Part shown: in pieces, positions 1 to 64,000 of the stretch
Layout: each line of letters starts with the position of its first letter
Numbering within the stretch: position 1 is the first letter of the stretch
Source: Marinobacterium aestuarii
GTDB lineage: Bacteria; Pseudomonadota; Gammaproteobacteria; Pseudomonadales; Balneatricaceae
Direction of reading: 5' to 3'
DNA: 64,000 bases
Assembly (NCBI RefSeq): GCF_001651805.1
Contig: NZ_CP015839.1
Coordinates: 744,001 to 808,000 of the forward strand
The notes under the pieces: generated by a model
What the model was told of the DNA's origin: nothing
What the model saw: the letters and a program-made list of their open reading frames with translations, nothing else
Database searches by the model: none
Position numbers and translations under genes: made by a program

Positions 1-1
1 C

Positions 2-202
2 TGTGCGCCCTATTATCCGACGCTGGCCGAAGCCGCCATGCGCTATATCCTCAGTGAGCCCAGGGTCGCAACAGTCATTCCCGGCATGACGAACCCGGCC
101 GAAGTCAACATGAACGCGGTCTATTCCGATGGCGCCGCTTTTCCTGCGGCGCTTAAGGCGCAGCTGGCCGAACATCTGTGGGTTCGCAACTATTACAAGT
201 GA
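2..202 (+). CDS. Aldo/keto reductase, C-terminal end (partial)
   Basis: The window opens inside a coding frame that runs to TGA at 200-202. The 66 visible residues include RVATVIPGMTNPAEVNMN, which matches the C-terminal NADPH-site region of aldo/keto reductases (the typical text is 'v.ViPGa.np.qv.eN'), and the protein ends HLWVRNYYK. Members of the family reduce aldehydes or ketones, or oxidise sugars and polyols, with NADP(H). The catalytic Asp-Tyr-Lys-His residues lie upstream, outside the window. The next gene starts 10 bases later on the same strand, so the two are probably co-transcribed. The substrate is unknown; the sugar-type ABC importer downstream hints at carbohydrate or polyol use. 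Confidence 0.75.
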   Translation, partial: CAPYYPTLAEAAMRYILSEPRVATVIPGMTNPAEVNMNAVYSDGAAFPAALKAQLAEHLWVRNYYK

Positions 203-212
203 GAGCTGAACA

Positions 213-962
213 ATGACGCCCGAATTCCAGCCTGTACAGATCGAACTCCTGATGCCGCATGAAATCCGCGCGGCGATGGCGGAGCGACCGGTGGTTTTTA
301 TGCCATTGGGTACCTACGAGTGGCACGCAGAGCACCTGCCCATAGGGCTGGATGCATTGACCGCGCAGGGGGTTTGTCTGCATGTGGCCTTGCGCGACGG
401 CGGTCTGGTGTGTCCGCCGCTGTATTACGGTACCGGCGGGGGGCATGGTGACTATCCCTTTACCATCATGATGCAGGGCGAGGCGGAAATTGCAGCGCTG
501 TTGCGTTATTCGCTGGTGCGATTGCGGGATTTTGGTATGCAGCTTGCCGTGCTCTTTTCCGGGCACTTTGCGCCTGAACAGATACGCATGATCGAGAATA
601 TCGCGGCGCAATGGAATGATGAGGGTCATTCAATGCAGGTGCTCGCGCTGGCAATGAACATGGGTGAGGACATACCGATCGAACCCGATCATGCCGGCAT
701 GTTTGAAACCACACTGCTGGCCTCGCTGTGGCCGGATCGTGTGGATGTGAGCAGGCTGCCGCCACTAGAGGAAGGGCTGCCGGATGCTGACCGGGGTAAA
801 AGCCCTTTCGGTGCACAGCGGCATGATCCACAGCACCCGCTGCACGGAATCTTCGGCCCCGATCCGCGTGGTTATGACCCCAAAGGCGCGCCGTTGCTAC
901 TGGATGCCATGGTGGGCTGGCTGGGTGCGCGGGTGCAGCAGGCGTTTGGGTCGGTTCGGTAG
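213..962 (+). CDS. Creatininase-family metal-dependent amidohydrolase
   Basis: This 249-residue protein has the length and motif order of the creatininase/MftE family, whose members hydrolyse cyclic or linear amides with a two-metal centre. Visible probable metal ligands are E36 and H38 in TYEWH, H41, D47 in IGLD, H118 in FSGHF, and E165 in DHAGMFET. The usual glycine-rich segment is present as GTGGGHGDYPF near residues 73-82. ATG at 213 follows GAGAGCTGAAC at normal ribosome-binding spacing. It is cytoplasmic (no signal peptide). It lies between the aldo/keto reductase and an ABC sugar importer, so it may open a lactam or lactone-like intermediate of the imported compound. It should not be called creatininase proper without a substrate test. 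Confidence 0.8.
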   Translation: MTPEFQPVQIELLMPHEIRAAMAERPVVFMPLGTYEWHAEHLPIGLDALTAQGVCLHVALRDGGLVCPPLYYGTGGGHGDYPFTIMMQGEAEIAALLRYSLVRLRDFGMQLAVLFSGHFAPEQIRMIENIAAQWNDEGHSMQVLALAMNMGEDIPIEPDHAGMFETTLLASLWPDRVDVSRLPPLEEGLPDADRGKSPFGAQRHDPQHPLHGIFGPDPRGYDPKGAPLLLDAMVGWLGARVQQAFGSVR

Positions 963-1067
963 TGCTCTGTACCGTGCGCTGTCGCAGCTGTGGCGCCGGC
1001 GCTGTACGAGACGTTCGCTGCTACGCGTCAGTGGCCCTTGTGGGACGCTGAATTTAAAAGAAGTGTT

Positions 1068-1096
1068 AATGATGTGTTTTGATAAAACATATCATT
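1068..1096. promoter_or_regulatory. 29-bp operator-like palindrome upstream of the ABC importer operon
   Basis: Two 13-base arms (1068-1080, reading AATGATGTGTTTT, and 1084-1096) are inverted repeats with a single mismatch around a 3-base centre. The site is AT-rich and has no following T-run, so an operator for a dimeric repressor fits better than a terminator. It lies about 260 bases before the binding-protein start, in the 392-base gap 963-1354. I see nothing else convincing in the rest of that gap. Confidence 0.55.
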
Positions 1097-1354
1097 CACG
1101 TCTTGTGTGAAAGTTTAAAGTGCCTAGAATCGAAAGGGATGGCGCTGAAGGCGATCCTGGGGTCAGCGGAGACTGACGTCTGGTTGAGCTGGGATAAGGA
1201 AACTATGCCCCGCATGATGTTTGAACAGAATGGCCGGGGCTGAATGAGGTGATAGCGGCGGGGCCCCGCCTGAATACCACTGAATGCTCAACCCGCCTTT
1301 CTCGACGTGCACTGCCTTACAACAACAACAAAGCAAGCAACGAGGTTATACATA

Positions 1355-2380
1355 ATGAAGTTTTCGAAACTGGTTAAAACCGGCCTTGTGGTCACCGCCC
1401 TCTGCCTGAGTGCGACTGCAGCCATGGCAAAAGACTATCGTTTCGTCATGGTGTCCCATATCGGTGCCCAGGATCCGAACATGAACTGGTTGACGCTGGC
1501 GCTGGAAGAGTTCGAGAAAAAATACCCCAATGTCACAACCGAGTACATCGGCGGTGAAACCTACTCGGCGCAGGAACTTGCCCGCAACCTGGATCAGGTC
1601 ATCGCCTCCAGGCCCGATGGTATTGCGATCCCGGTTACCGATGCCAACGCGCTGGAAGCCGGCATTCGCCGTGCTCTGGACATGGGGATTCCGGTGGTGG
1701 CGTTCAACGCTGCCGATGGTCGCCCTGAAGGCGAGCGCATTCCCTACATGATGTATGTCGGCGGTGACGAATACTTGACAGGCTTGAAAACGGGCCAGTA
1801 TGCCATTGCCAGGGCGAAGGAAGGCAAGGTGCCGATGCCCAAGCAGGTTGTCTGTGCCATGATCTCGGCGGATCATGAAGGGCTGCGCCAGCGCTGCAAG
1901 GGCATTGAGGATGCGTTCAAGGAAGTGGGCGCCACCGCTGAATACCTGTTTACCGACGTTGATCCGGCGAAGTTTCGTAACAACCTCAAGGCGTATCTGT
2001 CCTCCCATCCCGACGCGAACTATATCCTCAACATGGGTGACTTCACCGCGCCCTGGTCCTGGGAAGTGGCGAATGATCTTGGTCTGGACCCGGATGTCGA
2101 CGACAAGGGCATGACCATCATGACGGTCGGTGTAGGCCCGATTGCACTGTCCGGTATCAAGGATGGTCATCTGTTGGTGGCCTCCGAGCAGGGATTCTGG
2201 CTGCAGGGCTATATCCCGATGGAATGGCTCTACTGGCACCATGAGCTGGGTTACGACGCCCAGTCGGACATCATTACCGGCCCGGTCATGGTTGACATGA
2301 ACAACCTCGAGCAGATGGACAAGCTGTCCACCGCGGTATTTGGCGCAGGCTCCGAAGATAATTCTGCCTGGCTGCAGTAA
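1355..2380 (+). CDS. Periplasmic sugar-binding protein of an ABC importer
   Basis: This 341-residue secreted receptor belongs to the periplasmic-binding-protein-4 (ribose/galactose-type) family. The ATG at 1355 is preferred over an earlier in-frame start because it begins a clean signal peptide (MKFSKLVKTGLVVTALC, cleavage after AMA near residue 25) and follows a GAGG ribosome site. The mature part shows the usual alternating folds: SHIGAQDPNMNW at the start, DQVIASRPDGIAIPVTDANAL, and GIPVVAFNAAD. The genes for two permeases and one ATPase follow, giving a complete importer. The ligand is not evident; sugars, polyols or rhizopine-like compounds are typical of the family. A 226-base gap with a hairpin follows, probably raising expression of this subunit over the membrane parts. 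Confidence 0.88.
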   Translation: MKFSKLVKTGLVVTALCLSATAAMAKDYRFVMVSHIGAQDPNMNWLTLALEEFEKKYPNVTTEYIGGETYSAQELARNLDQVIASRPDGIAIPVTDANALEAGIRRALDMGIPVVAFNAADGRPEGERIPYMMYVGGDEYLTGLKTGQYAIARAKEGKVPMPKQVVCAMISADHEGLRQRCKGIEDAFKEVGATAEYLFTDVDPAKFRNNLKAYLSSHPDANYILNMGDFTAPWSWEVANDLGLDPDVDDKGMTIMTVGVGPIALSGIKDGHLLVASEQGFWLQGYIPMEWLYWHHELGYDAQSDIITGPVMVDMNNLEQMDKLSTAVFGAGSEDNSAWLQ

Positions 2381-2382
2381 CG

Positions 2383-2451
2383 CCTCCGACACCTGGGTGC
2401 TGTGGGGGCACAAGGCTCCCCTGCATCCCTGCTTCTTGTCGGTGTCTGAGG
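2383..2451 (+). promoter_or_regulatory. Intercistronic stem-loop between binding protein and permease
   Basis: Bases 2383-2393 (CCTCCGACACC) pair with 2441-2451 with one mismatch, closing a GC-rich 47-base loop immediately after the binding-protein stop. There is no T-run. Such hairpins commonly stabilise the upstream transcript or attenuate read-through; this role is inferred. Confidence 0.4.
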
Positions 2452-2606
2452 GTTAACCACCTTGTTCTATCAGGGGTTGGCGGATACCTGGTCTGGGTTC
2501 AGTTCTTATCGGTTTTTCAGGCGTATATAAAAAACTCGTGAGCAGGTTTTACGCTCAGGCGACGATTCTTCCGGAAGCTTCGTTCGGATAATTCGGGATT
2601 ATAATA

Positions 2607-3584
2607 ATGAAAATGTTGATGCAGCGTTACGCGAAACGTGCTGATTTTGGCGCAATAGTTGGTGTTTGTGCGATCTTTCTGATTTTCTCCCTTATTGATT
2701 TTAGTAACTGGTGGTCAGGGCATGCGCTGCCCGACATTATCCAGTTTACCGCTATCCTTGGCGTCATGGCTGTTGGCCAGGCGATCATGATCATGGTGAA
2801 AGAAATAGACCTGTCGGTGGGCTCTGTCTACGGCTTGACCGGTGTGTCCTTCATCATGCTCGAAGAGTATCTGGGTGTGCCGGGCGCGATGATTTCCGCT
2901 CTGCTGATTGCGGCATCGCTGGGCTATATTCAGGCGTTTGTCACGCTCAGGGGCAAGATTCCATCCATGATCGTGACCCTGGGAGGGCTGTTTGCCATTC
3001 GTGGCATCATTCATATCTGGACCAGCGGGCAAATGCGCTCCTTGCCGGTGGAGGCCAAGCATCACTGGCTGACCAGTGTTTTCGGTGGCGAGCTCTTTGG
3101 CATTGAAGTGGCTGTGTTCTGGGCCCTGCTGGTGCTGCTGGTGTTTTCTACACTGCTGTGGAAAACCCGTTTCGGTAACCACCTGCTGGCGGTGGGTGGA
3201 GATCCCAATACCGCCCGGGGGCAGGGTATCCGGGTGCCGCGTGTCAAGACCGCGGCTTTCATGATGTGTTCTACACTGGCGGGCTTTGCCGCCATTCTTA
3301 CCCTGGCTGACCGGCCCCAGACCCATGTGACTTTGGGTACGCTGATGGAGCTTGAAGCAATCGCCGCTGCGGTTATCGGCGGCTGTGTGCTCACGGGCGG
3401 TCGCGGCTCCCTGCTGGGCGCCATGCTGGGCGCCTTCATCATTACCAGTGTGCGTTATCAGCTCATTAGTCTGGGGGCACCCTCGTCCTGGTATATCACC
3501 TTTGTGGGCCTGGTCTTGATTGCATCACTGATATTCAATCAGTTACTGGCTCGCTGGGCCGGTCACGCGACGCACGGAGAATAA
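2607..3584 (+). CDS. ABC importer permease, RbsC/branched-chain type (first)
   Basis: This 325-residue inner-membrane protein is rich in hydrophobic segments (about 8-10, for example residues 15-32, 48-66, 95-115, 164-182 and 285-310). It carries the BPD_transp_2 signatures of sugar permeases: EIDLSVGSVYGLTG near residue 66, and LEAIAAAVIGGCVLTGGRGS, the loop that couples to the ATPase, near residue 250. It is homologous to the second permease at 4377-5354, so the transporter probably has a heterodimeric membrane core. The coding order permease-ATPase-permease is less common than ATPase-permease but is known in this family. The ATPase gene starts five bases after the stop. Confidence 0.88.
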   Translation: MKMLMQRYAKRADFGAIVGVCAIFLIFSLIDFSNWWSGHALPDIIQFTAILGVMAVGQAIMIMVKEIDLSVGSVYGLTGVSFIMLEEYLGVPGAMISALLIAASLGYIQAFVTLRGKIPSMIVTLGGLFAIRGIIHIWTSGQMRSLPVEAKHHWLTSVFGGELFGIEVAVFWALLVLLVFSTLLWKTRFGNHLLAVGGDPNTARGQGIRVPRVKTAAFMMCSTLAGFAAILTLADRPQTHVTLGTLMELEAIAAAVIGGCVLTGGRGSLLGAMLGAFIITSVRYQLISLGAPSSWYITFVGLVLIASLIFNQLLARWAGHATHGE

Positions 3585-3588
3585 TAAA

Positions 3589-4380
3589 ATGAATAGCAAA
3601 ATGACGCCTAATACGCCGCTTATTGAATGTAAAAATGTTGATCTGTATTTCGGTCAGTTTCATGCGCTGAAAGACGTATCTCTTTCACTCTATGGCGGCG
3701 AACTCATCGGTCTGGTGGGGGATAACGGTGCCGGTAAAACCACGCTGATCCGCGTGCTCTGTGGCATTCATACGCCGACGAGCGGTGAAGTTTATCTCGA
3801 TGGAAACAGGGTCGAAGAATTTGAGCCGGCTAATGCGATTGAGTTCGGTATTGAAACCATTCAGCAGTCCGTGGGGCTGTGCGACAACCTGTCTATCGCA
3901 CGCAACTTTTATCTGGGACGCGAGCCCATCAAGCGCCGCTTCGGTATTCCGTTTCTTGATTTTGATAAAATGCGTGAAGCCAGTACCAAGGTAATTCGTT
4001 CCTTCGGCCTGCGGGAAAATGTCTCGGCGGACGATGAGGTTGAAGCGCTGTCCGGCGGCGAGCGTCAGTCGGTAAAGATCGGTCGTGCGGTTGAGTTCAA
4101 GAACCGCGTTGTCATCATGGACGAGCCGACCAACCATCTGTCTGTGCGCGAGCGCGAGCACGTCAATGAACTGGCAAAGTCGCTGCGCGATCAGGGTCTG
4201 CTGGTGATTTATATTACCCACGATATTTTCCAGGTACACAAGCTGGCTGACCGCGTGATCATCATGGAAAACGGCGAGAAAATTACCGATGTCCGCAAAG
4301 ACGAAATGACGGCGGATGATCTCGAACAGGTTATTCGTCAGGGCGGCCGCGTGGTTGAAAAGGCGGAGGTGACGGTATGA
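3589..4380 (+). CDS. ABC importer ATPase, single-domain
   Basis: This 263-residue ATP-binding subunit has one complete nucleotide-binding domain: Walker A GDNGAGKT at residues 44-51, the signature LSGGERQ near 155, Walker B VVIMDEPTNHL near 175, and the switch histidine in YITHD. Sugar importers of the RbsA type usually have two fused ATPase domains, so this is the FrcA-like single-domain form that must work as a dimer. An extra stretch REPIKRRFGIPFLDFDKM lies before the signature, as in other single-domain sugar ATPases. GGAG sits eight bases before the ATG. The stop overlaps the start of the second permease by four bases (ATGA), indicating translational coupling. Confidence 0.9.
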   Translation: MNSKMTPNTPLIECKNVDLYFGQFHALKDVSLSLYGGELIGLVGDNGAGKTTLIRVLCGIHTPTSGEVYLDGNRVEEFEPANAIEFGIETIQQSVGLCDNLSIARNFYLGREPIKRRFGIPFLDFDKMREASTKVIRSFGLRENVSADDEVEALSGGERQSVKIGRAVEFKNRVVIMDEPTNHLSVREREHVNELAKSLRDQGLLVIYITHDIFQVHKLADRVIIMENGEKITDVRKDEMTADDLEQVIRQGGRVVEKAEVTV

Positions 4381-5354
4381 TACTGTCACAGTCCAAAGCC
4401 CTTGTTCGCCGCCACACGGAGGTTGGCATTTTACTTGTCTGCCTCGTGCTGGTGGTCGTCTTTACCCTCTACTCCGGCGATCGCTGGGCCAATTACTACA
4501 ACTTTGCCTCTATTGCCCAGGTCAGCGCCACCTTGGGCATTATGGCGCTGGGCGCCTCCCTGGTGATGGTGACCGGTGAAATTGATGTATCAGTGGGCTC
4601 TATATTTGGTTTCAGCGCTCTGACTTATCTGGGTATGGCCCCTGAGCTGGGGTTTGTGCCGGCGGCCATTCTTGCCATGATTGCCGGTGCGGCCATTGGA
4701 GCGCTAAACGGCTTCCTGGTGACGCATTTCAAGGCGCCATCCCTGATTATCACCCTCAGTACCCTGATGGTCTTTCGTGGCCTGACTATCGCCCTGAATG
4801 AAGGGTTCTCGTTTGCGATTCCCTATAAGGAGCGGTCTGTGCTGGACTACCAGATGCTGGGGGGCGGTGATCTTCTGGGTCTGAATACCGGCGTCTGGTG
4901 GATGCTGCTGATCATGCTGGTACTGATTGTCTTTATGTACATGACGCCCCAGGGTAACCGTTTGCTGGCCCTGGGCGGCTCGGCGGCCAGTGCGCGCTCG
5001 CGCGGGATTCGCGTTAATCGCTACAAGATCATGGCCTTTATGCTGTGCGGACTCCTGGCGGGCATTGCCGGTATTCTGGATGCCGGTAAAATCGGTGTAG
5101 CCGACAGTGGTATGGGCCAGTATATGGAAATGAAAGCTATCGCCGCCTGCGTACTGGGTGGTACCGCCCTGGCTGGAGGTCGCATATCCCTGGTTGGTGT
5201 TATCGCCGGTGCTTTTGCGCTCTCATCGATTCAGAGCTTTTTGATCGTAAATGGTATTAAAACCACCTGGTTCCAGTTGCTGCTGGGCATTATTGTTGTC
5301 GCGGCGGCCGTGGGTGATCGGGCATTGCGAGACTGGGCGCTGCGGGGAAAATAG
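4377..5354 (+). CDS. ABC importer permease, RbsC type (second)
   Basis: This 325-residue multi-spanning permease is homologous to the first one but clearly diverged. It repeats the family signatures GEIDVSVGSIFGFSAL near residue 66 and MKAIAACVLGGTALAGGRIS near 250. It starts inside the ATPase stop codon. It forms the other half of the membrane channel with the product of 2607-3584. The operon appears to end here: no gene follows on the plus strand, and a strong terminator lies 190 bases further on. Confidence 0.88.
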   Translation: MILSQSKALVRRHTEVGILLVCLVLVVVFTLYSGDRWANYYNFASIAQVSATLGIMALGASLVMVTGEIDVSVGSIFGFSALTYLGMAPELGFVPAAILAMIAGAAIGALNGFLVTHFKAPSLIITLSTLMVFRGLTIALNEGFSFAIPYKERSVLDYQMLGGGDLLGLNTGVWWMLLIMLVLIVFMYMTPQGNRLLALGGSAASARSRGIRVNRYKIMAFMLCGLLAGIAGILDAGKIGVADSGMGQYMEMKAIAACVLGGTALAGGRISLVGVIAGAFALSSIQSFLIVNGIKTTWFQLLLGIIVVAAAVGDRALRDWALRGK

Positions 5355-5544
5355 CGCCCGGCATTGTATTTATGCCCAAAGAACAGGGCTTATTCATACT
5401 TAGGCTAACAGCCTGTAAAGTATTGGTTTGAGTGATAGCGGTGAAGGTTTTAAACGAGTATATGCGCTGTTGCGTTAATGTGGATGTTTCGTAGTATCAG
5501 GTTTTATGTTTTTACCGAGTTGTACCTCAATTCCTGAGGCTTTT

Positions 5545-5571
5545 ACCCAGACTTCTGTCTGGGTTTTTTTT
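5545..5571 (+). terminator. Rho-independent terminator after the ABC importer operon
   Basis: An eight-base perfect stem (5545-5552 with 5557-5564) with a four-base loop is followed by eight T. It lies 190 bases past the last permease stop; the intervening 5355-5544 has no open frame worth calling and could be a long 3' UTR or a small RNA. Confidence 0.8.
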
Positions 5572-5650
5572 GCCTGCTTTTCGGGGCGATACTGTCCGGT
5601 GTCTGAGGCTTTAGGTGTGCAGGCTGTGTGGCTATATCAGGGTGACAAAA

Positions 5651-5684
5651 AAAAGCCCCGCCCGGTTAAACCCGGCGGGGCTTT
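5651..5684 (-). terminator. Rho-independent terminator of fdhA
   Basis: An 11-base GC-rich stem (AAAGCCCCGCC at 5652-5662 pairing with 5674-5684) is preceded on the plus strand by a run of A, which reads as a T-run on the minus strand. It lies about 65 bases past the fdhA stop. Confidence 0.85.
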
Positions 5685-5700
5685 CAGTTGAATCCTTTTG

Positions 5701-5728
5701 GCTCAGGGCTTACAGCTTACAGCTGATT
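5701..5728. repeat. Heptad (7-bp period) repeat between fdhA terminator and stop
   Basis: Bases 5701-5728 read as four consecutive 7-mers beginning GCT: GCTCAGG, GCTTACA, GCTTACA, GCTGATT. This is one of several loci in the window with the same 7-base period. Confidence 0.6.
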
Positions 5729-5749
5729 TCCCCTTGTTACCGGTCAGCC

Positions 5750-6946
5750 TCAGGCTGCAACAGTTCCGTGCGGATCTATAACGTACTTCTTGGCGGCGCC
5801 GCCGTCGAATTCGGCATAGCCGTTGGGCGCCTGATCCAGGCTGATAACTTCCACGTTAACCGCGTCGGCAATCTTCACCTTGTTGAACAGGATGGCCTGC
5901 ATCAGCGGACGGTGGTACTTCATGACCGGGCACTGGCCGGTGTGGAAGCTGTGGGACTTGGCCCAGCCCAGGCCAAAGCGCATGCTCAGGGCGCCCTGCT
6001 TGGCGGCGTCATCCACGGCACCGGGATCTTCGGTCACGTAGAGGCCGGGGATACCGATCTGGCCGCCGGCGCGGGTCAGGCTCATGGCGGAGTTGAGTAC
6101 AGTCGCCGGCGCTTCCTTGCCGTGGTTGCAGCCACAGGCGTGGGCTTCAAAGCCGACGCAGTCAACGAAGGCATCGACTTCACGCTCGCCCAGAATGGCC
6201 TCGATCTTGTCGGCCATATCGCCTTCCTGGGTCAGGTCGATGGTTTCACAGCCAAAGCTGCGGGCCTGGGCCAGACGGTCTTCCACCATGTCGCCGACGA
6301 TAACGCAGGCGGCACCCAGCAGGTGTGCGGATACGGCAGCGGCGAGACCCACGGGGCCGGCACCGGCGATGTACACCGTGGAGCCAGGGCCTACGCCTGC
6401 GGTGACGCAGCCGTGGAAACCGGTGGGGAAGATGTCGGACAGCAGGGTCAGATCACGGATCTTCTCCATGGCCTGGTCGGCATCCGGGAATTTCAGCAGG
6501 TTGAAATCAGCGTAAGGCACCATGACGTATTCGGCCTGGCCACCGACCCAGCCGCCCATGTCGACGTAACCGTAGGCAGCGCCTGGGCGCGCCGGGTTTA
6601 CGTTCAGGCAGATACCGGTCTTGCCTTCCTTGCAGGTGCGGCAGCGGCCGCAGGCAATGTTGAAAGGCACGGACACCAGGTCGCCCTGCTGGATGAATTC
6701 GACGTCGCGGCCGCACTCAACCACGATACCAGTGATTTCGTGACCCAGTACCAGGCCTTCTTCGGCGGTGGTGCGTCCGCGCACCATGTGCTGGTCGCTG
6801 CCGCAGATATTGGTGGTGACGACTTTAAGGATAACGCCGTGGTCGCATTTGCGGTTGCCGATGGCAAGTTCCGGGTAGGCGATGGATTCAACGGCGACTT
6901 TGCCGGCGCCTTTGTAAACGACACCGCGGTTTGCGTTGCTGCTCAT
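5750..6946 (-). CDS. fdhA: Glutathione-independent formaldehyde dehydrogenase
   Basis: This 398-residue zinc alcohol dehydrogenase-family enzyme matches the Pseudomonas putida-type formaldehyde dehydrogenase, which oxidises formaldehyde to formate with NAD+ and no added glutathione. Motifs: catalytic zinc Cys in NICGSDQHM near residue 46, GLVLGHEITG, structural zinc cysteines in CGRCRTCKEGKTGIC near 97-111, NAD fold GAGPVGLAA near 175, and the family-specific CVGFEAHACGCNH loop near 255. The ATG at 6946 is chosen over a GTG three codons upstream because GGAG overlaps that GTG and is correctly spaced for the ATG. Betaine and dimethylglycine demethylation release formaldehyde, so its place beside the gbc/dgc genes is functional. 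A TGTCGCA word lies 85 bases upstream. Confidence 0.93.
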   Translation of the reverse strand: MSSNANRGVVYKGAGKVAVESIAYPELAIGNRKCDHGVILKVVTTNICGSDQHMVRGRTTAEEGLVLGHEITGIVVECGRDVEFIQQGDLVSVPFNIACGRCRTCKEGKTGICLNVNPARPGAAYGYVDMGGWVGGQAEYVMVPYADFNLLKFPDADQAMEKIRDLTLLSDIFPTGFHGCVTAGVGPGSTVYIAGAGPVGLAAAVSAHLLGAACVIVGDMVEDRLAQARSFGCETIDLTQEGDMADKIEAILGEREVDAFVDCVGFEAHACGCNHGKEAPATVLNSAMSLTRAGGQIGIPGLYVTEDPGAVDDAAKQGALSMRFGLGWAKSHSFHTGQCPVMKYHRPLMQAILFNKVKIADAVNVEVISLDQAPNGYAEFDGGAAKKYVIDPHGTVAA

Positions 6947-7319
6947 TGACAACACTCCTTCTGATTTTTATGTATATAAGCCGGTATGGACGGGCCTGTT
7001 GCAGACTCTGTGCTGTTGCGGGCAATGACGGTGTCGCAGCGGCTGCCTGAATCCATCCTGCTACCCTAGTGCTTCGCGTGACTGCGGATGTGTCTGTATG
7101 AGTCGCCTACATGCCTAATTGAGACATGGCGGTGCAATTGCGTTTTTTATAGCTAGATAAAGGTCGCAGCCTGACAAGTGCGCGGGGCGCCCAGGGCAGA
7201 TAATCCATGTCATATGAACAGGACTGTCAGTATTGCCTTGCCCGCCGCTCGACGGCAGGGGGAAATGCGTACCAGTGCCTGCTTCCCCTCATAATAACGA
7301 CAGTTTTGCCGGAGGCATC
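6947..7319. other. Divergent intergenic region between fdhA and sdaA
   Basis: This 373-base gap must hold the promoters of fdhA (minus) and the serine dehydratase gene (plus). It contains TGTCGCA at 7032-7038, a word that recurs in the gbcA/gbcB and BCCT upstream regions. I looked for a glycine riboswitch and did not find the expected conserved core. Confidence 0.4.
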
Positions 7320-8696
7320 ATGGGTATCAGCGTATTTGATTTGTTCAAGATCGGAGTCGGTCCTTCAAGCTCCCATACCGTGGGTCCCATGAGTGCCGCC
7401 GCCGAGTTTGCGGCCCACCTTGAAGGCATGGCGCTGATTCCAGACGTGTCACGCCTGACGGTTGAACTCTTCGGCTCGCTGAGTGCTACCGGCATTGGTC
7501 ATGGTACCGACAAGGCCATCATCATGGGGCTCATGGGTGAGCGCCCGGCGACTATTGATCCGGACATCATTGATCCCACCGTTGAGGCGCTGAAAAGCGG
7601 CGGTGAACTGCGGCTGATGGGCAAGCGTGTTGTCGCCTTTGACTGGGCTCGCGACATGCAGCTGCTGGAAGAATGCCTGCCCTACCATCCCAACGCCATG
7701 CGCCTGAGCGCCTACGGCCAGGACGAACTGCTGTTCAGCAACACCTACTATTCGGTGGGCGGCGGTTTTGTTATCGATGAGAAGGAAGCCATGGCCGGTG
7801 CCCCCCTGGTGCATCAGGTCAGCCTGCCCTACGAATTCAACAATGCCGTCGAACTGCTGCGCCTGTGCAAGGTGCACGGCCTGCGCATCAGTGAGCTGAT
7901 GATGGAAAACGAAAAGGTCTGGCGGCCGGAAGCTGAAACCCGCGCCGGGCTGCAGCTTATCTGGCAGGCCATGCAGGACTGTGTCGCCAAGGGGCTGGAG
8001 CAGGAAGGCATACTGCCGGGCGGCCTCAAGGTACGCCGGCGAGCTCCGGGCTTGAACCGTTCATTGCAGCGGGCTGAGGCGCCTAACGTGATCAGCTCGA
8101 CGCTGCGCGCCATGGACTGGGTTAACCTCTACGCGCTGGCGGTGAATGAAGAAAACGCCGCCGGTGGGCGTATGGTCACGGCGCCGACCAATGGTGCAGC
8201 GGGCATTATCCCGGCGGTGCTGATGTACTACATGCGCTTCAAGGATCAGGCCACCGAAGAAGACGTAGTCGACTTCCTGCTGGCCGCTGCTGCCGTGGGC
8301 ACCCTGTGCAAGAAGAACGCTTCCATATCCGGTGCCGAAGTGGGCTGTCAGGGTGAGGTGGGTTCCGCCTGTGCCATGGCGGCTGCGGGCCTGACCGAAG
8401 TCATGGGCGGTACGCCTGAACAGGTGGAAAACGCCGCCGAGATCGGGCTGGAGCACAACCTGGGTCTGACCTGCGACCCCGTCGGTGGTCTGGTGCAGGT
8501 GCCCTGCATCGAGCGCAACGCCATAGCAGCGATGAAGGCCATCAATGCGACTCAGATGGCGCTGCGCGGTGACGGCGAGCACTTTATCTCGCTGGATAAG
8601 GTCATCCGCACCATGCTGGAAACCGGCCGCGACATGCAGGACAAGTACAAGGAAACGTCCCGTGGCGGTCTGGCGGTGAATGCCATCGAGTGTTAA
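7320..8696 (+). CDS. sdaA: L-serine ammonia-lyase (iron-sulfur, single chain)
   Basis: This 458-residue enzyme converts L-serine to pyruvate and ammonia with an oxygen-labile [4Fe-4S] cluster. It begins [20 protein letters not shown], the family hallmark, so ATG 7320 (preceded by GGAGG) is preferred over an upstream in-frame start. The N-terminal beta domain (about 1-160) is followed by the alpha domain with [15 protein letters not shown] near 280, and the cluster cysteines in [20 protein letters not shown] and [14 protein letters not shown]. In Pseudomonas a copy of this enzyme belongs to the betaine regulon: glycine from betaine plus a one-carbon unit gives serine, and this enzyme feeds it into central metabolism. 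Neighbouring fdhA and the GbdR-type gene support that role. Confidence 0.93.
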
Positions 8697-8707
8697 GCCG
8701 GTAGTAA

Positions 8708-8795
8708 GAAGAAAGTGAAAGGTGAAAGAGGCAGGAGCGAGCTCGCAGTCGTTTTCTTTCCTTTCATCTTTCTCCTAGCTGCTTGTTACTCATAG
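8708..8795. repeat. Heptad repeat, inverted pair of arms, downstream of sdaA
   Basis: Left arm: GTGAAAG twice at 8715-8728. Right arm: seven 7-mers from 8754, the later ones each beginning CT (CTTTCAT, CTTTCTC, CTAGCTG, CTTGTTA, CTCATAG), with CTTTC complementary to GAAAG of the left arm. The right arm runs into the last codons of the LysR gene. Confidence 0.55.
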
Positions 8796-9680
8796 CTTGC
8801 GCCAGTCGGGGTTCTCGAAGGCTTCCACCAGGTAATCGATGCAGTGACGCACTTTGGGTGAAAGGTGACGGCTGCGCGGGTACACCGCCCAGATGGCGCT
8901 GTCCTGGCAGCGGAATTCGTCCAGTACGCTGACCAGGGCGCCGCTGTTCAGGTGCGGCTCGACAATATAGTCGGGCAGGCAGGCCAGCCCCAGGCCCTGC
9001 AGTGCGGCCTCTAGCAGCAATACGCCCGAGTTGGCGTGCCAGTTACCGTTGGCGCGAACGTCCTTGCGCTGGCCTGCAACACAGAAACTCCAGGTGGCGG
9101 TCGAACCACGCAGGCAGTTGTGCCCGGCAAGGTCCAGCAGGCTGTGGGGCGTACCCTTGGCGGCCAGATAGCTTGCCGTGGCGACGATGTATTCGCGTCT
9201 GTCGCTGAGGCGGCGCGCCACCAGATTGGAGTCTTTCAGCGTACCCAGACGAATGGCCAGATCGTAGCCTTCATTGATCAGGTCCACCGCACGGTTGGTC
9301 AGGTTCAGGTCCAGGCTCAGGCGTGTCTGCTGCTGCATGAAACGGGTCAGCATGGGGCCTATGTAACGCTCGCCAAAGGTGGAACCGCAGCTGATGCGCA
9401 GCAGGCCGTGGGGTTCGTTGCTGAAACTGGTGATCTGCTGCTCGGCATCGCTGAAACCATCGGCCAGGGTCTGGCTCTGCTCGAAGAACCACTGGCCCGA
9501 TTCGGTCAGGGTCACACGGCGGGTGGTACGCACCAGCAGTTGGGTGTTGAGGCGCTGTTCCAGGTGGCTCAGCAGGCGGCTGACATGGGAGCTGGACACG
9601 CGCAGTTTGGTGGCCGCGGCCGACAAACTGCCCAGGCGGGCGACCTCTATGAAGGCTTCAATACTTTCCCAGCGGTGCAT
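8790..9680 (-). CDS. LysR-family transcriptional regulator
   Basis: This 296-residue protein has the typical LysR length. The N-terminal winged helix-turn-helix (residues 1-60) contains ARLGSLSAAATKLRVSSSHV; the remainder is the LysR substrate-binding fold, with LRISCGSTFGERYIGPML near 93 and AALQGLGLACLPDY near 225. It belongs to the CrgA/PA-type subgroup by its short linker. It is transcribed toward the convergent serine dehydratase gene and away from the GbdR-type gene. Targets cannot be told from the sequence; such proteins often regulate a divergent neighbour. Its 3' end overlaps a heptad repeat. Confidence 0.88.
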   Translation of the reverse strand: MHRWESIEAFIEVARLGSLSAAATKLRVSSSHVSRLLSHLEQRLNTQLLVRTTRRVTLTESGQWFFEQSQTLADGFSDAEQQITSFSNEPHGLLRISCGSTFGERYIGPMLTRFMQQQTRLSLDLNLTNRAVDLINEGYDLAIRLGTLKDSNLVARRLSDRREYIVATASYLAAKGTPHSLLDLAGHNCLRGSTATWSFCVAGQRKDVRANGNWHANSGVLLLEAALQGLGLACLPDYIVEPHLNSGALVSVLDEFRCQDSAIWAVYPRSRHLSPKVRHCIDYLVEAFENPDWRKL

Positions 9681-10104
9681 GGAGGCCTGCCTTTGCTCTG
9701 TTAGGGTGCATTAGAGGGTGGGTGGTGCGATCTGCCGGCCTTTTTTGGTGGGCGCCGATTCTCTTTCAAACCGATAAAAAATAACAGTTTTTTGTGTGTA
9801 TTGCTCAGTAGCAATAATGATTTGCAGTATAGGTGACATTGATGGCTTCCCATTGCCCCAAAAACGACTAAAGTCAGGGCCTCTTGCGGTATCGCCGCAG
9901 GAGCCAGTCGGCGCCTGAGCCCCGCCGACTGCAGGCCGCGGCATTTTAAGCCGGATGCGCGGTCATAAAACATGCACAACCCGCAACAAGGCCGCCGATA
10001 GGTGATCTGGATTGCGGTGGTGATTATAAGAAAAACAGGCATAGCAATTGCTAGCCGTGATTCAGCAGCCGACACCAACGGGCGTGTTGCTGAAGGAGCC
10101 AATG
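9681..10104. promoter_or_regulatory. Divergent LysR/gbdR intergenic region with two dyads
   Basis: In this 424-base gap I see an AT-rich 7-base dyad TATTGCT-CAGT-AGCAATA at 9799-9816, a plausible operator, and a GC-rich hairpin AGTCGGCG (9906-9913) with CGCCGACT (9923-9930). It must hold promoters for both flanking genes. No coding frame is credible. Confidence 0.4.
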
Positions 10105-11241
10105 ATGAACGATTCCATCCCGGGTACCCGCGCCGCGACCGAGCCGAAAAGCCGCAACATCGGTTTTCTGCTGCTTAAAAACTTCACGATGATTTCGCTG
10201 GCATCCGCGATAGAACCCCTGCGCATGGCCAACCAGTTAAGCGGCAAGGAGCTGTACAACTGGTATACCCTCACCGAAGACGGTGAGCCGGTGCGTGCCA
10301 GTGATGGCATTCAGATTACCCCCGATGGCGCCATGACAGATCCGTTTGACCTGGACACCATAGTCGTGGCCGGCGGCGTCAATATTACCCGCAGCTACAG
10401 CAAGCGTGAGCTGTCCTGGCTGCAGTCCATGGGCCGCAAGGGGCGCAAGCTCGGCGGTATCTGCACCGGCGCCTACGCGCTGGCCGAAGCCGGGCTGATG
10501 AACGGCTACGAGTGCAGCGCCCACTGGGAATGCATCGCCTCGCTGCAGGAGGCCTTTCCCAAGGTGAATTGCACCAACCGCCTGTTCTCGGTCGATCGTG
10601 ATCGTCTCACCGGCAGCGGCGGCACAGTGCCGCTGGACATGATGCTCAACATGATCAAGCAGGAGCATGGCTACCAGCTTTCCGCCGCTATCTCGGAAAT
10701 GTTCATCTGCGACCGCATCCGCAATGAAACCGATCACCAGCGCATACCGCTGCGCCATGTGCTGGGCACCACCCAGCCCAAGCTCGTGGAGGTGGTGTCC
10801 CTGATGGAGGCCAATCTGGAGGAGGCGATCGAGCTGGATCAGCTGGCCTGTTACGTGGGCCTGTCACGGCGCCAGCTGGAGCGCCTGTTCCAGAAATACC
10901 TGCAGTGTTCGCCATCGCGTTATTACCTCAAGCTGCGCCTGACCAAGGCGCGCCAGTTGCTGAAGCAGACGTCGATGTCGATTATCGAAGTGGCCTCGGC
11001 CTGTGGTTTTGTTTCGACGCCGCATTTCAGCAAGTGCTACCGCGAACACATTGGCATTCCGCCCCGTGAAGAACGCATGGGCATGCGGGTGGCGCGCAGC
11101 GCCGAGGTGCTGATGGATCCCATGTCTCGCAACCTGGGCACGGTCTTCGGTGGCCTGGGTGATGTGGTCTCGTCCACCGCCCTGACCGCGCTTACCGAAG
11201 CCCAGTCCGAACCCAGCTATGGCTCTGTAACGCTGCAATAG
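10105..11241 (+). CDS. gbdR: AraC-family activator with class I amidotransferase-like domain, GbdR type
   Basis: This 378-residue regulator has an N-terminal DJ-1/PfpI-like ligand domain (residues about 15-190; GGICTGAYALAEAG near 120 contains the position of the degenerate nucleophile Cys) and a C-terminal AraC DNA-binding domain with two helix-turn-helices (about 225-330; CYVGLSRRQLERLFQ and VASACGFVSTPHFSKCYR). This is the architecture of GbdR, which activates betaine and dimethylglycine catabolic genes in Pseudomonas on sensing those compounds. The neighbours (sdaA, fdhA, dgcAB) are the known regulon, which makes the name likely. Of two adjacent ATGs, 10105 has the better spacing to AAGGAG at 10093-10098. 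Paralogous regulators (SouR, ArgR, CdhR) share the fold. Confidence 0.85.
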   Translation: MNDSIPGTRAATEPKSRNIGFLLLKNFTMISLASAIEPLRMANQLSGKELYNWYTLTEDGEPVRASDGIQITPDGAMTDPFDLDTIVVAGGVNITRSYSKRELSWLQSMGRKGRKLGGICTGAYALAEAGLMNGYECSAHWECIASLQEAFPKVNCTNRLFSVDRDRLTGSGGTVPLDMMLNMIKQEHGYQLSAAISEMFICDRIRNETDHQRIPLRHVLGTTQPKLVEVVSLMEANLEEAIELDQLACYVGLSRRQLERLFQKYLQCSPSRYYLKLRLTKARQLLKQTSMSIIEVASACGFVSTPHFSKCYREHIGIPPREERMGMRVARSAEVLMDPMSRNLGTVFGGLGDVVSSTALTALTEAQSEPSYGSVTLQ

Positions 11242-11262
11242 CTGTTGCGAGTCGTGCGCACA

Positions 11263-11304
11263 CTCGAGTTTCGAGTCATTCGTTATTGGTGATGCGTGAT
11301 TCGT
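11263..11304. repeat. Heptad repeat, six 7-mers each ending GT
   Basis: Six consecutive 7-mers at 11263-11304: CTCGAGT, TTCGAGT, CATTCGT, TATTGGT, GATGCGT, GATTCGT. Each keeps the final GT although the rest varies. It starts 22 bases after the gbdR stop and is the left arm of a pair around the terminator at 11340-11375. Confidence 0.7.
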
Positions 11305-11339
11305 CGTGAGCGAGTTCATGCCAATTGCCTGCGACTCCG

Positions 11340-11375
11340 GCCCCGTGCCGGGGTTTTGCGTTGCGGGGCTTTTTT
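11340..11375 (+). terminator. Rho-independent terminator of gbdR
   Basis: GCCCCG at 11340-11345 pairs with CGGGGC at 11364-11369, followed by six T. A smaller hairpin (CCCCG/CGGGG followed by TTTT at 11341-11357) competes with it. Confidence 0.65.
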
Positions 11376-11423
11376 CACGGGCGTCACGGGCGGAGATGGC
11401 TCTGTGGATTTGCAGCTTAGCGT

Positions 11424-11514
11424 TAGTCGTTATTCGTAAGTGGCAATTCGTGGTTCGCAGTTCATTATGCTGATCACCAATCACCAATCACCAATCACCA
11501 ATCACCAATCACCA
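11424..11514. repeat. Heptad repeat ending in six perfect ATCACCA units
   Basis: A 7-base period is kept for 13 units. The first seven are degenerate (TAGTCGT, TATTCGT, AAGTGGC, AATTCGT, GGTTCGC, AGTTCAT, TATGCTG); then ATCACCA is repeated six times exactly at 11473-11514. The exact units are complementary to the TTGGTGAT word in the left arm (11263-11304). No gene is credible in 11242-11804, which otherwise must hold the promoter of the dgc operon. Confidence 0.75.
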
Positions 11515-11804
11515 TTCAATCGACGTGACGTTTTCAGAACAGTGTATTCTGCTTGCTGAATGTTGCTCAATCCGCCATGAGTCGGCGCAAAGCACGCTAA
11601 TACGGGGGCTGCGCGGCTTTGTCGGTGCTTGGCGCTTTTAGCAATCAGCGAGTCGTTTTCAGTACCTCTGGTTGGGCGGCGAAGGGCTAGACTGGCTCCA
11701 TTGCTGCTATCCGCTATCGCCGTCATTGTGCTGCGCTCCCGGTCTGGCATCTGAACGAACTCCTGCGGCACCAACTGCGGGCATCTGAACTTTGGGGGAA
11801 ACCG

Positions 11805-12782
11805 ATGAACGCAGCTGAACTGCATCAGGATTCGATCGTTATTGACGGTCTGATTATCGCCAAGTGGAACCGCGAACTGTTTGAAGACATGAAGAAGGGC
11901 GGCCTGACGGCGGCCAACTGCACCGTGTCCATCTGGGAAGGCTTTCAGAATACGGTCAACAACATCGTTGAGATGAACCAGCTGATCACTGAAAACAGCG
12001 ATCTGCTGCGTCCTGTTCACAGCACCCGCGATATTCTGCGTGCCAAGGAGGAAGGCAAGACCGGCATCATCTACGGTTTTCAGAACGCCCATGCCTATGA
12101 AGACAAGATCGGCTATGTCGAAGTCTTCAAGAAGCTCGGCGTTGGCATAGTGCAGATGTGCTACAACACCCAGAACCTGGTAGGCACCGGCTGCTACGAG
12201 CGTGACGGTGGCCTGTCCGATTTCGGCCGCGAAATCGTGGCGGAAATGAACCGCGTTGGCGTTATGTGCGACCTGTCCCACGTTGGCAGCAAAACCTCCG
12301 AAGAAGTGATTCTGGAATCCAAAAAAGCAGTGTGCTACTCCCACTGCCTGCCGTCCGGTTTGAAAGATCATCCGCGTAACAAGTCCGACGAAGAACTGAA
12401 GTTCATTGCCGATCACGGCGGCTTTATCGGTGTGACCATGTTCGCGCCCTTCCTGAAAAAAGGCATCGAATCCACCATCGACGATTACGCCGAGGCCATC
12501 GAATACGTGGTCAACATTGCCGGTATCGACCAGGTGGGTATTGGTACCGACTTTACCCAGGGTCACGATCAGGCGTTCTTTGAAATGCTGACCCACGACA
12601 AGGGCTACGCCCGTCGCCTGACCCGCTTTGGCAAGATCATCAACCCCGAAGGCATCCGCACCGTGGGTGAGTTCGGCAACCTGACCGAAACCCTGCTGCG
12701 TCGCGGCTTCGATGAAGCCTCAGTGCGCAAGATCATGGGCGAGAACTGGGTGCGCGTTCTGGGCGACGTCTGGGGCGAGTAA
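11805..12782 (+). CDS. Membrane-dipeptidase-family protein of the betaine locus (degenerate metal site)
   Basis: This 325-residue cytoplasmic protein belongs to the renal dipeptidase (peptidase M19) fold. The second half keeps family motifs: CDLSHVGSKT near 162, SHCLPSGLKDHPRNKSDEE near 181, and VGIGTDFTQGH near 245. The first metal motif is lost: the family's Asp-Gly-His-x-Asp is DGLII at residues 14-18, and the bridging glutamate region reads YGFQNAH. The same gene family heads the dgc operon in Pseudomonas (position of PA5396), and the V4R-like gene and dgcAB follow here in the same order. The function in betaine breakdown is unknown; with an altered metal site it may not be a peptidase. 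An AraC-type activator gene lies just upstream. Confidence 0.85.
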   Translation: MNAAELHQDSIVIDGLIIAKWNRELFEDMKKGGLTAANCTVSIWEGFQNTVNNIVEMNQLITENSDLLRPVHSTRDILRAKEEGKTGIIYGFQNAHAYEDKIGYVEVFKKLGVGIVQMCYNTQNLVGTGCYERDGGLSDFGREIVAEMNRVGVMCDLSHVGSKTSEEVILESKKAVCYSHCLPSGLKDHPRNKSDEELKFIADHGGFIGVTMFAPFLKKGIESTIDDYAEAIEYVVNIAGIDQVGIGTDFTQGHDQAFFEMLTHDKGYARRLTRFGKIINPEGIRTVGEFGNLTETLLRRGFDEASVRKIMGENWVRVLGDVWGE

Positions 12783-12783
12783 G

Positions 12784-12837
12784 AAAGCTGTAAGTGAAAA
12801 GCAGCTGTAAGCTTGAAGCTTACAGCTTACAGCTCAG
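12784..12837. repeat. Heptad repeat forming a near-perfect palindrome after the dipeptidase-like gene
   Basis: AGCTGTAAGCTT (12803-12814) and AAGCTTACAGCT (12816-12827) are perfect inverted arms around one base. The flanks continue the 7-base period (AGCTTAC-type units). No T-run follows, so it is not a classical terminator; the downstream gene is probably still in the operon. Confidence 0.6.
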
Positions 12838-12909
12838 TTCAAATTTTCGGTGGAACCGCGTCGCGCGTTCCGCCCTACGCAACAAAGAATTCAGTTGGAG
12901 ATTGAAACC

Positions 12910-13440
12910 ATGGGTGTACATGCACCGGAAATGCCGATCCAGGTTGATGATGAAACCGGCGTTTGGGTAACAGACGCGCTGCCAATGCTGTACGTGCCGC
13001 GCCACTTTTTCGTCAATAACCATATGGGTATTGAGGAAGAAATCGGTGCTGAGCGTTATGCCGACATTCTCTACAAGGCCGGTTACAAGTCCGCCTGGCA
13101 CTGGTGCGAAAAGGAAGCCGAGGCCCATGGCCTCTCGGGCGCGGCTGTATTCGAGCACTACATGAAGCGTCTGTCCCAGCGCGGCTGGGGTTTCTTCATC
13201 ACCGAAGAGCTGGACCTGGAAAAGGGCACCGCCCGCGTACGGCTGGAAAACTCCGCCTTCGTTTACCAGTACGGCCAGGTGAATCGCAAGGTCGATTACA
13301 TGTTCACCGGCTGGTTTGCCGGCGCCATGGATCAGATCGCGCAGAGCCTGGGCTATCCGGTACGTACCGTTGCGGTACAGACCCAGTGCGCGGCAGAAGA
13401 GGGCTGTGACTACGGCATCTTCGAAGTGAGCCCGCTCTAA
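12910..13440 (+). CDS. V4R-like hypothetical protein of the dgc operon
   Basis: This 176-residue soluble protein is the counterpart of the small gene between the dipeptidase-like gene and dgcA in Pseudomonas. The C-terminal half resembles the 4-vinyl reductase (V4R) ligand/metal-binding fold, with NSAFVYQYGQVN, YMFTGWFAGAMDQIAQSLG and the closing CAAEEGCDYGIFEVSPL, where two cysteines are placed as in V4R proteins. ATG 12910 is chosen for GGAG at 12897-12900; an earlier in-frame GTG lacks a ribosome site. Its role in dimethylglycine demethylation is not established; a small-molecule or cofactor-handling partner of DgcAB is a guess. Confidence 0.8.
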   Translation: MGVHAPEMPIQVDDETGVWVTDALPMLYVPRHFFVNNHMGIEEEIGAERYADILYKAGYKSAWHWCEKEAEAHGLSGAAVFEHYMKRLSQRGWGFFITEELDLEKGTARVRLENSAFVYQYGQVNRKVDYMFTGWFAGAMDQIAQSLGYPVRTVAVQTQCAAEEGCDYGIFEVSPL

Positions 13441-13580
13441 AAGGCACAGCTCCTGTACAAAAAAGAGCAGACCGGCGTTCGGCGCCGGTTCCATATTGCC
13501 GCAGCGCTGCTGTGTGCCAGATTTAAGACAGTGCCGCAGCCCAAGGCTGCGGTCATCAATAAGAGTTACGGGGTGTCGCC

Positions 13581-15644
13581 ATGTCCCAGTACGACGTGCT
13601 GTTCCAGCCGCTGAAGATCAATCAGCTGACCATTCGCAACCGTGTGGTCAGTACCGCCCACGCCGAGGTTTATGCCACCGATGGCGGCATGACCACCGAC
13701 CGTTATGTGAAGTATTACGAAGAAAAGGCCAAGGGTGGCTGTGGTCTGTGCATCTGCGGCGGGTCCAGCGTCGTGTCCATCGACAGCCCGCAGAGCTGGT
13801 GGAGCTCGGTCAACCTGTCGACCGATCGCATCATCCCGCACTTCCAGAATCTGGCTGATGCCGTGCACAAGCACGGTGGCAAGATCATGATCCAGATTAC
13901 CCACATGGGGCGTCGTTCACGCTGGGACGGTGAAAACTGGGTCAATCTGATGTCACCTTCCGGCATTCGTGAGCCGGTGCACCGCGCTACCTGCAAGATC
14001 ATGGAGCCGGAAGAAATCTGGCGCATTATTGGCGACTTCGCCAAGGCCGCCGTGCGTGCCAAGGAAGGCGGTCTGGATGGTGTTGAGCTGTCCGCCGTAC
14101 ACCAGCACATGATCGACCAGTTCTGGTCGCCACGCGTGAACAAGCGTACCGACGAATGGGGCGGCAGCTTTGAGAATCGCATGCGTTTCGGGCTTGAAGT
14201 GCTCAAAGCTGTACGCGAGGCGGTGGGTGCGGACTTCGCCGTGGGCATGCGTATCACCGGCGATGAGTTCCATCCCGATGGTCTGAACCACGAAGACATG
14301 AAACAGATCGCCGCCTACTACGATGCCACCGGCATGGTGGATTACTTCGGCGTTATAGGTTCCGGTTGTGATACCCACAACACCCTGGCCAACGTTATTC
14401 CGAACATGAGCTATCCGCCGGAGCCCTTCCTGCACCTGGCGGCCGGCATCAAGGAAGTGGTCAAGGTTCCGGTCATTCACGCCCAGAACATCAAGGATCC
14501 GAACCAGGCCAAGCGTATCCTGGAAGCCGGTTACGTCGATTTCGTCGGCATGACCCGGGCGCACATCGCCGATCCGCATTTCATTGCCAAGGTCAAGGCG
14601 AACCAGGTGGATCAGATCCGCCAGTGCGTCGGTGCCAACTACTGCATCGACCGCCAGTACATGGGTCTGGACGTGCTCTGCATCCAGAACGCCGCGACGT
14701 CGCGTGAATACAGCGGCATGCCGCACATTATTGAAAAAACCACCGGCACCAAACGCAAGGTGGTTGTGGTCGGCGGTGGTCCCGGCGGTCTGGAAGCGGC
14801 CCGTGTCGCGGCCGAACGCGGCCATGCTGTAACCCTGATCGAACGTGCGGACGAGCTGGGCGGCCAGGTCACCATTGCTGCCAAGGCGCCGCAGCGCGAC
14901 CAGATGGCCGGCATCACCCGCTGGCTGGCGATGGAAATCGAGCGTCTGGGCGTGGACCTGCGCCTGGGTACCGCGGCCAATGCCGACATGATCAAGGACC
15001 TGAAAGCCGATGTGGTGATTCTGGCCACCGGCGGTCGTCCCTTCATGGAGCAGAACCCGCACTGGGGCGCCGCCGAAGGCCTGTCGGTATCCAGCTGGGA
15101 TATCCTCAATGGCACCGTGGAGCCGGGCAAGAGCGTGCTGATCTACGACACCATCTGCGAATTCACCGGCATGTCGGCGGCGGACTATCTGAGCTCCAAG
15201 GGCTCACTGGTCGAGCTGGTGACCGATGATATCAAGCCGGGTGTTGGCATTGGCGGCACCACCTTCCCGACTTACTACCGCAGCCTGTACGAGAAGGAAG
15301 TCATCATGACCTCCGACATGCTGCTGGAGAAGGTGTACCGCGAAGGCGACAAACTGGTGGCGGTGCTCGAGAACGAGTACACCGGTGCCCAGGAAGAGCG
15401 CGTGGTGGATCAGGTGGTGATCGAGAACGGTACTCGCCCCAACGAAGAGCTGTATTACGAGCTCAAGGGCGAGTCGCGCAACAAGGGTCAGATCGACAAC
15501 GAGACCCTGTTCGCGGGTCAGGCGCAGCCGATACTGTCCGAGTCCGGCGAGGGCATGATCCTGTGGCGTCTGGGGGATTGCGTATCACAGCGCAATATCC
15601 ACGCCGCCATCTACGACGCCCTGCGTCTGTGCAAAGACCTCTAA
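13581..15644 (+). CDS. dgcA: Dimethylglycine demethylase subunit DgcA
   Basis: This 687-residue flavoenzyme belongs to the trimethylamine dehydrogenase/2,4-dienoyl-CoA reductase family. An N-terminal old-yellow-enzyme barrel (about 1-345; QPLKINQLTIRNRVV, GVELSAVHQHMIDQFWSPR) is followed by an iron-sulfur segment (349-367) and an NAD/FAD-like domain (VVVVGGGPGGLEAARVAAE near 394). With DgcB it oxidises dimethylglycine to sarcosine and formaldehyde. Trimethylamine dehydrogenase binds its cluster with Cys-x2-Cys-x2-Cys-x12-Cys; here the segment reads CVGANYC...C, so the second cysteine is alanine (residue 352). Two short GC-rich hairpins lie upstream (13471-13489, 13534-13552). The gene order with dgcB and the ETF genes makes the assignment firm. 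Confidence 0.92.
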   Translation: MSQYDVLFQPLKINQLTIRNRVVSTAHAEVYATDGGMTTDRYVKYYEEKAKGGCGLCICGGSSVVSIDSPQSWWSSVNLSTDRIIPHFQNLADAVHKHGGKIMIQITHMGRRSRWDGENWVNLMSPSGIREPVHRATCKIMEPEEIWRIIGDFAKAAVRAKEGGLDGVELSAVHQHMIDQFWSPRVNKRTDEWGGSFENRMRFGLEVLKAVREAVGADFAVGMRITGDEFHPDGLNHEDMKQIAAYYDATGMVDYFGVIGSGCDTHNTLANVIPNMSYPPEPFLHLAAGIKEVVKVPVIHAQNIKDPNQAKRILEAGYVDFVGMTRAHIADPHFIAKVKANQVDQIRQCVGANYCIDRQYMGLDVLCIQNAATSREYSGMPHIIEKTTGTKRKVVVVGGGPGGLEAARVAAERGHAVTLIERADELGGQVTIAAKAPQRDQMAGITRWLAMEIERLGVDLRLGTAANADMIKDLKADVVILATGGRPFMEQNPHWGAAEGLSVSSWDILNGTVEPGKSVLIYDTICEFTGMSAADYLSSKGSLVELVTDDIKPGVGIGGTTFPTYYRSLYEKEVIMTSDMLLEKVYREGDKLVAVLENEYTGAQEERVVDQVVIENGTRPNEELYYELKGESRNKGQIDNETLFAGQAQPILSESGEGMILWRLGDCVSQRNIHAAIYDALRLCKDL

Positions 15645-15653
15645 CACGGTTCT

Positions 15654-15675
15654 GGCCGGGCTTACGTGCCCGGCC
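15654..15675 (+). promoter_or_regulatory. Intercistronic hairpin dgcA-dgcB
   Basis: GGCCGGGC (15654-15661) pairs perfectly with GCCCGGCC (15668-15675) around a six-base loop. There is no T-run, so transcript stabilisation or partial attenuation within the operon is more likely than termination. Confidence 0.45.
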
Positions 15676-15743
15676 TGCTGTATTGGCTTCCTAATTTTGC
15701 GACGGGCCCGGCCTGTCGCTCCCTGTTTTGGTGAGGGTGACGC

Positions 15744-17693
15744 ATGATCCTCGACTGGTTACTCCCTGTTCTGATTTCGGCGGCGCTGGCCCTGGCCCTG
15801 GCCGGTGCGTTTAAACGCGCCAGCCTGTGGCGCGCCGGTCAGCCCGAGTCGGTCAATCTTCTGGCTGGCCTGATGGCCATGCCGCGACGCTACCTGGTGG
15901 ATCTGCACCATGTGGTCGAGCGCGACAAGTACATGTCCAATACCCATGTGGCCACGGCGGGCGGCTTTGTGCTGTCCATGCTGCTGATCATATTGGTGCA
16001 TCTGTTCGGGCTGGAAAGCCGCTGGCTGGCCTGGGCGCTGCTGGCGTCTTCGGTGCTGATGTTTACCGGTGCCGTCTTTGTGTTCAAACGCAGGCTTAAT
16101 CCGCCGTCGCGCCTGTCCAAGGGCCCCTGGATGCGCCTGCCCAAGAGCCTGCTGATGTTCTCGGTGAGCTTCTTTATCCTCACGCTGCCGGCGGCGGGCA
16201 TTCTGCCTGAAGCCTTTGGTGGCTGGGTGCTGGCGCTGATTCTGCTGGTCGGTGTGGCCTGGGGCCTGAGCGAACTGGTGTTCGGCATGACCTGGGGCGG
16301 GCCCATGAAGCACGCCTTCGCCGGTGCCCTGCATCTGGCGTTTCACCGTCGTCCGGAGCGTTTTAACGGTGGCCGTTCCACCGGCCTGAAACCGGTCGAT
16401 CTGCAGGCCCGTGTGCTGGGTGTGGAAAAGCCCACGGACTTCAAATGGAACCAGCTGCTGGGCTTTGATGCCTGCGTGCAGTGCGGCAAGTGCGAAGCCG
16501 TGTGCCCGGCCTACGCCGCCGGTCAGCCGCTGAACCCGAAAAAGCTGATCCAGGACATGGTGATTGGCCTGGCCGGAGGCACCGATGCCAAGTTTGCCGG
16601 CAGCCCTTATCCCGGTGTTGAACTCGGCCATGCCGTCGGCGGCCCGGGCCAGACCATCACTGAAGGTCTGGTGAATTCGGATACGCTCTGGTCCTGCACC
16701 ACCTGCCGTGCCTGTGTTGAAGAATGTCCGATGATGATCGAGCACGTCGATGCCATCGTCGACATGCGCCGCTTCCTGACCATGGAAAAGGGCAACACTC
16801 CCAACAAGGGTGCCGAGATACTGGAGAACCTGATCGCCACCGACAACCCCAACGGTTTTGATCCGGCCGGGCGCATGAACTGGGCGGCGGATCAGAACCT
16901 GCCGCTGATGGCCGATGTGAAACAGGCCGAGGTGCTGTTCTGGGTATCCGACGGTGCCTTTGACATGCGCAGCCAGCGTATCCTGCGCGCCTTCGTCAAG
17001 GTGCTCAAGGCGGCTGGCGTGGACTTTGCCGTGCTGGGTGATGAAGAACGCGACAGTGGCGACGTGGCCCGCAGGCTGGGTGACGATGCCACCTTCCAGA
17101 GTCTGGCCAAACGCAATATAGCGGTGCTGAGCAAATACCGCTTCAAGCGCATTGTTACTACAGATCCGCACGCCTTCCATGTACTCAAAAACGAGTACGG
17201 CGACTTTTATCCAAACGGCAAGGGCGGCGACTATGAAGTGCTGCACCACACCACCTTTATCAACGAACTGGTCCAGCAGGGTCGACTGCAGCTGGATGCG
17301 TTCAAGGGCGGTACCGTGACCTATCACGATCCCTGCTACCTGGGGCGTTACAACGGCGAGTACGACTCTCCCCGCGATCTGCTCAAGGCGCTGGGTATTG
17401 AGCTGGCCGAGATGGAAAGGTCCGGATTCCGTAGTCGCTGCTGTGGCGGTGGCGGTGGCGCGCCTATCACCGATATTCCGGGTGAGCGCCGTATTGCCGA
17501 CATGCGCATGGAAGATGCCCGTGCCGTGGGTGCAGAGCTGGTGGCGGTGGGTTGCCAGCAGTGTACCGCCATGCTGGAAGGGGTGGTGGAGCCGCGGCCA
17601 GTGATCAAGGATATCGTAGAACTCGTGTCCGAAGCGCTGATCGAACGCGCGCCGGCCCCCAAGGCTGCCCGGGTGGCTGAGGTGATGTCATGA
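15744..17693 (+). CDS. dgcB: Dimethylglycine demethylase iron-sulfur membrane subunit DgcB
   Basis: This 649-residue protein joins an N-terminal membrane part (hydrophobic segments near residues 3-22, 72-90, 93-112, 135-152 and 158-178) to a heterodisulfide-reductase-like electron-transfer part. Two ferredoxin motifs are visible: CVQCGKCEAVCP near residue 247 and CTTCRACVEECP near 319. The C-terminal CCG-type domains contain DPCYLGRYN, RCCGGGGGAP and GCQQC. It most likely carries electrons from DgcA or the ETF to the quinone pool at the inner membrane. It starts 99 bases after dgcA, and its stop overlaps the next start by four bases. Confidence 0.9.
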   Translation: MILDWLLPVLISAALALALAGAFKRASLWRAGQPESVNLLAGLMAMPRRYLVDLHHVVERDKYMSNTHVATAGGFVLSMLLIILVHLFGLESRWLAWALLASSVLMFTGAVFVFKRRLNPPSRLSKGPWMRLPKSLLMFSVSFFILTLPAAGILPEAFGGWVLALILLVGVAWGLSELVFGMTWGGPMKHAFAGALHLAFHRRPERFNGGRSTGLKPVDLQARVLGVEKPTDFKWNQLLGFDACVQCGKCEAVCPAYAAGQPLNPKKLIQDMVIGLAGGTDAKFAGSPYPGVELGHAVGGPGQTITEGLVNSDTLWSCTTCRACVEECPMMIEHVDAIVDMRRFLTMEKGNTPNKGAEILENLIATDNPNGFDPAGRMNWAADQNLPLMADVKQAEVLFWVSDGAFDMRSQRILRAFVKVLKAAGVDFAVLGDEERDSGDVARRLGDDATFQSLAKRNIAVLSKYRFKRIVTTDPHAFHVLKNEYGDFYPNGKGGDYEVLHHTTFINELVQQGRLQLDAFKGGTVTYHDPCYLGRYNGEYDSPRDLLKALGIELAEMERSGFRSRCCGGGGGAPITDIPGERRIADMRMEDARAVGAELVAVGCQQCTAMLEGVVEPRPVIKDIVELVSEALIERAPAPKAARVAEVMS

Positions 17694-18928
17694 GTGATCT
17701 GATTCGCAGAGATCCCCGTGCCGAGTGGATAGCCCGCAACCGTCTGCATCCGCTGCACGCGGCCATGACGGCAGCCACCGGTGAAGTGCGCGGGCCTTCG
17801 GGCCTGCTGCGCAAGAACCCCCACGGCGTCGGCTTTATCGGCCCCAACGGTATCAAGCGCATTGACCGGCTCGGTGGCAGCGCCGCTGCTGTCGGCGGTC
17901 GCCGCGGAGCAGCCAAGGCCGCTCAGGTGGTTGAACTGCCACTGCATGTTGTTGATGCGCCTGATTTTTACGTGGTCACGGTGCTCGACATTGTGGGTGG
18001 TCGCCTGGGCAGCCACGATAAGGATGTGCTCGGTCAGGCGCACAAGCTGATCCGCGATAGCGAGGGCAGCGGCGCCGTGCTGGCGGTGGTGTTCGGCGAG
18101 AGCAAGGAAGAGGGCTTCGGCCTGGCCGGCGTTGACCGCCTGCTGCAGCTGGACGGCAGTGAATATGAGGGCTACAGCCCGGAACAGCGCCTGGCGGCGC
18201 TGGTTGAAGTGGAACGCAACTTTGCGCCCCGCTACTGGCTCTTCCCGGACAGCATCAACGGCGGTAACGAACTGGGTTGTCGTCTGGCGGCGCGTTTGGG
18301 CGAGCGTCCGGCAACCCAGGCCTGGCAGGTGGATACGCAGCAGACCCTGTGCCGCGGTGCCGGCGGGCGCACGGATATCACCCGTGCCACGCCGCGCCTG
18401 CTGCTACTGGCCGAGGAATGTGCCGAGCCTGTGGATGAAGCACGCCACGAAGCGCGGGTGCTGGAACCCTGCAGTGTTGCCCAGAGCCTGGTGCGCATTC
18501 AGGACCGTGGTCAGGTAGCGGTGGATCCCAACGCCATTCCGCTGGCCGAGGCCGAGTTTATTCTCTCCGCCGGCAACGGTATTCGCGACTGGGATCAGTT
18601 CCACCAGGCGGCCGAACTGCTGGGTGCCACGGAAGGGGCCAGCCGCGTGGTGGTGGACGATGGCTTTATGCCACGCCCGCGCCAGGTGGGTGCCTCAGGT
18701 ACCTGGGTTACCGCACGGGTCTATCTGGCCGTGGGTATCTCGGGTGCGATTCAGCACATGCAGGGTATTGGCCAGTGCGACAAGGTCGTGGCCATCAACC
18801 TGGATGCCGGCTGTGACATGGTCAAGCGCGCGGATCTGAGCGTGATTGGTGACAGTCATGCAGTGCTGCAGCACCTGATAGAGCTGGCGCAGGACTACCG
18901 GCTCGGAGCGGCTGAAAATGCAGCCTGA
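17690..18928 (+). CDS. etfA: Electron transfer flavoprotein alpha subunit (dgc-associated)
   Basis: This 412-residue ETF alpha is longer than housekeeping ETF alpha (about 310) because of a charged N-terminal extension of roughly 90 residues (RRDPRAEWIARNRLH...). The C-terminal FAD-binding region is intact: VVDDGFMPRPRQVGASGTWV near 320, then YLAVGISGAIQHMQGI and the KVVAINLDAG strand. It forms a heterodimer with the product of the next gene and moves electrons from dimethylglycine (and possibly sarcosine) demethylation toward the respiratory chain. Its start overlaps the dgcB stop (ATGA), so the two are translationally coupled. It corresponds to the ETF gene following dgcB in Pseudomonas. 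Confidence 0.88.
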   Translation: MSDLIRRDPRAEWIARNRLHPLHAAMTAATGEVRGPSGLLRKNPHGVGFIGPNGIKRIDRLGGSAAAVGGRRGAAKAAQVVELPLHVVDAPDFYVVTVLDIVGGRLGSHDKDVLGQAHKLIRDSEGSGAVLAVVFGESKEEGFGLAGVDRLLQLDGSEYEGYSPEQRLAALVEVERNFAPRYWLFPDSINGGNELGCRLAARLGERPATQAWQVDTQQTLCRGAGGRTDITRATPRLLLLAEECAEPVDEARHEARVLEPCSVAQSLVRIQDRGQVAVDPNAIPLAEAEFILSAGNGIRDWDQFHQAAELLGATEGASRVVVDDGFMPRPRQVGASGTWVTARVYLAVGISGAIQHMQGIGQCDKVVAINLDAGCDMVKRADLSVIGDSHAVLQHLIELAQDYRLGAAENAA

Positions 18929-18957
18929 ACAGACTGACCGCAACGGGAGGGTCGAAC

Positions 18958-19734
18958 ATGTCATCTGATCTCAATATCGTTGCCCTGGTGTCTATCGGGC
19001 AGCACCCCAAGTCGGGCCGTGCGCGCCGCGCCGAGCAGGATGCACGCGCCGTGGAGCTGGGTCTGCGTCTGGCCGGTGAGCGGGTGCAGGTACTGCATGC
19101 CGGTGATGCGGCGGATGAGTCTCTGCGCCAGTATGCCGGCATGGGGCTGAAAAGCCTGCGGATACTGCAGCAGTCGGCGGATGCCGATGCGGTGGTGGCC
19201 CTCGGCGATTACCTTAATGAGCATCGCCCCGATGTGGTGCTGACCGGGGTGCGCGCCGAAAGCGGCGAGTCTTCCGGCATGGCGCCTTATCTGCTGGCCG
19301 AGAAACTGGGCTGGCCGCTGGTGACACGTATTGCCGATATCGTCAGCATAGAAAACGGTGAAGCACAGATTCTGCAGGCGTTACCGCGCGGGCAGCGCCG
19401 GGCCATTCAGGTGCGTCTGCCTTTCGTGGCCAGTGTTGATATGGCGGCGACGGCAGGGCGCCAGAGTGCCTATGGGCCGGGTCGCCGTGCGCAGCTTGAG
19501 GCCATGCCCTGGGTTGAAACCGCCGATAGCGAACGTACCCAGTGGCAGCATGCACCTGCGCGCAAGCGGCCAAAACGCCTCAAGAAGGTCAAGGCCACGA
19601 CGGCTGCCGAGCGTTTCAAGGCGGCCACGGCCAAGTCTCAGGGCACCGGCGGGCGCATTATCAAGGATCAGCCAGCGGTAGAACAGGCGCAGGCCATTTT
19701 TGATCTGCTGCTCGAAGAGGGCGTGATTCGATAA
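18958..19734 (+). CDS. etfB: Electron transfer flavoprotein beta subunit (dgc-associated)
   Basis: This 258-residue protein has the ETF beta fold: an N-terminal beta-strand NIVALVSIGQHPKSG, then ARAVELGLRLAGERVQVLHAGD, ADAVVALGDYLNEHRPDVVL, and GVRAESGESSGMAPYLLAEKLGWPL, the subunit-interface segment, near residues 98-122. The C-terminal tail is basic (KRPKRLKKVKA), which may be the docking arm for partner enzymes. It starts 29 bases after the alpha gene with GGGAGG as ribosome site and is the last gene of the dgc operon. It is shorter in conserved motifs than housekeeping ETF beta, so automated tools may leave it unnamed. Confidence 0.85.
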   Translation: MSSDLNIVALVSIGQHPKSGRARRAEQDARAVELGLRLAGERVQVLHAGDAADESLRQYAGMGLKSLRILQQSADADAVVALGDYLNEHRPDVVLTGVRAESGESSGMAPYLLAEKLGWPLVTRIADIVSIENGEAQILQALPRGQRRAIQVRLPFVASVDMAATAGRQSAYGPGRRAQLEAMPWVETADSERTQWQHAPARKRPKRLKKVKATTAAERFKAATAKSQGTGGRIIKDQPAVEQAQAIFDLLLEEGVIR

Positions 19735-20053
19735 TTGTCGTTATTGCGACAGTTACCGATTAATAGTCGGTAACTGTCGTAAAAAGAATATCCGGTGACG
19801 AATTCAGACATTCCACTTAAGTAAATCAGCGGTATTATCTTTCCACGGTGGCGCAGGTTATATCTGCTCAGGGTGAACTCACCATTCACCGGATATTCCT
19901 GTTATCACTGTTATCGTATTGCTCCAGAGGAGCTGCAGTTAGGTCGCTTATTCGACTTTCTCCAGCGTCCGTTAGGCTCAGGTGTTTGCAATATTCACCT
20001 TCATCTTGTGTACCAATTACGGCTTTTATCCGGGCACTTGCCCGGATTTTTTT
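19735..20053 (+). ncRNA. Structured non-coding region between etfB and its terminator (candidate 3'UTR RNA)
   Basis: No coding frame is credible. The stretch contains a perfect 13-base-pair hairpin (19747-19759 with 19767-19779, seven-base loop), a long-range pair of 13 bases (about 19786-19798, GAATATCCGGTGA, with its exact complement at about 19889-19901), and small hairpins such as GCTCC-AGA-GGAGC near 19921. It ends at a rho-independent terminator. It could be a long operon 3'UTR, a processed small RNA, or an attenuator. No known RNA family is recognised. Confidence 0.4.
20028..20053 (+). terminator. Rho-independent terminator of the dgc-etf operon
   Basis: ATCCGGGC (20028-20035) pairs perfectly with GCCCGGAT (20040-20047), loop ACTT, followed by a T-run to 20053. 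It lies 294 bases after the etfB stop. Confidence 0.85.
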
Positions 20054-20113
20054 ATACATGGACCTATTTATCGTTATTTGCTCCTGCAATAACGAATTTT
20101 CCGCCATCCAGCT

Positions 20114-20797
20114 TCAGAAATAGAGTTTCAGGACGGAGTCGGCGACGCAGACGATGCGCCCCGAGCCCTCGACCTCCACCTTGATCTGGTTAACCATTTC
20201 CACGCTGCGCTTGGACGGTACCAGGGACTGAAGGCTGGTGCGGGCGCGGATTCGGCTGCCAGCCTTGACCGGATGCGGGAAACGAACCTGGTTGAGGCCG
20301 CAGTTGATTACCATGCGGGCCTCGGGGTAGGGGGGCCTTTGCGGATTGACGGTATCGGTCAGGTCCGGCAATAGCGACAGGATCAGAAAGCCGTGGGCGA
20401 TGGTGCCACCGAAGGGTGATTCGTTGCGGGCACGTTCCGGGTCTGTGTGAATCCACTGGCGGTCCCCCGTCACATCGGCGAAACGGTCGATGCGCGACTG
20501 ATCGATCGTCATCCAGTGACCGACGAACAGTTCATGGCCGATGTGCGCCTGCCACTCGTGATAGAAGTCGGCCACCTTGGGGTTCTTCACGGCCTGCAGG
20601 TCGCGACCGCCGGCAGGGTCGAGAATCAGATGGATTCTCGACACCCAGGAGTTGTTCAGCGTGTTGTTCAGCGAGTGGCTGATGAAGTAGGACAGCTGGC
20701 GCAGGTGAGCGTCGGACGTGTTTTTGAGATCAAGACGGCCGAGTCGCACTCTGATCGAGCGTTCTTTCTCGCGGATATATTCGAAAACGTCCATCAT
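20114..20797 (-). CDS. MaoC/NodN-like hydratase (last gene of the acyl cluster)
   Basis: This 227-residue protein has a C-terminal hot-dog MaoC domain (about residues 85-225) with the hydratase signature: FADVTGDRQWIHTDPERA contains the catalytic Asp and His, followed by SPFGGTIAHGFLILSLLP. The first 80 residues are a poorly conserved alpha-helical extension. MaoC enzymes hydrate or dehydrate acyl-CoA or acyl-ACP at the 2,3 position. In this operon the substrate is probably an acyl-ACP made by the fatty acyl-AMP ligase and ACP upstream. Two adjacent ATGs are possible (20797 or 20794); AGGA fits the second slightly better. It lies 43 bases after the phosphopantetheinyl transferase gene. Confidence 0.8.
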   Translation of the reverse strand: MMDVFEYIREKERSIRVRLGRLDLKNTSDAHLRQLSYFISHSLNNTLNNSWVSRIHLILDPAGGRDLQAVKNPKVADFYHEWQAHIGHELFVGHWMTIDQSRIDRFADVTGDRQWIHTDPERARNESPFGGTIAHGFLILSLLPDLTDTVNPQRPPYPEARMVINCGLNQVRFPHPVKAGSRIRARTSLQSLVPSKRSVEMVNQIKVEVEGSGRIVCVADSVLKLYF

Positions 20798-20840
20798 CAG
20801 ATCCTGTCTGGGTGGTACCGGAGCGGCAAGCCGGCTCCGG

Positions 20841-21638
20841 CTATGGCGATATCAGATCGGTCGCCAGCATTGTGTGGGGTGCCGGGACCGTCCTGCTGCC
20901 AGGGCGGGCAAAGGGCAGTAGCGATATCCCGGGCAATTCGGGCGGGCCCTGCGCTGGGGCGATCAGTGCCAGGCAGAGTCGGTAGCGCTGCAGACAGGGG
21001 AGACGGAACCAGAAGCTGCCCTGGCCCAGTCGTGTTCCCCGCTGCCAGCAGGAAGGCTCTGCCGCCTCCGGCGGCGCCAGATCGAAGTCGAGTTCGGCGA
21101 AGGGAAGCCGCAGGCCCAGGCCGAATGCCTTTGACACGGCTTCCTTGATACACCAGGCCCGCGCCAGCAGCGCACCCCGTTCAGCCGTCGGTATCGCCTG
21201 CAGTGCCCTGTATTGTACGGGGCTCAGCAGCCGCCGGGTACAGATACCTGCGCCAAGATCCCGGCTGATCGGCTCGATATCCAGCCCCGGCTCAAGCCTG
21301 CGACTGAGCGCGACGGCCACGCCCCCATCGCTGTGGGAAATACTGAAGCCCGGCGCGGGTTGGTGCAGCACCCTGGGCTTGCCCTGGCCGGCGGTGGTGA
21401 TCTCCCAGGCGGCGGGGGCTATTTGCCCGCCACTCTCGGCGGACAGCGCATGGCGCAGCAGGTAACGGCCGAGCAGAAAGTGGAGGCTGGCCTCACGGCT
21501 GACGGTGGCCCGGTAGCGGGCGCACTCTGCGACGCTCAGCGTGGCGAAAATAGGCGCCGGGTTGAGTGCCAGCAGCGGCGCGAATGCGCTGGTGGTCGCA
21601 AGCCAGATGCGGATATCGCCGGGTGCCTGTGTCTGCAT
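20841..21638 (-). CDS. 4'-phosphopantetheinyl transferase, Sfp type
   Basis: This 265-residue Sfp-superfamily enzyme converts apo carrier proteins to the holo form by transferring phosphopantetheine from CoA to a serine. Key motifs are present: FSISHSDGGVAVALS, GLDIEPISRD with the Mg-binding Asp and Glu, and WCIKEAVSKAFGLGL with the W-x-x-KEA-x-x-K signature. Its obvious partner is the ACP encoded at 27058-27330 in the same operon. A dedicated Sfp-type transferase in the operon is typical of secondary-metabolite clusters and indicates that the housekeeping AcpS may not serve this ACP. It starts nine bases after the outer-membrane protein gene. Confidence 0.9.
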   Translation of the reverse strand: MQTQAPGDIRIWLATTSAFAPLLALNPAPIFATLSVAECARYRATVSREASLHFLLGRYLLRHALSAESGGQIAPAAWEITTAGQGKPRVLHQPAPGFSISHSDGGVAVALSRRLEPGLDIEPISRDLGAGICTRRLLSPVQYRALQAIPTAERGALLARAWCIKEAVSKAFGLGLRLPFAELDFDLAPPEAAEPSCWQRGTRLGQGSFWFRLPCLQRYRLCLALIAPAQGPPELPGISLLPFARPGSRTVPAPHTMLATDLISP

Positions 21639-21647
21639 GGTCGGGAA

Positions 21648-22835
21648 TCAGAACGAATAGTGCAGCTTGATTTCGATAAAATCCTCGTCCCGGACCGGGT
21701 ACAGCCAGCTATCCTCGGGCGTGGCGTTGAGGAACAGCAGCGCCCGCGTTTCGATCCTGACATAGTCGTTCAGGCGGTGGTTCAGGCTCAGATCCAGGTA
21801 GTTGGCATGGCTGTCGAAGTCGTAGCTGACCAGGCCCCGAAACTGGCTGTTGCCGATATCGCCAAAGGTTGATTTGAGCCCGATGAACAGATCGTTCTGG
21901 CCCAGGCTTTCGGCCTGCTCATCCCGGTCATCGATCAGGTACTCGGCGATCAGCGACAGGTCCTGAAGGCCATCCGGAAGCGAATATACCGGCACCTCGA
22001 GGCCGATATTGGCGCTGAAGAACCCCTGGCCCCGTTCGCGGCCAGTTTTGGCTTCCAGCTTCAGGATCGTATCATCGACCAGATAGAGTGCGTCCAGCAG
22101 CAGGTTTTCGGTTTCGATATACCAGGGTGTCAGCTCCCTGGCGCTGCCGCTGCTTATTAGCAGCGGTGCCCGACGGGTACCCTTGAAGTAGCCGAGCCCG
22201 ACTTCGAGATCACCGAGGTACAGCTGGCTGCGCAGCGCGAGCTCGCCGCCGTGGTCGGAGCTCTCGAACTGGGCGTGATCCGAGACCGGCAGCCCGAATG
22301 ACGGGCGCTGCGAAAACTCGCGTTCGCGAAAGGTCGGCAGGTAGTACAGCGACAGCTCGCCGGTGTCGAACCGCAGGCTCATTGAGGCGAAGGTCTGCCC
22401 CAACTTGTCCTTGCCATCGACGGCCTGGCGCAGGTCCGCCTGGTTCAGCACATTGACGACATTGATGGACTCAGAAACGCCCCAGAAAAAGGTCCCGACA
22501 CCGGCACTGAACGAGAGCCGGTCATGGCGCCACTGTGCGCTGGCCTGACGGATATCGGCATAGCGGCGGCTCTCGTCCTCGGCATCCCAGCTGCCGAACA
22601 GGCGCAGCTTGAGGTCGGCGTCGCCAATACGACCGCTGGCGTCCATCTGGCCCTGCAGACCTGGCGAGCGGCGGTAATCGCCCGCGTCGGCCGGGGACGC
22701 GGCCCCATGGGCGAAGGCGCGGTAGCTGGCGGCGATGTCCACCGAGTGGCTGTCGATGGCGCCGTCGGCGAGAGCCGGTGGCGCGAGCAGGCACAGGCAC
22801 AGCAGTGGCTGAGCCGATGAGCGAAGAAACCCCAT
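21648..22835 (-). CDS. Outer-membrane beta-barrel protein of the acyl cluster
   Basis: This 395-residue secreted protein has a signal peptide (hydrophobic PLLCLCLLAPPALA, cleavage before DGAID near residue 24). It then has alternating amphipathic strands rich in Tyr, Phe and Leu (SLRFDTGELSLYYLPTF, GELALRSQLYLGDLEVGLGY, NYLDLSLNHRLND) and ends KLHYSF, the C-terminal aromatic residue recognised by the BAM machinery. No named family is certain. Such barrels occur next to MMPL/RND exporters and LolA-like proteins, which are encoded immediately upstream here. I infer that it is the outer-membrane end of an export or lipid-placement route. Only five bases separate it from the LolA-like gene. Confidence 0.75.
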   Translation of the reverse strand: MGFLRSSAQPLLCLCLLAPPALADGAIDSHSVDIAASYRAFAHGAASPADAGDYRRSPGLQGQMDASGRIGDADLKLRLFGSWDAEDESRRYADIRQASAQWRHDRLSFSAGVGTFFWGVSESINVVNVLNQADLRQAVDGKDKLGQTFASMSLRFDTGELSLYYLPTFREREFSQRPSFGLPVSDHAQFESSDHGGELALRSQLYLGDLEVGLGYFKGTRRAPLLISSGSARELTPWYIETENLLLDALYLVDDTILKLEAKTGRERGQGFFSANIGLEVPVYSLPDGLQDLSLIAEYLIDDRDEQAESLGQNDLFIGLKSTFGDIGNSQFRGLVSYDFDSHANYLDLSLNHRLNDYVRIETRALLFLNATPEDSWLYPVRDEDFIEIKLHYSF

Positions 22836-22840
22836 CCTGA

Positions 22841-23653
22841 TCAGTCCTTCAGCGTATTGCGATGGAAGTTTTCGTCCGAGAGGCCATTGCCGAAACGGAT
22901 GCTCCTGTAGCTCAGGATCGTTTCGTTACCGGTCTGCTGATTGTGCATCGCCACCTGCATCGGTCGCCAGTGACGGTCGCTGTAGAGCTGAAAGTTCTCT
23001 GCGGTAAAGGTCTTGAGCAGCGTGCCCCGGCGGTCGAAATACTCGATGCGGAGGACCCGCCGGGCCTGCTGGTCGGCCCAGACCCGCTGCCGGCTGTAAG
23101 CGGAGTGCGTGTCGACGGGCATGCGGTCTATGACATCACACCTGAGCGCGTTCGCGCCGCTGCCGTCATCGCATGCCTCTTCCCGGACATAGGCATAGTT
23201 GAAGTCGTCGATCTGCTTGTCGGCCAGGTCTTCAAACGAAAATTCGCTGCTGACGAAGGCGCCGCTCTTGTTGCGAGATGATATCCGCTTGATGCGCGCA
23301 TTGGCCGGCAGGTAAAGCCACTGTTCGTCGGCGGCGGCGTCTGGCTGCGGATGTGTGAGCAGGGCCGTGCCCCGGATATCGGCCGGAAAGTCAAAGCGTA
23401 TCAGCGACTTGTCGCCGCCCTCCGGGTTTTCGAGCAGGCGGATTTCGAGCTCGCGGGTGGTTTCATTGCCAGCCCGGTTGCGCAGAGTCATCGTCAGCTC
23501 GGCGACGCTGTCGCCGTAGCCCAGGTCGCGGTTTTCCACCGCCTCGGCCACCCGCCGTCCTGGGTCGGTCTGGTTTTGGGCGGCATTGGCCGGCAGGCTC
23601 AGCAGGCCGCACAGCAGCAGCGTGGCGCGGGGTCGCCGCAAATCAATTCGCAT
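22841..23653 (-). CDS. LolA-like outer-membrane lipoprotein-sorting protein
   Basis: This 270-residue periplasmic protein has an N-terminal signal (RATLLLCGLLSLPANAA, cleavage near residue 25). The mature part follows the LolA/LppX-like half-barrel family often named outer membrane lipoprotein-sorting protein: ELTMTLRNRAGNETTRELEIR, KSLIRFDFPADIRGTALLTH, QWLYLPANARIKRI, and KTFTAENFQLYSDRHWRPMQV are its typical successive strands. These proteins are usually encoded beside MMPL-type RND transporters and probably receive a hydrophobic cargo in the periplasm. Its start overlaps the end of the RND gene by about 11 bases, indicating coupled translation. Confidence 0.82.
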   Translation of the reverse strand: MRIDLRRPRATLLLCGLLSLPANAAQNQTDPGRRVAEAVENRDLGYGDSVAELTMTLRNRAGNETTRELEIRLLENPEGGDKSLIRFDFPADIRGTALLTHPQPDAAADEQWLYLPANARIKRISSRNKSGAFVSSEFSFEDLADKQIDDFNYAYVREEACDDGSGANALRCDVIDRMPVDTHSAYSRQRVWADQQARRVLRIEYFDRRGTLLKTFTAENFQLYSDRHWRPMQVAMHNQQTGNETILSYRSIRFGNGLSDENFHRNTLKD

Positions 23654-25976
23654 CCTGAAGCTCCTCTGCTTTGCGAAAGTATCGGGCCGCCGAGGTCGGT
23701 ACCCGGCGCAGAAACGAGAGCACCAGTGCCGGCAGCAGTAGCAGGTCGAACAGCAGCGCCAGCACGATGGTGATACTGGTCAGCATGCCCATTTGGGCGT
23801 TCTTTTCGAAGGCGGAGGTCGACAGCAACAGAAAGCCTGCGACCAGCAGCAGCGAACTGATCACAATGCCGCCCATCGTCTTGCTGAAGGTTTCCCGCAC
23901 GCTGTCTTCGGGCGTCAGGCCGCGCTTCAGGCCATTGATGTACTGGTAGATGAAATGCACGGTGTCGTCGACAATAATGCCAATCGCCATCGCCGAGACA
24001 CCGGCCAGGCCCATGGAAATCTGACCGTTGATGCAATACCAGAATCCGAAGGCGGCCGCGACCGGCAACAGATTGGGAATCAGGCTGAGCAGGCCGATGT
24101 AGAAGGACCCGAAGACCAGCATCAGCATGATTGAAATCACCACGAACGCCAGGGATGCGCCCTGCAGCAGGCTGATGATATTGGACTCGCCAATGTGCGC
24201 GAAGATGACGGCGGGGCTGCTGTGGTAGATCTCGATCGTCGCGGGCTGGTGCTGCCAGAGCCAGCCTTGTGCCCGCTCCTCGAAGGCTATCAGCCCGAGG
24301 GAGCTGAGATTCTGTAACCGCGCGGTCAGTTTCGCCGCGGACTTGTCGAAGCTGACCTGGTGGGTCACGTCGCGGCCGAACGGCAGCGACATCTCGTACA
24401 GCAGGAATTGCTGGGCGGCGGTGGTGGCGTCGGCCGGCAGGCGATAAAAGGCCGCGTCGCCTCCGTTCATCAGGCGGTTCAGGTCCTTGATGCGGTGCAG
24501 CGGGCTGGAGGTCGTGACCACCTCCGGCTGCTCCAGCAGCCAGGCATCGAACTGCCCCAGGAAGCGCAGGAACCCGGGCTCGAAGATGCCGCTCTGCTGC
24601 GACGCCGAGAGCGAATAGTCGATGGTGTAGATGCCGGAAAAATGCGCATCGATCCGTTCCGAATCGGCGCGGAACGTCTGCGACTTGTCGAAGTAGCGGA
24701 TCAGGTCGTCGTTGAGCGCGTTCAGCGGGCTGAGCGCTGCAATAGCCAGTGCCAGCGGCAGCATCAGCCACAGAACCGGACGCCGGCGCCGGATCACCCA
24801 GTCGGACAACCGGCTCATTCGCTCGAACAACCGGGTGGTGGCAGTGGTTCGGGCTGAAAACCGCAGCCGTAGCAACAGTTGCGGCAGCACTGTGACCGTC
24901 AGAAGCAGCGAAAACAGCACCCCCAGCGCCACTATATTGCCCAGATCCCTGAACGGCGGCGAATCGCTGAAGTTCATCGCCAGAAAGCCGACTATGGTGG
25001 TCAGGTGGCTCACGGTGATGGGTTTGATATTGCGCTGATACGACTGCAGTACCGCGTCATGCCGGGGCAGGCCTGCGGCGATCTGGCGCTTGATGTAGCT
25101 GAGAATATGGATGGCCGAGGCCACAATCACCGTGAACATGATGATCGGGGCCGAGACAGAGGGCGCGGACAGCCGAATGCCGAGCCAGCCGGCCATGCCC
25201 AGGGAGCCGCACAGCGCCAGCACGACGATGACCAGAATGGCGCCGGCTGCGGCCGGCGACCCCAGGATAAGACCGGCGCTGATCAGCACGAAAACGATCA
25301 TCAGCGGAATCAGTGTCACGAAGTCCTTCTTCGCCGCCTTGAAGAAGGCGCCGTTCATTTCCACCACCCCGGTCTGGTAGAAATGGTGCCCGGGATTGGC
25401 CGCCTGGTACACTGCGACCAGTTCATCGACGCCGTCGGTGACGGCGAGGACTTCAGCCTTGTTGTCCAGACCCGGCAGCCGGGTGGTGACGTTGATAGCC
25501 GTGTAGCGGCCATCCGCCGTCACCAGGTTGCCCACCAGGTCTCGCTCCTGGCCGGCGGCCGCTGCGATGAAGGCGATCCGCTCGGGGGTGATTTCGTCGA
25601 GTTCGTAGACGAACTCTTCGATCAGGATGTCGTCACCGTCGGCCGAACTGTAGGGGAAGTTGGTCAGCGAATCGACGCGTGAAACATGGGGCAGGCGCCA
25701 GAGTGCCTGCGTCAGTTCATGCACCAGCCTGAGCGTATCAGCGTTGTAGACGCCGTCATCGGCCGGTGGCTCGATCATGATAAAGACGTTGTCGGTGGTG
25801 CTGTAGGTATCCTGCATTTGCTCCAGGCGCAGCAGGTCGCTGTCGTCTTCATCGAAGAAAATGCGGTAGTCGCTGGCCAGTCCCATGCGTGTCAGACCGG
25901 CGGCCGACACGAGGGTCAGCAGCAGCACCAGTGCCATCAGCCAGCGGCTGGCGCGGGATTCCATAAGCCAGTGCAT
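23643..25976 (-). CDS. RND/MMPL-family lipid exporter
   Basis: This 777-residue inner-membrane protein has the duplicated RND layout: TM1 near residues 12-30, a large periplasmic loop, five clustered TMs (about 225-360), TM7 near 400-420, a second loop, and five C-terminal TMs (about 620-760). Sterol-sensing/MMPL-like segments such as FVLISAGLILGSP and GLAGVSAMAIGIIVDDTVHF are visible. ATG 25976 (AGGA upstream) is preferred: an upstream in-frame extension would be an arginine-rich non-family stretch overlapping the previous gene. Relatives export lipids or hopanoids rather than drugs. No membrane-fusion or TolC-type gene is nearby; instead a LolA-like protein and a barrel follow. Confidence 0.88.
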   Translation of the reverse strand: MHWLMESRASRWLMALVLLLTLVSAAGLTRMGLASDYRIFFDEDDSDLLRLEQMQDTYSTTDNVFIMIEPPADDGVYNADTLRLVHELTQALWRLPHVSRVDSLTNFPYSSADGDDILIEEFVYELDEITPERIAFIAAAAGQERDLVGNLVTADGRYTAINVTTRLPGLDNKAEVLAVTDGVDELVAVYQAANPGHHFYQTGVVEMNGAFFKAAKKDFVTLIPLMIVFVLISAGLILGSPAAAGAILVIVVLALCGSLGMAGWLGIRLSAPSVSAPIIMFTVIVASAIHILSYIKRQIAAGLPRHDAVLQSYQRNIKPITVSHLTTIVGFLAMNFSDSPPFRDLGNIVALGVLFSLLLTVTVLPQLLLRLRFSARTTATTRLFERMSRLSDWVIRRRRPVLWLMLPLALAIAALSPLNALNDDLIRYFDKSQTFRADSERIDAHFSGIYTIDYSLSASQQSGIFEPGFLRFLGQFDAWLLEQPEVVTTSSPLHRIKDLNRLMNGGDAAFYRLPADATTAAQQFLLYEMSLPFGRDVTHQVSFDKSAAKLTARLQNLSSLGLIAFEERAQGWLWQHQPATIEIYHSSPAVIFAHIGESNIISLLQGASLAFVVISIMLMLVFGSFYIGLLSLIPNLLPVAAAFGFWYCINGQISMGLAGVSAMAIGIIVDDTVHFIYQYINGLKRGLTPEDSVRETFSKTMGGIVISSLLLVAGFLLLSTSAFEKNAQMGMLTSITIVLALLFDLLLLPALVLSFLRRVPTSAARYFRKAEELQDAN

Positions 25977-25990
25977 CCGTTTTCCTGCGT

Positions 25991-27058
25991 TCAAAGCGCG
26001 TCTTCCCTGTTCGATAAAAAGCTGCGCAGCGGCGCCATGATCCTGTCGACGTCTGCTTCGACGCCCATCACCAGCTCCGAGGCCCGGCAGCTGAGCCATT
26101 TGCGGCCCACCACGAACAGGCCGGGCTCCGGGGTCTTGCCGTAGTCCTCGACGAAGCCGTCGGCACCGATGCAGTGGGGCAGATTCAGCCACTGGGTGTC
26201 GTCCCGGTAACCGGTGGCCCAGATGACGCAGTCGACGTCGCGCCATTGGTCCCCTTTAAAGCGCAGGCGCCGGCCCGAGCATTCCAGCGCCCGGCCGACG
26301 ACCTCGACCCCGCGGGCCTGCAGGTGGCGATTGCTGTAGTCGCCGCAGGGGACCGGGTTGCGCTTTTTCAGTATCCGGGCCACCAGGCTGTTCTTGTCGG
26401 CGTACAGGATCCGCAGCTTGTCGAGCCACCAGAAGATATCGCGCTTGAGTATCCGGTTGGGTGTCAGGCCCCGGGGCGAACCGGTCGCCAGGATCACTGT
26501 ACAGCGCTTTGCCAGCCGGTCGGCGATCTGCCGGCCGCTAGCGCCGTCGCCAACGACGGCGACGGTGCTGCGGTCGGCGATCGAGGCGGTGGAACTGAGT
26601 CCGGCGTCCAGTTGCCGGACGCTGGCATCGAGTTGCTGGCCCATCATCGGCATCTGGGGCAGCTGGTTGGCACCGGTGGCGTTGACGATACTGCTGGCCC
26701 GCAGCTCGGTGCCATCCTGGAGTTTGACCAGAAAACCTGCCGGTTCGACACGTTCCAGGCTGACGACTTTGGCCTGGTCTTGAATCTGCAGTTTGTGATG
26801 TTGTGCGTACTGACTCAGGTAGTCGGCCATTTCGGCCACGGATGCAAAGCCCTCCGGATCACCGGGAAACGGCAGCTCAGGAAGGGCGCAGAACTGACGC
26901 GAGGTGAACAGCTGCATACCCTCCAGCCGCTTGCGCCAGGTGTCGCCGATCCGGTCCCGCTCCAGCAGCAGGTAGCTAAAGCCGGCCTGCTGCAGCCTGC
27001 GCGCGGTATGCAGACCGAACTGGCCGCCGCCGATGACAATGCAATCGTACGGCGGCAT
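25991..27058 (-). CDS. Flavin-dependent monooxygenase/oxidoreductase (CzcO-like)
   Basis: This 355-residue flavoprotein has two dinucleotide-binding motifs: FAD site IVIGGGQFGLHTARRL at residues 7-22 and NADPH site VAVVGDGASGRQIADRL near residue 168. Between them is the ERDRIGDTWRKR segment typical of the flavin-containing and Baeyer-Villiger monooxygenase superfamily, and ATGYRDD near 280 is the C-terminal ATG motif. The full BVMO fingerprint FxGxxxHxxxW is not evident, so it may be an N- or S-oxygenase or a reductase. In this operon it probably oxidises an ACP-bound or free acyl product. Its ATG overlaps the ACP stop by one base. Confidence 0.82.
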   Translation of the reverse strand: MPPYDCIVIGGGQFGLHTARRLQQAGFSYLLLERDRIGDTWRKRLEGMQLFTSRQFCALPELPFPGDPEGFASVAEMADYLSQYAQHHKLQIQDQAKVVSLERVEPAGFLVKLQDGTELRASSIVNATGANQLPQMPMMGQQLDASVRQLDAGLSSTASIADRSTVAVVGDGASGRQIADRLAKRCTVILATGSPRGLTPNRILKRDIFWWLDKLRILYADKNSLVARILKKRNPVPCGDYSNRHLQARGVEVVGRALECSGRRLRFKGDQWRDVDCVIWATGYRDDTQWLNLPHCIGADGFVEDYGKTPEPGLFVVGRKWLSCRASELVMGVEADVDRIMAPLRSFLSNREDAL

Positions 27059-27330
27059 CAGCTAGGCTCCCCGGCCTGAGTGCCGAAACGCTGCTCCAGG
27101 TGCGCGATCAGGGCATTGATGGTCGGGTAGTCGAATGCCAGCGTCGGATCGACTTCGACACTCAGCTGATCTTCGATAAGGGTCGACAGGCGCACATGGT
27201 CCGCAGAGTCCAGGCCCAGGCTTGAAAAGGACGTATCCCGGTGTGCATCGATTGAGAACTCGGGAGTCTTGGCTGCAATGAAGCTGGCGATCTGTTCCAC
27301 CAGTGTTGCCGTGCAAAGCTTGGTTGTCAT
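27058..27330 (-). CDS. Acyl carrier protein of the acyl cluster
   Basis: This 90-residue discrete carrier has the helix-II attachment motif SSLGLDSADHVRL; Ser42 is the predicted phosphopantetheine site. The rest (LVEQIASFIAAKTPEF, then FDYPTINALIAHLEQRFG) has the length and spacing of polyketide/nonribosomal-type carriers rather than of the fatty-acid AcpP. It lies directly after the fatty acyl-AMP ligase gene (16 bases), the arrangement in which the ligase loads the ACP. The Sfp-type transferase in the same operon would activate it. No ketosynthase is encoded in the window, so chain extension on this ACP is not supported. Confidence 0.9.
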   Translation of the reverse strand: MTTKLCTATLVEQIASFIAAKTPEFSIDAHRDTSFSSLGLDSADHVRLSTLIEDQLSVEVDPTLAFDYPTINALIAHLEQRFGTQAGEPS

Positions 27331-27346
27331 CTTGGTTTCCTCAGGT

Positions 27347-29062
27347 CTAGGCGGGGAGCGCCCGTTCGGCGGTGATCAGTTCCCGGCAGGCGGTGCGTTT
27401 GACCTTGCCGCTGGTGGTTTTCGGAATACCGCCGGGTTTGACCAGCAGCAGCCGATCTAGGGCCACATCGTGCGCCGCCATCACCGCCTCGCGCAGCTCA
27501 AGACGCAGCTGTGCGTGATCCTCATTGAGAAAGGCGTTGCGTCGAATTTCGACGATCGCCGCCAGTCGGGTTTCGCCGTCGATCTCCAGCGTGAATACCG
27601 AGGCGCCGTTGTTGCCGGCGGCGTGGGGATGGCTGTTGCAGCTGCGCTCGATATCGTAGGGGTACAGGTTGCGCCCCCGCAGGATCAGCATTTCCTTGAT
27701 GCGTCCGGTGACAAACAGCCGGCCCTGGTGCAGGAAGCCCATATCCCCTGTTCTCAGGTAGTACCGACTGTCGGCAGGCACCAGCTGGGCCCGAAACTGC
27801 TGAGCGCTGATTTCGGGCTGGTTCAGATAGCCCTGGGCGACGGAGGCGCCGCTGATCCAGATCTCGCCAATGCTGTCGGCCTCGCAGAGGCTGCCGCTGG
27901 CGGGGTCGACGATCTTCAGGTCCAGCTGTGGCGTGACCAGGCCGCAGTTGACTACCCGGCGCCCCTCGGCAGCCGGATGCAGGCGGCCACGGTCAAAGCT
28001 TGCGGGTTCGAACGTCAGGGTCTCGATACCGCAGCCCGCCGGTCCCCCGGAAACGAACAGGGTGGTTTCCGCCATGCCGTAGCAGGGAAAGAAGGCTGCA
28101 GAATCAAAGCCATGGGCCTGAAATCGGTCGGCAAAGGCGTGCATGGTGTCGGCGCTGACCGGTTCCGAGCCGTTCAGCGCCACCGTCCAGCAACTCAGAT
28201 CGAGGCCGGACAGGTCCTCGCGCTCGGCAATGAATTTGACGCAGTGTTCGTAGCCGAAGTTCGGCGCGGCTGAGCTCTGGATTCGGTAATGGGAGATCAG
28301 CTCGAGCCAGCGGCGCGGGCGCTGCACGAAGTTCATCGGCGGCATGAAGACGTAGGTGCCGCCCAGGAACAACGGCTGCAGCAGATGGCCGATGAGGCCC
28401 ATGTCGTGGAACTGGGGCAACCAGCCGCCGGCGATCAGGCCGGGCTCATGACCGCAGGCTTGCTGAATCGCCAGCTGGTTGTCGACGATATTGGCGTGAC
28501 TGACCATGACGCCCTTGGGCAGGCCGGTGGAGCCCGAGGTGTACTGGACGAAGGCCAGTTGGCGAGGGTCAGGCGGTGGCAACGGGAGGGGGTCCGCGGG
28601 GCCCGTCTGGTGTTCGTCGATCCAGTCCTGGCCGTGCAGGTCGACCTGGGGCAGTTGCGCCAATTGTTCCGCCAGCAGTGCCCGGCTATGGGCCGTGGTG
28701 AGGATGGCCTGGGTCCTGGCATCCTCGAGAATGCGCAGGGTGCGTTCAAGCTGCTGTGCGTTACGGCTCAGGTTGAGGGGCACGGCAACGGCGCCGGCGG
28801 CGAGGCAGGCGAGAAAGTTGACGACGAAATCGAGCCCGCTGGGGAACAGCAGCGCCACCGGCTGGCCGCTGTACCCGCGCTCTACCAGCAGGCGCGCCCG
28901 GTCGAGCACCTGCCGATTCAGTTCCGCGTAGCTCAGTGAGCGGGCGGTATCGGTCCCCTGGGGTTGAAAGACGCAGGCGGTTTGATCGCCATGGCGGGCG
29001 ACATGGCCGTCGAAGGCCTCCATGAAACGCAGCGGCGGGGCAGGTTGATCCTTCATTTTCAT
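27347..29062 (-). CDS. Fatty acyl-AMP ligase (FAAL)
   Basis: This 571-residue adenylate-forming enzyme activates a carboxylic acid as acyl-AMP and hands it to a carrier protein. Motifs: P-loop VQYTSGSTGLPKGVMVSHAN near residue 165, WLPQFHDMGLIGHLL, GSEPVSADTMHAFADRF, YGMAETTLFVSGG, and ISGASVAQGYLNQPE, which follow the FAAL/FadD32-type pattern rather than acyl-CoA ligases. The hinge GRIKEMLILRGRNLYPYDIE and the C-terminal catalytic lysine in TTSGKVKR are intact. The ATG at 29062 is preferred to a GTG five codons earlier that overlaps the previous gene; AGAGGA precedes it. The partner ACP gene follows within 16 bases. It is probably the entry enzyme for a fatty acid. Confidence 0.9.
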   Translation of the reverse strand: MKMKDQPAPPLRFMEAFDGHVARHGDQTACVFQPQGTDTARSLSYAELNRQVLDRARLLVERGYSGQPVALLFPSGLDFVVNFLACLAAGAVAVPLNLSRNAQQLERTLRILEDARTQAILTTAHSRALLAEQLAQLPQVDLHGQDWIDEHQTGPADPLPLPPPDPRQLAFVQYTSGSTGLPKGVMVSHANIVDNQLAIQQACGHEPGLIAGGWLPQFHDMGLIGHLLQPLFLGGTYVFMPPMNFVQRPRRWLELISHYRIQSSAAPNFGYEHCVKFIAEREDLSGLDLSCWTVALNGSEPVSADTMHAFADRFQAHGFDSAAFFPCYGMAETTLFVSGGPAGCGIETLTFEPASFDRGRLHPAAEGRRVVNCGLVTPQLDLKIVDPASGSLCEADSIGEIWISGASVAQGYLNQPEISAQQFRAQLVPADSRYYLRTGDMGFLHQGRLFVTGRIKEMLILRGRNLYPYDIERSCNSHPHAAGNNGASVFTLEIDGETRLAAIVEIRRNAFLNEDHAQLRLELREAVMAAHDVALDRLLLVKPGGIPKTTSGKVKRTACRELITAERALPA

Positions 29063-29069
29063 CGTTCCT

Positions 29070-30251
29070 CTATCCACCGAAGCCCATGGCCTGCAGCTGT
29101 TTCACCCGGCGCTCAAGGGAGGTGGCGAAACGATCGATGTCGTCCAGGCGCGTGAAGCGGCCGAAGCTGATCCGGATCGCGCTCTGAATTCTCTCCTCGT
29201 CCAGGCCCATGGCCAGGAGGACAGGGGATAGCTGTTTTGTCTTGTTGTTGCTGCAGGCGGATCCGATCGACACCACCATGCCTTCCTTCCTTTCCATCAG
29301 AACGGCGAGTGCCTCGCCCCTGATACCCGGGATCGACAGGTTGAGAGTGTTGGAAATGGCGGCCTCGTAGGTGCTGGCGCCATTGATGTGGGTCTGAATA
29401 TCGGCGTGCTTCAGTCGCTCGATTAATCGCTGCTTGCACGCCAGGCTGTGTTGATCCCAGGCTGAAAGTTCCCTGTAACACTCGTCGGCGGCGGCGCCAA
29501 GACCCGCGATGGCGACAAGATTTTCGGTGCCCGATCGCATCGCCATTTCCTGGCCGCCGCCGTGGATCAGCGGTGAGAGGCGCTCAATATTGCGGACGTA
29601 GAGGCCGCCGATTCCCTTGGGACCGTAGAACTTGTGCGCCGAGAAGGAAACGAAGTCGGCTCCCAGCGACTCGACATTGAAGGCCCGTTTCCCGACTGCC
29701 TGAACCGCATCGACATGAAACGGAATGCCGCGCTTGCGGGCGAGTTTTGCCACCTGCTCGACCGGCTGGATAACACCGGTTTCGTTGTTGGCATACATCA
29801 TCGATATCAGGCGGGTGTCGGGCCGGATGGCGACGGCCATAGCATCGACGGAGACGGCACCGCTGGCATCCGGGTGCAGACAGGTTACCTCGAAGCCGAA
29901 CTGCTGGGCACAATAACGGATGGTTTCGAGCACCGACGGATGCTCAAGCGCGGTGGTCAGGATGTGGCCAGCGCGGGGCAGGTCATTCAGCAGGCTGCCC
30001 TTGATCGCCCAGTTGTTGGACTCGGAACCGCCGGAGGTGAAAAAAACGTGCGCAGGCTCGGTGCCCAGCAGGCGCGCGACCCTTTCTTTGGAGCTCTGCA
30101 TCAGCTCGCGGTTGCTGGTCGAGGGCGCTGTACGCCCCGATGGATTGGCGAAGCGCCGCAGCGCGGCGCTCATCGCCTGGGCCGCGGCTTCGGACACCGG
30201 TGTGGTGGCGTTGTAGTCGAAATAGCCTTTGATCGCGTCTGTCTGGGTCAT
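29070..30251 (-). CDS. Cysteine desulfurase of the acyl cluster (NifS/IscS type)
   Basis: This 393-residue PLP enzyme converts cysteine to alanine and a protein-bound persulfide. It has GYFDYNATTPVS at the start, His104 in TALEHPSV, Asp181, the PLP lysine Lys207 in SAHKFYGPKG, and the persulfide Cys333 in SIGSACSNN, so it should be active. The length and the Cys loop are of the group I (NifS/IscS) type. It overlaps the scaffold gene by four bases (ATGA). A dedicated copy inside an acyl-ligase/ACP operon points either to sulfur insertion into the product or to maturation of a cluster enzyme; no iron-sulfur enzyme is evident in the operon. Confidence 0.9.
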   Translation of the reverse strand: MTQTDAIKGYFDYNATTPVSEAAAQAMSAALRRFANPSGRTAPSTSNRELMQSSKERVARLLGTEPAHVFFTSGGSESNNWAIKGSLLNDLPRAGHILTTALEHPSVLETIRYCAQQFGFEVTCLHPDASGAVSVDAMAVAIRPDTRLISMMYANNETGVIQPVEQVAKLARKRGIPFHVDAVQAVGKRAFNVESLGADFVSFSAHKFYGPKGIGGLYVRNIERLSPLIHGGGQEMAMRSGTENLVAIAGLGAAADECYRELSAWDQHSLACKQRLIERLKHADIQTHINGASTYEAAISNTLNLSIPGIRGEALAVLMERKEGMVVSIGSACSNNKTKQLSPVLLAMGLDEERIQSAIRISFGRFTRLDDIDRFATSLERRVKQLQAMGFGG

Positions 30252-30628
30252 GCCGGAATCTCCCGGCTAGCGCGTTCGACCTGTGCCAACAGCCGTTGAT
30301 GCAGCTGCTGCAGAATTTCGACGCAGTGGTGCTGAGACGGTTCAAGCTCACCGAGCATGGCCTCTATCTCGCGATCACTGCGCTGCGCGAGCCGCTGCAG
30401 CGGCTGAGCGTTGAGTGAGGCACAGAAGATGTTCGCCGTCGCGACCGAAGTGGCGCAGCCCCAGGCTCTGAACCGGGCCCGCTCAATTTGCCCGTCAGTG
30501 GCACTGATCTGGATACGGATACGGTCTCCGCACACCGGATTGCCGATCTCGTACTCGTAAGCAGGCCCGTCGATGTCGCCGACGTGGGCCGGATCGGAAA
30601 AGTTGTCGATAATGATGTCGTTGTACAT
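30248..30628 (-). CDS. IscU/NifU-N-like scaffold protein
   Basis: This 126-residue protein matches the NifU N-terminal/IscU scaffold family, which assembles [2Fe-2S] clusters with sulfur from a cysteine desulfurase. The three ligand cysteines and the key aspartate are retained: Cys33 and Asp35 in GNPVCGD, Cys58 in WGCATSVATAN, Cys102 in QHHCVEIL. The family's chaperone motif LPPVK between the last two is not seen, as in SufU or NifU-like relatives. ATG 30628 follows GGGAG at seven bases; a longer in-frame start would overlap the previous gene with arginine-rich text. It is encoded between the LuxE-like and desulfurase genes. Confidence 0.85.
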   Translation of the reverse strand: MYNDIIIDNFSDPAHVGDIDGPAYEYEIGNPVCGDRIRIQISATDGQIERARFRAWGCATSVATANIFCASLNAQPLQRLAQRSDREIEAMLGELEPSQHHCVEILQQLHQRLLAQVERASREIPA

Positions 30629-30653
30629 GCAGCAGCTCCCTGTCAGCGTACGG

Positions 30654-31841
30654 TCAGGCGACAATTGGACAGTTGTCGGCGGCGGCCGGCGCAGCCTCAA
30701 GATCGTCCAGGCGCTTGTCCAGGTTGACGGCGCAACAACCGAACTCCTTCGACTCGGGCAGGCGCATCACGTACTGCATGCGCTGTCCGCTACGTCCGGA
30801 GCGGCTGGGCTCGGGCAGCAGCCGGACCAGGTCCTCGGTCAGCATGAAGCCAGGGGTCGAGCGGGCGAGGGGGTCGAGAATCGCCAGCTGGCCGATTTCT
30901 CCCGGGGCGACTTCGCGGTCCAGTTGCTTGGGATCGCGCACCGAAAAGTGGATGAAGGGAGATACGTGCTTGACGCCATGTTCGTCGTCAATCGCGACGA
31001 CATTCGATTCGACCAGGGCATAGATATCGCGGATCTGGCTTTCCTCGACCCCCAGGTATTCCATGCATTCCTGGTTGAATTCGGCGCGAGACAGCATCTG
31101 GCCCGAGAAGCGTTTCCAGCCGCCGAGCGTGATGACATAGCTACTCTTGTCCAGCTTGAGGCGGGTGTTGGTGGCCTTGAGGTAGCTGATGAAGCGGTTG
31201 ATCAGGAAGGGCGGGCCTATGATGTGGCGACTGAACTTGTGATTCCAGTCATTGAGCTGCGCCAGCGCGTCTTCGGGCTTGAACGACTCCTGCCGGACCA
31301 TGAAACGGTGGGTATCGAGCAGACCGGCCAGCATGTTAAGCGCCTTGATCATGCCCATTTCCGGAATTTCCTCGGTCGATGGGCAGAGGTACAGGCCTGC
31401 CCCCTTGGAAATTTCCAGGAACTCGCGGTACATCGCATAGATGCCCATGACCGCGTTGTCGACCGTATCGCTGCAGCGGCGGGATACGCTCGGGATGCCA
31501 GAAGTGCCGGTGCTGCGCATTTCCAGCTCGATGTCGCGCAGGCTGACGGAAAGCAGCTTGTGACTGTCATTGGCTTTGAATAGCTCAATGGGAATAAGCG
31601 GTATTTTGATCAGGTCTTCCGGCGCCTCGATGGACTCAGGCGTTATACCTTTACTGTCGCAGGCAGATCGAAAAAAGGCGTTGTTTGCGTAATGGAGATG
31701 GAAGGCGTCGCGGATCAAGCCGGTTTTAAATTCCAGCAGGGTTTCGTCGGACATGGAATAAAGTTCCGACACCGATGAAAGAGCAACCTTCAAAGGGTCC
31801 AGTCCATTTTTCTTTAGCATGCTTTGCAGTTCGGCCGACAT
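30654..31841 (-). CDS. LuxE-like acyl-protein synthetase (first gene of the acyl cluster)
   Basis: This 395-residue adenylate-forming protein is of the LuxE (acyl-protein synthetase) family, which forms acyl-AMP and passes the acyl group to its own cysteine. Visible: EMRSTGTSGIPSVSRR at residues 107-122 (phosphate-binding loop), LGGWKRFSGQ near 239, DIYALVESN near 272 in place of the adenine motif, and GCC at 368-370 near the C-terminus as a candidate acyl-carrying cysteine. ATG 31841 follows GGAG at seven bases. In luminous bacteria LuxE serves the LuxC reductase; no luxC, luxD or luciferase gene is present here. It heads the operon and would supply or transfer an acyl group. Confidence 0.82.
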   Translation of the reverse strand: MSAELQSMLKKNGLDPLKVALSSVSELYSMSDETLLEFKTGLIRDAFHLHYANNAFFRSACDSKGITPESIEAPEDLIKIPLIPIELFKANDSHKLLSVSLRDIELEMRSTGTSGIPSVSRRCSDTVDNAVMGIYAMYREFLEISKGAGLYLCPSTEEIPEMGMIKALNMLAGLLDTHRFMVRQESFKPEDALAQLNDWNHKFSRHIIGPPFLINRFISYLKATNTRLKLDKSSYVITLGGWKRFSGQMLSRAEFNQECMEYLGVEESQIRDIYALVESNVVAIDDEHGVKHVSPFIHFSVRDPKQLDREVAPGEIGQLAILDPLARSTPGFMLTEDLVRLLPEPSRSGRSGQRMQYVMRLPESKEFGCCAVNLDKRLDDLEAAPAAADNCPIVA

Positions 31842-32560
31842 TTTAGTCTCCTTTAAAAGTCTTGTGGGGATATGGCTTTTATCGTCGGTACCCAGGTGCT
31901 TTCTTATTTTGCTTGGCAACCCCCGCGATGGGACGGCCGGGCAACGGCCTGGGTGCCGTTGCGCCTGGCGGCTCGATACTGGGGTGCTGCCTGATTGCAG
32001 GACTGACGATCGGAAGTGGTGCACGGACGCTTAGGCCACGGGTTCTGGCTCTAGACGCCGTTTTGCACCCGGCAATGTGACCAATCTTGGAAGGGCTAAA
32101 TAAGGTAAATAGCATTCTCGCTTTGCTTCCCTGGACCCGTTAGCAACGGCTCCTCGCATTTCACACTTTTTAGTTGTTTGGCCGCGGCGCATCCTGGTGC
32201 GCACTGCGATCAGGGCAAAAGGGTATTGAACGGTCAATTCAAAGTCAAATATTTAAACGCCTGTTTGAAATGAATTTTTAAAGTCACTCGCGTACGTAAG
32301 TATTGACGGTCGAGCGAATATTTTTTCATGGATTTCACGTCTTTTGTTTCCGAAATTATCGTTATTTCTAGTTTTGAACAGCTGTGTGTTTGTTGTTCTG
32401 TTTTGTGCTTTGTTTTTGAATTTTCGTTTAAATTAGGTAGTTTTGGTAATAGATAACGGGTAATGGTTGGCATTTTTTCGTGCCGCTGTTTGCACTATTT
32501 AAATGCAGGCACTTCTGGTTGTTCCGAAAATTCTGATTTTGACCTGCTGTCGGTAGTGTC
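31842..32560. other. AT-rich upstream region of the acyl cluster
   Basis: No coding frame is credible on either strand. The part 32230-32480 is strikingly AT-rich compared with the coding DNA around it, and it must hold or border the promoter of the 11-gene minus-strand operon. No regulator gene is encoded next to the operon. Confidence 0.5.
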
Positions 32561-33030
32561 ATCCCGATCGCGTCGGGTTGGGTCAGCTCCCGCCGTGCGG
32601 ACCTGTACTCGAGACTTCCGGTGCTCTAAGCCAAAACCCCGGGTTGATTCCGTCAGGCCCGCAAGCTTGGCTGAGCCGCAGTGGCAAGAAGCGGCAATGT
32701 GGTTTGGGCGACGTGGTGGTGTGTGGTGAGCATCAACCCGGGGAATTCGTGCAGCAGGGATGCTTCATCGTTGGGCATTCCGCCGAGAGAGAGGGCCTAA
32801 TGCGGGCTGTGCAGCTGCGCCCGTTATGTCGAGTGAAGGGCAGCCGGGTAGGTAAGTTGCTTGCCCAGCAGGTGAATAACGTCAGTGAATGGGCCGAAAA
32901 GGGGCCGGGGTCTGATAGCAAGGGTGGCGCTTACAGGTTCCCGATGTCGCCACGGGGGGATATTGGCAATGCTGATGTCGCTATCAGAACACTGGCGTCG
33001 GCGCTTGTTTGTAATATGGAGTCCCCATAG
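32561..33030 (+). other. GC-rich orphan patch, possible gene remnant
   Basis: About 450 bases of GC-rich sequence lie in AT-rich surroundings. A 150-codon frame (32578-33030) is open on the plus strand but has no ribosome site and no recognisable domain (readable bits: GEFVQQGCFIVGHSAE, GKLLAQQVNNVSEWA). It may be the remains of a mobile element or the leading part of a group II intron. I could not find a domain V hairpin or reverse transcriptase. Confidence 0.3.
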
Positions 33031-33082
33031 TGCCAGCTTAGTTCTGCGGGAGGCTTGTTTTAGTCCTTTATTAGGGTTAATG

Positions 33083-33108
33083 AATTTCGCAGAGATTATG
33101 TCGCGAAA
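33083..33108. promoter_or_regulatory. Dyad with TGTCGC word upstream of the BCCT gene
   Basis: ATTTCGC at 33083-33089 and GCGAAAT at 33102-33108 are inverted repeats. The right half reads TGTCGCGAAA (33099-33108), close to the TGTCGCAAA found between gbcA and gbcB. It lies about 55-80 bases before the transporter start. It is a candidate regulator site (GbdR suspected). Confidence 0.4.
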
Positions 33109-33161
33109 TATAACAATAACGACAAAATAATATCGAGCCCGACACGGGTGAGGAGTATTGA

Positions 33162-34745
33162 ATGAACGCGGGTTTAAAAACCGACAGTGCTGTTGCAGAA
33201 AATGAGTACGATACGGATTATGAGTTGGGTCAGGACAACGTACAGATTATGGGGATGGACGTCCATAATCCCGTATTTGGCGTGAGTGCAGGCCTTATTC
33301 TGCTGTTTATCGTAGGTACCTTGCTGTTCCCTGCTGAAGCCAAGGTCGCACTGACCGGCGCACGCGGCTGGTCGATCGATAATTTCGACTGGCTGTTCAT
33401 GATCGGCGGCAACCTTTTTGTGCTGTTCTGCCTGGCGCTGATCGTACTGCCAGTGGGCAAGGTTCGTTTGGGCGGTGCCAAGGCCAAGCCTGAGTACTCG
33501 ACCATGTCCTGGTTCTCCATGCTGTTTGCCGCCGGTATGGGCATCGGCCTGATGTTCTGGAGTGTGGCGGAGCCTGTGGCCTACTACACAGACTGGTACG
33601 GCACGCCGCTGAACGTGGCGCCCAGAACCGCAGAAGGTGCGGATCTGGCGCTGGGCGCAACCATGTATCACTGGGGTCTGCATCCCTGGGCGATCTACGG
33701 CGTTGTTGCCTTGTCACTGGCCTTCTTTTGCTACAACAAGGGTCTGCCGATGACCATCCGCTCGGCCTTCTACCCGCTGCTGGGTGAGAAGTGCTGGGGG
33801 CCTATCGGTCATGTGATCGATATCCTGGCGGTGCTGGCGACCATCTTTGGTCTGGCAACGTCGCTGGGTCTGGGTGCACAACAGGCGTCCGGTGGCCTGA
33901 ACTACCTGTTTGGCATCGAAAACAGCCTGACGACCCAGATCGTGGTGATCGTCTGTGTGACCGCCGTGGCGCTGATGTCCGTTGCGCGCGGCATGGATGG
34001 CGGCGTGAAGCTGCTGAGCAACATCAATATGGTGATCGCGGCCTGCCTGATTGCGTTGGTGATCGTCGTGGGCCCGACGCTGGAAGTATTCCGCTCGGTT
34101 GGGGGCATCCTGGGCAGCTATGTTGAAAACATCATTCCGCTGAGCAACTGGGTGGGCCGTGAAGACGGTACCTGGTTCCACGGCTGGACAGTGTTCTACT
34201 GGGCCTGGTGGGTGTCCTGGTCGCCATTCGTGGGCATGTTTATCGCCCGTGTGTCCCGTGGCCGTACCGTACGCGAGTTCCTGACCGCCGTATTGCTGGT
34301 GCCAACCCTGGTGACGGCCCTCTGGATGGGCGCCTTTGGTGGCACGGCGATCGGGCAGGCGCAAGCCGGTATCGGTGAGCTGGCCAACGGCATCGGTGAT
34401 GTCTCCCTGGCGATGTTCCAGATGTTCGAGAACATGCCGCTGAGCATGGTGATGTCCTCGATCGCCGTGCTGCTGGTACTGGTGTTCTTTATCACCTCGG
34501 CCGACTCGGGTTCCCTGGTGATCGACAGCATCACCTCCGGTGGCAAAACCGACGCACCCATGATCCAGCGTCTGTTCTGGGCTTCCCTGGTGGGCATTAT
34601 TGCCGCAGTACTGCTGGTGGGTGGCGGCTCCGAAGCCCTGACCGCACTGCAGGCGGCGGCCATCACCACCGGCCTGCCGTTCACGCTGGTCTTGATGCTG
34701 ATGTGCCTGAGCCTTTATAAAGGTTTGAAAGCAGAAGTTTATTAA
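33162..34745 (+). CDS. BCCT-family betaine/carnitine/choline transporter
   Basis: This 527-residue, 12-TM secondary transporter imports quaternary ammonium (or related sulfonium) compounds with Na+ or H+. Signature regions are clear: MSWFSMLFAAGMGIGLMFWS near residue 108, PRTAEGADLALGATMYHWG near 147, and the family WTVFYWAWWVSWSPFVGMF with ISRGR-type VSRGRTVREF near 345-372. Glycine betaine is the likely substrate because gbcAB and dgcAB surround it. The C-terminal tail is short (ends GLKAEVY), lacking the long osmosensing tail of BetP, which fits a catabolic rather than osmotic role. GAGGAG lies at ribosome-site distance, and a TGTCGC dyad lies upstream. Confidence 0.92.
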   Translation: MNAGLKTDSAVAENEYDTDYELGQDNVQIMGMDVHNPVFGVSAGLILLFIVGTLLFPAEAKVALTGARGWSIDNFDWLFMIGGNLFVLFCLALIVLPVGKVRLGGAKAKPEYSTMSWFSMLFAAGMGIGLMFWSVAEPVAYYTDWYGTPLNVAPRTAEGADLALGATMYHWGLHPWAIYGVVALSLAFFCYNKGLPMTIRSAFYPLLGEKCWGPIGHVIDILAVLATIFGLATSLGLGAQQASGGLNYLFGIENSLTTQIVVIVCVTAVALMSVARGMDGGVKLLSNINMVIAACLIALVIVVGPTLEVFRSVGGILGSYVENIIPLSNWVGREDGTWFHGWTVFYWAWWVSWSPFVGMFIARVSRGRTVREFLTAVLLVPTLVTALWMGAFGGTAIGQAQAGIGELANGIGDVSLAMFQMFENMPLSMVMSSIAVLLVLVFFITSADSGSLVIDSITSGGKTDAPMIQRLFWASLVGIIAAVLLVGGGSEALTALQAAAITTGLPFTLVLMLMCLSLYKGLKAEVY

Positions 34746-34830
34746 GTAAAAAAGCTGGCGCAGGGTGTCGACCGCTGGTACTAGTGGCAGGACGCCCGTT
34801 TGATTTGCCAGCCAAAGGGAGAACGCAGAG

Positions 34831-35085
34831 ATGATGTATGCCGATCTGATCGATCAGGATGATTTTCGTGAGCGTCTGGTGCGGCTGGGGATTCCCGTTG
34901 ACCAGAATGTGGATGCCGAGCATTGCTGTCGCCAGTTGCTCAATTGGCTGGCGCAGCCGCAGGGGGCTTCGAGCCTGCCCCAGGCCAAGGCGCTGGTGCA
35001 TGAGCTGCGTCAACAGCGTGAAATTTTGCTGCCTGACGTTGCCCGTGCCATCGATCAGTATCTGGTGCCTGTGCTGGGGCGCTAA
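34831..35085 (+). CDS. Small hypothetical protein downstream of the BCCT gene
   Basis: This 84-residue acidic, helix-rich protein (MMYADLIDQDDFRERL..., ending YLVPVLGR) has no recognised domain, signal or membrane segment. GGGAG precedes the ATG pair at 34831. It lies 85 bases after the transporter stop on the same strand and is followed 46 bases later by a good terminator, so it is probably the second gene of that transcript. I cannot assign a function. Confidence 0.65.
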   Translation: MMYADLIDQDDFRERLVRLGIPVDQNVDAEHCCRQLLNWLAQPQGASSLPQAKALVHELRQQREILLPDVARAIDQYLVPVLGR

Positions 35086-35131
35086 CCAGCTCAGAGTCCT
35101 GTCGCCCCTCAGGCAATTAATCTCGCTACCC

Positions 35132-35165
35132 AACCCGGACAGGCTCGCGCCTGCCCGGGTTTTTC
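35132..35165 (+). terminator. Rho-independent terminator after the BCCT/84-residue gene pair
   Basis: AACCCGG (35132-35138) plus CAGGC pair with GCCTG and CCGGGTT (to 35161), with one internal mismatch and a four-base loop, then T at 35161-35164. Confidence 0.75.
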
Positions 35166-35202
35166 GTGTCTGCGTTGGCGCAGATTTCGCCTTTCGGCGA
35201 CA

Positions 35203-35410
35203 TACTTTCTTTGCTCGTGCAAAGAAAGTATGTAAAGAAAGCACGCCCCGATGAAGCCTATTCGCTGTGCTCTGAGATCATTCGGCGGGCCGCGCTGACG
35301 GTACATCCATGTACCTCATCGCAGGCGCATCAGTCCCTGTTGCGCCCCTTCGGGCCTGATCGCCGAATGACCTCAGTGCTTGCCGGCTTCATAAGGGGGA
35401 ACAAGAGCCG
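35203..35410 (+). repeat. Structured ~210-bp repeat, copy 1
   Basis: This is a direct copy of 38036-38257 with strong similarity from TACTTTCTTTGC to CAAGAGCCG. It contains three hairpins: ACTTTCTTTG...CAAAGAAAGT at the 5' end, the perfect GGTACAT-CC-ATGTACC, and GGCGCATCAG-TCC-CTGTTGCGCC with one mismatch. A minus-strand frame across it is not believed to be a gene. The rest of the gap 35086-35743 shows nothing else. Confidence 0.75.
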
Positions 35411-35743
35411 TTATGACGCCCCGCTGGAGTGGTACCAAGTCCGGATATGTAACTGATGATGGAGAAAGGGAAAGGGAAAGGACGTCAGTCGGCGCATTGT
35501 TGCCGGTGCTGCAATGGATGCTTTCGTAGGTGCTGATGAGCGAAGCGAATCGCACCTTTTACCCAAAGTACTTTCCTCTTGCCTCGACCCATATCCGGGC
35601 GCCTCGAAGTAAGGAAGCACTCAAAGCAACCTCGACAGATAAGTGTTTCGTGAAAATGCTCTAGTCGAACCCGTGCGCGCGGTTGCACTCTGCGCTCTAT
35701 TGCCGTGCAATAGCCGCATTAATCACCAAGACCGAGGCCTGCT

Positions 35744-36415
35744 GTGTCGCTTCCTATTCTGTACTCCTTTCGCCGTTGCCCCTATGCGATACGTGCCCGA
35801 CTGGCGCTGGCCCGTGCCGGTATCCGCTGTGAACTGAGGGAAGTGGTGCTGCGGGACAAGCCTGCGCAGATGCTGGCGATCTCGGCCAAGGGCACTGTGC
35901 CTGTGCTGCAGCTGCCAGACGATGGCCGCTTTCCAGAGACCGGGCAGGTGATTGCAGAAAGTATCGACATTATGCGCTGGGCCCTGGGGCAGCAGGATCC
36001 CGGGCACTGGCTGTCGGGGGCAGATGCCAAGGCTACCGCAGCGCTGATCAGTCGCAACGATGGCGAGTTCAAGTGGGCGCTGGACAGGTACAAGTACGCC
36101 GACCGCTATCCTGAGCGTTCAGCCGATGAATATCGGGCCATGGCCGAGCCCTTTCTGCAGACGCTGGAAGACGGATTGCAACAGGGCGCGGGTTTGCTGT
36201 CACCCGGTTACTCGCTGGCCGATGCGGCCATATTCCCCTTTATTCGCCAGTTCGCCCTGGTTGATCCGGTCTGGTTTGAGGCCTGCGGCTACGCTGCGCT
36301 GAAGCAGTGGCTGAGCGACTGGTTGGCGTCGGAGCTGTTCATAGGCGTGATGCGCAAGTATCCACAATGGAGCTTGGGTGACGGGGTGACGCTGTTCCCG
36401 GGGGATTCGCTATAA
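35744..36415 (+). CDS. Glutathione S-transferase-like protein
   Basis: This 223-residue protein has an N-terminal thioredoxin-like GST domain (LPILYSFRRCPYAIRARLAL, KGTVPVLQLP with the cis-proline, and ETGQVIAESIDIMRW at the usual Glu-Ser glutathione contact) and a C-terminal helical domain (YSLADAAIFPFIRQFALVD with the N-capping Asp). The CPYA at residues 12-15 suggests a catalytic cysteine, as in glutaredoxin-like or omega-class GSTs. The start is GTG at 35744, six bases after GAGG. It is monocistronic, in an accessory stretch between the two copies of a structured repeat. The substrate is unknown. Confidence 0.85.
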   Translation: MSLPILYSFRRCPYAIRARLALARAGIRCELREVVLRDKPAQMLAISAKGTVPVLQLPDDGRFPETGQVIAESIDIMRWALGQQDPGHWLSGADAKATAALISRNDGEFKWALDRYKYADRYPERSADEYRAMAEPFLQTLEDGLQQGAGLLSPGYSLADAAIFPFIRQFALVDPVWFEACGYAALKQWLSDWLASELFIGVMRKYPQWSLGDGVTLFPGDSL

Positions 36416-36705
36416 ATATTGATCTGCAGTGCAGGTCTTTATAGCTGTTCATGCCACTTAAGGTCTGGTCTGCCCCAGGCTTGCTGCCATTCCCAAAAAG
36501 CAGCTGCGCCGGATGTCAGGAGTCGCCTGCATATTTGGCGTTACCCACAGTCATCAGGTGCAGCCGACTTCATCAAAAATACTCTGGAAGGGCATGGCAG
36601 TGTTATGAGAAAGGAGGGGGTTGACCCCCTTTGGGCTATTTTTTGAGCAGCCTGAGTGCTTTTCTGATGCACCATAGATGCTGCATAGCACGCATGCTAA
36701 TGTTG

Positions 36706-36906
36706 CTAAACTCCGATTCTGAATCCCAATAGTTCCTTGCTGCTATCGCTCAAAATGAGGTTTTTTGTGACACTATTCTCCTCTTGCCCGCCGTAAGCTG
36801 AATAGTTTTTGAAGGCTTCGTACTGGGCATCAATGTCGATGCCCAGCCCAAAGGTAATACCGAACTCATCCTGGAGTTCATCGAAATCGTACTCTAAATA
36901 AGCCAT
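36706..36906 (-). CDS. Small hypothetical acidic protein
   Basis: This 66-residue acidic protein (MAYLEYDFDELQDEFGITFG..., ending LLGFRIGV) has AAGGA six bases before the ATG and an amino-acid composition typical of a real soluble protein. No family is recognised. It is flanked by non-coding DNA, with the lysine-rich microprotein gene upstream on the same strand, in a stretch that looks accessory. Confidence 0.5.
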   Translation of the reverse strand: MAYLEYDFDELQDEFGITFGLGIDIDAQYEAFKNYSAYGGQEENSVTKNLILSDSSKELLGFRIGV

Positions 36907-37026
36907 TTCCGATCCTTGATTGAGCCCGTTGAAATCAAGCGCAGACTTGCACAGGAGCCTCGCCTCGCGGCCTGCAAGCCAGGCCTGCGCGGAAAAATTA
37001 GATTCTAGTGGTAGCGGCTGATGTTC

Positions 37027-37060
37027 GCATTGGGCCTTCGCTCCAATGAAGGCCCAATGC
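37027..37060. repeat. Perfect 13-bp inverted repeat (hairpin)
   Basis: GCATTGGGCCTTC (37027-37039) and its exact complement (37048-37060) flank an eight-base loop, 16 bases beyond the stop of the lysine-rich microprotein gene on the minus strand. There is no T-run; it could act as a weak terminator or transcript stabiliser. Confidence 0.6.
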
Positions 37061-37075
37061 TGAGGCGCTTAGGCT

Positions 37076-37165
37076 TTAGGCATCATCTTTTTTCTTGTCG
37101 CGCTTCTCGCGACGTTTTTCCTTTAACGTCTTGGTTGCCTGCTTTTTATCCTTGCCTTTGGTCAT
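37076..37165 (-). CDS. Lysine-rich 29-residue microprotein
   Basis: This short frame begins MTKGKDKKQATKTLKEKR and ends KRDKKKDDA. Eleven of its 29 residues are lysine and three are arginine. GGAG lies eight bases before the ATG, and a 13-bp hairpin follows the stop, giving it the layout of a real gene. I recall very similar short MTKGKDKK-type proteins in other proteobacteria, but no function is known to me. The charge suggests nucleic-acid or ribosome binding. Confidence 0.6.
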   Translation of the reverse strand: MTKGKDKKQATKTLKEKRREKRDKKKDDA

Positions 37166-37299
37166 TTCGGTTTCTCCGTTAATTTAAAAATAGATTCTTT
37201 CTACTGAAAAATTAGCCAGTCTAAAATCTGATATATGTTTAAAAGGAGAGGTGCGCAAGGCATCCGAAAGTCTTCAAAGCAGTATCCTCCTACTATTAA

Positions 37300-37680
37300 T
37301 TAATCCAGGATTGAAAGCAGCTCAAAATCAAGTGTCGAGCCGAAGATGCGAACCTTGAATATCTCCCCCGGCACCCTGCCGAGCAGGGCAGATCCAAGCG
37401 GCGACAATACAGATATTCGTTGTGTCGTGGGGTCGGCCTCTGCAGGGCTTACCAGTCTCAACGTTGACTTCTCCCCTGTTTGCAGTAGCTTGACCAAAAG
37501 ATTTGAGCCGGGGCCTGCAGATGGCATCTGCCCTGGTTCCCCATGGCAAAGCTGTTCTAGTCTGCTGAAAGCAACCAATAGATTGAGAGGGCTCGTATAA
37601 CTGGAACCTTCTTCGGTAATAAAGTAGTAACTTAAACGATCAGAAATACTTTTAAAAGACGCAGGAGTATAGCAGTTCAC
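37300..37680 (-). CDS. GreA/GreB C-terminal-domain (Rnk-like) protein
   Basis: This 126-residue protein ends in a GreA/GreB C-terminal FKBP-like domain: TLRLVSPAEADPTTQRISVL then SPLGSALLGRVPGEIFKV near residues 73-112 is the diagnostic text. The N-terminal part is short and lacks the long coiled coil needed to enter the RNA polymerase channel, so it resembles Rnk or other non-cleaving Gre-domain proteins that bind the polymerase. The start is GTG at 37680 with GGAGGG six bases upstream. It is monocistronic. It may modulate transcription; direct evidence is lacking. Confidence 0.78.
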   Translation of the reverse strand: MNCYTPASFKSISDRLSYYFITEEGSSYTSPLNLLVAFSRLEQLCHGEPGQMPSAGPGSNLLVKLLQTGEKSTLRLVSPAEADPTTQRISVLSPLGSALLGRVPGEIFKVRIFGSTLDFELLSILD

Positions 37681-37714
37681 ATAAAACCCTCCGAGATGAT
37701 AAGCGTAGCGAATC

Positions 37715-37741
37715 AGCCGGAGAGTTTTTTACTCTCCGGCT
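37715..37741. repeat. 11-bp inverted repeat upstream of the Gre-domain gene
   Basis: AGCCGGAGAGT (37715-37725) pairs with ACTCTCCGGCT (37731-37741) around five T. It lies 35-60 bases before the GTG of the Gre-domain gene, so it may be in its promoter or 5'UTR. The rest of 37742-38035 shows nothing. Confidence 0.5.
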
Positions 37742-38035
37742 TAAGTCAGGAAGGCCAAGTTTTTCGCGGAAAATAAATACATATTCAGTATCGCCAAAGA
37801 ATTAATATTTAAAAGGATCATACCCTGCAAAAAATAAAAATCAAGCCATGTCCGGTACAGGTAGTCTGGCCAAAAATCCAGGCCGTTTACCCAAGCGAAT
37901 CGTTCCGGTCGGCGGGTCGTTGCCAGGTTGATCTGGTTATGATGGTGAGGCGAGACTATGGAGGTTGTGTTGAAGCCTGTGCAGGCTGGGGCATCGGAGG
38001 GGTTTGATGGTTTGTGTTGCGCCTTGCTGACGCGT

Positions 38036-38257
38036 TACTTTCTTTGCACGCGAAAATAAAGTAACCAAGGCTTTTTACCTTGAAGAGTGCGCCCCCGAAG
38101 AAGCCGTTTCGCTGCGCTCTGAGCCCCTGCGGCGGGCTCCGCTGAAGGTACATCCATGTACCTCATCGGAGGCGCAACAGTCCCTGTTGCGCCCCTTCGG
38201 GCCAATTCGCCGCATGACCTCAGTGCTCGCTGGCTTCATAGGGGGGAACAAGAGCCG
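38036..38257 (+). repeat. Structured ~220-bp repeat, copy 2
   Basis: This is a direct copy of 35203-35410. Here the third hairpin GGCGCAACAG-TCC-CTGTTGCGCC (10 bp) is perfect, where copy 1 has one mismatch; GGTACAT-CC-ATGTACC is identical in both. The 5' hairpin is shorter. The element lies between the Gre-domain gene and gbcA, with no credible gene. Confidence 0.75.
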
Positions 38258-38414
38258 CTCTGCCATATTCGTGGGATGCAGGCCAAGGTTTTTTTACTTT
38301 GAAGAATGCGTCCCTGATGAAGTCAGTAGTGCTGATGCATAGTCGCGCAGCCCCAACATAAGCCGGTGCGGTTCGCATCGCTCACCGCCCCCTGCACATT
38401 TCCGCCAAACCACA

Positions 38415-38449
38415 AAAAAGCCCGCAGGCTCAATGCCTGCGGGCTTTTT
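38415..38449 (-). terminator. Bidirectional terminator of gbcA
   Basis: AAAAAGCCCGCAGGC (38415-38429) pairs perfectly with 38435-38449 around TCAAT, giving a 15-base stem with A-run and T-run on opposite sides. It lies 16 bases past the gbcA stop. Confidence 0.9.
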
Positions 38450-38464
38450 CATAATGTTCAGCTT

Positions 38465-39751
38465 TCAGCCTTCGTTTTTCGCTGGTGCTGATTCGCCCAG
38501 GTGTTCCTGCAGCTTGTCGCTGTACCAGTCGATGAAGTTGATTACGCCGAACTCGTAGGTTTCGGAGTAGGGGCCCGGCTGGTACGCCATTGAGTTGATG
38601 CCGCGCTGGTTTTCTTCCGCCAGGCGCTTGTCCTGCTCGTTGGTGGCATCCCAGACCTTGCGCAGCTTGGCAACATCGTAATCCACGCCTTCCACCGCAT
38701 CCTTGTGCACGAACCACTTGGTGGTCACCAGGGTCTGCTGGGCGGAAATCGGCAGCACGCGGAATACGATGACGTGATCGCTCTGCATATGGTTCCAGGA
38801 ATTGGGCAGGTGCAGTATGCGCATGGAGCCTAGCTGGCGGTTCTTGATGCGTCCCATCAGCTTGTTGCAGCCGGTGGAGCCATCCAGGGTCATGACCTCG
38901 GTGCCTTCACGCAGCGGCATGCGCACGATGCGGTTGCGCAGGCCGTGGCTGCGGTGCTCGTGGGGAATGCCTTCGGCGTCCCACTCGGCGGACTGGCGCT
39001 TGTAGTGGGCGAGGAATTCCGCATCGGCACGGGGGTCGTGGGTATCGTCCCATTCCAGCAGGGTGTTCAGCAGTTCCGGGTGGCTGCCGGCACAGTGGTA
39101 GCACTCGCGGTTGTTCTCGATCACCAGCTTCCAGTTGGTGTCCTCAACGATATGGGTTTCCACCGCCAGCTTGGTGTTTTCCATGTCGTAGGGTTCCATG
39201 TACTCATCCAGGGTGGCGAGCAGCGGAGCCATGTCGTCCGGGGCTTCTTCGCCCAGGCAGACGAAAATAAAACCGCCGGCGGTGCGGCAGTGGGCCGGGT
39301 TCAGGCCATGCTCGGACTTGTCAAAGGTGGTGCCCATGTCGGAGCCGGCAAACAGCAGGTTGCCTTTCAGGTCGTAGGTCCACTGGTGGTACGGGCATAC
39401 CAGGTTGGCGACCTTGCCGCGCTCGGCGCTGCACAGACGCGATCCACGGTGGCGGCAGGTGTTGTGGAAAGCCCGCACCTGGCCGTCGCCATCACGAATG
39501 ATCAGAACCGGGTTCTGACCCACTTCGAGGGTGAAGTAATCGCCTTTTTTCGGCACCTCGCTGGTCATGCCCACGAACAGCCATTCCTTCTGGAAGATCT
39601 CTTCCATCTCGATACGGAACATGTGCGGGTCGTTATACAGCGGGCGCGGCAGCGAGTAGTTGCGTTTGCGGCCCTTGAGCAGGCGATCCATCTCTACGCG
39701 AGCGGTTTCGGCATTGGCGTAGGTGATGTTAAGAAGGTCGTGCTGGTTCAT
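38465..39751 (-). CDS. gbcA: Glycine betaine monooxygenase, Rieske oxygenase subunit
   Basis: This 428-residue ring-hydroxylating-oxygenase-type alpha subunit demethylates glycine betaine to dimethylglycine, releasing formaldehyde. Rieske ligands: CRHRGSRLC near residue 97 and CPYHQWTYDLKGNL near 117. The mononuclear iron site is NRECYHCAGSHPELLN near 217 with a C-terminal aspartate in the GVDYDVAKLRKVWDATNEQD region. GbcA homologues lack aromatic substrates despite the family name. It is divergent from gbcB, which supplies electrons; the 320-base region between them holds paired dyads. A strong terminator follows the gene. GbcA/GbcB and dgcAB in one region confirm the pathway. Confidence 0.93.
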   Translation of the reverse strand: MNQHDLLNITYANAETARVEMDRLLKGRKRNYSLPRPLYNDPHMFRIEMEEIFQKEWLFVGMTSEVPKKGDYFTLEVGQNPVLIIRDGDGQVRAFHNTCRHRGSRLCSAERGKVANLVCPYHQWTYDLKGNLLFAGSDMGTTFDKSEHGLNPAHCRTAGGFIFVCLGEEAPDDMAPLLATLDEYMEPYDMENTKLAVETHIVEDTNWKLVIENNRECYHCAGSHPELLNTLLEWDDTHDPRADAEFLAHYKRQSAEWDAEGIPHEHRSHGLRNRIVRMPLREGTEVMTLDGSTGCNKLMGRIKNRQLGSMRILHLPNSWNHMQSDHVIVFRVLPISAQQTLVTTKWFVHKDAVEGVDYDVAKLRKVWDATNEQDKRLAEENQRGINSMAYQPGPYSETYEFGVINFIDWYSDKLQEHLGESAPAKNEG

Positions 39752-39893
39752 CTGGTGCTAATCCTCAGTCACCGGCGCAGCCCCCAATGGGCCGTCCTGT
39801 GAGAATCTTGTTTAGGTCTGTTCGCTGTCCCGCAAATGGGCCATAAATACAGGCTTCCATGGAGTGCATAGTGCGCCAAGCCAGCCATCACTA

Positions 39894-39987
39894 TTTACCT
39901 GTTTGCGACACGTAATCGCTGTCTTTTCGACGTCGGGCCAGCTGCGGGTGTCAGGAGTGGTGTGTTCAGGTAAATTTTTGTCGCAAA
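39894..39987. promoter_or_regulatory. Paired dyads in the gbcA/gbcB divergent promoter region
   Basis: In the 320-base gap 39752-40071, TTTACCTG (39894-39901) has its complement CAGGTAAA at 39967-39974, and TTTGCGACA (39902-39910) has TGTCGCAAA at 39979-39987. The two adjacent left words thus recur inverted about 75 bases away, as expected for two copies of a regulator site serving both directions. GbdR is the likely protein. Confidence 0.5.
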
Positions 39988-40071
39988 TAGCTAAACGGCG
40001 ACGCCCGGACGGGATGACAATGGCGCCATAATAATTGCCCCCAAGTCTGCGGACAACACGAGAGAAGCCTC

Positions 40072-41199
40072 ATGAATTATCCCAATGTGAGCATGGTGAA
40101 TACCGATGCGCTTAATCCGGTAACGACCCAGACCTGGAGCAACGGCCGTCACGTGGTGCGCTGCGTCAATGCGATTCGGGAAACCCCGGATGTGCTGACG
40201 TTCTGCTTTATGGCCGAACAGCCGGTCATGTTCTTTTTCAAGCCCGGGCAGTTCGTGACCCTGGAGCTGGAAATCAATGGTGAGCAGATCTTCCGCTCCT
40301 ATACCATTTCCAGCGCGCCTTCGGTACCCTACAGCTTCTCGATCACCGTCAAGCGGGTGCCCGGTGGTGTCGTGTCCAACTGGCTGCATGAGCACATGGA
40401 TGTCGGTGTAGAGCTTGCGGTGCATGGCCCTGTGGGGCAGTTCAACTGCATCGACTTCCCCAATGAAAAAATGCTGATGCTGTCTGGCGGTGTCGGTATT
40501 ACGCCGGTGATGTCCATGGCGCGCTGGTTCTTCGATACCAACGCCGATGTGGATATGGTGTTTGTGCACAGCGCCCGCACACCACGGGATATTATCTATC
40601 AGCGCGAGCTGGAGAACATGGCCGCGCGCATTTCCAACTTCAAACTCAATCTGGTGTGCGAGAAGCAGGAGTCCGGTCAGAGCTGGGGTGGCTACCGTGG
40701 TTTCTTCAATCACGCCATGCTGGACATGATGGCGCCGGATTTCATGGAGCGCGAGATTTTCTGCTGTGGCCCGACGCCCTATATGCGTGCCGTGAAGAAC
40801 ATGCTGGAGCACCTGGGCTTCGACATGAAGCACTACCACGAAGAGTCCTTCGGTGCGACGCCGCTGGACGTCAAGGAAGAAGTGGCCGAGTTCGCCGAGC
40901 AGGCGCAGGAAGATGCCGATGCCATCATGGCGTCGGACATGCTGCGGGTCGACTTCTCCAGCACCGGCAAGAGTGTCCAGATCGTACCGGGGGAAACCGT
41001 GCATGCGGCGGCGGCCAAGCTCGGGCTGCACATTCCCAAGGCCTGCGGCATGGGCATCTGCGGTACCTGCAAGGTCATGAAGGTGTCCGGTGACGTGGAA
41101 ATGTCCCACAACGGCGGCATTACCGATGAAGATGTGGCTGAAGGCTACATCCTGTCCTGCTGCAGCGTGCCCCAGGGCGACGTGGTGGTGGAATACTGA
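40072..41199 (+). CDS. gbcB: Glycine betaine monooxygenase, reductase subunit
   Basis: This 375-residue reductase passes electrons from NAD(P)H to GbcA. Order of domains: FAD-binding (EQIFRSYTISSAPS near residue 72), NAD-binding (MLSGGVGITPVMSMARW near 138 and FCCGPTPYMRAVKNML near 230), then a C-terminal plant-type ferredoxin with KACGMGICGTCKVMK near 323 and a final LSCCSVPQGDVVVEY supplying the fourth cysteine. This is the FNR-ferredoxin fusion typical of GbcB. ATG 40072 follows GAGAGAAG. A palindromic hairpin after the stop probably ends the transcript. Confidence 0.92.
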   Translation: MNYPNVSMVNTDALNPVTTQTWSNGRHVVRCVNAIRETPDVLTFCFMAEQPVMFFFKPGQFVTLELEINGEQIFRSYTISSAPSVPYSFSITVKRVPGGVVSNWLHEHMDVGVELAVHGPVGQFNCIDFPNEKMLMLSGGVGITPVMSMARWFFDTNADVDMVFVHSARTPRDIIYQRELENMAARISNFKLNLVCEKQESGQSWGGYRGFFNHAMLDMMAPDFMEREIFCCGPTPYMRAVKNMLEHLGFDMKHYHEESFGATPLDVKEEVAEFAEQAQEDADAIMASDMLRVDFSSTGKSVQIVPGETVHAAAAKLGLHIPKACGMGICGTCKVMKVSGDVEMSHNGGITDEDVAEGYILSCCSVPQGDVVVEY

Positions 41200-41225
41200 T
41201 AACGCCTGTTCAGCTGCGTTAGATA

Positions 41226-41257
41226 ACAACAGGGCCCTCGCGGCCCTGTTGTCGTTT
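41226..41257 (+). terminator. Hairpin terminator of gbcB
   Basis: An 11-base perfect stem (41226-41236 with 41242-41252) with loop CTCGC follows the stop by 27 bases. The T-run after it is short (CGTTTCC), so efficiency is uncertain. The remaining 41258-41683 shows no gene; it must hold the antiporter promoter. Confidence 0.6.
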
Positions 41258-41683
41258 CCGGGCTGTCGTTTTGGCTAGCCTTGTTGAACTGTCGCCTGGA
41301 GAGCGCCGCCTGCGGTCGATTCATTTATGCCGGCGACTCTGCTATTCTCCCGCCCACTTAGGGGAGTAGTCTCCTGGCCCTGGCCGCTCGCCGGACTTAC
41401 CACTGATCTAGTGCGCAAAAGCCCGACACGCTGCCAGCCAGGATGGTCGTCAACAATCTCCGGGTCCTCATGACCTGTGGCGATCATGTCCGAATTCGGG
41501 CTGATGAGACCTGAGATAGATCAAAAGCACCGGGGCCGGCTCTTTTGGTGTGTCTCTGTGTCCAGCGCCGGCCCCCGACAGTCATACCATGAATCATTAC
41601 TTTCAGCTCTTTACACCCGCTGTGCGCCTGATCAGTGCGCCTGTTATCGCCTTTGTCACGCCCCCTGGCCTGGAGACCGGACT

Positions 41684-42661
41684 ATGATGCTGCCGATTCT
41701 TGCGATCATTCTGGGCCTGGTGCTGCTGGTCTGGAGTGCCGACCGTTTTGTCGATGGCGCCGCTGCAACCGCCGGCCACGCCGGCATGCCACCGCTGCTG
41801 ATCGGCATGGTGGTCATAGGCTTTGGTACTTCGGCCCCGGAAATGGTGGTGTCCGCACTGGCGGCGATGGAGGGTAACCCCGGCCTTGCGCTGGGTAATG
41901 CCTACGGCTCCAACATTACCAACATAGCCCTGATCCTGGGTCTGGTGGCGGTGTTCAGCCCGATCGCGGTGCAGTCGCAGATTCTGCGCAAGGAACTGCC
42001 AATACTGGCGGCCGTCACTCTGCTCAGCGGCCTGCTGCTGATCAATGGTCAGCTTAACCGCATGGATGCGCTGATTCTGCTGCTGGCCTTCTTCGCCATT
42101 ATGGGCTGGTCGATCTTTCAGGGCATGCGCCAGCGTGGCGATAGCCTGGGAACAGACATGGATGCGGAAATGGACGTCAAGACCATGGCGCTCAAGCCCG
42201 CTATCATCTGGTTGCTGGTCGGTCTGGTGCTGCTGATCGTCAGCTCCCGAGTGCTGGTGTGGGGCGCGGTGTCCATTGCGCAGTCGCTGGGCGTGAGTGA
42301 TCTCATCATAGGTCTGACGGTCGTGGCCATCGGTACCTCCTTGCCGGAACTGGCCTCGTCCATTGCCGCCATGCGCAAGGGTGAGCATGATCTGGCGCTG
42401 GGCAACGTGATTGGCTCCAACCTGTTCAATACTCTGGCGGTGGTCGGTATCGCTGCGGCGATTCATCCGCTGGACGTGGAATCGGTGGTGCTGTACCGCG
42501 ACTGGGGTCTGACCATGGGGCTAACGCTGGCACTCTTCCTGATGGGGTACCGCTTTGGCAAGAAGCAGGGGCGTATCAATCGCTATGAAGGCGGGGTACT
42601 GCTGGTGGCCTACCTGATCTACACCGGCTATCTGGTGTCGACCATAGTGGCGGCGGCCTGA
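41684..42661 (+). CDS. Calcium/sodium antiporter, YrbG family
   Basis: This 325-residue inner-membrane exchanger has two homologous halves, each with the alpha-repeat motif of the Na+/Ca2+ exchanger superfamily: GFGTSAPEMVVSALAAMEGN near residue 46, with GNAYGSNITNIALILG, and AIGTSLPELASSIAAMRKGE near 210, with LGNVIGSNLFNTLAVVG. About 10 TM segments are visible. ATG 41684 is preferred to an upstream in-frame start because the family begins directly with the first helix (MMLPILAIILGLVLLVWSAD) and GGAG lies eight bases before. Ion specificity cannot be fixed from the sequence. Confidence 0.9.
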   Translation: MMLPILAIILGLVLLVWSADRFVDGAAATAGHAGMPPLLIGMVVIGFGTSAPEMVVSALAAMEGNPGLALGNAYGSNITNIALILGLVAVFSPIAVQSQILRKELPILAAVTLLSGLLLINGQLNRMDALILLLAFFAIMGWSIFQGMRQRGDSLGTDMDAEMDVKTMALKPAIIWLLVGLVLLIVSSRVLVWGAVSIAQSLGVSDLIIGLTVVAIGTSLPELASSIAAMRKGEHDLALGNVIGSNLFNTLAVVGIAAAIHPLDVESVVLYRDWGLTMGLTLALFLMGYRFGKKQGRINRYEGGVLLVAYLIYTGYLVSTIVAAA

Positions 42662-42722
42662 GCCTGGCTCGCTGAGGGGCTGAGTTTAACGACTGAACTG
42701 GAAAGGTTTGATCAGGGGCTGG

Positions 42723-43286
42723 TCAGGTGCAGGCTTTCCACTTGATGTTGCAGCCGACACTGGGGGTCTGATTCGGGTCTATCGAGTCCCCAGTCAGCAG
42801 TGCATCGCAGGCGCGGCGCAGATCGTTGCCGCTGACCTCAATGCCGTTGCCGGGGCGGGATGCGTCGAACTGGCCCCGATAGACGCATTTCAGCTGGCCG
42901 TCGAACAGAAACAGGTCCGGCGTACAGGCGGCGTTATAGGCTCTGGCGACCTCCTGGGTTTCGTCATAGAGGTAGGGGAACGGATAGCCTTTGGCCGAAG
43001 CGCGATCCTGCATCCGCATGGGCCCGTCTTCGGGCGAACTCTCCACATCGTTGGCCGAGATGGCCAGCACCGCAATGCCGCGGGCCTGGTAGTCCCAGGC
43101 CAGTTCAATCAGTTCATCTTCGATATGGCGTACATAGGGACAGTGGTTGCAGATAAAGGCGATCAGGATTCCCTGTGCGCCGGCGCACTCCTGCAGCGTG
43201 GTCTGCTGGCCGCTGCGCACATCCAGCAGACTGAAGTCCGGCGCGGGGGTGCCCAGTGGCATCATGGTGGAAGCGGTGAGGCTCAT
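42723..43286 (-). CDS. Thioredoxin-like (AhpC/TSA-type) redoxin
   Basis: This 187-residue cytoplasmic protein has a thioredoxin fold with GTPAPDFSLLDVRSG at the start and an IAFICNHCPYVRHI segment: the redox centre reads CNHC, the signature of a thioredoxin-family subgroup often called thioredoxin family protein in marine bacteria. YNAACTPDLFLFD contains the cis-Pro-like region. ATG 43286 (MSLTAST) is chosen for GGAG six bases upstream over a start five codons earlier. It is convergent with the antiporter gene. A peroxiredoxin or thiol-reductase role is possible; the exact substrate is unknown. Confidence 0.82.
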   Translation of the reverse strand: MSLTASTMMPLGTPAPDFSLLDVRSGQQTTLQECAGAQGILIAFICNHCPYVRHIEDELIELAWDYQARGIAVLAISANDVESSPEDGPMRMQDRASAKGYPFPYLYDETQEVARAYNAACTPDLFLFDGQLKCVYRGQFDASRPGNGIEVSGNDLRRACDALLTGDSIDPNQTPSVGCNIKWKACT

Positions 43287-43455
43287 TGCAATCTCCGGCA
43301 CGTCAGTTAGGGCAAGGTTGCAATAATAGTAGCAGCAGTTAATGCCCGGCTCGGTTGTTGCGCCACTGGTACTGACGGAATTGAGGTTCTACCATGCAGT
43401 CCCTGAGCTTCGAGCCGGTGCGGTGGATTGACGAAGCGAAACAAAGAGGTGAATT

Positions 43456-43935
43456 TTGCGCGCTGACAAGGCGAACACAAAGATGCTCGAGACCCTGGGC
43501 GAGGTAAAGGGCGCCGCGGTGCGGCTACTGGCGCGGCGCGAGCACAGCCGTATGGAGCTGGAGCAGAAAATAGGCGCCCGAGTAGCGCCTGAGTTGCTGG
43601 CCCAGGCGCTGGATGCGCTGGAGGCCGGCGGCTACCTGAGCGATGCGCGCTTTGCTGCGGCCTATCTGCGCAACAAGGCGGCGCAGGGGTTCGGCCCCAT
43701 GCGCATCCGTGGTGACATGGGACGCAAGGGTATTGGCGCCGAGCTCTGGCAGCAAAGCCTGGAAGCGGAGGGGATCGACTGGTTCGAACAGGCGCGGGAT
43801 TTGGCCCGGCGACGTTTTGGCGCTGTGACGCAGGAGGATCGCAAACACTACGCCAAGTGCATGCGTTATCTGCTGGGGCGTGGATACAACCTGGATCAGG
43901 CGCGCTATGCATTGCAGCAGACGGATGATGAATAA
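43456..43935 (+). CDS. recX: Regulatory protein RecX
   Basis: This 159-residue all-helical protein matches RecX, which limits RecA filament growth. Three tandem three-helix repeats are seen: AAVRLLARREHSRMELEQKI (residues 21-40), LEAGGYLSDARFAAAYLRNK near 55-74, and RYLLGRGYNLDQARYAL near 136-152. The start is TTG at 43456 with AGAGGTG at good spacing; the next in-frame ATG (43483) lacks a ribosome site and would cut into the first helix. recA, usually just upstream in relatives, is not present here, so recX is separated from its partner gene. alaS follows. Confidence 0.9.
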   Translation: MRADKANTKMLETLGEVKGAAVRLLARREHSRMELEQKIGARVAPELLAQALDALEAGGYLSDARFAAAYLRNKAAQGFGPMRIRGDMGRKGIGAELWQQSLEAEGIDWFEQARDLARRRFGAVTQEDRKHYAKCMRYLLGRGYNLDQARYALQQTDDE

Positions 43936-44097
43936 CCCCGGAGCACGGGGCTTTTCGGAAAAAGTTCGTACAATTTTTACCCACGTTATATACTGCTTCG
44001 CCATTTTTGCGTGGTATTTTGATCGGGTTTTGAGCCGGAAATACAGCGCCACGTTGATTCCTGTTGAGCAACCAACCATCTGTAGCGGTTCGTGCTA

Positions 44098-46704
44098 ATG
44101 AAATACATGACGAGTGCCGAAATTCGCCAGGCTTTCCTGGATTACTTCAATCAGCAGGGGCATGAAATTGTCTCCAGCAGTTCGCTGATTCCCGCTAACG
44201 ACCCGACCCTGTTGTTCACCAACGCGGGCATGGTGCAGTTCAAGGATGTATTCCTTGGCAGCGACAAGCGCAGCTACAACCGCGCCACGACCTCGCAGCG
44301 CTGCGTGCGCGCCGGCGGCAAGCACAATGACCTCGATAACGTGGGCTATACGGCGCGTCATCACACTTTCTTCGAAATGCTGGGCAACTTCAGCTTCGGC
44401 GATTACTTCAAGCGTGAAGCCATTGGCTTTGCCTGGACGCTGCTGACTGAAGTCTTTGGTCTGCCCAAAGAGCGCCTGTGGGTGACCGTGCACCACAGCG
44501 ATGATGAAGCCGAGCGCATCTGGAAAGACGAGATTGGCATTGACCCCGAACGTTTCTCCAAACTGGATGAAGACAACTTCTGGGCCATGGGTGATACCGG
44601 TCCCTGCGGTCCCTGTACCGAGATCTTCTTCGATCATGGCCCCGATGTGGCCGGTGGCCCGCCGGGCAGCCCGGATGAAGACGGCGACCGTTACATAGAG
44701 ATCTGGAACGTGGTCTTCATGCAGTACAACCGTTCTGCCGATGGCGCCATGGTACCGTTGCCGCGCCCGTCGGTGGATACCGGCATGGGTCTGGAACGTA
44801 TCGCCGCGGTACTGCAGGGCGTGCACAGCAACTACGAGATCGATCTGTTCCAGAGCCTGCTCAAGGCTGCCGCCAAGGCGGTGGGCAGCGATGACCTGAT
44901 GCACAAGTCACTGTGCGTGATTGCCGACCATATCCGTTCCTGTTCCTTCCTGATTGTCGATGGCGTGCTGCCCTCCAATGAAGGCAGTGGCTATGTGCTG
45001 CGTCGCATCATTCGCCGCGCCGTGCGTCACGGCAACAAGCTGGGCGCAACCGAGCCGTTTTTCCACACCCTGGTGGCGGCGCTGGTGGCGGAAATGGGCG
45101 CAGCCTATCCGGAGCTGGTGGCGCAGCAGGGTCAGATCGAGCGTGTGCTGCTGAAAGAAGAGCAGCAGTTTGCCCGCACCCTGGACAACGGCATGCGTCT
45201 GTTACAGCAGGCGATCGATGATCTCGACGGTAGCGTGATTCCAGGTGAAACCCTGTTCCGCCTGTACGATACCTTCGGTTTTCCGGTGGATCTGACCGCC
45301 GACGTTGCCCGCGAGTCGGGTCTGAGTGTGGACATGCAGGGCTTCGAGGATGCCATGGCACAGCAGCGCGAACGCGCCCGTGCCACCGGCTCTTTCTCTG
45401 TGGACTATAACGACAAGCTGGACCTGGACGGTGAAACCACCTTCAGTGGCTACAGCGCACTGCAGGACAGCTCCAAAGTCGTGGCGCTGTTCAAGGACGG
45501 CGAAGCGGTACAGCAGCTGTCGGCGGGCGAGTCCGGCGTGGTGGTGCTGGCAAATACCTCCTTCTACGCCGAGTCTGGCGGTCAGGCGGGTGATCGCGGC
45601 GCACTGCGCTGGGATCGCGGCCTGTTCGATGTGAGTGATTGCAGCAAGGAAGGCAAGAACCACCTGCACCAGGGGTTGGTCAGTGAAGGCGTGCTGGCGC
45701 TCGGCGATACGGTTACCACTGAAGTGGATGCCGCCAACCGTCAGGCGACGGCGCTGAACCACTCAGGTACCCACTTGCTGCACGAAGCCCTGCGCCGGGT
45801 GCTGGGCGAGCACGTGCAGCAGAAGGGCTCGCTGGTCAATGCCGAGCGCCTGCGCTTTGACTTTGCCCATTTCGAGGCCCTGACGCCCGAACAGCTCAAG
45901 ACCGTGGAAGACATGGTCAACGACCAGATCCGTGCCAACAGTGGCGTAAGCACTGAGATCATGGATATAGATGCAGCCAAGGCCCGTGGCGCCATGGCGC
46001 TGTTCGGTGAAAAGTACGATGAACAGGTGCGCGTACTGAGCATGGGCACCGATGGCTTTTCCACCGAGCTCTGTGGCGGCACCCATGTGCAGCGTACCGG
46101 TGACCTGGGTCTGCTGAAGATCGTGGCCGAAAGCGGTATCGCCTCGGGCGTGCGTCGTATCGAAGCCGTGACCGGTGCCGGTGCCCTGGCCTGGGTTGAG
46201 TCGCTGGATGCGACCTGCAGCACCATTGCCAGCCTCACCAAGGGCGGGCGCGACAACCTGACCGACAAGGTTCGGGGTCTGGTGGACCGCAACCGTACCC
46301 TGGAAAAGGAACTGGAACAGCTCAAGGGCAAACTGGCCAGCCTGCAGGGCGGCGAGCTGCTCGGCAAGGCGATTGAGATCAAGGGCGTGAAGGTGCTGGT
46401 AGAGCAGCTGAGCGGCATTGAGCCCAAGGCGTTGCGCGATACGCTGGATCAGCTGAAGAACAAGCTGGGTAGCGGAGTCGTCGTGCTGGCCGTGACTCAG
46501 GACGACAAGGTCAGCCTGGTGGCGGGTGTCACCAAGGACCTGACCGGTCGCGTCAAGGCCGGCGATCTGATTCGTGATCTGTCTGCCAGGGTGGGCGGCA
46601 AGGGCGGTGGTCGCCCGGATATGGCCCAGGGTGGGGGTAACGATGTGGCAGCACTGCCGGCGGCTCTGGCCTCGGTAGCGGCATTGCTGGAATCCACGCT
46701 TTAA
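44098..46704 (+). CDS. alaS: Alanine-tRNA ligase
   Basis: This is the full-length bacterial class II synthetase (868 residues), which attaches alanine to tRNA-Ala. Motifs: [20 protein letters not shown] at the start, [14 protein letters not shown], motif 2 region [19 protein letters not shown], motif 3 [13 protein letters not shown] near 237, the editing-domain zinc site [13 protein letters not shown] near 556-568 with [15 protein letters not shown] near 660, and the C-terminal C-Ala domain ending [16 protein letters not shown] 44098 or 44107 are both possible; the ribosome site is weak. It is followed by lysC and csrA, the usual gammaproteobacterial order. Confidence 0.96.
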
Positions 46705-46715
46705 CAGGTAGCAGG

Positions 46716-46762
46716 CAGAGCGCGAGCAGCATCACCCGCTGATGATCCTTGCGCTCTGTTTT
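46716..46762 (+). terminator. Likely terminator of alaS
   Basis: CAGAGCGC (46716-46723) pairs with GCGCTCTG (46751-46758), followed by TTTT. The 27-base loop is long, so it may be partial. Confidence 0.5.
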
Positions 46763-46817
46763 GTCATTACTAGGCACTAGGGGCCGCCGAGCTGGCGGTG
46801 AAAGGATTAGACAGAAG

Positions 46818-48053
46818 ATGGCTCTATTCGTACAGAAATACGGCGGGACGTCCGTGGGTACTGTAGAACGAATCGAAGCGGTGGCGGACAAGGTAAAGCG
46901 CTTTCGCGACGAGGGGCACGACCTGGTGGTTGTGCTGTCCGCAATGAGTGGCGAAACCAATCGCCTGATCGGGCTGGCCAAGGCCATCCAGGACGAACCC
47001 TGCCCACGGGAAATGGACGTGCTGGTATCGACCGGTGAGCAGGTGACCATTGCGCTGCTGTGCATGGCGCTGGAAAAGCGTGGCCTCAGCGCCCGCTCTT
47101 ACACCGGTGGTCAGGTGCGCATCCTGACGGACAGTGCCCACACCAAGGCGCGTATCCAGGATATCGAAGTCGACGGCATGCGGGCAGATCTGTCTGCCGG
47201 TCGGGTTGTGGTTGTCGCCGGCTTCCAGGGTATGGATGCCAAGGGCAACATTACCACCCTGGGGCGCGGCGGTTCGGATACCACCGGTGTGGCTCTGGCA
47301 GCGGCGCTCAAGGCCGATGAGTGCCAGATCTATACTGATGTGGATGGCGTCTACACCACCGATCCCCGGGTGGTTGAGGGCGCGACCCGTCTGGACAGAA
47401 TTACCTTTGAAGAAATGCTGGAAATGGCCAGCCTGGGTTCAAAGATACTGCAGATTCGTTCGGTCGAATTCGCCGGCAAGTACAAAGTGCCGCTGCGTGT
47501 GCTGTCCAGCTTTGTGGATGGCCCGGGCACCCTGATTACCATAGAGGATGAGGATACAGTGGAAAAACCAGTGATCTCCGGTATCGCTTTCAACCGCGAC
47601 GAAGCCAAGCTGACCGTGATCGGCGTGCCTGATATTCCAGGCGTGGCGTCACGCATTCTGGGGCCGATCAGTCGTGCCAATATCGAAGTCGACATGATCG
47701 TGCAGAACGTGGCCGCCGACAAAACGACTGACTTCACCTTCACGGTGCACCGCAATGATTTCGTCAAGGCCGAGGCTATATTGCGTCAGGTCTGTGCGGA
47801 GCTGGGTGCCCGTGAGGTGGTCGGCAACAACAAGATCGCCAAGGTATCCATCGTCGGTGTGGGCATGCGCTCGCACGCGGGTGTGGCGACCAAGATGTTC
47901 GATTCCCTGGCGCAGGACAACATCAACATTCAGATGATCTCGACCTCGGAGATCAAGGTGTCTGTGGTGATCGCAGAGAAGTACCTTGAGCTGGCCGTAC
48001 GCGGGCTGCATTCCGCCTTTGAGCTGGACAAGGCCGATACGGTTAGCGAATAG
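46818..48053 (+). CDS. lysC: Aspartate kinase
   Basis: This 411-residue enzyme phosphorylates aspartate, the first step toward lysine, threonine and methionine. It starts MALFVQKYGGTSVG, the family hallmark; the N-terminal kinase domain (1-250) includes GFQGMDAKGNITTLGRGGSD near 140 and YTDVDGVYTTDPR near 175. Two C-terminal ACT domains (about 265-335 and 345-405; VIGVPDIPGVASRILGPI and MISTSEIKVSVVI) bind feedback inhibitors, as in Pseudomonas-type monofunctional aspartokinases. ATG 46818 is chosen over an upstream in-frame frame extension that is arginine-rich and overlaps the alaS terminator. AAGGA precedes at somewhat long spacing. Confidence 0.95.
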   Translation: MALFVQKYGGTSVGTVERIEAVADKVKRFRDEGHDLVVVLSAMSGETNRLIGLAKAIQDEPCPREMDVLVSTGEQVTIALLCMALEKRGLSARSYTGGQVRILTDSAHTKARIQDIEVDGMRADLSAGRVVVVAGFQGMDAKGNITTLGRGGSDTTGVALAAALKADECQIYTDVDGVYTTDPRVVEGATRLDRITFEEMLEMASLGSKILQIRSVEFAGKYKVPLRVLSSFVDGPGTLITIEDEDTVEKPVISGIAFNRDEAKLTVIGVPDIPGVASRILGPISRANIEVDMIVQNVAADKTTDFTFTVHRNDFVKAEAILRQVCAELGAREVVGNNKIAKVSIVGVGMRSHAGVATKMFDSLAQDNINIQMISTSEIKVSVVIAEKYLELAVRGLHSAFELDKADTVSE

Positions 48054-48282
48054 TGGCTTTGTTGAAGTAGGCTATAGTTAATTCGGCCTATGCTGAACCC
48101 GGTTATTGCAACAGTTTACAGGGACTTACTGTACTATCTGCGGCTGCGATAATCGGGTTGGGCACCGCCTGCAAGGCTGTGATTCGACGGGATAGGGAAT
48201 AACGGGCGGCCGCGCCAGGAAAGCTGGCTGATGCCTCCCTCCGGCCTGCAGTACTCTAGGAAAGCTTAAGGAGATCCAATAG

Positions 48283-48474
48283 ATGTTGATTCTTACCCGC
48301 CGCGTGGGCGAAACACTGATGATAGGCGATGACGTCACCGTTACCGTGCTGGGCGTAAAAGGTAACCAAGTGCGCATCGGTGTCAATGCACCCAAGGATG
48401 TTTCTGTACATCGTGAAGAGATTTATCAGCGCATCCAGCGCGAAAAATCCGGCGACCAGGAAGATCAGGAATAA
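48283..48474 (+). CDS. csrA: Carbon storage regulator CsrA/RsmA
   Basis: This 63-residue RNA-binding dimer begins [20 protein letters not shown], nearly invariant in the family, with [19 protein letters not shown] carrying the RNA-contact residues. It represses or stabilises target mRNAs at GGA sites and would influence central metabolism and motility. AAGGAG lies at normal distance from ATG 48283. The position after lysC and before tRNA-Ser/tRNA-Arg is conserved in Pseudomonas and relatives. The 229-base gap before it must carry its promoter. Confidence 0.97.
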
Positions 48475-48533
48475 AAGTTAAGAAACCCCTTTTCTTTTGA
48501 AAATCAATCTCGTATAGTACGCCCCGTTGTCGA

Positions 48534-48621
48534 GGTGAGATGGCCGAGTGGCTGAAGGCGCACCCCTGCTAAGGGTGTATATCGCAAGGTATCGAGGGTT
48601 CGAATCCCTCTCTCACCGCCA
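48534..48621 (+). tRNA. tRNA-Ser (anticodon GCT)
   Basis: This is a class II tRNA with acceptor stem GGTGAGA pairing with TCTCACC, anticodon loop CTGCTAA (GCU in RNA) with CCCCT/AGGGTG arms, a long variable arm (TATATCGCAAGGTATC), T-arm GAGGGTTCGAATCCCTC, and encoded CCA at the end. It follows csrA, as in relatives. Confidence 0.96.
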
Positions 48622-48633
48622 TTTTTCAGGTAG

Positions 48634-48710
48634 GCGCCCGTAGCTCAGCTGGATAGAGTACCTGGCTACGAACCAGGCGGTCGCACGTTCGAATCGTGCC
48701 GGGCGCACCA
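48634..48710 (+). tRNA. tRNA-Arg (anticodon ACG), copy 1
   Basis: This is a 77-base tRNA with acceptor GCGCCCG/CGGGCGC, anticodon stem CTGGC-TACGAAC-CAG (ACG), T-loop GTTCGAATC, and encoded CCA. ACG is normally edited to ICG by TadA. Copies 2 and 3 are identical over their full length. Confidence 0.97.
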
Positions 48711-48757
48711 CTTGAAAAATACGTCAACGAGTTTGTCCCTTAGAGGGGATACAGGAA

Positions 48758-48834
48758 GCGCCCGTAGCTCAGCTGGATAGAGTACCTGGCTACGAACCAG
48801 GCGGTCGCACGTTCGAATCGTGCCGGGCGCACCA
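48758..48834 (+). tRNA. tRNA-Arg (anticodon ACG), copy 2
   Basis: This is identical to copy 1 over all 77 bases, including the encoded CCA. It is separated from copy 1 by 47 bases of unrelated spacer. Confidence 0.97.
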
Positions 48835-48859
48835 CTCCTGTAACAACCTCACTGCTTTA

Positions 48860-48936
48860 GCGCCCGTAGCTCAGCTGGATAGAGTACCTGGCTACGAACC
48901 AGGCGGTCGCACGTTCGAATCGTGCCGGGCGCACCA
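48860..48936 (+). tRNA. tRNA-Arg (anticodon ACG), copy 3
   Basis: This is identical to copies 1 and 2. The CCA overlaps a terminator hairpin (CACTAC...GTAGTG then TTTCT, 48935-48960), suggesting that the tRNA operon ends here. Confidence 0.97.
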
Positions 48937-48960
48937 CTACGAAAGAATGTAGTGTTTCTA
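48935..48960 (+). terminator. Terminator of the tRNA operon
   Basis: CACTAC (48935-48940) pairs with GTAGTG (48949-48954), loop GAAAGAAT, followed by TTTCT. The same hairpin with one change recurs at 49108-49133 after the decayed tRNA copy. Confidence 0.55.
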
Positions 48961-49032
48961 AAGCAGATTTCCATACCCCAGTAAAATCTCAGTCTGACGA
49001 CGAACCCTAATCTCAAAACTGGATATCACTCC

Positions 49033-49109
49033 AGATAGAGTACCTGGACTATTTAGTCGCCGCAGGCGCCACCAGACGGTCACATGCTCCAATCGTGCCG
49101 GGCGCACCA
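49033..49109 (+). pseudogene. Decayed fourth tRNA-Arg copy
   Basis: AGATAGAGTACCTGG at 49033 matches the D-arm/anticodon side of tRNA-Arg and AATCGTGCCGGGCGCACCA at 49091-49109 matches its 3' end exactly. The centre is scrambled (ATTTAGTCGCCGCAGGCG instead of the anticodon loop), and the 5' acceptor strand is lost. The 32 bases after it (49110-49141) repeat the flank of copy 3 (48937-48968) with one change, so a unit of tRNA plus terminator was duplicated and decayed. Confidence 0.75.
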
Positions 49110-49188
49110 CTACGCAAGAATGTAGTGTTTCTAAAGCAGATCATTCCGAGAGAGTCCTGAACCGGCAGCAGCCACCAGGGCAATATTT

Positions 49189-49230
49189 CAGCTATCAGCT
49201 TAAAGCTCACAGCTCACAGCTCACAGATTT
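49189..49230. repeat. Heptad repeat upstream of thiI (array 1)
   Basis: Six consecutive 7-mers: CAGCTAT, CAGCTTA, AAGCTCA, CAGCTCA, CAGCTCA, CAGATTT. The period is kept exactly while positions 5-7 vary. Confidence 0.7.
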
Positions 49231-49321
49231 TCCTCTGGTATTCATCAATACCCTGTTTTTCCTGTTCTTCGCTCCCAATCTGTTTTCCTGGCTCGCGCTA
49301 GATAACGGCATTTGGCGTTCT

Positions 49322-49412
49322 ATCTTGCTTGCACCTTGCACCTTGCACCTTGCCCTGTTCTCCACAGCTATCAGCTTAAAGCTCACAGCTTCCAGCTCTC
49401 ACGTCTAAGCTT
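49322..49412. repeat. Heptad repeat upstream of thiI (array 2)
   Basis: Thirteen consecutive 7-mers: ATCTTGC, three exact TTGCACC, TTGCCCT, GTTCTCC, then ACAGCTA, TCAGCTT, AAAGCTC, ACAGCTT, CCAGCTC, TCACGTC, TAAGCTT. The second half uses the same AGCT-centred words as array 1. It ends 73 bases before the thiI start. Confidence 0.7.
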
Positions 49413-49484
49413 CTGACTCGCGGCGTTCGATCCGGTATAATCGGGGGCCTCCGTTTTCCCTGTCCTGCTTTCCTGGTCCGCGAC

Positions 49485-50948
49485 ATGAAATTTATCGTCA
49501 AGCTGTTTCCCGAAATTACCATCAAGAGCCGCCCTGTGCGCAAGCGCATGATTCAGCGCCTGGGGACCAACCTGGAAGTCACCCTGCGTCGTGTCGATGA
49601 GCAGATCAAGGTGCGCAACAACTGGGACAAGATTGATGTTGTGTGCGCCCCCGGCACTGAGCACCTGCGTGATGAGGTCGTCTCTGTGCTGTCTCGCACG
49701 CCCGGTGTGCATGCCTTTCTTGAGGTGAGGGAATTTCCGCTGGTCGACTTCCATGACGCCTACGAGCGCACCAGGGACGCCTACGCCGAGCTTCTGCGTG
49801 GCAAGACCTTCAAAGTGCGGGTTAAACGCAGCGGTCGCAACCATGACTTCACCTCCGTGGATATGGAACGCTATATCGGTGGCGGTCTGAATCAGCATAC
49901 GGAAGCAGCCGGCGTTGATGTACGCACCCCGCAGGTGTGGGTCGACCTTGAGATCGTGGACGACCGCATGTTTATCGTCACCGAGCGCCACAAGGGGCTG
50001 GGCGGCTTCCCGCTGGGAACCCAGGAGCCGGTACTGTCGCTGATCTCTGGTGGTTTCGATTCGGTGGTGGCCTCGTACATGACCATGCGTCGCGGCTGCA
50101 AAACCCATTTCATCTTCTTTAATCTCGGCGGCCATGCCCACGAGATCGGCGTCAAGCAGGTGGCCTTGCACCTGTGGCAGCGTTATGGCTCCAGTGCCCG
50201 GGTCAAGTTTGTGACCGTGCCCTTCGAAGAGGTGATCGGCGAGCTGCTGCAGAATGTGCATCACTCCTACATGGGGGTCATTCTCAAGCGCATGATGCTG
50301 CGGGCAGCCGAGCGCGCCGCCGACTTCATGAAAATCGATGCCCTGGTGACCGGCGAGAGCGTGGCCCAGGTGTCGAGCCAGACCCTGACCAACCTGGCGT
50401 TGATCGACAAGGCGACCGACAAGCTGGTGCTGCGACCGCTGGTGACCTCCGACAAGCAGGACATTATCGACCTGTCGAAGGAGATCGGTGCCTTTGAATT
50501 TGCCAAAAGCATGCCCGAGTACTGCGGCGTGATTTCGGACCGCCCCACCACCCGTGGCAAGATGGAGCGGGTGCTGGAGGAAGAGGCCAACTTCGATTTT
50601 GAAGTACTGGAACAGGCGCTGAAAAAAGTGCAGGTGATACCCATCGACGAGATCGTCGAGAATATCAATGCCCATGCTGCGGTGGAGGCTCTGACCCGGG
50701 TCGGCGCCAACCAGGTGATCGTGGATATCCGCGCCAGCCACGAGCAGGAAAAGAAGCCGCTCAACATGCCGGGCTGCGAAATCCTGACTATCCCGTTTTT
50801 CAAGCTGAGCACTGAAGTTGAAAGCTTCGATACCGATCGCGAATACCTGCTGTACTGCGAGAAGGGAGTGATGAGCCAGGTGCAGGCGCATCACCTGCAG
50901 GAAAAGGGCTTTGCCAACGTCAAGGTGTTCCGTCCCGAGAGCGTCTGA
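49485..50948 (+). CDS. thiI: tRNA 4-thiouridine synthase ThiI (with rhodanese domain)
   Basis: This 487-residue enzyme adds sulfur to uridine 8 of tRNA and supports thiamine-thiazole synthesis. Domains: NFLD/THUMP (about 1-165; LFPEITIKSRPVRKR), PP-loop ATPase (LISGGFDSVVASYMTMRRG near residue 187), and a C-terminal rhodanese domain (about 400-485) with catalytic Cys in LLYCEKGVMSQ, present in enterobacterial and Pseudomonas ThiI but missing in many others. The start is ATG 49485 with no strong ribosome site. A clear terminator follows. Its position next to tRNA genes is probably coincidental. Confidence 0.94.
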   Translation: MKFIVKLFPEITIKSRPVRKRMIQRLGTNLEVTLRRVDEQIKVRNNWDKIDVVCAPGTEHLRDEVVSVLSRTPGVHAFLEVREFPLVDFHDAYERTRDAYAELLRGKTFKVRVKRSGRNHDFTSVDMERYIGGGLNQHTEAAGVDVRTPQVWVDLEIVDDRMFIVTERHKGLGGFPLGTQEPVLSLISGGFDSVVASYMTMRRGCKTHFIFFNLGGHAHEIGVKQVALHLWQRYGSSARVKFVTVPFEEVIGELLQNVHHSYMGVILKRMMLRAAERAADFMKIDALVTGESVAQVSSQTLTNLALIDKATDKLVLRPLVTSDKQDIIDLSKEIGAFEFAKSMPEYCGVISDRPTTRGKMERVLEEEANFDFEVLEQALKKVQVIPIDEIVENINAHAAVEALTRVGANQVIVDIRASHEQEKKPLNMPGCEILTIPFFKLSTEVESFDTDREYLLYCEKGVMSQVQAHHLQEKGFANVKVFRPESV

Positions 50949-50971
50949 GGGCAGGGTGGAAACATCGCAGA

Positions 50972-50997
50972 AAGGCGCCCTGGGGGCGCCTTTTTTC
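50972..50997 (+). terminator. Rho-independent terminator of thiI
   Basis: AAGGCGCCC (50972-50980) pairs with GGGCGCCTT (50984-50992), followed by T to 50996. The rest of 50998-51270 is AT-rich, contains a small hairpin (GCCGGGA at 51130-51136 with TCCCGGC at 51145-51151), and must hold the oad promoter. Confidence 0.85.
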
Positions 50998-51270
50998 GGT
51001 CATGCAAAAGCTGAGTTTAATCGAAATAGGGTCAGCTATAAGTTTTCTTAAATGTCTGCCATAAATTATGCAGTCGACTCCTGTCTCCCCTGTTTCCCCT
51101 AATTTGTCTAAAATACGTTCGCTTATGTTGCCGGGACTAGGCATTCCCGGCTAAATTGAATCCGATCAAATTGTTCGGAAATCGATCTTTATTGTTGCTA
51201 AATTCCTGAAAAATAAGAGAATTTGCAGCTAATTAGACAACGACTGGATTAACACAAGGAGTATCCAACG

Positions 51271-51528
51271 ATGGATAATCTGCTCTCCGAAGGCCTCGAG
51301 CTGATGGTGTTCGGCATGGGGTTCGTGTTCGTTTTCCTGACGCTGCTGGTATTCGTCACCGGGCTTATGTCCAAGATTGTTACGAAATATGCCCCCGCGC
51401 CAGAGATTAAACCGGCTAAAAAGCGTGCAACGGCCGCCGGGTCGGCCTCTGTCAGTGCTCCAGCCGCCAACAATGACGAGCTGGTCGCCGTGATCAGTGC
51501 AGCGGTACACAAGTTCCGCTCTAACTGA
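51271..51528 (+). CDS. oadG: Oxaloacetate decarboxylase gamma subunit
   Basis: This 85-residue membrane subunit has one N-terminal TM helix ([20 protein letters not shown], residues 12-31) and a soluble Ala/Pro-rich tail ([14 protein letters not shown]) ending in a zinc-type region and HKFRSN. OadG anchors the biotin-bearing alpha subunit to the beta subunit of the Na+-pumping decarboxylase. CAAGGAG precedes the ATG by eight bases. It is the first gene of oadGAB; the alpha gene starts 55 bases after its stop. Confidence 0.9.
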
Positions 51529-51583
51529 CGGCAGTGGTAATGAAAAGAATAAATGCATTCATTCGACAAAAGGCCCTTTAAAC

Positions 51584-53368
51584 ATGTCCGATGCAAAGAA
51601 ACCCTTAGGCATTACCGAACTGGTACTGCGTGATGGTCACCAGTCTCTGCTGGCCACCCGCATGCGCCTGGACGACATGCTCCCTATTGCCGACAAACTC
51701 GATCAGGTCGGCTATTGGTCTACGGAAAGCTGGGGTGGTGCCACCTTTGACTCCTGCATTCGCTATATTGGCGAAGATCCGTGGGACCGCATCCGCGAAC
51801 TGAAAAAGGCCATGCCGAACACCCGCCAGCAGATGCTGCTGCGCGGCCAGAACCTGCTGGGCTACCGCCACTACGCCGACGATGTGGTTGCCCGCTTTGT
51901 TGAGCGTGCTGCCACCAATGGCGTCGACGTATTCCGCATCTTTGATGCGATGAACGATCCGCGCAACCTGGCCGCTGCCATCAAGGCCGTCAAGGCGACC
52001 GGCAAGCATGCCCAGGGCACCCTCTCCTATACCACCAGCTCTGTTCACACCCTGGACAACTGGGTGGATTACGCCAAGACCCTGGAAGACATGGGTGCGG
52101 AATCCATCTGTATCAAGGACATGTCCGGCATCCTCAAGCCCTACGAGGCGTTTGACCTGGTATCGCGCCTGAAGAACCAGACTCAGCTCGAAGTTCAGCT
52201 GCAGTCCCATGCCACCTCTGGCCTGGCAGACATGACGCTGCTCAAGGCCATTGAAGCGGGCATCGACCGCGTTGATACCTCCATTTCCTCCATGTCCATG
52301 ACCTATGGCCACACCGCGACTGAAACCGTGGTGGCTACCCTGGACGGTACTGACCGTGATACCGGTCTGAACCTGGAGCTGCTGGAAGAAATCGCCGCCT
52401 ACTTCCGCGACGTACGCAAGAAGTACGCGAAGTTTGAAGGCTCCCTGCGCGGCACAGATTCGCGCATCCTGATTGCCCAGGTGCCCGGTGGCATGCTGAC
52501 CAACATGGAAAGCCAGCTGCGCGAGCAGGGCGCTGCCGACAAGTTTGACGAAGTACTGGCCGAGATTCCGCGCGTGCGCGCAGATCTGGGTCTGATCCCG
52601 CTGGTTACGCCCACCTCGCAGATCGTGGGCACCCAGGCGGTCATCAACGTCCTGATGGGCGAGCGTTACAAGAGCATTTCCAAGGAAGTGCAGGCCATCC
52701 TCAAGGGTGAGTACGGTGCCGCTCCTGCGCCTTACAACGCCGAGCTGCAGGCCCGTGTACTGGATGGCAAGGACCCCATTACCTGCCGTCCGGCCGACAT
52801 GCTTGAGCCCGAGATTGAAAGGCTGACCGTTGAGCTGCGCAAGCAGGCCCAGGAAAAAGGCATTAGCCTGGCGACGGGCGACAACGAAATTGATGATGTT
52901 CTGACCTACGCCCTGTTCCCGCAGATTGGGCTTAAATTCCTGGAAAATCGCGCCAACCCCGACGCATTTGAACCAGTACCGACTCTAGAGGACGCTCAGA
53001 CCATGGCTGCACCGAAGAAATCCGGCCCGGAAGTTTACACCATCACCGTTAACGGCCAGAACTACGTGGTCCAGGTCGCTGAAGGTGGTGACATCTCCGC
53101 AATCTCCAAGGCTCCGGTCGCTGCTGCTGCGCCTGCCGCTCCGACTGTTGCTGAGGGTGAAGACGTGCCCGCACCGCTGGCCGGCAACATCTGGAAAGTG
53201 GAAGTGGGTGTGGGTCAGGCCGTGCAGGAAGGTGACGTGCTGGTGATCCTCGAAGCCATGAAGATGGAAACCGAAGTCCGCGCCGCCCGCGCCGGAACCG
53301 TGGTTGCCGTCGACGTGAAGGAAGGCGATGCCGTTCAGGTGGGTGATGCCCTCCTGAGCCTGGCGTAA
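51584..53368 (+). CDS. oadA: Oxaloacetate decarboxylase alpha subunit
   Basis: This 594-residue biotin enzyme starts the decarboxylation of oxaloacetate to pyruvate, transferring CO2 to biotin. The carboxyltransferase domain (1-~460) has [18 protein letters not shown] with the family metal-site Asp, and [15 protein letters not shown] flexible Ala/Pro linker ([11 protein letters not shown]) leads to the C-terminal biotinyl domain with the attachment Lys in [12 protein letters not shown] near residue 560. ATG 51584 (MSDAKKPLG) is chosen because the in-frame extension upstream overlaps oadG. Biotin protein ligase is required; none is in the window. Confidence 0.95.
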
Positions 53369-53384
53369 TCGGGGAAGGATCCAG

Positions 53385-54686
53385 ATGGATAAGTTGATAA
53401 CTCTGCTGACCGCCTCGGGGATATACAATATCTCCGGCGGCCAGTTTGTGATGATCGTGGTCGGCCTGTTGCTGCTGTACCTGGCGATCAACAAAAACTT
53501 TGAGCCGCTGCTGCTGGTGCCGATCGGCTTCGGTGGCATCATGGCCAACATACCCGAGGCGGGTCTGGCCTTTTCGGCGGTTGAAAACGCGGTACATTTC
53601 GCCAAGCCGGAGCTGATGCAGGCCCTGGCGTCGGTGCTGAATGTTGTCGGTACAGACCCCGATGAAATCCTGCATGCCTACCATGTCTCTGCACCTTCAG
53701 TGCATGCGACAGCCTCCCTGGTGGCCCAGGATGGCGGTTACAGCAACGGCATGCTGTACAACTTCTACCTGGTGGCAATTGCCTCAGGTGCGGCTCCCCT
53801 GCTGATCTTTATGGGCGTGGGCGCGATGACCGACTTCGGTCCGCTGCTGGCCAATCCCAAGACACTGTTCCTGGGCGCGGCAGCGCAGTTCGGCATCTTC
53901 GCCACCGTGCTCGGTGCCATTGGCCTGACGACTCTGGGGGTGATGGACTTCAGCATTCAGGACGCCGCGGCCATTGGTATCATCGGTGGTGCCGACGGCC
54001 CGACCGCCATCTACGTCACCACCTTGCTGGCGCCCCAGCTGCTGGGTGCGATTGCCGTCGCTGCCTACTCCTACATGGCGCTGGTGCCGCTGATTCAGCC
54101 GCCGATCATGCGTGCTCTCACCACTGAGGCCGAGCGCAAGATCAAGATGAGCCAGCTGCGTCACGTGACCAAGCTGGAAAAGATCCTGTTCCCGATTTCG
54201 TTGCTTATTCTGGTCGCCTTGCTGCTGCCGGATGCCGCACCGCTGCTGGGCATGTTCTGCTTCGGTAACCTGATGCGCGAATGTGGTGTGGTGGATCGTC
54301 TGAGCGATACCGCCCAGAACGCCCTGATCAACATCGTCACCATCTTCCTGGGCCTGTCGGTCGGCTCCAAGCTGTCCGCCGACAAGTTCCTGGATGTGCA
54401 GACGCTGGGTATCCTGGTGCTGGGTATCATCGCCTTCGGTATAGGTACCGCCTGTGGCGTACTGATGGCCAAGGTCATGAACAAGATGGCCGGTGGCAAC
54501 GCCATCAACCCGCTGATCGGCTCCGCCGGCGTCTCGGCTGTGCCTATGGCCGCCCGCGTATCCAACAAGCTGGGGCTTGAATCCAACGCGCAGAACTTCC
54601 TGCTGATGCACGCCATGGGCCCGAACGTCGCTGGCGTTATCGGTTCTGCGGTGGCAGCCGGTGTGATGATCAAGTTTGTCGGCTAA
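53385..54686 (+). CDS. oadB: Oxaloacetate decarboxylase beta subunit (Na+ pump)
   Basis: This 433-residue integral membrane subunit decarboxylates carboxybiotin and pumps Na+ outward. About 10 TM segments and conserved regions are visible: [22 protein letters not shown] near residue 200, with the Asp of the family Na+ site, and [20 protein letters not shown] near 380. GGAAGGA precedes ATG 53385, 17 bases after the oadA stop. With OadA and OadG it forms a complete pump, typical of Na+-using marine gammaproteobacteria and vibrios. A bidirectional terminator follows. Confidence 0.95.
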
Positions 54687-54703
54687 ACGACAAGCTGCTG
54701 GAT

Positions 54704-54735
54704 AAAAAAGGGGCCGTCATCGACGGCCCTTTTTT
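54704..54735 (+). terminator. Bidirectional terminator between oadB and LysR
   Basis: GGGCCGTC (54711-54718) pairs with GACGGCCC (54722-54729), with an A-run before and a T-run after, so it can stop the oad transcript and the convergent LysR transcript. Confidence 0.88.
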
Positions 54736-54794
54736 ATGACTGAAATAACCTGCTCTCGACCTGCGGCACTCTACCGCTTTACAGCACTACCGCT

Positions 54795-55709
54795 TCAGCG
54801 CCGCACCGTGTTCAGTTGCGGTGCCACGAACGCCTGCCTGAAATACTCCCTAATACCATGCATCGCCGGCGTGAACGCCTTGTCACGGCGCCAGGCCAGC
54901 CCGACGCTCATGGGGTGCACTTCATCCAGCGAGCGGGTTTCAATGCGGCGTCCTTCCAGAGACCAGGGCCGGTATACCAGGTCCGACAGGATCGAGATCC
55001 CCAGGCCGTTGGCCACCATGCTGCGTACCGACTCCACCGAGGTGGTGCGCAGGATGACGTTCGGGCTATGGCCGCTCTGCTCCCAGTAGCGCATGGCGCT
55101 CTGGTGGGCTTCGTCGACCGTCAGCATGATAAAGGGCTCGGTGGCTATGTCGGCCAGGCTCAGGTTGGTGTTGCGACTGAGCGGGTGATGGCTGGGCAGC
55201 CAGAGCCTGCGTTCCGAGTTGAAAAGCGTCTCCGAAGCGATCTCCGGATGGGTCAGGTTGGCGGTCAGAACAACGGCCATATCGAAGCGGTTGTCGACCA
55301 GACTCTGCTCAATGTCGGCACGTTCCTGCTCGAAAAGCTCGATCTGGATATTTGGATACCACTGTGACAGGCGCTGCAGATGGAACGGCAGAAAGTAGCC
55401 CTGCACCGTGTAGCTGGCGGCCAGGCTGAGGCTGCCGATGGTGTCGCTGTCGGCGTGGGGGATGTTCAGCGCATCGTCGACACTGCGCAGGACGGTGTAG
55501 GCATGATTGAGAAAGTGGCGGCCGCTGTCGGTCAGGCTCATGCCCTGGGGCGAACGGCTGAACAGTTGCACCGCCAGGGTGCCCTCGAGTTCCTTGATCG
55601 CGCTGGTGACCGCCGATTGAGAGATATTGAGATGCAGTGCCGCCTGGGAGATCTGACCCACTTCGGCGGTGGCGACAAAGTAACGGATCTGACGCAGCGT
55701 GATGGCCAT
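54795..55709 (-). CDS. LysR-family regulator divergent from the 5-oxoprolinase operon
   Basis: This 304-residue LysR protein has the N-terminal HTH ([42 protein letters not shown], residues 1-62) and an effector domain with [21 protein letters not shown] near 95 and [18 protein letters not shown] near 225. It is divergent from the pxpA gene with about 120 bases between starts, the classical arrangement for a LysR regulator and its target. It probably senses 5-oxoproline or a related metabolite; this is inferred from the position only. Confidence 0.9.
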
Positions 55710-55829
55710 AGTGTAATTCCATTATCGATTTTTCAGATAATACCCTATCAAAAAATAGATCTTTTTAAGCTTATACCCGGGGAATATAGTGAATTTGTCA
55801 CCGAATTACAGAACCCCGGAAGCATAGCG

Positions 55830-56588
55830 ATGAACTCAGTAGATCTTAATTCAGACATGGGCGAAGGGTTTGGCCCCTGGACCTTTGGCGGAGGAGTGGA
55901 TGAGCAGCTGATGCCGTTGATCAGTTCCGCCAATATCGCCACCGGATTTCATGCCGGCGATCCCGGCACCATGCGCACCACCGTCGAGTATGCCGAACAC
56001 CACGGCGTCGCCATCGGCGCCCATCCGGGATTCCGCGATCTGGTGGGATTCGGGCGCCGGCATATTCAGGCGTCGGCCCAGGAAGTGACCGACGACATCC
56101 TCTACCAGCTGGGTGCGCTGCGTGAATTCGCCCGCCTGCGTGGTCTCAAGCTGCAGCACCTCAAACCCCACGGCGCGCTGTACATGCACCTGGCCCGGGA
56201 TGAGGAGGCTGCAGAACTTCTGGTGGCGCACCTGCGCCGCCTGGAGCCGGAACTGCTGCTCTACTGCATGCAGGGTACGGCGATCTGGCAGGCGGCGACC
56301 GCGGCAGGGCAGCCGGTGGTCTGTGAGTTTTATGGCGACCGGGACTATGACCGCAGCGGCTCCATCGTTTTCACGCGCAGGGTCGCAGCGCTGGACCCGG
56401 AGCAGGTGGCGGCCAAGGTGCTGCGAGCCTGTCAGACGGGTTTAGTGCGTACCGTCGAGGGCGATGATATTGCGGTTGTCTTTGATTCGGTCTGCATTCA
56501 CAGCGACAGTCCCGGTGCGCTGGGGCTGATGCAGGCGACCCGTGAGCGGCTGGAGCAGGCGGATATCCGCGTGCGTGCGCCGCGCTGA
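55830..56588 (+). CDS. pxpA: 5-oxoprolinase subunit PxpA (LamB/YcsF family)
   Basis: This 252-residue LamB/YcsF protein starts [17 protein letters not shown], nearly invariant in the family, with [35 protein letters not shown] and [14 protein letters not shown]. PxpA is the ring-opening subunit of the bacterial ATP-dependent 5-oxoprolinase (PxpABC), which converts pyroglutamate to glutamate. ATG 55830 is chosen because a longer in-frame extension would run back through the divergent promoter into the LysR gene. It heads a five-gene enzyme operon completed by an NCS1-type permease. Confidence 0.92.
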
Positions 56589-56621
56589 TTCAAGTTTTTT
56601 ACCAATAATAAGGAGGTCCAC

Positions 56622-56870
56622 ATGGCCCAGTACGAAGTGAATTCCCCGTTGCCCGGCGTGTTTTATCGCCGCGCCGCGCCCGATGCGCCTAGCTATGCCC
56701 AGGAGGGGGACCGGGTGGAGCCCGATACAGTGATAGGCCTGATAGAGGTGATGAAGCAGTTTTCCGAGCTCAGGGCCGGCTATGCCGGCACTCTGTCCAG
56801 CTTCAGCCTTGCCGATGGCGAGCCGCTGGAACCCGGGCAGCTGGTTGCCCTGATCGAAAGTGACAGCTGA
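56622..56870 (+). CDS. Biotin carboxyl carrier-like protein of the 5-oxoprolinase operon
   Basis: This 82-residue single biotinyl/lipoyl domain begins EVNSPLPGVFYRRAAPDAP and has the attachment loop GLIEVMKQFSEL: the target lysine is Lys45 in EVMKQ, in place of the canonical EAMKM. It lacks the N-terminal Ala/Pro domain of AccB. AAGGAGG lies just upstream of ATG 56622, 33 bases after pxpA. With the next gene it forms an acetyl-CoA-carboxylase-like pair often found inside pxp/kip clusters. Whether biotin is really attached is not provable from the sequence. Confidence 0.87.
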   Translation: MAQYEVNSPLPGVFYRRAAPDAPSYAQEGDRVEPDTVIGLIEVMKQFSELRAGYAGTLSSFSLADGEPLEPGQLVALIESDS

Positions 56871-56882
56871 GGAGCGATCAGT

Positions 56883-58274
56883 ATGAATAACAAGATTACC
56901 AAGCTGCTGGTTGCCAATCGGGGCGAAATAGCGGTGCGCATTATTGGCGCGGCCAGGGCGCTGGGCATTCCCACAGTGGCGGCCTGCAGCGAGGCCGATA
57001 TCGATTCCCTGCCGGCACGCCTGGCCGATGAGGTCGAGGTCATAGGGCCAGCCCGCGTCGATCAGAGCTATCTCAATGTCGAGGCGTTGCTGCAGGCGGC
57101 ACGCAATACAGGCGCCAACGCCATTCATCCGGGCTATGGCTTTCTGTCCGAAAATGCCGACTTCGCTGAGGCCGTGGTCAAGGCCGGCCTGATATTTGTC
57201 GGCCCGGATGCTCAGACCATTCGCCAGATGGGTGACAAATCCTGCGCCAGAAGCACGGCCCAGGCCGCCGGCGTGCCGGTGGTACCGGGCTCCGATGGCG
57301 AGCTGGAGTCGATAGAGACGGCCTTGCAGGTTGCCCAGTCGATTGGTTATCCGCTGTTGATCAAGGCCTCCGCTGGTGGCGGTGGGCGGGGTATTCGCCT
57401 TGCCCAAGATGCCGATGAGCTGGTGCGCGAATTTCAGATTGCCCAGAGCGAGGCGAAAGCCGCCTTCGGTTCGGGTGCCGTCTATCTGGAGCGCTTTGTA
57501 GAGCGGGCGCGGCATATAGAAGTACAGATTCTAGGCGATGGTGAACACTGCGTGCACCTGTTCGAACGCGAGTGTTCGCTGCAGCGCCGTCGTCAGAAAG
57601 TGTTCGAGGAGGCGCCGTCGCCTGCGCTGGATGCGCAGTTGCGTCATCATCTGTGCCAAAGCGCAGTCAGGCTGGCCGCGTCGCTGAATTACCGCGGTGC
57701 CGGCACCCTGGAGTATCTGTTTGACGAGACCAGCGGCGAATTCTTTTTTATAGAAATGAATACCCGCATTCAGGTGGAGCATCCGGTCACCGAGATGGTC
57801 ACAGGCGTTGACCTGGTGCAGTGGATGCTGCGTATCGCAGGCGGCGAACCGCTGCGGCTGCAGCAGGACGACATCGAACTGCACGGGGCGGCGATCGAAA
57901 TGCGCATCAATGCCGAAGATCCGCAGCGCGGCTTCTTTCCCTGTCCCGGTGTGGTCGATGAACTGCAGTGGCCGCAGGGGGAGGGGATCCGTGTCGAGAG
58001 TCACCTGTACCAGGGCTATCGGGTACCGCCGTACTACGATTCGCTGCTGGCCAAGCTGGTGGTGCATGGCGACAGTCGCGCCGCGGCCTTTGCGCGGGCC
58101 GCCACGGCCCTGGCGCAGACGCGGCTGACCGGCATGGCCACAACGATACCGCTGCACCGCAGGCTGCTGGAAGATGCTGAGGTTCTGGCCGGTCGATTTG
58201 ATACCGGCACCCTGGAGGTCTGGCTCTCGAAACAGGGTGCAAGCCTCGGTGAAGCGCTCGCAGAGGAGGTCTGA
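56883..58274 (+). CDS. Biotin carboxylase-like subunit of the 5-oxoprolinase operon
   Basis: This 463-residue ATP-grasp enzyme is homologous to AccC: KLLVANRGEIAVRIIGAARAL at the N-terminus, HPGYGFLSENADFAEAV near 82, ATP loop KASAGGGGRGIRLAQ near 160, and MNTRIQVEHPVTEMVTGVDLV near 292. It would carboxylate biotin on the neighbouring small carrier with bicarbonate and ATP. It is a second copy by function; the housekeeping accBC pair is not in the window. ATG 56883 is 12 bases after the carrier stop, with GAGGAG nearby. The carboxyl acceptor is unknown; PxpB/PxpC homologues are related to urea amidolyase/allophanate hydrolase carboxyltransferases. Confidence 0.92.
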   Translation: MNNKITKLLVANRGEIAVRIIGAARALGIPTVAACSEADIDSLPARLADEVEVIGPARVDQSYLNVEALLQAARNTGANAIHPGYGFLSENADFAEAVVKAGLIFVGPDAQTIRQMGDKSCARSTAQAAGVPVVPGSDGELESIETALQVAQSIGYPLLIKASAGGGGRGIRLAQDADELVREFQIAQSEAKAAFGSGAVYLERFVERARHIEVQILGDGEHCVHLFERECSLQRRRQKVFEEAPSPALDAQLRHHLCQSAVRLAASLNYRGAGTLEYLFDETSGEFFFIEMNTRIQVEHPVTEMVTGVDLVQWMLRIAGGEPLRLQQDDIELHGAAIEMRINAEDPQRGFFPCPGVVDELQWPQGEGIRVESHLYQGYRVPPYYDSLLAKLVVHGDSRAAAFARAATALAQTRLTGMATTIPLHRRLLEDAEVLAGRFDTGTLEVWLSKQGASLGEALAEEV

Positions 58275-58275
58275 A

Positions 58276-59157
58276 ATGTCACAGCAAGCCATCCGCTATA
58301 GCTTTGGAGGAGATGAGCATCTCTTTGCCGAAGTCGCCGAATCTATGTCTCTGGAGGCGTTTTTCCGGGGCATGGAAATGACGCGCGTCATCGAGGAGGC
58401 GGCCATTCCCGGCGTGCTGGATATCTGTCTGGCCAACGCCTCTTTCCAGGTACGTTTTAATCCGGATCTGCTTCATCCCGATGATCTGCTGACGCAGGTC
58501 CGCTCGCTGGAGGAAACGGTGGGCGGGTCGCGGCGCCTGCAGACGCGCATTGTCGAGATACCGGTGCTCTACAACGACCCCTGGACCCACGAAACCCTGA
58601 TGCGTTTTCGGGACCGTCACCAGGACCCGGATGCGACGGACCTCGAATATGCCGCCCGCATCAACGGCTACCAGGAGGTGCAGGATTTTATCGATGCCCA
58701 TAGCGGGACGCCCTGGTTCGTCTCCATGGTTGGCTTTGTCGCCGGGCTGCCGTTCATGTTCCAGATGGTCGATCGGGAGCATCAGCTCGAAGTGCCGAAG
58801 TATCTGCGCCCCCGCACCGATACGCCGAAGCAGACCCTGGGCCATGGCGGCTGTTTTGGCTGCATCTACTCGGTGCGAGGCGCCGGCGGCTATCAGATGT
58901 TCGGCGTCACGCCGGCACCGATTTACGATCCGCAGCAGGCCATGCCCTATCTGCAGACGTCGATGGTGTTCTTCCGTGCCGGCGACATAGTGCAGTTCAA
59001 GCCCGTCGATCGTGAAACCTATGACCGTATCCTGGTCGAGGTCGAGGAGGGGCGTTTCAACCTGCGCATCCGTGATGTCAGCTTCGATCTCGATGAGTTC
59101 AGTGCCGATCCCGATGCTTACAAGCAGCAGCTGCAGGAGGTGTTGTATGTCGATTAA
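58276..59157 (+). CDS. pxpB: 5-oxoprolinase subunit PxpB (KipI/AHS1 family)
   Basis: This 293-residue AHS1-type (KipI) protein shows YSFGGDEHLFAEVAESMS at the start, TRIVEIPVLYNDPWTHETL near 95-113, VGFVAGLPFMFQMVD near 153 and VTPAPIYDPQQAMPYL near 215. It is longer than typical PxpB (about 220), because of a C-terminal stretch after residue 230 (FKPVDRETYDRILVEVEEG), as in urea-amidolyase-related carboxyltransferase halves. It starts one base after the biotin-carboxylase stop, preceded by GAGGAGG. The PxpC start overlaps its end by 11 bases. Together they form the PxpBC unit. Confidence 0.88.
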   Translation: MSQQAIRYSFGGDEHLFAEVAESMSLEAFFRGMEMTRVIEEAAIPGVLDICLANASFQVRFNPDLLHPDDLLTQVRSLEETVGGSRRLQTRIVEIPVLYNDPWTHETLMRFRDRHQDPDATDLEYAARINGYQEVQDFIDAHSGTPWFVSMVGFVAGLPFMFQMVDREHQLEVPKYLRPRTDTPKQTLGHGGCFGCIYSVRGAGGYQMFGVTPAPIYDPQQAMPYLQTSMVFFRAGDIVQFKPVDRETYDRILVEVEEGRFNLRIRDVSFDLDEFSADPDAYKQQLQEVLYVD

Positions 59158-60124
59158 GGTGATCAAACCGGGTCTTGCGACCTCGGTGCAGGACGCTGGC
59201 CGTGAGGGATATTACCATCTGGGGATACCGCCCTCCGGCGCGCTGGATCAGTATTCGATGAAGACCGCCAATCTGCTGGTGGGCAATGCGCCGGACGCCG
59301 CGGTGCTCGAGTGCGCCCTGATGGGACCTGAGCTCGAGTTTCAGTCGGATGCCCTGGTGGCCGTGTGCGGTGCTCGCATGCAGCCGCGGCTGGACGGCGA
59401 CGACATGCCACTGGATGTCTCTTTTCGGGTCCGGGCCGGTCAGGTGCTGAGCTTTGACTATCCCAAGGCCGGCGCCCGCAGCTACCTGGCCGTGGCCGGC
59501 GCTATCGAGGTGCCAATGGTGCTTGGCAGCCGCGCCACCTATACGCTGGGCGCGCTGGGTGGCGTGCAGGGCCGGCGTCTGCTGGCCGGTGATCTGCTGG
59601 CAACGGGCGGTGCGGGCGAGCGTGCCCGGGAAGGAATGGCGCTGCCCCGCTCGCTGATGCCGGCACTGGACAAGGAAGTACTGCTGCGGGTATTGCCCGG
59701 GCTCTATATCCACCGCCTGACCGCGGAGGCCGTCGAAAGCTTTTTCGCCGACTGCTGGAGTGTCGGCAGCGAGGCGGACCGGATCGGTTACCGCTTCAAG
59801 GGCGGCGATCCGCTCGCCTTTGTACCCCGGGAACAGCCCTTTGGGGCCGGGTCCGACCCTTCCAATATCGTCGATGCCTGCTATCCCATCGGCTCCATTC
59901 AAGTGCCGGCGGGGCTGGAGCCCATAGTGCTGCACCGTGATGCCGTCTCGGGCGGCGGGTACGCCACCATCGGCACCGTGATCAGCACCGATCTGGATCT
60001 GATCGCCCAGTTGCAACCGAATCACCGTGCCCGCTTTACCCGGGTAAGCATGGACGAGGCGCTGGCCGCGCGGCAGGACGCACGTCAACGGCTTGCCCGG
60101 CTGGAACACCTGCTGAACAACTGA
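59147..60124 (+). CDS. pxpC: 5-oxoprolinase subunit PxpC (KipA/AHS2 family)
   Basis: This 325-residue AHS2 protein begins MSIKVIKPGLATSVQDAGRE, the classic start, followed by GIPPSGALDQYSMKTANLLVGN, ALECALMGPELEF and SYLAVAGAIEVPMVLGSRAT. ATG 59147 overlaps the pxpB stop by 11 bases and follows GGAGG; the longer in-frame region is the pxpB gene in another frame. It forms the PxpBC complex. In other bacteria the PxpABC set alone suffices for 5-oxoproline hydrolysis; the extra biotin subunits here may mean a carboxylating variant. Confidence 0.9.
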   Translation: MSIKVIKPGLATSVQDAGREGYYHLGIPPSGALDQYSMKTANLLVGNAPDAAVLECALMGPELEFQSDALVAVCGARMQPRLDGDDMPLDVSFRVRAGQVLSFDYPKAGARSYLAVAGAIEVPMVLGSRATYTLGALGGVQGRRLLAGDLLATGGAGERAREGMALPRSLMPALDKEVLLRVLPGLYIHRLTAEAVESFFADCWSVGSEADRIGYRFKGGDPLAFVPREQPFGAGSDPSNIVDACYPIGSIQVPAGLEPIVLHRDAVSGGGYATIGTVISTDLDLIAQLQPNHRARFTRVSMDEALAARQDARQRLARLEHLLNN

Positions 60125-60220
60125 GTAACCCCTGGGAACAAGTGCGCTCCTGCGGTTCCGGCACAGTGCCGGAGCCGTACAGGGCCTCTTTGTGCCCGAA
60201 TTTCTGATTGGAGGTATGAA

Positions 60221-61549
60221 ATGGCTGGTTTGTCACAAAAACAATCAAACGAACTCGACCTTTCGACCCTGCCCGTGCCCGCTACGGCACGCATGGGCCG
60301 GTTTTCCCTGACCATGGCCTGGTGGGCCGTCTGCAGTGCGATGTTTTATATCGTCGTGGGGGCGTCCCTGGCCCTGAGCTACGGGGCACGCAATGCCATT
60401 ATCGGCATGGCGCTGTCGGTGGTCAGCTACGGCGTGATCAACGGCATCATCAGCCGTTACGCCATCAGCAATGGCCTGTCGGTGGCGCTGTTTTCGCGGC
60501 GCCTGTTCGGCAGCGCCGGTGCGTCACTGGCGACCCTGATTTTCTTCTCGACCGCCATCTATTACGCCGTTTTCGAGGGCTCGGTGATCGCGGTGGCGCT
60601 GAACAGCATCTTTCCGTCACTGCCGTACAAGCTGGCGGCGCTGATTGTCGTGCTCTACAGCGTGCCGCTGATTTTCGGCAGCGTGCAAAACTGGCTCGAC
60701 AAGTTCAACGGTGTGCTCTTGCCCTTCTATCTGGCGGGTCTGGTGCTGGCGGTGGTGGTATCCATTAACGTCTACGGCTACCAGGCCGACTGGCTGGAGC
60801 TGGGGCCGGAAACCGTGCCTGAGTACGGCTGGTGGAACTGCTTCACCTACTACATGGGCGTCTGGGTGCTGATGCTCTACACCTTCGACTACGCCCGTTT
60901 CGGCAAAGCGCAGGATAGCAGCTACCACGCCCGCTTCAATTTTGGCATGCCTTTCTATCTGGTGACCTTTCTGCTCAACGGCGTGATCGGCATTTATCTT
61001 GCTGCCAGCATGCCCCAGGAGGGCGCCCTGAGTGAGGTTTCGGTGGTCCTGGCGATACTTAAACTGCTGGGCATCTGGGGGCTGCTGTTTGTCTGGGTGA
61101 CCCAGACCCGCATCAATACCGCCAACTACTACCTGGCAACCGTAAACATGCAGGCATTTTTCGAGAACCTGCTGGGGCTGCGCTACTCCCGCCTGATCTG
61201 GTCGCTGGTGGTGGGCGCCGTGGTCTACGGCCTGATGCTGGCGGATGTCTTCGCCTACCTGTTGCAGGCGCTGGCCTACCAGGGCGTTTTCGTCGTGGCC
61301 TGGGTCGGCGTCGCGCTGGCGCATATCTTTTTTGCCGCCCGCAATGACCGGGCCGACGCCGCGGTACCGGTGTTCAATGGCGTGGGGCTGCTGGCCTGGT
61401 TCTGCGGTACTGGGCTTGGTTTTGGGCTCATGAGCCTCGAGTCGGGCTGGGCGTCGATGGCCGCGCCGGCAACCTTTGTGCTGTCCCTGGTGATCTATGG
61501 GGCGCTGCAGGGGCGCAGGAAAGCCGAGGAGGCTGTCGCCGCCTCCTGA
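60221..61549 (+). CDS. NCS1-family permease (5-oxoproline transporter candidate)
   Basis: This 442-residue membrane protein with about 12 TM segments belongs to the nucleobase-cation-symport-1 (CodB/Mhp1-type) family. Recognisable regions: WWAVCSAMFYIVVGASLALSY near residue 35, SRYAISNGLSVALFSRRLFG near 82-101, and WVTQTRINTANYYLATVNM near 290. Relatives import cytosine, hydantoin or allantoin. Its place as the last gene of the 5-oxoprolinase operon (97 bases after pxpC, GGAGG at 60211-60215) suggests uptake of 5-oxoproline, a five-membered lactam similar to hydantoin. The substrate assignment is inferred. Confidence 0.88.
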   Translation: MAGLSQKQSNELDLSTLPVPATARMGRFSLTMAWWAVCSAMFYIVVGASLALSYGARNAIIGMALSVVSYGVINGIISRYAISNGLSVALFSRRLFGSAGASLATLIFFSTAIYYAVFEGSVIAVALNSIFPSLPYKLAALIVVLYSVPLIFGSVQNWLDKFNGVLLPFYLAGLVLAVVVSINVYGYQADWLELGPETVPEYGWWNCFTYYMGVWVLMLYTFDYARFGKAQDSSYHARFNFGMPFYLVTFLLNGVIGIYLAASMPQEGALSEVSVVLAILKLLGIWGLLFVWVTQTRINTANYYLATVNMQAFFENLLGLRYSRLIWSLVVGAVVYGLMLADVFAYLLQALAYQGVFVVAWVGVALAHIFFAARNDRADAAVPVFNGVGLLAWFCGTGLGFGLMSLESGWASMAAPATFVLSLVIYGALQGRRKAEEAVAAS

Positions 61550-61574
61550 TACACAGGCGAACAGCTGCAGGAAT

Positions 61575-61599
61575 AAAAAAGGGCCGACGGCCCTTTTTT
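61575..61599 (+). terminator. Bidirectional terminator of the 5-oxoprolinase operon
   Basis: GGGCC (61581-61585) pairs with GGCCC (61589-61593) around GAC, extended by A-run/T-run pairs. It also serves the convergent deacetylase-like gene. Confidence 0.85.
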
Positions 61600-61647
61600 A
61601 TGTGTTATCGAGTCGCTGGCCGAGTTCAGCGGCTGGCGCTTTTCAGT

Positions 61648-62571
61648 TCAGTACCCCGCCAGTACCTCCAGGTGTGCCTGCACCGAAAAGCCCAGTGCCA
61701 CCGGGTTGTAGCCGCCCTCCAGCACCGAGACTATGCGGCCGTTGCAGCACTGGCGGGCTAGATCAGTGAGCAGTTGGGTGGCCCAGCGGTAGTCATCCTC
61801 GGTCAGTTCAAGATCCGCCATGGGGTCTTCCTGATGGGCATCAAAACCTGCGGAGATAAAGATGATATCGGGTTTGTGGGCCTGGAGTGCAGGCAGCCAG
61901 CGGTCTTCCAGCGCATGGCGAAACAGCGCCGGTTTGCTGTAGGCCGGCAGTGGGCAGTTGAGGATGTTGTCGCGCTGAATATCCTGGTAGCGCTCGGGAT
62001 AATAGGGGTGCTGGAAGGTCGAGCACACCAGCACTTCGGGCCTGTCCTTGAAGATATCCACAGTGCCGTTGCCGTAGTGCACGTCGAAGTCGACGATGGC
62101 GACCCGCTGTACCGAGGGCTGCTGCAGCGCATGCAGGGCGCCTATGGCCACATTGTTATAGAAGCAGAATCCCATGGCCAGATTCTGTTCGGCATGGTGC
62201 CCGGGCGGGCGTATGGAGCAAAAGGCATTAGTGCGGGCGCCGCTGAGCACCAGATCGGTGGCCTGGATGCTGGCGCCCGCCGCCAGTGTGGCGGCATTCA
62301 GGGTATAGGGGCAGAGCGCGGTATCGTCATCGGCGTGGAAAATGCCTGCTTCGGGCTGCTGCCGTTCAAGCCCGGTGCGGTGCTGGCGGCTGTGAGCCTG
62401 CTCAATCTGCAGGGTGCTGGCCGGGATAGCGCTGTACTCTGCCAGTTCCTGCATCAGGCCGGTGCGCTCGAGCACCTTGCGGATGGCCAGCAGGCGCAGC
62501 GGGCTTTCGGGGTGTTCCGGTCCCATATTGTGCAGGCAGCAGTCAGCGTGGGAGATGAATGCGGTGGTCAT
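61648..62571 (-). CDS. Histone-deacetylase-superfamily amidohydrolase
   Basis: This 307-residue zinc hydrolase belongs to the HDAC/AcuC/acetylpolyamine amidohydrolase superfamily. Motifs: ISHADCCLHNMGPEHPESPLR at the start, SIRPPGHHAEQ near 118-128 with the two catalytic histidines, VDFDVHYGNGT near 160 with Asp-x-His ligands, ISAGFDAHQEDPM near 243 with the third ligand Asp, and SVLEGGY near 284. The length is that of bacterial class II-type HDAC-like proteins. It is cytoplasmic and monocistronic. Substrates of such enzymes include acetylated proteins and polyamines; the sequence does not decide. Confidence 0.9.
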   Translation of the reverse strand: MTTAFISHADCCLHNMGPEHPESPLRLLAIRKVLERTGLMQELAEYSAIPASTLQIEQAHSRQHRTGLERQQPEAGIFHADDDTALCPYTLNAATLAAGASIQATDLVLSGARTNAFCSIRPPGHHAEQNLAMGFCFYNNVAIGALHALQQPSVQRVAIVDFDVHYGNGTVDIFKDRPEVLVCSTFQHPYYPERYQDIQRDNILNCPLPAYSKPALFRHALEDRWLPALQAHKPDIIFISAGFDAHQEDPMADLELTEDDYRWATQLLTDLARQCCNGRIVSVLEGGYNPVALGFSVQAHLEVLAGY

Positions 62572-63068
62572 GCAGGCTTTCTCTTGTCGTTATCGTTTTT
62601 ATGGGTGCAGCTATGGCGCTTTGGGCGTGGCCTGGCTCTATCGTGCGAGGTTCAAAGCCCGAGTTAAGGGCCTGAGTGTAGCGAATCACCGCGCCGCTGG
62701 CTGCTAGTGTACTGCTTTGCCCTAATGGGTGCTTGTAGAGCCCGCCAATTCGTGTCCAGCAAGGCGCCGTTCGCCGGTAATAGTGGTTCTCTTGCCAAGA
62801 GCGGCAACGCAGCAGGGCGCGAATTGGCGAGCTCCCTGCGGGCGAGCCGCCAGGAGGCCGTCCGCGGTGTTGCATTTCCTCGAAATAGGCCCACTATGGC
62901 TTCGAAAATGCGCCGTGCGGCCAACCTCCTGGCGACTCGCTAAAAGCGCCTCTAAGAGCGAAGCAGTACACGAGCTTTAGGTATAAGCCGATATGGCGAT
63001 CTATTTGAGGGTCGGATCGCGGTACGCCTTTCGTGTTCCTCGCCGGCCTCTTATACTCGGCTATTGCA
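62572..63068. repeat. Palindrome-rich intergenic element
   Basis: In this 497-base gap, CGCCAATTCG (62743-62752) has its exact complement at 62820-62829, and GCGAGCCGCCAGGAGG (62842-62857) has a 16-base complement with one mismatch at 62925-62940, with a smaller hairpin inside (GCATTT...CGAA / TTCG...AAATGC). Short frames on both strands are not believed to be genes. The element 62743-62940 resembles a structured dispersed repeat, but only one copy is in the window. Confidence 0.55.
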
Positions 63069-64000
63069 ATGGCCGTATTAAGGAATCCGCGTCCGGTGAC
63101 GAACAGGAAGGTCGACTATTCAGACAAGCGGGTGCTGCTGATCGATAGCAGCGGCAATGTCCGCTCGGCGATCTTCCATATGCTGCGTCGCCTGGGTGTG
63201 CACAATATTCAGGCCGTGAGCATCAATGATCGGGTGTTCAGCCTGATCTCCGAAGGCGGTTTCGATCTGATTCTGCTCGGTCATAACGGCAGTGATGCAG
63301 TCTCCGGTATCCAGATTCTCGAAGAGGCCCGTTACCGGGGCTATATGAAACCCAGCGCCGGCTGGGTTTTCATGACCAGCGACGCCAGCCAGGAAATGGT
63401 GCTGCATGCCATCGACAGCCGCCCCGATGTGCTGCTCACCAAGCCCTTCAGCATTGATGAACTCAAACTGCGCCTCGATAGCCTGGTGTGTCGCAAAGCG
63501 GTGTTGCGCCCGGTGGATATGGCGCTGGAAATGGGTGATCTGCCCCGCGCCATTGCGGCCTGTGATGAGCGGGTGCCAAAGCATGATCCGTTGTTTGATT
63601 ATGTGCAGCAGGTCAAGGGCAAGCTGCTGATTCAGGCGCGCCGTTTCCAGGAGGCGCGAGTGCTGTCTGAAGCCCGTTACTGGCAGAGCCAAGACAAGGA
63701 AGCCGGGCTGCACCTGGCCGAAGCCCTGGCGGGCCTGGGTCAGTTGCGTGATGCCATTGGCGTGCTGGAAGGCCTGATCGAGCATTATCCGTTGCTGATC
63801 GGTGCCTATGATCTGCTGGCCATAGTGCACGAGCGCCTGGGCGAGCTGCCTGCTGCCCGCGAAGCGCTGGTGGATGCCACCGCACGCAGTCCGCTGGGTA
63901 TTCCGCGGCAGATGGAACTGGGCCGGGTCTCGACCCAGACACGTAACCTGGACAGTGCCGAGACGGCCTATCGCAAGTCCATTGTGCTGGGGCGTCACAG
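63069..64000 (+). CDS. Pseudo-receiver/TPR-like response protein (3' end outside window)
   Basis: This open frame begins ATG 63069 (or GTG 63096, with AAGGA at better spacing) and runs off the window. Residues about 20-150 fold like a response-regulator receiver: KRVLLIDSSGNVRSAIFHML, GGFDLILLGHNGSDAVSGI and VLLTKPFSIDELK with the conserved lysine. The phospho-acceptor position, Asp in LLD of normal receivers, is Gly in LILLG, and the acidic pair is reduced to one Asp, so phosphorylation is unlikely. The remainder (from about residue 160) is helical with TPR-like units (EARVLSEARYWQSQDKEAGL, LREALVD-type). A chemosensory or two-component adaptor is possible. Confidence 0.75.
   Translation, partial: MAVLRNPRPVTNRKVDYSDKRVLLIDSSGNVRSAIFHMLRRLGVHNIQAVSINDRVFSLISEGGFDLILLGHNGSDAVSGIQILEEARYRGYMKPSAGWVFMTSDASQEMVLHAIDSRPDVLLTKPFSIDELKLRLDSLVCRKAVLRPVDMALEMGDLPRAIAACDERVPKHDPLFDYVQQVKGKLLIQARRFQEARVLSEARYWQSQDKEAGLHLAEALAGLGQLRDAIGVLEGLIEHYPLLIGAYDLLAIVHERLGELPAAREALVDATARSPLGIPRQMELGRVSTQTRNLDSAETAYRKSIVLGRH

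Follow-up and report, generated by a model that had tools for sequence, protein, structure and literature searches.

What would a bacterial operon produce that places a cysteine desulfurase and a NifU-like protein beside two acyl-activating enzymes, an acyl carrier protein and a flavoprotein? This question arises from a group of genes on the minus strand of the analysed window, a stretch of 64,000 nucleotides of the Marinobacterium aestuarii genome. All eleven minus-strand open reading frames reported by the first-pass annotation were found at their coordinates, and the family names assigned to them are borne out by Pfam for ten. The operon starts with the gene of a LuxE-like acyl-protein synthetase (30654..31841; PF04443, 1.2e-36), whose likely start codon is the ATG at 31841 with AGGAG just ahead of it. 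It is followed by the genes of a NifU/IscU-like sulfur or Fe-S carrier of 126 amino acids (30248..30628; PF01592, NifU_N, 4.8e-19; likely start ATG 30628) and of a NifS-like cysteine desulfurase (29070..30251; PF00266, Aminotran_5, 1.8e-69), which complete the sulfur module. The acyl module comprises a fatty acyl-AMP ligase (FAAL; 27347..29062; PF00501, AMP-binding, 3e-70), likely to start at ATG 29062 within a reading frame which itself opens at GTG 29077, an acyl carrier protein (ACP; 27058..27330; PF00550, PP-binding, 1.4e-12) and an FMO-like NAD(P)H flavoprotein (25991..27058; PF13738, Pyr_redox_3, 1.6e-22). Accessory genes encode a lineage-specific MMPL/RND exporter (23643..25976; PF03176, 8.5e-39; likely start ATG 25976), a LolA-like periplasmic protein (22841..23653; PF17131, LolA_like, 4e-52), a predicted outer-membrane beta-barrel (21648..22835) and an Sfp-type phosphopantetheinyl transferase (PPTase; 20841..21638; PF01648, ACPS, 3.6e-12); the last gene specifies a MaoC-like hydratase (20114..20797; PF01575, 1.1e-21). 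The barrel protein, a member of the nine-member family A3, has no Pfam match; its AlphaFold2 model (mean pLDDT 78) is a beta-barrel for which Foldseek returns porins with TM-scores of only about 0.4-0.5. The tight packing noted earlier (-11 to 43 bases) is reflected in an overlap of 11 bases between the LolA and MMPL genes and in a gap of 43 bases between those of PPTase and MaoC. Likewise, Pfam profiling of the operon genes reveals neither a ketosynthase nor an NRPS gene in the core, as had been claimed.

The genes are real and intact, and ten of the eleven constitute one unit. Blastn against congeners delimits a variable segment of about 12.1 kb (20815..32924), consisting of the operon and an AT-richer upstream region: five congeners have the two flanks without it, and in all five homology resumes at 32925. 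Within the genus the operon represents a presence/absence island of roughly 12 kb, which one near-identical genome lacks; no long direct repeats attributable to mobile-element ends were found at the island borders. The operon is horizontally mobile and has spread between distant bacteria. The eleventh gene does not follow this pattern: MaoC is not clearly part of the unit because the same 227-aa gene occupies the same site in four congeners devoid of the operon. As a resident flanking gene, which is lacking in the loci of most relatives, it is probably outside the pathway; we rejected it as a pathway enzyme, and the hydration step formerly ascribed to the operon has to be abandoned with it.

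Among 33 loci matched via LuxE, most of them proteobacterial, 30 contain all six genes of what we call the core (LuxE-like, NifU-like, NifS-like, FAAL, ACP and flavoprotein) in the same order, so that sulfur source and acyl-activating enzymes (NifS, NifU, LuxE, FAAL) occur together in 30 of 33. Carriers include Shewanella, Photobacterium, Pseudoalteromonas, Pseudomonas, Cellvibrio, Xenorhabdus and Priestia. Co-occurrence in other genomes had been fixed beforehand as a point on which the proposal would stand or fall; with the six genes together in many genomes, it survived. On Priestia plasmids (Bacillota) the order is FAAL-FMO-ACP plus LuxE-NifU-NifS, two modules having been swapped as blocks. 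LuxE-NifU-NifS is kept as one block in both gene orders, and a natural NifS-FAAL fusion of 983 amino acids exists in Pseudoduganella (locus L028). Pairwise distances computed for each core gene are correlated between the genes, with Spearman coefficients of 0.54-0.83, shared phylogeny being left in. A functional core without flavoprotein in Photobacterium lipolyticum was considered and rejected: the 5' end of the gene persists after ACP, and because this remnant runs into a stop we regard the gene as broken by deletion and not as absent by design. That the six genes serve one pathway is very nearly certain. A search of the open-licence literature yielded no description of the gene set, in agreement with the earlier statement that no known cluster shows this combination.

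The active sites, previously described as intact, prove to be so. In NifS both the PLP lysine Lys207 and the catalytic-loop cysteine Cys333 are invariant in 34 of 34 sequences, as expected for a cysteine desulfurase, and His104 is invariant as well; its best NCBIfam model is TIGR03402 (348 bits, below the cut-off). The NifU-like protein retains the three cysteines and the aspartate which serve as IscU/NifU scaffold ligands (Cys33, Asp35, Cys58 and Cys102, invariant in 34/34) together with an invariant His101, a ligand set which, judged from the sequence, would be compatible with binding of Fe-S or zinc too. At position 99, however, it has an invariant glutamine where IscU has a lysine before the last cysteine, and the HscA-recognition motif LPPVK, which is present in the genome's own housekeeping IscU, is replaced by LEPSQ in the window and by other LxPxQ forms in relatives. 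The LuxE-like protein exceeds the PF04443 gathering score by far (126.8 versus 24.9 bits) and has LuxE 7xc6_E as its nearest solved relative. Its STGTSG adenylation motif and the pair Cys369-Cys370 are invariant in core LuxE proteins. Cys369, the putative acyl-Cys, aligns with the cysteine of the GCS motif of 7xc6; the 17 LuxE relatives with lower scores that were inspected all lack Cys370. Formation of an aldehyde as by LuxCDE was rejected because Pfam profiling of the operon genes detects no LuxC-type reductase partner. For the ligase, FAAL models lead the NCBIfam matches, all below their cut-offs, and the nearest solved chains in a PDB search include the FAALs 3kxw, 3pbk, FadD28 and FadD32; by sequence it appears closer to FAALs than to CoA ligases. 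In ACP, Asp41-Ser42 is invariant in 31 of 31 sequences, Ser42 being the phosphopantetheine site. Blast located the PPTase in no loci other than those of the two nearest relatives.

By sequence and by structure, the nearest solved folds of the flavoprotein are SMFMO, PSFMO and CFMO (about 20-23% identity; the plasmid sequence was left out of the input for structure prediction). SMFMO-type enzymes, its nearest solved relatives, oxidise sulfides (PMC4220118). Both Rossmann glycine motifs and the FMO fold are present. The FMO fingerprint FxGxxxHxxxY is missing in the proteobacterial members, and Priestia keeps only its His-to-Tyr part; because of this lack of conservation, monooxygenase activity is not assured. 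Beside FMO relatives outside the cluster (200-285 bits) no other core genes were found.

In contrast to the core, the means of export differ by lineage. The MMPL exporter is replaced or fused in other lineages: an EmrA/EmrB-type MFS pair takes the place of MMPL, LolA and barrel in Xenorhabdus, and some lineages have no obvious exporter, the unit on the Priestia plasmid being devoid of an envelope exporter. The delivery to the outer membrane envisaged by the first-pass annotation is hence not general, and the product is better described as putatively exported than as an outer-membrane lipid. OsmC flanks the core in Xenorhabdus, and DinB_2/CMD genes flank it in Priestia. We rejected these neighbours as proof of a thiol-reactive product; because they are lineage-specific, they give only a hint.

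Introduction of sulfur and oxygen into an activated fatty acid, as initially proposed, fits the observations. The reading we prefer, tentative as it is, runs as follows. The NifS-like desulfurase would mobilise cysteine sulfur, bound as a persulfide to Cys333, and pass it to the NifU-like protein, whose role would be that of a sulfur carrier rather than of a general Fe-S scaffold. FAAL would activate the fatty acid and load it onto ACP, whose priming would fall to the operon PPTase or to a housekeeping one, and LuxE would provide the activated acyl group, initially as acyl-AMP and then as a thioester on Cys369. The carrier persulfide, possibly parked on Cys370 beside the Cys369-bound acyl group, would attack the latter to give a fatty thiocarboxylic acid, which closure of Cys369-Cys370 to a disulfide would release. 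The flavoprotein may then oxygenate the thioacid sulfur to an acylsulfenic-type product, which would leave the cell through the pump present in each lineage. Entry of sulfur into a small molecule appears probable, whereas its entry into the carboxyl group as a thioacid is evenly balanced and oxidation of the thioacid sulfur by the flavoprotein is somewhat less likely than not. It seems unlikely, though worth serious consideration, that all of this forms a dedicated, horizontally spread pathway for making fatty thiocarboxylic or acylsulfenic acids, with a LuxE with vicinal cysteines as the carboxyl-sulfurating enzyme, a NifS-NifU relay of its own as the sulfur supply and a flavoprotein S-oxygenase at the next step.

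Against a thioacid mechanism speaks that two activators for one acyl group would be redundant unless they act serially or on different acids. Two acids would account for both enzymes if sulfur were attached to the acyl chain or linked two acyl units (as thiol, persulfide, disulfide or thioether); LuxE would then join the completed acyl group to another partner, and the flavoprotein would hydroxylate the ACP-bound chain or subject it to Baeyer-Villiger oxidation. The ACP and flavoprotein genes are adjacent in nearly all loci, mostly overlapping or abutting, as would suit an enzyme acting on acyl-ACP, and Baeyer-Villiger enzymes are among the related solved flavoproteins. Yet no enzyme of the kinds that typically create C-S bonds along a chain, such as radical SAM enzymes or a Michael-type thiolase, is encoded in the core, and because LuxE-NifU-NifS stay one block in both gene orders, sulfur seems tied to acyl activation; we consider this explanation unlikely. 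Rather improbable is a role of NifS and NifU in assembling an Fe-S cluster or in providing another protein with sulfur, the secreted product being a sulfur-free, oxidised fatty acid derivative. The cluster- or zinc-binding ligands of NifU would permit this, and NifS is closest to those NifS/IscS proteins which serve Fe-S assembly, but Pfam profiling finds no Fe-S enzyme encoded in the core with which the pair is strictly conserved across phyla, the host has a separate isc pair elsewhere in its genome, and NifU deviates from IscU at LPPVK and at the invariant glutamine.

A further possibility concerns the flavoprotein, which as a reductase could reduce an acyl-disulfide intermediate and free the thioacid, so that no oxidised sulfur would result. 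The lack of a conserved FMO fingerprint is consistent with this, as is a weak similarity in sequence and fold to YpdA-type bacillithiol disulfide reductases. However, SMFMO-type enzymes are clearly nearer than YpdA, and the position of the YpdA cysteine is not conserved, members having F, A, N, S or C there; on the latter ground we rejected YpdA-like disulfide reduction as the main role, and the reductase reading as a whole is quite improbable. That the genes are unrelated chance neighbours in the window has a negligible likelihood: nothing beyond MaoC fits this description, and for the core it is refuted by a gene order shared by 30 of 33 loci from different classes and by the occurrence of the core on plasmids of a second phylum.

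Should the preferred sulfur relay to an activated acyl group be correct, many marine, soil and insect-pathogen-associated bacteria would share an overlooked route to a secreted sulfur-containing fatty acid, a LuxE-type enzyme would join the known ways of carboxyl sulfuration, and a genomic handle would exist on thioacid and acylsulfenic metabolites, labile compounds that readily escape ordinary chemical analysis. A dedicated LuxE Cys-Cys route, if true, would mean a novel enzyme logic, and the reactive-sulfur lipids secreted by proteobacteria and Bacillota would form a new class. The six-gene core is small enough for transfer to a laboratory strain, which makes the pathway directly testable.

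The operon resembles several known systems and departs from each of them. With the LuxCDE fatty acid reductase it shares the LuxE fold, adenylation motif and acyl-Cys position, but the core has neither LuxC nor LuxD and the acyl-Cys is followed by an extra invariant cysteine. NifS and the NifU-like protein have the desulfurase and scaffold folds of the ISC and NIF systems (IscS-IscU, NifS-NifU), and their active residues are intact; the pair differs from these systems in lacking LPPVK and an Fe-S client in the core, in its invariant Gln for Lys and in being a second copy beside the housekeeping isc pair. The flavoprotein has the fold of SMFMO, PSFMO and CFMO, its best PDB sequence matches, without conserving FxGxxxHxxxY. 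Operons of the acinetin-505 type combine FAAL and ACP with an MMPL exporter, a LolA-like protein and a PPTase, and aryl polyene clusters use MMPL and LolA for export; these systems include NRPS or ketosynthases, whereas the present operon has neither and adds a sulfur module. The cassettes for thioplatensimycin, thioquinolobactin and pyridine-2,6-dithiocarboxylic acid employ ubiquitin-like sulfur carriers or CoA-linked enzymes. An adenylated carboxylate meets a sulfur donor in them as well, but none of the eleven operon genes belongs to their families, the carrier here being NifU-like and the activator of LuxE or FAAL type. Sulfenicin, an acylsulfenic acid which Xue et al. are said to have presented in Nat. 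Chem. in 2025, is reportedly made by a marine Streptomyces as a polyketide-nonribosomal peptide hybrid. Its pathway would rest on the chemical idea proposed here, with sulfur on a carboxyl group and a thiocarboxylic acid as the substrate of a flavin-dependent S-hydroxylase; by comparison, the operon dispenses with PKS and NRPS genes according to Pfam profiling and encodes a dedicated LuxE-NifU-NifS set.

The six core genes of the operon, encoding the LuxE-like, NifU-like and NifS-like proteins, the FAAL, the ACP and the FMO-like flavoprotein (FMO), constitute a real, conserved and mobile biosynthetic set. Within the single-contig, 5.19 Mb genome of Marinobacterium aestuarii, of which the window covers 744001-808000, all eleven packed minus-strand genes described by the first-pass annotation (20114-31841) are present; ten match their stated Pfam families, and the eleventh, the barrel gene, yields a beta-barrel structure model which matches porins upon fold comparison. 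The ATG of LuxE at 31841 is preceded by a ribosome-binding-like AGGAG. At 20028-20047 a strong hairpin with a T run separates the operon from the converging ETF operon, yet it is only consistent with a terminator since shuffled sequence holds such sites no less often.

A LuxE scan of 84,980 species genomes returned 33 loci; because its patterns derive from the query, the scan is biased towards close relatives and does not amount to a census. The closest match to the locus is found in Marinobacterium sedimentorum (LuxE 98%). The order LuxE-NifU-NifS-FAAL-ACP-FMO is kept in 30 of these loci, with mostly short or overlapping junctions. As to the three exceptions, a contig end falls within the cluster in L035, the LuxE fragment of a Granulosicoccaceae MAG (L046) is interrupted by a transposase gene, and Photobacterium lipolyticum (L034) possesses the other core genes but a broken FMO, of which only the 5' part, terminating in a stop, follows the ACP gene (L034:14700-14900). 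The transposase gene of L046 is of the DDE type and lies immediately after the LuxE fragment (9989-12108); the remaining core is absent there. Hosts comprise gamma-, beta- and alphaproteobacteria as well as one Nostocales assembly, which may represent contamination since its title gives low coverage. Fourteen records of Priestia plasmids contain the same six genes, arranged, as read in detail on one of them, as FAAL-FMO-ACP followed by LuxE-NifU-NifS. Compared to the proteobacterial order, this arrangement reveals that each half of the core, the acyl module as well as the sulfur module, moves as a block. In Pseudoduganella namucuonensis NifS and FAAL are naturally fused in a single 983-aa frame (L028:11532-14483). 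The pairwise distances of one core gene correlate with those of another (0.54-0.83), an outcome that shared descent alone would produce as well. Counting only LuxE matches above 550 bits, and with some genomes falling in more than one draw, the core occurs in 3 of 117 genomes drawn from the family, 3 of 369 from the class and 2 of 399 from the phylum; the core LuxE clade is sharply set apart since every other match remains below about 165 bits. Thus, the co-occurrence search proposed by the first-pass annotation confirms its gene combination, of which no description was found in the open-licence literature.

In a congener with 100% identical EtfA (G030) the DNA is 99.3% identical up to 20072 and homology restarts at 32925, with about 250 bases in between compared to 12.9 kb in the window. 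Four further congeners harbour the same MaoC gene at this site, with the ETF genes on one side and the BCCT transporter (33162-34745 in the window) on the other, but without the rest of the operon, which places MaoC (20114-20797), previously counted as part of the unit, outside the variable segment of about 20815-32924. This pattern reflects either an insertion in this genome or losses in the others; no long flanking repeats were found at the island borders. The operon occupies the stretch in two species of the genus, while the same stretch contains a siderophore-type set (IucA/IucC, Lys/Orn monooxygenase, decarboxylase) in G031, a TonB/ABC/periplasmic-binding uptake set in G029, both congeners, and little content in G030. 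Since these sets alternate there, the ETF-BCCT stretch (window 19735-33161; congener loci L117, L118, L119, L120 and L121) is a variable site in the genus. Upstream of LuxE, about 1.1 kb of the variable segment (31842-32924) is devoid of recognisable genes, and GC content at 32000-33000 is 51% versus about 60-65% across most of the operon. An apparent dimethylglycine catabolism set (dgcA/dgcB-like; 13581-19734), followed by the ETF subunits, neighbours the transporter gene.

In many Gram-negative hosts the core comes with genes for an MMPL exporter, a LolA-like protein and a barrel, MMPL and LolA being fused in some loci. The proposed link of the product to the outer membrane is not borne out, as in most Xenorhabdus loci an EmrA/EmrB-like pair replaces these genes and the Priestia unit, read at one plasmid locus, includes none of either kind. 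BLAST matches to the PPTase are confined to the two closest relatives. An AraC-type regulator adjoins the core in 16 loci. FMO of Xenorhabdus anantnagensis is directly followed by another class-V aminotransferase/desulfurase-like gene, the second at this locus, and by an MFS transporter gene (L040:10444-13607). OsmC is found beside the core in Xenorhabdus (L038:5114-5557, L038:15846 and similar loci), carboxymuconolactone decarboxylase-like and DinB_2 genes in Priestia (L012:10429-10761 and 16787-17257); these thiol-chemistry families may indicate self-protection against a thiol-reactive product, or chance.

Across the core relatives, Lys207, His104 and Cys333 of NifS, Cys33, Asp35, Cys58, Gln99, His101 and Cys102 of NifU, Asp41-Ser42 of the ACP and Lys553 of the FAAL are invariant. 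Core NifU lacks the LPPVK motif present in the separate IscU of the genome, Gln99 occupying the position of the IscU lysine. Cys369 of LuxE aligns with the acyl-Cys of LuxE 7xc6, the cysteine of its GCS motif. Cys370 directly follows in all core LuxE proteins covering the site, including those of Priestia, while none of 17 relatives outside the core clade has two adjacent cysteines there. By sequence and fold, the flavoprotein is nearest to SMFMO, PSFMO and CFMO, which oxidise sulfides (PMC4220118). Both Rossmann motifs are retained; the FxGxxxHxxxY fingerprint is not conserved. Relatives outside the cluster are more distant (at most 285 bits), and the three or four neighbourhoods read contain no other core genes; one such relative (L104) adjoins genes that, as judged by eye, resemble arsH and arsenic genes.

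The core combines two enzymes that activate acyl groups at the expense of ATP with a carrier protein, a dedicated desulfurase/carrier pair and a flavoprotein, and none of its genes encodes an Fe-S client enzyme; this suggests that sulfur is incorporated into an acyl product. This agrees in outline with the chemistry initially proposed. We infer each step downstream of desulfuration. In the favoured chemistry, a protein persulfide would attack an acyl-AMP or acyl-thioester, and LuxE is where the two would meet. Its adjacent cysteines could keep the acyl group next to the persulfide and could also provide reducing equivalents for product release, and the flavoprotein may oxygenate the sulfur afterwards. 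From work on sulfenicin, an acyl-bound oxygenated sulfur group of this kind is reportedly made in nature. We liken the favoured chemistry of the core to the established formation of thiocarboxylates in ThiS/MoaD-type systems.
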